Source of the DNA: Promethearchaeota archaeon
GTDB taxonomy: Archaea > Asgardarchaeota > Lokiarchaeia > Sigynarchaeales > SOKP01
DNA length: 24,348 bases
Assembly (NCBI GenBank): GCA_019058515.1
Contig: JAHPYY010000067.1
Span: 1 to 24,348 of the forward strand
Reading direction: 5' to 3'
Within the stretch, counting starts at the first letter, position 1; every line of letters starts with the position of its first letter. Shown here one piece after another: positions 1 to 24,348 of this stretch. A model generated the notes under the pieces. It saw nothing but the letters and a program-made list of their open reading frames with translations, ran no database searches and was not told where the DNA came from. The translations under genes were made by a program, and so were the position numbers.

Positions 1-3000
1 ATGCATGATTTAGTACAACATATAAAAGATCTTTTTTCAAGTTATTTTCTAAATCATCGTAAAGCAATTTTAAATTTTGTATAAATTGAGTCAATTCGTT
101 TTTAGAAAATTTTGCCTGTTTTATTAAAACATTTGCGATATACAAGTTAGCCTCAATATAATCAATGGGATTAACTTTTCTCCTATTTTCAATAATTATA
201 CTAAATGATTTTAAGGCTTTTAGAAAATTTCCTATATTATATTGTAATAATCCCTCTAAATAAACAAGAACCATAAGATCTCTATCTCTACCGTTTTCTG
301 TAGCAATATTCTTTCCTTCTCGAATATAAGTCTCGCATTTCTCATATTCTTTTAATAAAAAGTAATATTTAATAATATCAATTAAATTTTCTATAACTTT
401 ATTTATATCCCCTTTTTCTCTGAATTCGGTAAGCAGGATTTGAATTTCGCTTACATTAAGTTTTAAATATAACTTGCGCGGGTCTGAATTAATCGCAAAT
501 GCATTTTTCAATATCTGCATATTATATTCTGCTATTTCCTTCAACTCAGGCGGAATAATGTTTAATAAATTACTTACACTATTATTGAACATCGTATCTC
601 CATTACCATCTATTAAATTTAAAAAAATTTTCCAGAGTTTTATAATCTCAGTTTCCCACTCCTCAACCCCATTTAAATCTTGTAGTATGTGTTCTACGAT
701 AAGGTAATTATCGTGAAAGTCTGACTCTCCGTACAAATTAATTATCAACATATGAAAAGTGTTTATTAGATAACTCCAAAATGAGTATAGTATACGCTTA
801 TTCCCTTTCCTTAATAGTCGCCGATCTAAATTCTGCAATATATATATAAAGAGTTGATCTCTTAAATTGGCAGATTCATTAACTCCAAGGCGAGTGGTAT
901 TTCTAATTATTTCCCCTTTAAGAATTTCAAGAACTCTTAAGCTTGTTAACTCGATTAATTCTTCAGCACGAACATTTTTAATACTAATTCCCATGAAGTC
1001 TAACAATTCTTTATTAAATGGATTATTTAAAACGAAATTTCTATCTAAGATTTTTAAGTTTTTATTGAGTATGCTTGATTCCAAATATTTAAAACACCAA
1101 TTAATCACCATTTTATAGTCATCCAGCATCAGACATTCAAGAATCAAATGTTCTATTGCAAATAATTCAAATTCAGGTACGTTATTCTCTCTTGATATTT
1201 TAAATATTCTTTTAGATAGTTCCAGCGATTCTTGAACCTTCTTTTTATTAATTAAATCAATCTGTACCTTTGAAAGATTAGATAAAAGTTGACCGTATCC
1301 CGCTTTAACTTGATCCCAGTCATAATCCTCTAAAATTTTTAATGCTCTTAAAGCAATATCTAACGAATCGTAAATATTACTTTGTTTTTCGATGTTTTGA
1401 TTCATTTTCAAGTAAATCGAAATAAATGCTCTTTCATACGTTGCCATGAAAGGCACATCTTTTAATTCACCAGTTTCAAACAGGTTAATATATTTCTTAA
1501 TTAACTTTTCATCGATATCCTCATTTAAAAGATCTTCTTGTACAAATATTCGATCGACGAATTCAGCGATAAACCAAGCTAATGCTTCTTGCTCATCTTG
1601 AAAATTTTTGTCGTGAATGAATATTAAAGCCTCCTTATTAGCCTGTATTATCATCTTTTTCTTAATTAGTAGAAAAATCTTTAACGATTTAATCATCAAT
1701 CTATTTTCATTCGAAATATCTTCCCGATTTTCTTGGAGTTTTGTAATGTCTTGTTCTACCTGTTTATTAAAACTCTCTGAAAGGTAAATCGTTAATATCT
1801 TTATTCTATTGGATATTTTATCGTTTAAATTTCCGTAATGCTCTAAAATTGAATCAATTTTTTGCAGAATCTCTAAAGCTAATGACTTTTCCCCTCTTCT
1901 CTCTGCTAAGATCTCGAAAACTTTAAAAAATTTTAATTCGGTTGCGTTTGTTCTTTCGTGTATTGAATTTTTTTCTACAAACTGATATATTTCAAGAGCC
2001 AAGTCCAAGTCATATAAAGATTGTGCCGCATCTGCTAGAACCATAAAAATGTTAAGAAAATTAAATTCTTCATGTTGGAGCAATAAATCTAAATTCTGAA
2101 TCTTTTCGTCTAATTTATTGTATTTTCCAAACATTTTCCGAAAAAAGAGAAATATTACATAAAGGTGCTCTCTATTTCTTATTTTATTCTGTACAAGCAA
2201 AACATATAGAGTTGGGATTTGAAGTAGGTATTCAATAAAGGCATCTTCGTTCAACTCTTCCGCTTCTGAAACCTTTTCTTTTACTTCCTCAATAAATTTG
2301 TCAATTTGAACTTCACTTTCGGGTTGACCTAATTTTCTCATTGTTTCGATTAAATTTGATTGTCCAAAGAAAAACTGATCTGGTTTTTTAAACAAACTAA
2401 GAAAATAAATTGCCCAGTCAGGCCATTTTTGGTGAATCTCTTTTATATTGGAAAGATAATTGTCAAGATTTTGGAGAAAATATTCATAAATGCTAAATGG
2501 ACGATCCTTGAAAAAAGGAATCTTTTCCATTTGATCTGAGATCTTTTGGATCGTTTCTAAATATTCCTCCTCGTAGAGAATCTCGATTAACCTAAATATC
2601 CACATTATTTCAAAATCGTTAGTTTTAAAGTTATAATTATTAAGATCTTCAAGATATACAGATAAATCGTTGACCAATACCTCTTTTTGCCCTTTTTTAT
2701 AACTATTTAAAATCCTTAGGATCTTAACATGAATATTCACATCTTTATCTAGTTTATCTGAAGATCTCGAGACATCTGACAAATAAATGTCTGATTTGTT
2801 ATAATTTCCCTTAAGATAATTTGTTTCAGCGAGTCTTAAAAGCGATTCAAAATAAAAAGCAGAATTATTAGATTTCTTGCTCAAAATTAAAAGTTCGTCA
2901 CTTAGAGCCAATGCTTTATCTAGATCTCCTCGTGCTACATTAATATCAAAAATCGAATTTAATGAATATTGTGCTTCAGGATAATTCCCTATTTGCTTAT

Positions 3001-6000
3001 ACAGTTTATATGCTTTCTCATGTGCCTCTATAGCATCTCCATATTTTCTCAATCTCCAAAAAGCATCGGCCATCATAGAATAAGTTGGCTCTAATCTAAA
3101 GACAACACCAGATTCCTTTGTGTATTTTATACACAACTCGTAATGTCTTATTGCTTCCTCGTATTCCTCGAGATTGAAATATTCTGTGCCTAATTGATGA
3201 TAGATATCCCCCGCTAGATATATTTGGTTATGCTCTTTAGCATAATTCACGCATTCTTTTAACTTTTTAATCCCCTCCTGTGCATCACCCGAGGGATTAA
3301 AAATTCGCCAATTCAAGATTAAACCAATATACGCTCTTACATTATTCAACTCTTTTGCCCATTTTTCAGCAGTCCTGAGTTTCTCTTCTATGGATCCAAG
3401 CCAATTTTTGTTTTCAAGTTTTAAATAGTAGTCAATTTTACCATACCGCATAATAAAATGCGCAGTAAATCCTGACCACAAAAATACGTAGCTCTCTTGG
3501 TTTCCCGCTTCTATAAAGCATTCTGAAGCCGAAAAATAGATGTTTAGAATCTTTTTTAATGGAACTTTTTTTTTGTTAAATAAGTATTCACCCCAAAAAC
3601 TATAGATTAATCCTTTATGAAGAGGGGTTAAATCCGCATCCTTTACACCTTCTTGATAAACTTTTTCCGAGTTTTCGGGATTTTTAATAGCGCTTACATT
3701 AATCTTTTTAAGCAAAATAGAGCTATACAAATTTTTTCTTGCTTCTTTCTCTTCTTTCAGTAGCTTAAGCATAATATCGCTTAAGTCTATGATCCCATCA
3801 AAATCTTGTAAAATTAATAGAATCTCGGTCATTGAATTGTAGGTTTCAAAGATTTTCATTGGTTCTTCTTTAATAGCGTAGGACATCCAAGTATGCTTTA
3901 TCTTTAGTACTAGATCTTTATAATTCTGGGAAATATCGCTTGCTAGGTAAGGATCGTTAAGTGTTTTAGCTGATTTAGGAGACTCATACTGGATTTTAAG
4001 ATTTTGGAAGAAATTTGATGCGTAAAGAGGGAGAAGCCTAAATAATAATTGTATTTGTACAGAGAGTTCTTCAAATGATTTTACCTCCTTCCAATTGTCA
4101 ATTTTTTGAAGAATTGTTCTAAAATCACTGTAATTTAATAAATTCTTTAAAATCCCCAATGCATTCAAGAAATACCTTGGATTCAATTCTAAGAGCTTGT
4201 CTACTAACTTAGATAATTCTTTCACCATGTTTTTGTCTTTTAACCATTCAGATTCAACTACCCATCTCATAATTGCGTATCTTTTGAAAAAAATCTGATT
4301 ATGAAGTATTCTTATCCAATCTTTTGTTATAAGACTTTCAATAAGATTTGAGTACAGCTCTGTATCTAAATCAATAACAGGAGTTTCGTGAATGCTAATA
4401 TTTCCGCATACGCTCAAAATCCTAAGAAACTCTTTTTCATCCTTGTTTAATGATTGATTCCATAATGAGTATACTCTCTCTTTAAATCGGGTTATTGAAC
4501 TCAATCCATTGGAACTTAGACTCCCTAATTTATCTTTTTTTAGAAAATGCAACTCATCTTCTATAACTTCGATATACCCTTGAGAATAATCTAAAATAGA
4601 GTTGATAGTTAGAATATCTATTCCCTGTTCCAATAAAATCCTCACTGCTTCGTTTTTCAAATTGATATCTTTAAAATTTAAAGGATTTAATTGAATTCTT
4701 TTTAAAAGTTCTTCGTTTCTGTGAAAATAGTGATTAACTACAAAGTGTTCTACTAATTGACCACCTCCTGAAACAACAATTAGCTTTATTTGATTAACCC
4801 TTAATTCAATTTGCTGAAATTCCTCTAAAATTAAATCCCAGTTTTGGATTCTGTCGACATCGTCGATAATCAGAACTAACTTTTTATTCTCCTTTTGGAT
4901 CAGTTCCTTTATGAGTTCCCATGATATCTTTTTATTGGAAAGTAACCAATAAAATTCCCATTCCTCTCCATTCTCTATCGAAGATTCAATTAATAAACGA
5001 GTTTTTCCAACTCCATGGTCGCCTGTTAAAGACAAGATTTGAAAATGGCTAGAAAGAAATTCTTGGATTGACGATAATTCAATTTTTCTACTAATAAATG
5101 GTAAGGTATCTTGATATCGCATTAGAATAATTTCTGATTTTGCCCAGAACCTGTCTAGTTTTTTTGGTGGAAAAATAAATGTACTATTTTCTAAGCATTC
5201 CTTTCCATAATACTCCGTTCCAATAATCCAGTCTTTAATTAAATGTTTAATGTACTTTTCATTTAAAAATGAGACTTTACAGAGGTTTTGAAGAGAAATT
5301 TCTACATGCATAGGTGATTTAAAGACGAGAACTTCTATATAAGCTCTTAAGATGATTTCTTTAGGACAAATTGTGGAATGTAAAAATGTGGTATAGTCAG
5401 AATTTTCCATGGTTGGATACGCTTGATTAAAATACCCACGCCACCATTCGAGAAATATAATACTTTGAACTTGTTCTAAAACTTCTCGGGTTCTATCTGT
5501 TATGTCAAAAGTTCTTCTACTCACTTGTTTTATGTAATCCCAGCTTTCTAACAACTTCTTATTTACTCTTCGCCCTCCATCGAGTGTCCGGCCAATCTCG
5601 CCAATATGATGTTGGATAAGCTCTTTAGGAATAAAATAGTCAATGGTAAACAATTGGACTTTTTCATTTTCATCGTGATAATGAAATTCTGGTTTTATTA
5701 ATTCATTCCAATAGGCATTTTTAATTAATTTTGGATTTATAAAAACAGGTTCTATCAACCCCGTTTGAGTTTCTAATTTGTATCCTTTTAATAAGTAGAA
5801 TTTAGAAGGTCCATTGTATAATAGATAATTTTTTAATTCAGGAGAGAGTTTAGACATTACAATAAGATCCATAAAGGTATCGCTAATAAGACCTTCATGC
5901 TCCCCCGGTTTTGCATTTATCCATAATACTGATTTACTTCCCTTTTTATTAATTTCGTTTGAATCGGAGAGAGATTTTAAAAGATCTGAATTAATTATTT

Positions 6001-6178
6001 CAGTAAATTCTGTTTGTAAATTCTCCTTCTTTGGTTGAACTGAATACGTTAAGCTCGGAAAATCGTAATTAATTCCAAATATCTTTCGAAGAGATTGTAT
6101 AAATGGATTAAGTCCGGATACTTTCAAAAAATTACCATTAATTCCGTTAAGTCCATTGCTTTTATTCAGTGGTTCCAT
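1..6178 (-). CDS. Giant STAND-type P-loop NTPase with TPR-like repeats (3' end outside window)
   Basis: The frame is open from an ATG at 6178 to the window edge, at least 2,059 residues; the C-terminus is missing. Residues 1 to about 375 are an N-terminal region I do not recognise. A Walker A motif GDHGVGKT lies at residues 386-393 and a Walker B motif LVLIIDDVDR has its acidic pair at D439-D440. This is the layout of STAND/AAA-like ATPases, in which nucleotide-driven oligomerisation activates an effector. From about residue 600 on the protein is helical repeats, with clear TPR-like units around 985-1120 (for example LEEYEEAIRHYELCIKY), as expected of a sensor arm. Proteins of this build include regulators and anti-phage Avs-type sensors; no effector domain is recognisable here, so the role is inferred. 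A purine-rich GAAGGGAT lies just before the ATG. The next gene upstream on the same strand encodes a HEPN protein. Confidence 0.85.
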   Translation of the reverse strand, partial: MEPLNKSNGLNGINGNFLKVSGLNPFIQSLRKIFGINYDFPSLTYSVQPKKENLQTEFTEIINSDLLKSLSDSNEINKKGSKSVLWINAKPGEHEGLISDTFMDLIVMSKLSPELKNYLLYNGPSKFYLLKGYKLETQTGLIEPVFINPKLIKNAYWNELIKPEFHYHDENEKVQLFTIDYFIPKELIQHHIGEIGRTLDGGRRVNKKLLESWDYIKQVSRRTFDITDRTREVLEQVQSIIFLEWWRGYFNQAYPTMENSDYTTFLHSTICPKEIILRAYIEVLVFKSPMHVEISLQNLCKVSFLNEKYIKHLIKDWIIGTEYYGKECLENSTFIFPPKKLDRFWAKSEIILMRYQDTLPFISRKIELSSIQEFLSSHFQILSLTGDHGVGKTRLLIESSIENGEEWEFYWLLSNKKISWELIKELIQKENKKLVLIIDDVDRIQNWDLILEEFQQIELRVNQIKLIVVSGGGQLVEHFVVNHYFHRNEELLKRIQLNPLNFKDINLKNEAVRILLEQGIDILTINSILDYSQGYIEVIEDELHFLKKDKLGSLSSNGLSSITRFKERVYSLWNQSLNKDEKEFLRILSVCGNISIHETPVIDLDTELYSNLIESLITKDWIRILHNQIFFKRYAIMRWVVESEWLKDKNMVKELSKLVDKLLELNPRYFLNALGILKNLLNYSDFRTILQKIDNWKEVKSFEELSVQIQLLFRLLPLYASNFFQNLKIQYESPKSAKTLNDPYLASDISQNYKDLVLKIKHTWMSYAIKEEPMKIFETYNSMTEILLILQDFDGIIDLSDIMLKLLKEEKEARKNLYSSILLKKINVSAIKNPENSEKVYQEGVKDADLTPLHKGLIYSFWGEYLFNKKKVPLKKILNIYFSASECFIEAGNQESYVFLWSGFTAHFIMRYGKIDYYLKLENKNWLGSIEEKLRTAEKWAKELNNVRAYIGLILNWRIFNPSGDAQEGIKKLKECVNYAKEHNQIYLAGDIYHQLGTEYFNLEEYEEAIRHYELCIKYTKESGVVFRLEPTYSMMADAFWRLRKYGDAIEAHEKAYKLYKQIGNYPEAQYSLNSIFDINVARGDLDKALALSDELLILSKKSNNSAFYFESLLRLAETNYLKGNYNKSDIYLSDVSRSSDKLDKDVNIHVKILRILNSYKKGQKEVLVNDLSVYLEDLNNYNFKTNDFEIMWIFRLIEILYEEEYLETIQKISDQMEKIPFFKDRPFSIYEYFLQNLDNYLSNIKEIHQKWPDWAIYFLSLFKKPDQFFFGQSNLIETMRKLGQPESEVQIDKFIEEVKEKVSEAEELNEDAFIEYLLQIPTLYVLLVQNKIRNREHLYVIFLFFRKMFGKYNKLDEKIQNLDLLLQHEEFNFLNIFMVLADAAQSLYDLDLALEIYQFVEKNSIHERTNATELKFFKVFEILAERRGEKSLALEILQKIDSILEHYGNLNDKISNRIKILTIYLSESFNKQVEQDITKLQENREDISNENRLMIKSLKIFLLIKKKMIIQANKEALIFIHDKNFQDEQEALAWFIAEFVDRIFVQEDLLNEDIDEKLIKKYINLFETGELKDVPFMATYERAFISIYLKMNQNIEKQSNIYDSLDIALRALKILEDYDWDQVKAGYGQLLSNLSKVQIDLINKKKVQESLELSKRIFKISRENNVPEFELFAIEHLILECLMLDDYKMVINWCFKYLESSILNKNLKILDRNFVLNNPFNKELLDFMGISIKNVRAEELIELTSLRVLEILKGEIIRNTTRLGVNESANLRDQLFIYILQNLDRRLLRKGNKRILYSFWSYLINTFHMLIINLYGESDFHDNYLIVEHILQDLNGVEEWETEIIKLWKIFLNLIDGNGDTMFNNSVSNLLNIIPPELKEIAEYNMQILKNAFAINSDPRKLYLKLNVSEIQILLTEFREKGDINKVIENLIDIIKYYFLLKEYEKCETYIREGKNIATENGRDRDLMVLVYLEGLLQYNIGNFLKALKSFSIIIENRRKVNPIDYIEANLYIANVLIKQAKFSKNELTQFIQNLKLLYDDLENNLKKDLLYVVLNHA

Positions 6179-6408
6179 CTTTTATCCCTTCAATATTTTT
6201 TAGTAGTTAATATAAGGATTTCTTGGTGAATATAATAAAATTGCTCTCCAAAATTTAAGACAAAAAAAGTTTAAATAAAAAAAACATAGAATGAACTGTT
6301 AATAGTTTATAGCTTAATCTACTTGAATTTTATGCAAAAGTATGCGTATATCCGACCACTTAATTTTGATAAACATCTGAAATCTCAAACTTTTAGAAAC
6401 GCATACCT

Positions 6409-6432
6409 TTAAGCTAAGCTTTAAGCTAAGCT
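6409..6432. repeat. 12-bp perfect tandem repeat, two copies
   Basis: The unit ttaagctaagct occurs twice in a row (6409-6420 and 6421-6432), giving four copies of aagct. It lies in the 318-bp gap (6179-6496) between the HEPN gene and the STAND gene, both read on the minus strand. The rest of this gap is AT-rich and presumably holds the STAND promoter; a possible TATA element (tataataaaa on the plus strand) lies near 6230. The repeat could be a regulator site or simple slippage. Confidence 0.6.
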
Positions 6433-6496
6433 ATGCCATATACTGGCGTTTTTCGGATCGATTTTAATTGCTTTTCAATCGCAAATCTTTAGGATA

Positions 6497-7513
6497 TTAA
6501 TGTACTGCGAGTGAAAATTCATTAATCCTATCTTTTAGGAAATTTATGGTTTTATTCACTGCGTCGTATGTAGATTCGACTTCTGTTTTTGTTATGCTTT
6601 CATCGTCAAGAAATGCGTGTATTATCTTATGCCTTTTCTCAATAACGCTTTGGAGCGTCTGTAATTCCTTGTCTATAGGTTGTGTATCAATTGAAAAGAA
6701 ATGCTTAAACACCCATCTTACACCACCTACTTCTTTAATCCTTTGAAAATTAAGCTTACCCCTCATATTTTTTAATGCCTGGTATAGAATCTGCTTGAGA
6801 ATCTCGTAAGCACCGATTTCTTCCATTTTATTTGCTATTAGGTACATTTGATATTGGTTTAAAACACCAAGCTTTTTGCATAGCTTAAACACGTAACTCT
6901 TCCGCTTAAGATTCTCCCATTGTTCAAAATCTGATCCCTCCCTGTAGGATAACTCCTTGTTTAAGTTCAATTTATCGTAAACATTTAACCCAAGTAGATC
7001 GAGAAGTGGGGTAAAATCGGACTCTTCAAGAGAGAAAAACCAGAGATAATTATAGTTAAGAAACAAGTCTTTGGTAGCGTTTTCGAAAGCAGAAGTGAGG
7101 AAGACCAATGCTACTGCGTAATGCCCATCCTTAATTAATTTTTCTACTCTCTCCATATTAAGCGTGTAAGCATTTTGGGATATTGCTTCTTCGAAGATTT
7201 TATACGCTATTTCACTGGCTAATTCTTTTTTGTTATAACGTTTATCATCCAGAAAAATTTTACTAACATAAAAATAGTATTTTCCCTTCTTCGGAGTTTG
7301 AGTCAAAACGCATTTAAGCTCGCTCTGTCCTTCATCTATTAGGGATACCCCAATTAAATCGTCCTTGAGGAAGTAAATATTGATAGTGGGTTGTATTTTA
7401 AAGAGATCTTGCAATGATTCGTATTTACGACTCAATTTTCTTAAAATTCTTAGGATTTCCTCGACTACCTCACTTATTCTAGCTTTTATTATTTCACGAT
7501 TGATGACATTCAT
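6497..7513 (-). CDS. HEPN-domain protein, probable RNase
   Basis: 338 residues. The C-terminal half carries the hallmark R-x4-H motif, RHKIIH at residues 294-299, which in HEPN families is the metal-independent RNase active site. The helical stretch HYAVALVFLTSAFENATKDL (131-150) is typical of the first conserved helix pair of HEPN domains. The first 110 or so residues form a separate domain that I do not recognise. The ATG has AGGA about 5 nt upstream, and a TATA-like tatatat lies near 7648-7657. HEPN RNases act as toxins or as effectors in abortive defence, often with a MNT-type antitoxin. None is visible here; the neighbours are a giant STAND ATPase downstream and a hypothetical protein upstream. 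The HEPN call is firm; the toxin or effector role is inferred. Confidence 0.8.
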   Translation of the reverse strand: MNVINREIIKARISEVVEEILRILRKLSRKYESLQDLFKIQPTINIYFLKDDLIGVSLIDEGQSELKCVLTQTPKKGKYYFYVSKIFLDDKRYNKKELASEIAYKIFEEAISQNAYTLNMERVEKLIKDGHYAVALVFLTSAFENATKDLFLNYNYLWFFSLEESDFTPLLDLLGLNVYDKLNLNKELSYREGSDFEQWENLKRKSYVFKLCKKLGVLNQYQMYLIANKMEEIGAYEILKQILYQALKNMRGKLNFQRIKEVGGVRWVFKHFFSIDTQPIDKELQTLQSVIEKRHKIIHAFLDDESITKTEVESTYDAVNKTINFLKDRINEFSLAVH

Positions 7514-7776
7514 ATTTCCTATAAAATTCTATTTTTATTTTTTGGCTATCCAAGAAGATAATAACTTTTTAATTTTTTCAGTCTCTTTTAAATTTTTTCA
7601 ACTTAAAAAGCAAATAATTCTATTTTTTACCATTTTCTTGACTTATCATATATATACTTTATCAATTACATGGCTATTTTTTATAATGAAATAATCGTTT
7701 CTTTCCACCTACAATTTCGAACTTAAAAACATAACTCTACTCCCTGCAAAGAGTATGAAAAACGAAAGTAGATGGT

Positions 7777-8469
7777 TTAAACATAACTAAAGCTAAATCC
7801 AAATAATAATCTTATTCTTTTTTTAAAGACTTCTTGTAAGAAAAATGTGGATTTTAACTTGGAAAGGTACTCCTTAAAATAGTTTTGAATTGATTCGATC
7901 AGAATTATTGGATTTTCTTCGATGTAATCTTTTGTTTGAGGTGTACCTGCCAATATAAAATTACCTTGTTTGATAGTGAAACATTTACTTTCCTTAACAT
8001 CCAGACTCCCTAACCAATTAATTAAATTGTTGTGGATGGGTTTGTTTCGGAAAATATCGAATAAACTTAATTGCTTGCTTTGAAAAAGAGGATTTTCGTA
8101 AGTATTTGCTAAATTTATCGCTGGGATAAGACCACTAAAAAATCTCTTGTTGCTCCTTAAGAATAAGTCTACACGATACCCTCTAACCCAATCCTCGGTA
8201 TGCACTAGTTGCGTAAAAAGATCTAACAAAGACCAACACATGTTATTAATTGGAAATGTGTGATAGTGAACAAAATCGCTTTTATCGATGCAATGTCTTT
8301 TATATAGAAAGCTAATAGGAGTAAAGAACCAATGATCAATTCGATTTTGTAATTGTGTAGTAACTTCTTTCCAGTCTTGCGAATTTTTAAACTGATCCCA
8401 GGTAATTGTGTTATTAAAACCTTGATCGGGGCGATATCCTGATAAGAAAGGTTGAAGTTGAGTGGCCAT
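7777..8469 (-). CDS. Hypothetical protein
   Basis: 230 residues, no recognised domain. It looks cytosolic and mostly helical, with many aromatic residues, including the segments RIDHWFFTPISFL (about 43-55) and MCWSLLDLFTQLV (77-89). The C-terminal part is basic and amphipathic. It is preferred over an overlapping frame at 8223-8630 because its composition is more protein-like and it has a well-placed promoter: tatatatc at 8501-8508 lies about 35 bp before the ATG, fitting a very short leader. It lies just upstream of the HEPN gene on the same strand, with a gap of about 260 bp, so the two may not share a transcript. It could belong to the same island function, but no activity can be assigned. 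Confidence 0.65.
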   Translation of the reverse strand: MATQLQPFLSGYRPDQGFNNTITWDQFKNSQDWKEVTTQLQNRIDHWFFTPISFLYKRHCIDKSDFVHYHTFPINNMCWSLLDLFTQLVHTEDWVRGYRVDLFLRSNKRFFSGLIPAINLANTYENPLFQSKQLSLFDIFRNKPIHNNLINWLGSLDVKESKCFTIKQGNFILAGTPQTKDYIEENPIILIESIQNYFKEYLSKLKSTFFLQEVFKKRIRLLFGFSFSYV

Positions 8470-8500
8470 ACTTGTAACCAGGTTTTCTTAAAAATTAATC

Positions 8501-8508
8501 TATATATC
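8501..8508 (-). promoter_or_regulatory. Probable TATA box of the hypothetical gene at 7777-8469
   Basis: On the minus strand this reads GATATATA, centred about 35 bp upstream of the ATG at 8469. Archaeal TATA boxes sit about 26 bp before the transcription start, so this predicts a leader of roughly 8-10 nt. Confidence 0.4.
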
Positions 8509-8650
8509 ATCCTCGTATGGTTATTTCGTAGTTTAGTTGTAGAAGATCGAAAAGTAGTATATAATGAGAATACAACCTCCATAAGATAGCAAAAAAAAAT
8601 CGTTCTTTGAGAAGTGGAATTTAACAACATAATGTTAAAAAATGTAAAGC

Positions 8651-8990
8651 TTAAAGAATTTTATTTAAAGGAAAAGAACCCATTTGTGGTAAATGAGGGT
8701 GCATAAACAATTTGATAAAATTTCCATTAGCTAATCTTTTCCAAGGATGGAATATACTGAAATAACCTAAATTCTCTTGACTCGGTTGCTAATCTATATA
8801 TTAGAAAATGAAAGAGATTTAATCGAATTATCTTAAACTCTCTCTCCTATCCATCAGCTCCATAAATGTAATTTTCGACTTTTTTCATCATCTTGATATT
8901 GTTTTCAAAATGTATATAGCCACTTCAAAGAATGAGTCTTCGAGACCAAATCCTTTTTATCCATTCCAGATTAAATACTGGAATCATCCT
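8651..8990 (-). pseudogene. Possible decayed gene remnant
   Basis: Two protein-like stretches are read on the minus strand, broken by stops and frame changes. A 45-codon frame without a start codon near its 5' end runs from 8788 to a TAA at 8651 and includes FHPWKRLANGNFIKLFMHPH. Further upstream (about 8890-8960) another frame reads FGLEDSFFEVAIYILKTI. Both look coding in composition, yet no intact frame joins them. I do not recognise the family; a degraded transposase or a lost host gene are both possible. Chance open frames in AT-rich DNA cannot be excluded. Confidence 0.25.
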
Positions 8991-9123
8991 TTTAGTTTCC
9001 TCTCTATGGCGAATTTTTTAATTCCTTTCAACATTTCATAGCGAATATGAATTTATAGGCTTATCGAATCGATAGAATAATAGCCAAACACATTTAAGAT
9101 GGATTATATCAGTTATAAAAGGA

Positions 9124-9241
9124 CGACTCCATTCCAACAGACCTAAAGAGAAGGTCGAAATGTAAAAAGGAGAGAAAAGGCGAACGCGTAGCAATGCTAC
9201 GCTTACCAAAAGACAAAAATCCAGGGTGTTGGATGGAGTCG
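9124..9241. ncRNA. Candidate structured RNA or small inverted-repeat element
   Basis: The ends pair over 14 bp with one bulged T: cgactccattccaac (9124-9138) against gttggatggagtcg (9228-9241). Inside are two hairpins: gacct/aggtc (9140-9144 with 9152-9156, 7-nt loop) and gcgtagc/gctacgc (9186-9192 with 9196-9202, 3-nt loop). The result is a closed multibranch fold of about 118 nt in a region without genes. The size and layout recall 5S rRNA, but the conserved 5S loop sequences are absent, so it is not 5S. A MITE-like element with 14-bp terminal inverted repeats is the main alternative; no flanking target duplication was seen. Strand is unknown. Confidence 0.35.
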
Positions 9242-9325
9242 ATGGATTTATATGAGAATTAAAGCAATGCAATTTTTGTCAAGGTATAATAGAATAAGAC
9301 GCTATCTAAGTATGCTGACAACTAC

Positions 9326-9345
9326 AAAAAAAAAGAAAAGAAAAT
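9326..9345 (-). terminator. T-run terminator after the Apea-HEPN gene
   Basis: On the minus strand there are two T-runs (nine T at 9334-9326, preceded by T-rich sequence) starting about 9 nt past the stop codon of the 619-residue gene. T-rich tracts without a strong hairpin are typical archaeal terminators. Confidence 0.45.
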
Positions 9346-9353
9346 AAATCTTC

Positions 9354-11213
9354 TCAAGGTCGTAATTTAGAAGCCAACTCGAATATTTCCTCTCTATACT
9401 CTTTAAGATAATTCAGAAGGCTTTCTTTTGTAATAGTAGACTCGGAAAAATCTCCATCCTCGATTTTTTTACTAATAATCTTTAAAATATTCCCAATTAT
9501 CTTAGAAGGTCGTTTTATACCGTATAAATCCATGATATCAGTTCCATTTATAGGCAGTAGCAATTTGTTTTCTTCCCTATTTAACTTCTTGAAAAATTTT
9601 TCAAGACTAGCTCTTAGTTCTATGGCCTCCTCTTTTCTAACTTCACTAAATTCGCTTATTAATTTCAATTCCTCAAGAACTTGGTTTAACTCTCTCCGAA
9701 ATATGATTAATCCTTTTTTCTCTATTAGTTTAATTATGAATTCTTCTATCTCTTTAGTCTTTACTTTAATTTCTAACATATCATAAATGTGTCTACTTTC
9801 TATTAAAAGTTTTAAGGCTTCAGAGCGCTCAGGTATATCACTATAATACGAAGCTAAGTAAGAGAGATAAGTAGCTTTTCTTTCTAAATTCTTGGCGTCA
9901 TATAGCTCGTTTATATCAGTAAGAATATCAGGATTTTCTAACTTGCGCTGAATAACTCTTTTGAGAGTATTATTTAGAATCACTATCCACTTCTCTAATA
10001 AATCGATGTGATAATGAATTTCTGGATAATTTTGGATGATTTTTTTGATTTTTTGTTCCCAATCGCCACCGTGAGATAATGCACTACGAATATCGTAGGA
10101 TTTTTTCATGAATTTAAACATGTCGATGAAGGTATCTTTATTAGGTGCGAGAAATAATGACGAGTTAAATGCAATTTTAAACACAATCTCCTTATCTGTA
10201 CGATCCCCAAATAAATGTTCGAATAAGCTGAAAATATTAAAAATAACATCTGGAGTAAAATCTAAATTATGCAATTGCATGTAATGGAACCCGATAGTTC
10301 TATTTTCATCGCGTCTAAAAACTGCACTTTTAACTATATCGGGATACTTCGCAAATATGTCCTTACATTGATTTGTAGTTAGACGAATCGTAGGACCGGT
10401 GGTCTCTTTAAATAATTTCATAAACTCTGTAACCTCAAATTCAATCCACCAAGGATATAGACCAAAAAACCAATTATAAGGAAAATTAATCTCACTAAGA
10501 TAAAAAGTGAATATGATCTCTTCGATTTCACCTAGTTTTTCCTTCCAATCCATATCAAATTTATGCTCAAGTCGTTTATTTTCAATTTGAAACTGCTCTT
10601 TAGAACGGAATAGTCTTGCTGGAATCTTGGTTTGATACACTAATACACTCTTCCAAGAGCTTATGCTACGACTTTCGCGCTTATCTAAAATCCAAGTGTT
10701 AAGCCTACTCTTAATAATTAATTGAGGATCTATGAGTTTTATATCCCCTACTACTTTTATATTAGGCATAGGGATAATAAAACTCACGTTAAGTATGTCG
10801 TTTTCAAGAAATTCTTTCCATTGGTTTTTTAATTTTAAATATATTTCTCTAAAATTACCTTTCTGAAGCAAAGATTCATATACAATACGGTATAGCAAAT
10901 TTAAATATAGTTTTTCAGATGAAGTATAAATAGTTAGATCATAGTGTGATATAACAAAGCTTTCAGGGTTGATCTCATATTCCTCAAAAAATTCCGCTTC
11001 AAAAGCCTTACTTCTTCTCATAAAATCCTCGTTGTTACCCCTATTTGGAATTAATGGGATATTAAAACAATATCTGTTAACTAGTTCTTCGAAAAATTCA
11101 AACGAAATCGCAAGGTTAAGCAAATTAGGATTCCATAAGAGAGGATGATCCGGAAAATTCTCATTTAACTTGTTGAAATCTTCTTCAAGAAACTCTATTA
11201 CATTTGTATTCAT
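9354..11213 (-). CDS. Apea-type HEPN protein with a CCA-enzyme-like C-terminal tail
   Basis: 619 residues. The segment around 335-383, with LFEHLFGD and then YDIRSALSHGGDW, matches the Apea-like HEPN pattern. The R-x4-H active-site motif is RSALSH, R376 to H381, predicting RNase activity. The first 330 residues are a large domain of unknown function with several aromatic patches (for example FFGLYPWWIEFEV). The last 70 residues contain PINGTDIMDLYGIKRPSKII (from about 554) and an acidic-hydrophobic helix. This follows the pattern G-x-D-hh-xhGh-x-P-x-xhG seen near the C-terminus of bacterial-type CCA-adding enzymes, where it contacts RNA. I infer an RNA-binding tail that could direct the HEPN RNase to tRNA-like substrates. 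ApeA-type proteins act in abortive phage defence. The Apea-HEPN call is strong; the tail call is moderate. Confidence 0.8.
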   Translation of the reverse strand: MNTNVIEFLEEDFNKLNENFPDHPLLWNPNLLNLAISFEFFEELVNRYCFNIPLIPNRGNNEDFMRRSKAFEAEFFEEYEINPESFVISHYDLTIYTSSEKLYLNLLYRIVYESLLQKGNFREIYLKLKNQWKEFLENDILNVSFIIPMPNIKVVGDIKLIDPQLIIKSRLNTWILDKRESRSISSWKSVLVYQTKIPARLFRSKEQFQIENKRLEHKFDMDWKEKLGEIEEIIFTFYLSEINFPYNWFFGLYPWWIEFEVTEFMKLFKETTGPTIRLTTNQCKDIFAKYPDIVKSAVFRRDENRTIGFHYMQLHNLDFTPDVIFNIFSLFEHLFGDRTDKEIVFKIAFNSSLFLAPNKDTFIDMFKFMKKSYDIRSALSHGGDWEQKIKKIIQNYPEIHYHIDLLEKWIVILNNTLKRVIQRKLENPDILTDINELYDAKNLERKATYLSYLASYYSDIPERSEALKLLIESRHIYDMLEIKVKTKEIEEFIIKLIEKKGLIIFRRELNQVLEELKLISEFSEVRKEEAIELRASLEKFFKKLNREENKLLLPINGTDIMDLYGIKRPSKIIGNILKIISKKIEDGDFSESTITKESLLNYLKEYREEIFELASKLRP

Positions 11214-11233
11214 TTGGTTAAAAATTAGGATAA

Positions 11234-11563
11234 TTAAGGTCTTAAATCTTCCCTTAATGTGTTTTTACTAGTTAATAGAAAACATAAAATAACACTTTCC
11301 TTACTCATGGCGAGTAAGGCAATAACTATACCCAAGAAACCAAAAGTTGTTCCTAGTGGCTTTGAAATCTCCCCTAATGAGCAAATTACTACTAAAAAGC
11401 TGTTTTTTATAGCAATAAGGTGAATTTCATATCCTCCTTGAAATGCAGTGCGTACAAATGCCAAACTTCTCACAAATTGCGAGCAGGGAAGCGTACAATT
11501 GAGTTCACGGGGATAAACGCCATTACTAAAGGCGTTCCAAACTTCTACAGTTAAAATTGGCAA
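11234..11563 (-). CDS. Doubtful small membrane protein
   Basis: 109 codons starting from TTG; no ATG is available at the N-terminus and the frame stays open upstream of the TTG. It has one clear hydrophobic stretch (FGFLGIVIALLAM, about 74-86), a second weaker one after it (VILCFLL), and several Cys. It would lie 20 bp upstream of the Apea-HEPN gene on the same strand, so it could be the first gene of a pair. No family is recognised. Because of the weak start and short length, a chance frame is nearly as likely. Confidence 0.33.
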   Translation of the reverse strand: MPILTVEVWNAFSNGVYPRELNCTLPCSQFVRSLAFVRTAFQGGYEIHLIAIKNSFLVVICSLGEISKPLGTTFGFLGIVIALLAMSKESVILCFLLTSKNTLREDLRP

Positions 11564-11652
11564 TATATCTAAACAACTATAAAGTTTTTAACTAAAATTA
11601 TCGGAAATTATTTAAACAAAAATTCCTCGTGAATCTTTAGATTTTTCGTTTT

Positions 11653-11662
11653 CTTTTATAAG
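11653..11662 (+). promoter_or_regulatory. Probable TATA box of the beta-helix gene
   Basis: The sequence cttttataag lies about 58 bp before the ATG at 11716. This predicts a leader of roughly 30 nt. No strong ribosome binding site is seen directly before the ATG. Confidence 0.4.
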
Positions 11663-11715
11663 GTTCTACCCGAATTGTAGTGTAACCCTTCAAAAATCGT
11701 AAAATAACCGAGAAC

Positions 11716-12651
11716 ATGCCAAAAATTATTTCTACTACGGTCTTCCTTTTTCTGCTAACAAGCGCTTCTTATTGCGCTACAGGATTGAAAAATTCTATGG
11801 GGCCGTGGTACGAGTACGGACCGTTCGTCTGGGAACACATCGAACACTTCGAGATAGACGGGAACGAACAGTGGCGAACCTTTGCCGAAAATCCCATGTA
11901 CCCGTTTGTGATTCGCTCGGGAGGGATTTACGCAATTGGTTACACAGACTTTGGAAGCACAAATCTAACGATTAAAAACTCGAACGTACCATTCTACATA
12001 AGCTATAGTAGGTGTGGGAGTCTGATCTTGAACAATGTTTCCCACGCAATCATAACGAACTTTCCCTGCTTTTACATACAAATGCACCAAGCAAGCGAAG
12101 TATTCGTAAGTTTCGGAGAGCTACAGATGGTAGTTATTTCGAATTCGAAGGAATGTTCTGTCTCGCTTAGCAACGTAACTCATGGAGGAGGGATGGAGAT
12201 TACCGATTGTTCTAATGTAGATATAACCACCAATAGTATTTTGGAATCGGGGTTAGACGGGATTTGCGTCAGGAATTCCAACAACCTTTCCATAACGGGT
12301 AACCTTATCAAAAGTAGCTATCACAACGGGATATTCTTAGATTCTTGCGAGCGCGCTGAGATCAACAACAACACCGTTAACGATTGTCGCGAGTACGGAA
12401 TACTGTTTTCTTCGAGCTCTCACAACTTCGTTGCAAACAACAACCTGCTGTACAACCAAAAAGGCTCGTATTTTGAAGAAGTAGGATCCACTGAAAACCA
12501 ATTTGAAAACAACAAAGCCGAATACAAAGCTCCCAAGTGGGCGATCTACCTGTACCTGGCGATTGGAGCGCCTATTGTCGTCGCAATCATTGTAGTGGCT
12601 ATGAAGGTAGAAAAAGCGTACCTAAGGAAAAAACATTCTAATAGTTCTTAA
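11716..12651 (+). CDS. Secreted parallel beta-helix (NosD-like) protein with C-terminal membrane anchor
   Basis: 311 residues. The N-terminus is a typical signal peptide (KIISTTVFLFLLTSASYC, about 3-20). The middle is built of beta-helix rungs with Asn ladders; the clearest are at about 185-265, with repeated patterns such as NNLSITGNLI and ERAEINNNTV, as in NosD/CASH-type right-handed helices. Residues 276-297 form a transmembrane helix followed by a short basic tail (EKAYLRKKHSNSS), so the protein should be displayed outside the cell with its C-terminus inside. Several N-x-S/T sites could be glycosylated. Such proteins are abundant in Asgard archaea and methanogens; ligands are mostly unknown, with sugar or surface binding likely. 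The gene is notably G+C-rich: 33 of 60 bases in 11821-11880, against about a third in neighbouring genes. It is the only large plus-strand gene in the left half. Confidence 0.85.
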   Translation: MPKIISTTVFLFLLTSASYCATGLKNSMGPWYEYGPFVWEHIEHFEIDGNEQWRTFAENPMYPFVIRSGGIYAIGYTDFGSTNLTIKNSNVPFYISYSRCGSLILNNVSHAIITNFPCFYIQMHQASEVFVSFGELQMVVISNSKECSVSLSNVTHGGGMEITDCSNVDITTNSILESGLDGICVRNSNNLSITGNLIKSSYHNGIFLDSCERAEINNNTVNDCREYGILFSSSSHNFVANNNLLYNQKGSYFEEVGSTENQFENNKAEYKAPKWAIYLYLAIGAPIVVAIIVVAMKVEKAYLRKKHSNSS

Positions 12652-12668
12652 GCACGATATAATTATTC

Positions 12669-12677
12669 TTTTTTTTT
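12669..12677 (+). terminator. T-run terminator after the beta-helix gene
   Basis: Nine T in a row begin 17 nt after the TAA stop of the beta-helix gene, with no strong hairpin before them; this is the usual archaeal form. Confidence 0.45.
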
Positions 12678-12710
12678 GTTCTAGCATAAATTTAGCAATC
12701 TTAAACCAAT

Positions 12711-12806
12711 TTACAACCAGGATTCTAAGGTTCGGTTCTTTAAGTGAGGCTTTATCCGTCGCTTCTGTTTGCGAAGGAAATATTTCTTGTCTTTTGGTTC
12801 GAGCAT
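12711..12806 (-). CDS. Possible tiny basic protein
   Basis: A 31-residue frame from an ATG at 12806, very basic (KDKKYFLRKQKRRIKPHLKN) and coding-like in composition, with G+C content closer to the beta-helix gene than to the AT-rich DNA beyond. No in-frame extension upstream is possible (TAA 12 nt before the ATG). It may be a gene end cut off from its body or a chance frame. No family is recognised. Confidence 0.2.
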   Translation of the reverse strand: MLEPKDKKYFLRKQKRRIKPHLKNRTLESWL

Positions 12807-12916
12807 TTTATACGCGCATTATCTTAGCCTTCTGTCTTCTTGACCGCGATTTACTGTCGTGTTGGAGTGAGTCTATCTTTCTAAAAAGATTACGAGTAAT
12901 CAGGATTTGATGGATT

Positions 12917-13051
12917 CTAAAAAAAGAAGCGTCGGTCAAGACAAATAATTCGCATGTCTTTTTCTATAAACTTACGGATTTGACTTCGTACTCCACTAGG
13001 ATGAATGGTTAATTCTTCTGAGATCCAATCTCTCCACATGTGATCGTCCAT
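12917..13051 (-). CDS. Possible small helix-turn-helix protein or remnant
   Basis: A 44-residue frame from an ATG at 13051 to a TAG at 12917. The piece ISEELTIHPSGVRSQIRKFI has the spacing of a helix-turn-helix: helix, turn around IHPS, then a recognition helix. The same frame is open and lysine-rich for a further 26 codons upstream (to about 13129) without an ATG, so it may be the end of a decayed larger gene or may use another start. It lies next to the cluster of TGTACA palindromes and could encode the regulator that binds them. That link is a guess from position only. Confidence 0.35.
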   Translation of the reverse strand: MDDHMWRDWISEELTIHPSGVRSQIRKFIEKDMRIICLDRRFFF

Positions 13052-13181
13052 TCTATATTCTCTTTCTTTAATATATTTTATCTTATCATATGTGATGCGA
13101 ATTATCTTTAAAAGATTGACTTTCTTTTTACTTTATATGTAACTATATAAGTAAAATATATATAAAGTTGACCTTCATGCT

Positions 13182-13241
13182 TGTACATATTCTTTTCGCT
13201 ATGATTCTTTATTTTTGTACAAAACGAGTTAAAGATGTACA
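13182..13241. promoter_or_regulatory. TGTACA palindrome group A
   Basis: TGTACA occurs at 13182-13187, 13216-13221 and 13236-13241. The last two are 20 bp apart start to start, about two helical turns, so a dimeric or cooperative DNA-binding protein could bind both on one face. They lie in AT-rich DNA upstream of the possible HTH gene on the minus strand and of the nuclease gene on the plus strand. Each site is a perfect 6-bp palindrome. Confidence 0.45.
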
Positions 13242-13406
13242 AGTTTTTTTGATTTCGTTTATAAAAAAAAACCTGAATTCTCTGATGTTAAGCCAAAGTT
13301 AAGGGGATATGTCAAGATATGTTCGATAGTATATCTAAACCTAATTAAATTGAGATGGAAGTCCTAAAAGATTGGATAAAACTTGTAATTCGAATAGTGA
13401 AAACTA

Positions 13407-13432
13407 TGTACAAACCAGTATACCTATGTACA
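13407..13432. promoter_or_regulatory. TGTACA palindrome group B
   Basis: TGTACA occurs at 13407-13412 and 13427-13432, again exactly 20 bp apart. Both pairs also share the flank taTGTACAaa or ttTGTACAaa at the left site. The pair lies about 160-190 bp before the nuclease start codon, upstream of a TATA-like aaaaatataac near 13517-13528. The repeated spacing suggests a designed site, as an operator or an iteron. Confidence 0.45.
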
Positions 13433-13592
13433 TTATAAGACTTTTGGATAGTAAGTTCATTCAAAATTAAATTCAAAAAACTCACTAAAATTATAATGAA
13501 CCAAATCTGGTAATAAAAAAATATAACTTGATGTTGATAAGTTTTTAACTACAGAAGGATTTGTGTCTAATAAACGCTGAGAATATAGAAAA

Positions 13593-14504
13593 ATGCCAAG
13601 AAAAAGAAAAAGGCGACCTAAAATTACTCCGAACTCTACCCGAGTTCAATATGTAGATACATCACTTGGATACGAGTATCCTACTCCAATATACTACGAA
13701 TTAATTGAGAAAAATGGTAAATACATAGTACGCTATTACTCTAACGACAAATTTATGAGCGCCCGTGTACTAAAAAAGAAGATTGACGTAAAAAACTTTA
13801 AACCAGAAGACCACGGAGGTCAAAACCTTTTTACTGCTCGGTATCAGCGAGAAGAAAACTTAGTTAATATCATAAGTAGCCTTTTCAAGCGATTTAACTT
13901 CGAAGTCTCTCTTAATCCTAAGTTAGGGGTATATAAGCCAGACATTAAATTAAAGAAAGATAATAAAATAATATATGTAGAAGTCAAAGCCTATCATGCG
14001 AGTTATATTTGTGGAGACCCAGAGATTTGTCAGTGTTTAAGATACTACAACCAAGCAAAAGACATAGATCAGGCCAAAGTCCTACTAATCACCTCTGGAG
14101 AATTGATTGTCCCAAAAGATTCGTTTTTAAACAATCCAATTAAGAATCCTATAGAACTTGTAGGAGATTTTTACAAGAAGAGGGTTATTTCAAGAACCCA
14201 AGCAAAAACTTTAGATTTATTTTCAGCTAGAGACATCTATCGGCAAGCGAAAAAAAAGTTCGAGAAGAAGTTCGATAAAGACTTATTAAGTATAAACTGT
14301 GTCTTCCTTAAAAATCGGCATATTTCTAAATTCCCAAATTGTCTAATTGAGGACGCAAATTTCGATGTGTTGTTAATAAACGCAACAATTTTTAAAAAAG
14401 TATTACGGAACTTAAGAATGTATAAAGAACTGAGCAAATTTAAAACTCTAAGACAAGAACCAATGGAAAGACTAATTATGAATGCGAACCTTTTAAATTT
14501 TTAA
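13593..14504 (+). CDS. PD-(D/E)xK superfamily nuclease
   Basis: 303 residues. The nuclease core shows a helix with acidic residues E87/E88, then YKPDI with D117, then IIYVEVKAY with E130 and K132, the classic PD...ExK signature. It ends in Q147-x3-Y151 (QCLRY), the QxxxY motif shared by RecB, AddB and Cas4-type nucleases. Three Cys (C140, C146, C148) crowd the stretch between the catalytic Lys and QxxxY, and two more lie at 236 and 250. This could be a metal or Fe-S site, although the canonical Cas4 pattern is not met. The N-terminus (RKRKRRPK) is strongly basic and could bind DNA. The gene faces the primase-exonuclease genes with only a 30-bp gap, so it is in the module by position but on the opposite strand. 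It is probably controlled through the TGTACA sites upstream. Alternatives are a restriction enzyme or a resolvase-like enzyme. Confidence 0.8.
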   Translation: MPRKRKRRPKITPNSTRVQYVDTSLGYEYPTPIYYELIEKNGKYIVRYYSNDKFMSARVLKKKIDVKNFKPEDHGGQNLFTARYQREENLVNIISSLFKRFNFEVSLNPKLGVYKPDIKLKKDNKIIYVEVKAYHASYICGDPEICQCLRYYNQAKDIDQAKVLLITSGELIVPKDSFLNNPIKNPIELVGDFYKKRVISRTQAKTLDLFSARDIYRQAKKKFEKKFDKDLLSINCVFLKNRHISKFPNCLIEDANFDVLLINATIFKKVLRNLRMYKELSKFKTLRQEPMERLIMNANLLNF

Positions 14505-14534
14505 AAGGAGATTAGTCAAAACGCTTCAATACAA

Positions 14535-15212
14535 CTACAAATTTAAACTATATTGCTTTAACCACCGATCTCGAAAGATAAGAGCCTCATTAAGAAGACA
14601 ATTTTCATTATGTTTAATGATGGAATCAAATTCTCCGTTTTCATACAATCTCTCTACGATTTTGTTGTGACGAAACAAGGGGTCATGTGTTGATGCGTAA
14701 CCTAGTTTAAATATCGCCTCAGCCATCGTCTCCATATCGTACTCCTGAAGATTTACGATAAAATGAGATTGGATAAATTTGTAATTTTTCAAGACACTTT
14801 TTTCTGTATTATTTGCCATTAAATATTCGTAGGTGCGAGCGAGTTGAGAATCCTCGTAATTAGAAAAAGCAAAGCACTGTATCTGCTCGTCCCTTAGGAT
14901 TTTAAGGGTTTTAAATATTGCAAAATACAATTCAGCGCGTTTTTTATCTAAATCTTCCACATAGATGGTGATAATAGAATTTCCGAGGTACACTCCCATC
15001 AAAAATATATTTCCTTCGAGATCTATGATGCAAGCAGAGACATCCTTAGGCATCTCTTTAAAAGGAAAAACATCGCGAGCTCTAATCTCTTTAAGCCGAA
15101 CAAACACTTCAGGGTCATGTTTTTGATCCAAGATTTTACACACTACAGCGCTATAGTTAACAATTCTTGTTCTGATTTCGTGTGCGATATTAAATTTCGT
15201 TAACTCATTCAT
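14535..15212 (-). CDS. DEDD-type exonuclease-like protein (RNase H fold)
   Basis: 225 residues. IIDLEGNIFLMGVYLG (62-77) fits motif I of DEDD exonucleases of the YprB/RNase_H_2 type, with D64 and E66. FAFSNYEDSQLA (114-125) fits motif II with E120 or D121. KHNENCLLNEALIFRDRWLK (200-219) resembles the last motif, usually YNxxD...L..wL. The expected final Asp position is a Cys here (C205), so activity may be reduced or use another residue. The ATG overlaps the end of the primase gene by 8 nt (ATGAATGA), so translation is coupled and the product probably works with the primase, for example in trimming primers or nascent strands. The family call is moderate, based on motif order and spacing. Confidence 0.6.
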   Translation of the reverse strand: MNELTKFNIAHEIRTRIVNYSAVVCKILDQKHDPEVFVRLKEIRARDVFPFKEMPKDVSACIIDLEGNIFLMGVYLGNSIITIYVEDLDKKRAELYFAIFKTLKILRDEQIQCFAFSNYEDSQLARTYEYLMANNTEKSVLKNYKFIQSHFIVNLQEYDMETMAEAIFKLGYASTHDPLFRHNKIVERLYENGEFDSIIKHNENCLLNEALIFRDRWLKQYSLNL

Positions 15213-17481
15213 ATTTCAATTCAATTTTTTTCCTATTAATCAAGAAAAATTGTTCTATAAAATTTACAACGCAAAAATATAGCAAACAAACCAAGTGAAT
15301 CGCTCCTATAAGAGACTTACTTTCGATGTCCCCGCTCCGAGATTTTTTAGGGATAACGGCACAGTAATAAATCGATAATTCAGCAATCTGATGTAATTGT
15401 TGAGAATAGGTGATCAATACGTTTTTCTGCCTGTTCGAGATTCGTGTATCGTTATTTTTAAGGGTCATTAATCGACTAACGATCTCTAAATTAAATTGAA
15501 TAATGTTTCTAAATTGACCTACGAAATTAGAAAATTTGTGGATGTCTGTGAACAGTTCTCTGAAAGAAATTGATTTTTCAAAAATATCGCTTTTCATGTT
15601 AAAGAAAAAATCGAAATAGTAAAGAGATTCAAGTTTACTTTTTAGCAGGGCGTAAGAAATTGAATTGCTAAGCAGATAACACTTCAGAAGTCGTTTGATC
15701 TCCTTTAAGAGCAGGTTACGATCTAATAATTCTTTATCCCAAGCAGATTTCTGAGGATAGAATTTGCAAATATTCAATATGAATTGGATGGCCTGTTTAG
15801 GAGCTTTATCGAACTTTAGGGTCTCGTGGATTAGGTGCGAATAAAATACTTTTGAATCGTAAAAATATCGCCACCAATTGTAGGATCCAACGCTTCGATC
15901 ACAGACATCCATCACTCCAAATCGGAGTATCATTAAAAACTCCGGGTAGACACCTCCTGGAGAAAAACGCCGCTCCAAATTGGACTTTTTAATGGCATTT
16001 GGTGTTATCAAGAACTCGTTTATATTATTGGCTTCTAGACGGGATGCAACGGACTCAATAGAAGAGTACTGCTTTAAAGTGTTAAAATCTTTAGCATAGT
16101 CGTAAAATTTGCCGCGCTGAGGATCGTATATCGGGATAGAAACTAACCCGGTTTTGTTATGTATACTAAACACCCTAAAAACACCTGCGCCCATGGAAGA
16201 TGTATCTAGAAGGATTTGGACTAAATTACGCTTTTCCTTTTGCAGCGTAAAGAGGTTATTTTTATGTGAAGCACTTAAATCTTTCCGAATTGCTTCGGGA
16301 ATTCTAATTTTTACCTGATTATCAAAGACCATGTGGATGCAAATAGCTTGAGCAAGAGTTTTAAAGAATTTGAATTTATCTCGCATCACAGATTTCTGCG
16401 ATTTTCGCAAGTTGTTTATCCCTGGGACGAGATTTTGGTAATATAGTTCTGGAACATTAACTCTTCCTTCGAAGTCTTCTACGATGCCTGGTTCAATACG
16501 CAAAATTAAGTGGCATCCCCGGGAACCCGACATGTTAATGGAACATCGAGGGAGACCGAGTTTTTTAAGAGTCTGAAGAAAGGCTTCGCACACAGAAAGG
16601 GTTAAATTCCAGACATCTTGCTCGCTATATCTTGCCTTAATATAATCGGACATGTCGACATCAATGATAAAATACACGCAATGTTGTCTAGGATCCGCAG
16701 TCCTTACCGACACATAAATTCCAGAAACGAGATTTTGCAGTAATACTTTACTAAACGCTTCGGGTGTAGTTGTGCTATCAAAAAAATTGTGAAACGATAT
16801 TCTCTCGTTCTCATATATCACTTTTCTTCTCTTTTGTGCGGGCTTGTCTTCCAATACTGTTTCTATTGTTACCTCGCATTTTAGTCCAGCAAATGGAAAA
16901 AGATACGTAGCTAATATTTTTAGGTAATTAGGGTTAGAAATCAATCGACTGATTTTGTCAAATTGCTTAATAGTAAAGAATTTGTCTACCTCAGCAATGG
17001 GCTTTTTTTCTAATTTTGTGGAGAAAATGTCAACATAGGATTCATTTTCACGCGATTTTGAGGCGATATTCAGTTCGATGGCGCCCACAATCGCTAATTC
17101 TCCTACGCAAAACAATCTTAATATAGCTAAACAACTTTGGTAAGGTATTCGTTTTGAATTAAACAATAGGACCACATTATCACACCGTATGTAGAATTTA
17201 CCCCCTTGTGTAAAGGATTGAGTGTGATTTATCTTAATGTTTCCCCTATGCAAAAGATTTTCGACTGTGTACTCAATGTTGTTTACCAGTCTCCCAATAA
17301 CGCTCTGCACGTCTCGAAACATTTCGTTAAATATCGGTGTAATTTCGTGACTCCTAATTTTACCTAGATCAATATTTCTTCTTATTAGGTCGAGATCAGG
17401 GGATCTAAATGATATACTAACCTTGACTTCTCGCGACATGTTGTATTCATTTTTCAACTCTTCAATTTCGTTCCATGGCAA
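15205..17481 (-). CDS. AEP-family DNA primase (PriS-like)
   Basis: 758 residues counted from a TTG at 17481. The three AEP motifs are present. Motif I is FIIDVD with D274 and D276. Motif II is SGSRGCH at 318-324, ending in H324. The motif III region has D426 (ILLD) followed by FRVFSIHNKTGLVS (435-448), which matches the R-x-x-x-S-x-H-x-KTGL signature of archaeal/eukaryotic small primase subunits. About 250 residues before and 300 after the core are unfamiliar, making it roughly twice a cellular PriS; plasmid and viral AEPs often carry such extra domains. It should synthesise primers or extend them on DNA. The start is uncertain: the first ATG is at 17439, yet the frame is open and coding-like back to a TGA at 17545. 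It lies between an unknown acidic protein and the coupled exonuclease-like protein. This is an additional, mobile-type primase rather than the host replication enzyme, by its size and neighbours. Confidence 0.85.
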   Translation of the reverse strand: MPWNEIEELKNEYNMSREVKVSISFRSPDLDLIRRNIDLGKIRSHEITPIFNEMFRDVQSVIGRLVNNIEYTVENLLHRGNIKINHTQSFTQGGKFYIRCDNVVLLFNSKRIPYQSCLAILRLFCVGELAIVGAIELNIASKSRENESYVDIFSTKLEKKPIAEVDKFFTIKQFDKISRLISNPNYLKILATYLFPFAGLKCEVTIETVLEDKPAQKRRKVIYENERISFHNFFDSTTTPEAFSKVLLQNLVSGIYVSVRTADPRQHCVYFIIDVDMSDYIKARYSEQDVWNLTLSVCEAFLQTLKKLGLPRCSINMSGSRGCHLILRIEPGIVEDFEGRVNVPELYYQNLVPGINNLRKSQKSVMRDKFKFFKTLAQAICIHMVFDNQVKIRIPEAIRKDLSASHKNNLFTLQKEKRNLVQILLDTSSMGAGVFRVFSIHNKTGLVSIPIYDPQRGKFYDYAKDFNTLKQYSSIESVASRLEANNINEFLITPNAIKKSNLERRFSPGGVYPEFLMILRFGVMDVCDRSVGSYNWWRYFYDSKVFYSHLIHETLKFDKAPKQAIQFILNICKFYPQKSAWDKELLDRNLLLKEIKRLLKCYLLSNSISYALLKSKLESLYYFDFFFNMKSDIFEKSISFRELFTDIHKFSNFVGQFRNIIQFNLEIVSRLMTLKNNDTRISNRQKNVLITYSQQLHQIAELSIYYCAVIPKKSRSGDIESKSLIGAIHLVCLLYFCVVNFIEQFFLINRKKIELKYE

Positions 17482-17554
17482 TTGAAATGTTTTAGTTGCC
17501 AGTTCTTCCCGTAGGTATTTGATCTGCTGACTCGACAGTGCCCCTCACCGTCTT

Positions 17555-18253
17555 CTACACGCTGTTGCTCGTTAGCAAATATCGGGAAAAAAAATCGTGG
17601 ATTTCGGTTTGAGCTTCGGAATCTAACAACTCGCAAGATTTCTTTATGATTAGCCCAATATCGGCTAGAATTGAAGGTAAAATTCTGTTTAATGAAAAGA
17701 AAGACTCGTTTTGTGCTCGTAAATGCATTTTTTCATCGAAAAACTGCCTAAGTTCTTCCAGAGAAGGCTCAACTTCGAAAATATTGTTGATGAATGCAAC
17801 TGTAGGGTCCTTCAGGAAAGTCTCAATCGTACCATCCAAGCTTTCTATCTCGGAAGTTGTAGATGAAGATAAGCTTTCTGGTATTTCGTTACCGATTTGT
17901 AGGTTTGTTATTTCCGATAATGGCATCTCGTATTTAAGGTCAATCTTGGATTTTTTATCTTGGGAAACTAATGTTATGTTTTCCAAAAATATTGATACTT
18001 CCTCAGGATGGCGCATCTCGTCAAAATTTAACGAAAAACTTATGTTGGCTTTAAAAACCTCAACATTTTCTCGATTTATTCGAACGAATTCTGATAATAT
18101 ATCGCATTGGATATCTTTTTTGAATAATTCATACTTAACGAAGATCCATCGTAGTTTTTGATCGTTTAAAAGTCGGATTTCTTCCTTAGTCTCCGCCTTT
18201 AACTGCAGGTTCAGGTTCCGTTTAGCATCATACCAGATTTGTTCTAAATACAT
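17555..18253 (-). CDS. Hypothetical acidic protein, primase neighbour
   Basis: 232 residues, no recognised family. It is acidic, with predicted mixed structure in the first 120 residues, a Ser/Glu-rich linker (ESLSSSTTSEIES, about 126-138), and a helical C-terminal part with hydrophobic helices (about 185-210). It is the first gene before the primase, with a gap of about 70 bp that stays open in the primase frame, so a functional partnership such as an accessory subunit is plausible. The ATG at 18253 has no ribosome binding site, but ttataat lies about 35 bp upstream on the minus strand, suggesting its own promoter and a short leader. Confidence 0.65.
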   Translation of the reverse strand: MYLEQIWYDAKRNLNLQLKAETKEEIRLLNDQKLRWIFVKYELFKKDIQCDILSEFVRINRENVEVFKANISFSLNFDEMRHPEEVSIFLENITLVSQDKKSKIDLKYEMPLSEITNLQIGNEIPESLSSSTTSEIESLDGTIETFLKDPTVAFINNIFEVEPSLEELRQFFDEKMHLRAQNESFFSLNRILPSILADIGLIIKKSCELLDSEAQTEIHDFFSRYLLTSNSV

Positions 18254-18295
18254 AGTAAATTAAACCAGAATAGTTTTAAGGTTAATAATTATAAT

Positions 18296-18304
18296 AAAAA
18301 AAAA
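18296..18304 (-). terminator. T-run at the end of the HNH gene, possible operon break
   Basis: On the minus strand nine T follow directly after the stop codon of the first HNH gene and lie before the gene at 17555-18253. They may end or weaken the upstream transcript and split the nine-gene array into a DUF262-HNH part and a primase part. Confidence 0.35.
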
Positions 18305-19381
18305 TTAGTTGTAATTTGAAATAAATTCTATACTATAATCTACAATTGTGTCGATATTCTCCCAGTCAACTTTAGCCCAACTCTTTTTTTCAGAATTATA
18401 GTAAGTCCAAGATGGGCGAGTTCCGTTGTGGATCACTACCAGAGAAAAAAAATCCTTGTATTTGTCCCCTACAGCGCAAACGTGAAATTTTTCTTGTCCT
18501 TCCTTATCTAATATGAAATAACCATCGTAAGCAGGACGATAATAGTACATAGAAAATTCTTCGCTTTTTTTCAGAAAATTGTAAATATATTGATCCACAA
18601 GCTCTTGCACCACATTTTTGATGTTATTATGAACGATTTCAAACTCTGTAATTGGAATTGGATCTATAACCGATATTATATCCTTATGAGAAGGTTCTCT
18701 CGAATCTTCGTCCTCATTTTCACATTTGGAGTTCTCTAATTGGCTACGTAATTCGTTTAGGATTATATTTTGCACCTCACTCTCCAATATAGGGAAAAGG
18801 GAAACAATTAAATTGCCAAATTTTTTTACTCTATCAACTTTTTGTTGCAACATTTTATTTTCTGAATCTAGAAGTCCAATTTCTTTTTCCTTCTCATCTA
18901 ATTTTGAGTTTAAATCAGTAAGATTCTTTTTTAATTCCTTAATCTCAAATTTAGTTAAATATCCAATGCCAGCATCCCAAGATTTGTTTCTCTTCCTATT
19001 CTCACCAATCAATTTCAAGGTAAACCGCCCTACATCATCGTCCATGTTACTTTTATGACAATCTGTGCATAATGTAATTAAATTATTTAAATTGTTGATA
19101 TAATTCACAGTCCAAAATTTCATTAGTTCCAAGTATTCTTCGTGTTTCCCTCTCACAAGATATTTATCCATATTAACAAACTTTAGAAATATGTTATACC
19201 AATAGTCCCGAGAAATTTTATGGTGCGCTTCGAGAGCTTTTGAATCCAATTCCTCCCCATGACAATTAAAACATTTATACTTGTCCCTATCTAAGATAAT
19301 ATCTCTTATTTCTTTTGTATGATTGTCAACGATTTTGTTAAAATCTGTTATATACTGGGTCATGTTTTTTTTGAGTCCCAT
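18305..19381 (-). CDS. HNH endonuclease with coiled coil
   Basis: 358 residues. The N-terminal HNH domain is complete: RDKYKCFNCHG with C37 and C40, then EAHHKIS with H53 and H54 (H54 the presumed general base), then NNLITLCTDCHKSN with N99/N100, C105, C108 and H109. A stretch of about 40 residues, including GKHEEYLELMKFW, is inserted between HH and the second knuckle. Residues about 140-190 form a coiled coil (KKNLTDLNSKLDEKEKEIG), probably for dimers or for binding the partner. The last 120 residues form an unknown domain with aromatic repeats (FSMYYYRPAYDGYF). The start at 19381 aligns residue by residue with the paralogue and has a GAGGTG before it; an ATG at 19363 overlapping the previous stop as ATGA is an alternative. 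It should cut DNA; which DNA depends on partners such as the DUF262 protein. Confidence 0.85.
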   Translation of the reverse strand: MGLKKNMTQYITDFNKIVDNHTKEIRDIILDRDKYKCFNCHGEELDSKALEAHHKISRDYWYNIFLKFVNMDKYLVRGKHEEYLELMKFWTVNYINNLNNLITLCTDCHKSNMDDDVGRFTLKLIGENRKRNKSWDAGIGYLTKFEIKELKKNLTDLNSKLDEKEKEIGLLDSENKMLQQKVDRVKKFGNLIVSLFPILESEVQNIILNELRSQLENSKCENEDEDSREPSHKDIISVIDPIPITEFEIVHNNIKNVVQELVDQYIYNFLKKSEEFSMYYYRPAYDGYFILDKEGQEKFHVCAVGDKYKDFFSLVVIHNGTRPSWTYYNSEKKSWAKVDWENIDTIVDYSIEFISNYN

Positions 19382-19944
19382 TCTCTACACCTCTTCTTAT
19401 AAATCCCATTTAAGATCCCTATCCTTTCGCTTTCTTCTGGTATCATTTTAAGTTGAGCTTGTCCAGCACCTCCAGATCCTGGTGACAAATAGACATAAGG
19501 AGTTGAAGCACCTCCTTCTTCGTCGTTTCTTCTCTCTTCACATCTTATTTTGCTTGATTTTTTGGGTTTAGTGCTATGGATTAACGCGTATGTCAAATTT
19601 TTTTGAAAGCGCGAATCTCTATGACAATCCGTGCACACTGTAATAAGATTATTAGGGTTGTTAATGAAATTATCCCCCCAAAACTTCATTAATTCCAAAT
19701 ATTCCTCGTGTTTGCCGTTTAATAGATACTCACTCATATCAATGAAATTTAGAAAAAACCTCATCCAATCGTTCCGAGAGATAATACTGTGTATATCGAG
19801 AAAAGATGGATCATATTCCCTGCCACTAATACAACATCTGTATTTATCTCGTTTTAATATTTCTTTTCTAAGTTTCCTTGATAGATGGTTAAGTATTGAA
19901 TTAAAATCGTTCATATATTGTTCCAGAGCTCTCTTTAATGTCAT
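19360..19944 (-). CDS. Degenerate HNH paralogue, probably without nuclease activity
   Basis: 194 residues, clearly a duplicate of the following HNH protein: the first 110 residues align with almost no gaps, and GKHEEYLELMKFW is identical in both. Key residues have changed: the first knuckle reads CCISG instead of CFNC, and HH has become HS (H52, S53), so the presumed general base is lost. The second knuckle CTDCH (C104, C107, H108) is kept. The coiled coil and C-terminal domain are replaced by a short Gly/Ser-rich tail (SPGSGGAGQAQ). It may be a non-catalytic partner or inhibitor of the active copy. The ATG follows the previous stop directly (TAAATG), with an AAGGAG ribosome binding site. It ends inside the next gene (22-bp overlap), so the two are probably made together. 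Confidence 0.8.
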   Translation of the reverse strand: MTLKRALEQYMNDFNSILNHLSRKLRKEILKRDKYRCCISGREYDPSFLDIHSIISRNDWMRFFLNFIDMSEYLLNGKHEEYLELMKFWGDNFINNPNNLITVCTDCHRDSRFQKNLTYALIHSTKPKKSSKIRCEERRNDEEGGASTPYVYLSPGSGGAGQAQLKMIPEESERIGILNGIYKKRCREWDSKKT

Positions 19945-20154
19945 TTACCACATCTCCTTTAAAATCTCCGTTCTTGGCTTTTTCGGGTCTGGGATGCAAG
20001 GATCCTGAGAAATACTTTGATGTACGAAAAGCTTTTCGCAGTCGTTGCATAAAGGTATGAAGAAATCGGGATAATCGCTGAATTCAGGAATTTTGTCTGG
20101 ATCAATCTCGATATTAATACTAGTAAGAGCGCTTTTTATCGGTATTTTTGACAT
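19945..20154 (-). CDS. Small protein with a CxxC knuckle
   Basis: 69 residues from the ATG at 20154. A longer frame from a TTG at 20202 adds 16 residues of low-complexity sequence. The ATG is preferred because a good TATA box lies about 31 bp upstream, as in leaderless archaeal genes. The single recognisable element is IPLCNDCEKLFVHQ, a CxxC knuckle like the second half of an HNH or zinc ribbon. It ends directly before the degenerate HNH gene and carries that gene's ribosome binding site in its last codons. It could be a truncated third HNH copy or a small zinc-binding partner. Confidence 0.55.
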   Translation of the reverse strand: MSKIPIKSALTSINIEIDPDKIPEFSDYPDFFIPLCNDCEKLFVHQSISQDPCIPDPKKPRTEILKEMW

Positions 20155-20180
20155 ATATTTTATAATATTATATAATTGAT

Positions 20181-20190
20181 TATTTATAAT
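20181..20190 (-). promoter_or_regulatory. Probable TATA box for the HNH gene group
   Basis: Reads ATTATAAATA on the minus strand, centred about 31 bp before the ATG at 20154. Position fits an archaeal leaderless promoter driving the small CxxC gene and the two HNH genes. Confidence 0.45.
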
Positions 20191-20255
20191 TTTTTCACGC
20201 AATTTTATACACCAATTTTTTATTTTTTTTTATCACATAAATAAATTGGTATTTT

Positions 20256-20513
20256 CTAAGAATAAAATTTCCTTTTTAAACCTATCCGCGCTAAATTGCG
20301 ACAAATTTGGTATTTAGAAGTAGCTAGAAATATCACATTATTTATAAATAAACGTCGATATTTTTTGGAAACGAATCGTAATTTACAAGGATTATAATAG
20401 GCACTTACGCTTTCTAAATAAGATCTGATAAATTTGTCGCTTTTCACAATTCGATGTTTATCACATTTATCAGGACGAGCTCGAATGAAAACGATCACTT
20501 GGCCTTTATACAT
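20256..20513 (-). CDS. Small basic hypothetical protein
   Basis: 85 residues from an ATG at 20513, strongly basic (many Lys and Arg, for example RFVSKKYRRLF and RIGLKRKFYS), with four Cys not in an obvious zinc pattern. No family is recognised. It could bind nucleic acid. It lies between the winged-helix gene and the CxxC gene in the same direction, with gaps of about 110 and 100 bp, looser than elsewhere in the array. The real start and even its coding status are less sure than for its neighbours. Confidence 0.45.
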   Translation of the reverse strand: MYKGQVIVFIRARPDKCDKHRIVKSDKFIRSYLESVSAYYNPCKLRFVSKKYRRLFINNVIFLATSKYQICRNLARIGLKRKFYS

Positions 20514-20626
20514 TTTTATCTCAATTGATTTGAACTGAACAAAAAATGAATTACTAAACGAGATTTCTTATTTCTTCAATAAGAAGTAATTAAACTCAAT
20601 AAATAAATTCAAAATATAATCTAAAA

Positions 20627-21004
20627 TCAAGATAATACATCGAATAAATCAGACAAATTACCTAACTCGTTATCTCTAAGGGCAGGTCTCATCATATGAG
20701 TCGTTAATTGAAAACCAAGTTGAGTAAGATTAACTTCCGTTCGCTTACCCCCTTTCCAAGTAATTAAACCCTCTTTTCTGAGTGTTGTCATTAATTTACG
20801 TTTATAGCTCTCAGAATTGCCAAATTTGGGATTATTAAGGATCTCATCTCTTGTAATACTCTTGTCCTCGTTATTATAGCACTTCCTCAAGACCATTAGC
20901 AAATAAATGGCTCTTTTGAACATGTATTTCTGGGATAACTGCCTAATTCTCTGCTCGCGCTCGGATTCTGCATTATTTATATTATCTTTATTCTTTTCTG
21001 GCAT
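20627..21004 (-). CDS. Winged-helix DNA-binding protein
   Basis: 125 residues. After a charged N-terminal tail (1-20), residues about 25-100 have the profile of a winged helix. A long first helix (FKRAIYLLMVLRKCY) is followed by TRDEILNNP, then a recognition-helix-like SESYKRKLMTTLRKEGLI (64-81), and a two-stranded wing (WKGGKRTEVNLTQLG). This resembles MarR/PadR-like or defence-island regulators, but the exact family is not clear. It follows the DUF262 gene after 23 bp and is surely cotranscribed with it. It could be an autoregulator of the array or a DNA-targeting subunit. Confidence 0.65.
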   Translation of the reverse strand: MPEKNKDNINNAESEREQRIRQLSQKYMFKRAIYLLMVLRKCYNNEDKSITRDEILNNPKFGNSESYKRKLMTTLRKEGLITWKGGKRTEVNLTQLGFQLTTHMMRPALRDNELGNLSDLFDVLS

Positions 21005-21027
21005 ACTAATCTAATCCATTGTGTTTA

Positions 21028-23187
21028 TTATTTGAGGTTAATTTCACGAAAAAATGTATTTTTAATTGCTGATGCCATTTTTCTAGCGCGTTTCTCAAAG
21101 AAATATCTCATGTACTCTACACCCTCTACTCTCGTGTTCACTTTGCTGAACTTCTTCATTTCTTCTTCATAACCTGTCGGAAAATCCCACGCCTTAAATG
21201 TTTTATCCAAATTCGAGGAATTTATCCCTCCATTCGCTAGAATTTCCTCTAGCCAACTCCAAGGCCGATACTGCGTCAGCCGTCGCCTTGAGCGACCCAT
21301 ATAATTTATTAAAATTTTGTTCAAAACAGACGCTGGAGATATAGTATCCTTACTAAACCAACTTTTATGAAACACTTTAATCCATGCAATAGATCCCAAC
21401 TGCTTATTAAACAAGAAATTCCCCACACGAATTCTTTTACTGTTAAAAATTAGGGTATCAAATAGCGTTAGGTGATAAAGGAGTGCAAGATCAGAATAAT
21501 TAACTTTGCAAACAAGAAATTTCTGGGGAAGAATTTCCTCCCAAAATTGAGAGTCTAGTTCTTGATAGATTCTCTGCCTTAGATGTCTGAAATCTTTCGA
21601 GCCGTCGAGTAGTGTACGCAAATCACGATGCATATCAAGTTCCCGTTTATTGAACCTATCTGTAATAATGTTATAAACAAAATATTTTGCTAGAAACTCA
21701 TGAAACTCCTTTTCCTTCTGCTGGTTTTTACAAAATAGATAAACGCAATAGCACGCGTAAAGCGCAGTTTTTGTTTTAAATTTAGTGATTATATCCCTGT
21801 ATTTAGTTTTAATGTCTTTACGAGGAAGGAGATTCATAATCGCATCCTCAAGCGAACTGATAAATTTCAGGAAGCTTGAATTATTAATTATTTCACTTAA
21901 TAGGCTATTATAACTATTAAAATCAAATTTTGTCCATTTTATTTCGGAAAGCGAATAACTTTCTGGATCAGCGAGGTGTAACGCGATAAGAATTACATCG
22001 TAAAAATTTAGCTCGAATTTCTTACTTAGCGTCTCTCTCGTAAATTTGCTAAACTTCTTTATATTGTTGCGACTTGAAGGATTCCGAATTGATACCAAAG
22101 AGAAGAAGAAGTCTAATGGAGAAATATAGGTTGCCCGGTTTCGCTTTTTCATAAGGTTGTGCGCGAATTCTAAATCATCGCCTGTATATATTTCAGTTTG
22201 GATCTCAACACCCATCATTCCAAATATCGATCCAACTCTATTTGTAATTTGCAATATAATACTCGTATCCTTTATTTTATCGATTATGTTGCTGATCTTT
22301 TTTAAAAAATTATCTGACAGCTTTTTAGGAATATGTCGTGGGCCATAGACCTCCTTTAAATTCATCCATGTTCCATCTAATTCAGAAATCTCATCACTAA
22401 AGGCGAAGGTATCCAAAAGAAAATTGTAGTATAAGTCAAGGTTTTGTAAGTGATCGTGAATTTTCACTTTTCTATCGGAAAATACTAAGGCTAACGCTGT
22501 TTGCCTTTGAATTCCATCGCATGTTAACAAGATATCTTCGGTGGGAACCTTCTTAGACTCAACAATCTTACGAAACGGTGGTTTTGTATATTCTTTAGCC
22601 GAAGGGACTTTCCAAAACGACATAGAGCCTATGGTTGTTCCTTCATACAAGGATATTATAAGCTCCCGTACATCTTCTCTATTCCAAACAATTGACCTCT
22701 GGATAGGAGGGACTAATACTAAATTTTTCTCAATATTTCTTAGAAGGGTATGAATTTTTATACTCGCATAATCAAAACTACTCCCGTAGCATTCGATATT
22801 CTCCTCAAAAATTTCCTCATAATTCGGTTCTTTTTCTGCGTATTTAATTCCCCAGGTTGATGAGTTTAAAAGCATATTAATTAGTTTGCGAGCAGGATCC
22901 TTCCCCGGTGCGATATTTTTCCTTTTAAGATTAGTTTTGTGTTTTTCCGTTGTAACATGCCTCTGGTCGAGATATTTGATTTTACACTCGCAAACCGGGC
23001 AGAAGTTCCAACCTGCTGGGACTCCATACTCTTTTAACTTGGATTGGTGTGTTTCCGATGTTATGTGAATGTACGCGGGTTCTTGAATCTTTAGTTCACA
23101 AATAGGACATTGTTTATTTCCCGATTCCTCATTTTTGTTTATATATTTATTATTTGACAAATTTGTTCGCCTTTTATCAGTAATCAA
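21028..23187 (-). CDS. Twin-zinc-finger DUF262 (GmrSD-like) protein
   Basis: 719 residues from a TTG at 23187; no ATG occurs before the zinc fingers. Two C2H2 fingers lie in tandem with the same spacing, C-x2-C-x10-H-x5-H: C27/C30/H41/H47 and C63/C66/H77/H83. The DUF262 core follows: VPPIQRSIVW (159-168) and, after a strand-helix region, TCDGIQRQTALALVF (222-236), matching the IPxxQRxYxW and DGQQR motifs of the GmrSD N-terminal domain, a ParB/Srx-like fold that binds or hydrolyses nucleotide. The rest (about 240-719) is helical and aromatic-rich; the HNH (DUF1524) domain usually fused in GmrSD is not seen. In GmrSD the partners attack modified DNA. Here the HNH activity may be supplied by the separate proteins of the same array. 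This is the first gene of the array, with divergent membrane-protein genes upstream. Confidence 0.8.
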   Translation of the reverse strand: MITDKRRTNLSNNKYINKNEESGNKQCPICELKIQEPAYIHITSETHQSKLKEYGVPAGWNFCPVCECKIKYLDQRHVTTEKHKTNLKRKNIAPGKDPARKLINMLLNSSTWGIKYAEKEPNYEEIFEENIECYGSSFDYASIKIHTLLRNIEKNLVLVPPIQRSIVWNREDVRELIISLYEGTTIGSMSFWKVPSAKEYTKPPFRKIVESKKVPTEDILLTCDGIQRQTALALVFSDRKVKIHDHLQNLDLYYNFLLDTFAFSDEISELDGTWMNLKEVYGPRHIPKKLSDNFLKKISNIIDKIKDTSIILQITNRVGSIFGMMGVEIQTEIYTGDDLEFAHNLMKKRNRATYISPLDFFFSLVSIRNPSSRNNIKKFSKFTRETLSKKFELNFYDVILIALHLADPESYSLSEIKWTKFDFNSYNSLLSEIINNSSFLKFISSLEDAIMNLLPRKDIKTKYRDIITKFKTKTALYACYCVYLFCKNQQKEKEFHEFLAKYFVYNIITDRFNKRELDMHRDLRTLLDGSKDFRHLRQRIYQELDSQFWEEILPQKFLVCKVNYSDLALLYHLTLFDTLIFNSKRIRVGNFLFNKQLGSIAWIKVFHKSWFSKDTISPASVLNKILINYMGRSRRRLTQYRPWSWLEEILANGGINSSNLDKTFKAWDFPTGYEEEMKKFSKVNTRVEGVEYMRYFFEKRARKMASAIKNTFFREINLK

Positions 23188-23449
23188 GATTTGTTCGCTG
23201 TCGATCCTTCAGAATTCGGCAGCGGTTTTACGATAGTAACTTCTTATGTAACACTTATTTATAAATTATTTCATCTTGGATTTCATCTTGGATTAAAGTT
23301 TTATAGGTAAATTTAGCTTGTTAAAATTCAATTGGACTTATTTGTCTATTTTTCATTAAAAATGTCCGGCGAGTTATGCTAAATGTGAACCCTATGATTG
23401 TTACACATTTGTGTTTATGTTAAAAACATACGATAATACATTTTAAAAA
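23188..23449. other. Divergent promoter region
   Basis: 262 bp between the start of the DUF262 gene (minus) and the membrane-protein gene (plus). It is AT-rich and should hold promoters for both directions. tttataaata-type sequence on the minus strand at about 23257-23267 is a possible TATA box for the array. Near the plus-strand start are small dyads (acaca/tgtgt at about 23403-23414, atgtt/aacat at about 23417-23429). Confidence 0.4.
23269..23292. repeat. 12-bp perfect tandem repeat, two copies
   Basis: tttcatcttgga occurs at 23269-23280 and again at 23281-23292, just behind the possible TATA box of the nine-gene array. It may be a binding site for a regulator such as the winged-helix protein of the array, or replication slippage. 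Confidence 0.55.
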
Positions 23450-24106
23450 GTGAAAAAGAAAAGAACAAGAGAAGATCAATCGGAATCTTTGGATACAAGG
23501 AAATCCCTTAGTGATAGTTCAATTAATCAAAAACTATTAACTAAAATTGTCTTTACAGTTTTCTTTTTATCCTCCATGATCAACTTTATTTTAATCTTCT
23601 TTCTTAGGGACGATCCCTTCCTTTTTGAAGACTATTTTTTATTAATTGTAGTACAAGGTCTTGTTACCATAGGTGGTTTAGTACTGTGGGAATTTAAGCG
23701 TTACCAGAAAGACATGCGTCGTGAGATGATTTCAATCGTATTAATAATAGCAGGCATATATGCGTGGTTATGCTTGCTTAACCTAAATTTTCTCGCAGCG
23801 TCGTTTTTAATATCATCTCTATTGATAAATGTATTATCTTCGATAATAGCCGAGTCTATACGAGAAATAAAGCATTTTTTCTTCGATACGATACCAAGGA
23901 TTTACTATAAGTATAGACTGTTTTTTTTAATATGCGGGATATTTACTTTTTGTGTTGTATTGTACCTGCCCGTACTTTTCGACGCTGGAAGCATCTTCCT
24001 TTATTACGCTCTATTTCTATTATGCTTAATCGCGTTTATAGTCAAAACAATAAAAATTGAGGATATTTCCTGCAAAATCGAAAATTTAGGTAAAATCAAC
24101 GCATAA
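23450..24106 (+). CDS. Membrane protein with about six transmembrane helices
   Basis: 218 residues from a GTG at 23450. A charged N-terminal tail (1-28) precedes hydrophobic helices at about 31-52, 61-80, 93-110, 112-132, 156-175 and 180-200, with basic loops that suggest both ends are in the cytosol. No transporter or enzyme motif is seen and the family is not recognised. It is read divergently from the DUF262 gene and is followed 34 bp later by another plus-strand frame, so it may begin an operon unrelated to the array. Confidence 0.7.
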   Translation: MKKKRTREDQSESLDTRKSLSDSSINQKLLTKIVFTVFFLSSMINFILIFFLRDDPFLFEDYFLLIVVQGLVTIGGLVLWEFKRYQKDMRREMISIVLIIAGIYAWLCLLNLNFLAASFLISSLLINVLSSIIAESIREIKHFFFDTIPRIYYKYRLFFLICGIFTFCVVLYLPVLFDAGSIFLYYALFLLCLIAFIVKTIKIEDISCKIENLGKINA

Positions 24107-24139
24107 CTCTAAATTAACATAAATAAAAACGACTTAATA

Positions 24140-24348
24140 TTGGAACAAAAAAGTCTTAAGTTAATTAAAAAGCACGGTAAGCGTTTATTTAAGCAGCTTT
24201 TCCAGAACCTTTCGGTTTTATTTACGGTTGAAAAAGAATATTTATCTAAAGGTTTGTACAAGTATTTGGAGATACCTACCCGCGAACTTGAAATTCTACT
24301 TCCTAATACCTGCCTCCAACATATTTACGCTATTAAAAGCATATCATC
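24140..24348 (+). CDS. Start of an unrecognised gene (3' end outside window)
   Basis: 69 codons open to the window edge. The first usable start is a TTG at 24140; no ATG exists before or near it. The reading LIKKHGKRLFKQLFQNLSVL and later LYKYLEIPTRELEILLPN looks like a real helical, basic protein. It follows the membrane-protein gene by 34 bp in the same direction and is probably in the same operon. Too short to assign. Confidence 0.5.
   Translation, partial: MEQKSLKLIKKHGKRLFKQLFQNLSVLFTVEKEYLSKGLYKYLEIPTRELEILLPNTCLQHIYAIKSIS

Follow-up and report, generated by a model that had tools for sequence, protein, structure and literature searches.

A compact gene trio around an extra DNA primase, scattered in Asgard genomes and apparently mobile among them

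Introduction

Several described systems resemble parts of the locus reported here, which lies in a window of 24,348 nucleotides (the whole stretch of DNA analysed: Promethearchaeota archaeon, assembly GCA_019058515.1, contig JAHPYY010000067.1, positions 1 to 24,348). The locus combines a primase gene and its two neighbours, together called the trio, with a set of restriction-type genes. The archaeal primase PriS/PriL (PF01896/PF04104) shares the AEP motifs DxD, SxH, and hD with the trio primase, which also gives a weak match to an Asgard PriS profile. The two differ in that full-length relatives of the trio primase have about 740-790 aa, their partner genes have no PriL match, and the hosts carry PriS and PriL elsewhere. 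The restriction-type genes resemble the GmrSD type IV restriction system. The DUF262 protein of the window contains the GmrSD N domain with a DGxQR motif, which we take to be the GmrSD motif, and HNH genes are located nearby. Unlike in GmrSD, no GmrSD_C was found in this protein; the HNH domains are encoded by separate genes, which were not found beside the DUF262 relatives elsewhere.

In the available part of PMC4158269, the PrimPols of archaeal plasmids and integrated elements (pRN1, pTN2, and arCOG07809) are described as accessory AEPs, some with a nuclease-family partner; one arCOG07809 example is an AEP fused to helicase, HTH, and zinc-finger domains. The trio primase is likewise an apparently accessory and probably mobile AEP, whereas no helicase, HTH, or zinc-finger domain was recognised in the trio, and no relative was found in the plasmid, phage, and viral collections at the sensitivity used. 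DRT7 is presented in the available part of PMC13213688 as a fusion of a reverse transcriptase and a primase, with a primase-polymerase domain, in an antiviral setting; the trio differs in having no recognised reverse transcriptase domain. The Aloposons of Heimdallarchaea comprise a few genes, one of them ParA-like, upstream of giant genes (PMC8813620, available part). Three trio contigs also carry giant frames, one of 3,661 codons that is open where the contig ends and two of 6,008 and 12,745 codons, whereas no tRNA was found in the trio loci searched, and no giant gene lies beside the window trio. The word "primase" is absent from the main text of PMC8813620, and the terms "primase" and "GmrSD" are absent from PMC11291487 and PMC12988326. 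No description of the trio was met among the titles and abstract openings of the literature matches listed, whose coverage of Asgard integrated elements is incomplete.

The analyses below describe a small set of three genes centred on an additional DNA primase, which is scattered in Asgard genomes without restriction genes and is apparently exchanged among these genomes. The trio may offer a testable handle on how Asgard islands copy themselves or resist viruses.

Organization of the gene array

The ORF check of the window found nine minus-strand ORFs at 14535-23187, placed as in the initial annotation. The array and its flanking features are as follows, in the direction of transcription.

21028..23187, minus strand: DUF262 / GmrSD_N protein (PF03235, E 3.8e-12, over cutoff)
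20627..21004, minus strand: probable winged-helix protein, 125 aa (sub-cutoff wHTH matches)
20256..20513, minus strand: 85-aa ORF, probably not a gene (codon score 0.02)
19945..20202, minus strand: 85-aa ORF, probably coding (codon score 0.13; no library match)
19360..19944, minus strand: HNH protein 1, degenerate tandem copy (PHROGs HNH family, E 9.1e-7)
18305..19381, minus strand: HNH protein 2, with a longer C-terminal part (PHROGs HNH family, E 2.4e-7)
18296..18304, minus strand: T9 tract right after the stop of HNH gene 2, a weak candidate for a transcript end between the modules
17555..18253, minus strand: trio gene 1, 232-aa beta-domain protein, with an N-terminal domain akin to a widespread single-copy Lokiarchaeal protein
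15205..17481, minus strand: trio gene 2, AEP primase-polymerase, 758 aa from TTG, with AEP motifs I-III
14535..15212, minus strand: trio gene 3, 225 aa, possibly degenerate RNase H (RNase_H_2/DEDD)-like protein, overlapping the primase gene by 8 bases
13593..14504: PD-(D/E)xK-like ORF converging on the array, with 30 bases between (D...ExK by eye)

The spacings between the nine ORFs are, in this order, 23, 113, 53, 0, -22, 51, 73, and -8 bases (negative values are overlaps). Touching or overlapping ends had been annotated at four junctions; those at 19945/19944, 19381/19360, and 15212/15205 stand, while 21028/21004 is a 23-base gap. The T9 tract is the only T run of at least 7 in the array junctions, a count made without a null comparison. 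Coding status was assessed by a codon test with the other genes as training set, in which 11 chance ORFs scored from -0.07 to 0.05. Eight array ORFs scored from 0.07 to 0.18. The primase score (0.07) exceeds the chance maximum by a narrow margin, and the primase has relatives. The score of 20256-20513 lies within the chance range, so a count of eight genes is safer than the nine annotated head to tail, although all nine ORFs are in place. The converging PD-(D/E)xK nuclease of the initial annotation was kept as an ORF, with a nuclease motif read by eye and no match in the libraries scanned, Pfam, PADLOC, and PHROGs among them. The Rfam scan gave 0 matches, and the repeat families listed included no CRISPR-like array.

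The GmrSD-type DUF262 motifs noted earlier were borne out by the PF03235 match, and no GmrSD_C (DUF1524) domain was found in library scans up to E 1. Zinc-finger-like CxxC...H motifs were seen by eye at the N terminus of this protein. The winged helix of the second protein is suggested by wHTH matches, all of which fall below cutoff. The annotation of two HNH domains agrees with the PHROGs matches, though both proteins are below the Pfam cutoffs. In the alignment, HNH protein 2 keeps the CxxC, HH, N, and CxxCH positions, and HNH protein 1 is without one Cys of the first zinc pair and without the second His of HH. Their 54% identity over 110 aa indicates that the pair is a local tandem duplication. 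HNH protein 2 had no match in the 227 Asgard genomes, viral contigs, and plasmids; these searches had no positive control, so the blank results are weak. The HNH pair was set aside as a recurrent partner on these weak blanks.

Distribution of the trio and of the DUF262 gene

The primase and DUF262 proteins were searched against a database of 5.8 billion proteins, in which the 7,998 candidates with the most shared words were scored for the primase. The primase has 15 database relatives besides itself; the DUF262 protein, under the same candidate-scoring limit, has two (P0018 and P0019). Scanning with the DUF262 alignment led to a single locus (L001) in a Lokiarchaeota MAG (G001), and the 227 genomes of the phylum of this MAG were used as the comparison set.

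The primase profile matches 17 of the 227 genomes. Eight of them carry a full-length gene, the G119 copy having an in-frame TGA; G116 has a broken copy and G129 a fragment. The first gene adjoins the primase upstream in six of the eight full-length loci. In the other two, the candidates found with a seven-row profile are weaker: that of G119 (2.2e-4) is separated from the primase by one gene, and that of G106 (7e-4) lies on the opposite strand beyond the third gene. The third gene is directly downstream of the primase in seven of the eight (G112, G115, G124, G110, G094, G106, and G119); in G150 the contig stops 198 bases past the primase, before any third gene. A ninth, truncated primase (G124:C28) also has the third gene downstream. 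Most trio junctions abut or overlap. For loci that themselves contribute rows to A3 and A4, the E-values follow by construction, and the independent linkage comes from the separate-profile and BLAST results. On these comparisons, the last three genes of the array form a conserved module. The third gene also occurs alone, without a primase, in G111.

The DUF262 profile matches 12 of the 227 genomes, two of them strongly (G001 and G106). At both strong loci (L001/L048 of G001 and L047 of G106), a tyrosine-recombinase-like gene of 562-585 aa comes next, followed by a gene of 389-411 aa. The recombinase-like gene in L047, the one scanned, matches PF00589 at E 9.1e-5, under the cutoff. No relative of the trio or of the HNH genes was found in the stretches read at these two loci, and those read around the eight full-length Asgard primase loci contained neither DUF262 nor HNH genes.

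These distributions bear on the initial reading of all nine genes as one system, for which the shared strand and the short gaps speak. The proposed check was whether the genes stay together elsewhere. In a BLAST of the window ORFs against the Asgard loci read, relatives of the trio fell in other loci than those of the DUF262 gene, and no HNH relative appeared. A trio and a DUF262 relative are both present in G106, but on different contigs, and the DUF262 relatives pair instead with the recombinase-like gene and the 389-411-aa gene. The longest listed contigs of the 15 primase and the two DUF262 database relatives also disagree in size. Since the trio recurs without DUF262 or HNH genes at every other Asgard primase locus read, the one-system reading fails. 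It was rejected on the separate recurrence of trio and DUF262 across the 227 genomes, and its probability is now very small. The array is instead two abutting modules: the primase trio, and a separate DUF262-wHTH-HNH restriction-type neighbour upstream.

The trio primase

The AEP motifs hhhDhD, sxH, and hD occur in order in the primase family. Motifs I and II were present in 24/24 spanning rows of the alignment and motif III in 25/25, which confirms the earlier report of all three. The primase starts at a TTG; an alternative ATG at 17439 would give 744 aa, the form present in the protein database. A frameshifted N terminus was considered and rejected, as the other frames of 17391-17640 were unlike the N termini of the relatives by eye. 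The match to PF01896 (DNA_primase_S) has E 1.4e-5 and 26.0 bits, 0.8 bits under the curated cutoff of 26.8. A survey took PriS by the PF01896 cutoffs, according to the available part of its text, and a second, mobile primase set could escape or confuse such trees. The window primase is just under this cutoff, and thus could be missed in such a survey.

Comparison of the primase with the Asgard PriS profile (hhalign) gave E 0.0013 at a probability of 19%, against 0.051 for the best of 5 shuffles. AF2 gave a poor model for the primase (pLDDT 51.7). The top three PDB chains in a Foldseek search with this model were all Prim-PolC, at E 0.05-0.09, and none reached E <=0.001; the likeness to Prim-PolC is suggestive only. 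PDB sequence searches led nowhere. Alignment A1 contains 15 of the 16 database primase proteins, with P0007 left out. Pattern scans of genomes and viral contigs based on A1 were unproductive, and the patterns would miss several of the Asgard relatives found later.

The partner proteins

The first trio protein appears to be a paralogue of a conserved Lokiarchaeal host protein. A four-row profile built from other loci finds the window gene (17555-18253) at 3.1e-10, and it also picks up, in G094 and G150, the genes that lie upstream of the primase. With a profile of only the host paralogue, the first gene is found at 1.6e-6, against 0.12 for the best of 200 shuffles. Profile comparison of six trio copies (the window's excluded) with five host copies gave 97% and E 1.3e-10, the six-row profile having taken in the weak G119 candidate. 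The host paralogue has about 320-460 aa, and a single match to it was found in each of 45 of the 227 genomes. The search itself matched 47 of the 227, G094 and G106 by the trio copy only; matches at the eight trio loci are by construction. Of the five loci read, four place the host paralogue gene next to genes for a GPN-loop-type GTPase (PF03029 in L155) and a nucleotidyltransferase, and G157 departs from this pattern.

The third trio protein had been annotated as DEDD-like. It contains a DxE motif, a conserved FxxxxE-type position, and HNxxC where Asgard RNase_H_2 proteins have HNxxD. With motifs assigned by eye, the acidic positions are D in 10/10 rows, E in 9/10, and E for D at the assumed motif II; motif III has Cys instead of Asp in 10/10 rows. 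Comparison with RNase_H_2 (hhalign) gave E 0.011, above 30/30 shuffles, at a probability of 3.8%; the untrimmed comparison gave E 0.038. The global mode fails, and the DxE motifs are out of register in the full-length alignment. On these grounds we infer a possible RNase-H-like fold, and exonuclease activity is unlikely. The DxE of the DEDD-like claim is thus present; the catalytic Asp of motif III is replaced, and the fold depends on a weak profile match. The single-sequence model has a pLDDT of 36.6, and a homologue search with the third gene returned the self-match alone.

Accessory status and probable mobility

PriS was found over the cutoff, on another contig, in 8/8 trio genomes, and PriL was found in 8/8, also on contigs other than that of the trio. 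The phylogenies of the two primases disagree. PriS of G110 and G119 share 76% identity and group in a clade (100/100) that is the sole starred inner branch in the PriS tree, whereas their trio primases share 27% identity and fall in separate 100/100 clades. Over 28 genome pairs, PriS and trio-primase identities show a rank correlation of rho 0.07 (p 0.72). The correlation used the joined pieces of the G119 primase; the tree with the first piece alone gave the same clades. The separate host PriS and PriL, together with the patchy presence (a full-length gene in eight of 227 genomes) and the tree conflict, suggest that the trio is accessory and was probably moved horizontally between Asgard genomes. 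Differential loss of old paralogues could also be the source of the conflict.

The initial annotation had proposed a search for att sites or circular forms, and none of their marks was found. No integrase of the one type searched, PF00589, is on the trio contigs of the eight genomes; no tRNA was detected in 24 loci, by a search without a positive control; and six whole contigs have no exact terminal overlap, although fragmentation may hide elements. Housekeeping genes were seen by eye on the trio contigs. These results point to chromosomal islands at most. A DDE transposase gene is located about 2.5 kb from the G106 trio.

Proposed function and alternative explanations

The preferred reading, held tentatively and at somewhat less than an even chance, is that the trio serves priming and DNA synthesis as an accessory complex, exchanged horizontally and carried by chromosomal islands of Lokiarchaea-like Asgard archaea. 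Within this complex, the AEP, whose motifs are intact, would make primers or short DNA on single-stranded DNA. The first protein may be an adaptor or single-strand-binding partner that replaces PriL. The third protein would keep hold of the primer-template end without cutting it, since its last catalytic Asp is absent. Most likely, such a trio would free an island from the host primase in copying or repairing itself. Counted against this reading are the lack of a helicase in the trio, the searches for an integrase, a tRNA, or a terminal overlap that found none, the housekeeping genes on the contigs, the failure to find plasmid, phage, or viral relatives at the sensitivity used, some defence surroundings, the lone third gene of G111, the possible differential loss of paralogues, the weak RNase-H match, and the poor structure models. 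The trio has neighbours of both island and defence kinds, and the mechanism is therefore proposed with reserve. The initial choice between a mobile replicon and a defence system was thus retained in both its halves for the trio alone and abandoned for the whole array.

The main rival reading is that the trio alone might be an antiviral system, with the AEP making DNA in an immune response. This is rather unlikely, although there is a precedent in DRT7, at least in the part of PMC13213688 that was available, and the patchy and apparently mobile distribution fits. Its neighbours are partly of the defence type. In G119, one side of the trio has HsdM (PF02384, 5.1e-106) and, by eye, an HsdS-like gene; the other side has CARF, CARF-PIN-like, and MkoA-like helicase genes. 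G150 has a sub-cutoff HSDR_N match and G106 a CARF gene; the window has DUF262, HNH, the PD-(D/E)xK-like ORF, and sub-cutoff STAND and HEPN matches. These are individual cases, and neither restriction nor CARF genes appear among the neighbours scanned (part of the total) in G112, G110, G115, and G124. In G112, the NYN gene fits the PADLOC NYN (3.7e-13) and HEC-09 (2.4e-7) models, but no effector is recognisable in the trio itself, whose three proteins match 0 PADLOC families at E 0.1. A different and quite improbable role is in genome maintenance, as a polymerase set specific to the lineage that repairs DNA or fills gaps. Prim-PolC enzymes are of the repair type, and they were the best, non-significant Foldseek matches; a distant AEP relative in G178 shares its stretch of DNA with genes for PolB, a topoisomerase, and a DEAD helicase, and the housekeeping genes on the trio contigs would fit as well. 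Patchy presence and tree conflict argue against such a role, and no Ku or ligase match was found among the trio proteins. It is unlikely, too, that the trio is an antiviral or element-protecting DNA-synthesis machine of an undescribed kind, a three-subunit primase-polymerase that arose in Lokiarchaea and combines an AEP with a dead RNase-H-like protein and a recruited copy of a conserved Lokiarchaeal protein.

Neighbours of the island type also recur around the trio and favour the preferred reading. An NYN gene lies within about 5 kb of it in the related loci of G112, G110, G115, and G124 (PF01936 in G112, the others by BLAST). Three of these four loci also have a ParB-like gene, identified by PF02195 in G124 and by BLAST in the others, of which L043_13 has no Pfam match. 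Small RHH-like genes were seen by eye in three loci, and PKD domains were found in the scanned part of the G110 giant frame.

Relatives of the primase trio genes

The primase trio contains a paralogue (window 17555-18253) of a single-copy protein that is conserved across Lokiarchaeal genomes. The gene of this protein adjoins a GPN-loop-type GTPase gene, and the protein has no match in Pfam.

L155 5915-6886: single-copy protein, ~320 aa; syntenic loci L153, L154, and L157

A lone relative of the third trio gene was found in another Asgard genome, G111, where it is surrounded by housekeeping-type genes; no primase lies near it within the stretch read (L064).

L064 5853-6533: lone third-gene relative

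The primase reading frame of G119 (L038 8744-11089) is broken by one in-frame TGA; a LAGLIDADG/intein-like gene lies near the G106 primase; and genes for PolB, topoisomerase IA, and a DEAD helicase accompany the distant AEP relative of G178 on its stretch.

L037 11900-13951, opposite strand to the G106 primase: LAGLIDADG/intein-like gene (PF14528 above cutoff)
L049 5584-7257: distant AEP relative, 557 aa

Giant uninterrupted frames are located ~4-9 kb downstream of the trio in three genomes (G124, G110, and G112). These frames recall the giant genes of aloposons (PMC8813620).

G124:C7 19221-57455 (L042/L076/L077): 12,745 codons
G110:C23 13175-31198 (L043/L068): 6,008 codons
G112:C50 44106-55088 (L040/L067): 3,661 codons, open at the contig end

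DUF262 gene set and window genes

Relatives of the window DUF262 gene occur in two Asgard genomes in an identical gene order: DUF262 gene, tyrosine-recombinase-like gene, and an unknown 389-411-aa gene. This set is possibly a separate defence cassette.

L001 4828-9535: the three-gene set
L047 5555-10343: the three-gene set

In the window itself, the surroundings at 2-7513 are defence-like. The G+C content of the stretch holding the NosD-like gene is ~0.40, and that of its surroundings is lower.

2-6178: TPR-repeat protein of 2059 aa that matches STAND/AAA below the cutoff and extends past the window end
6497-7513: next protein, matching HEPN below the cutoff
11716-12651: NosD-like protein of the right-handed beta-helix type
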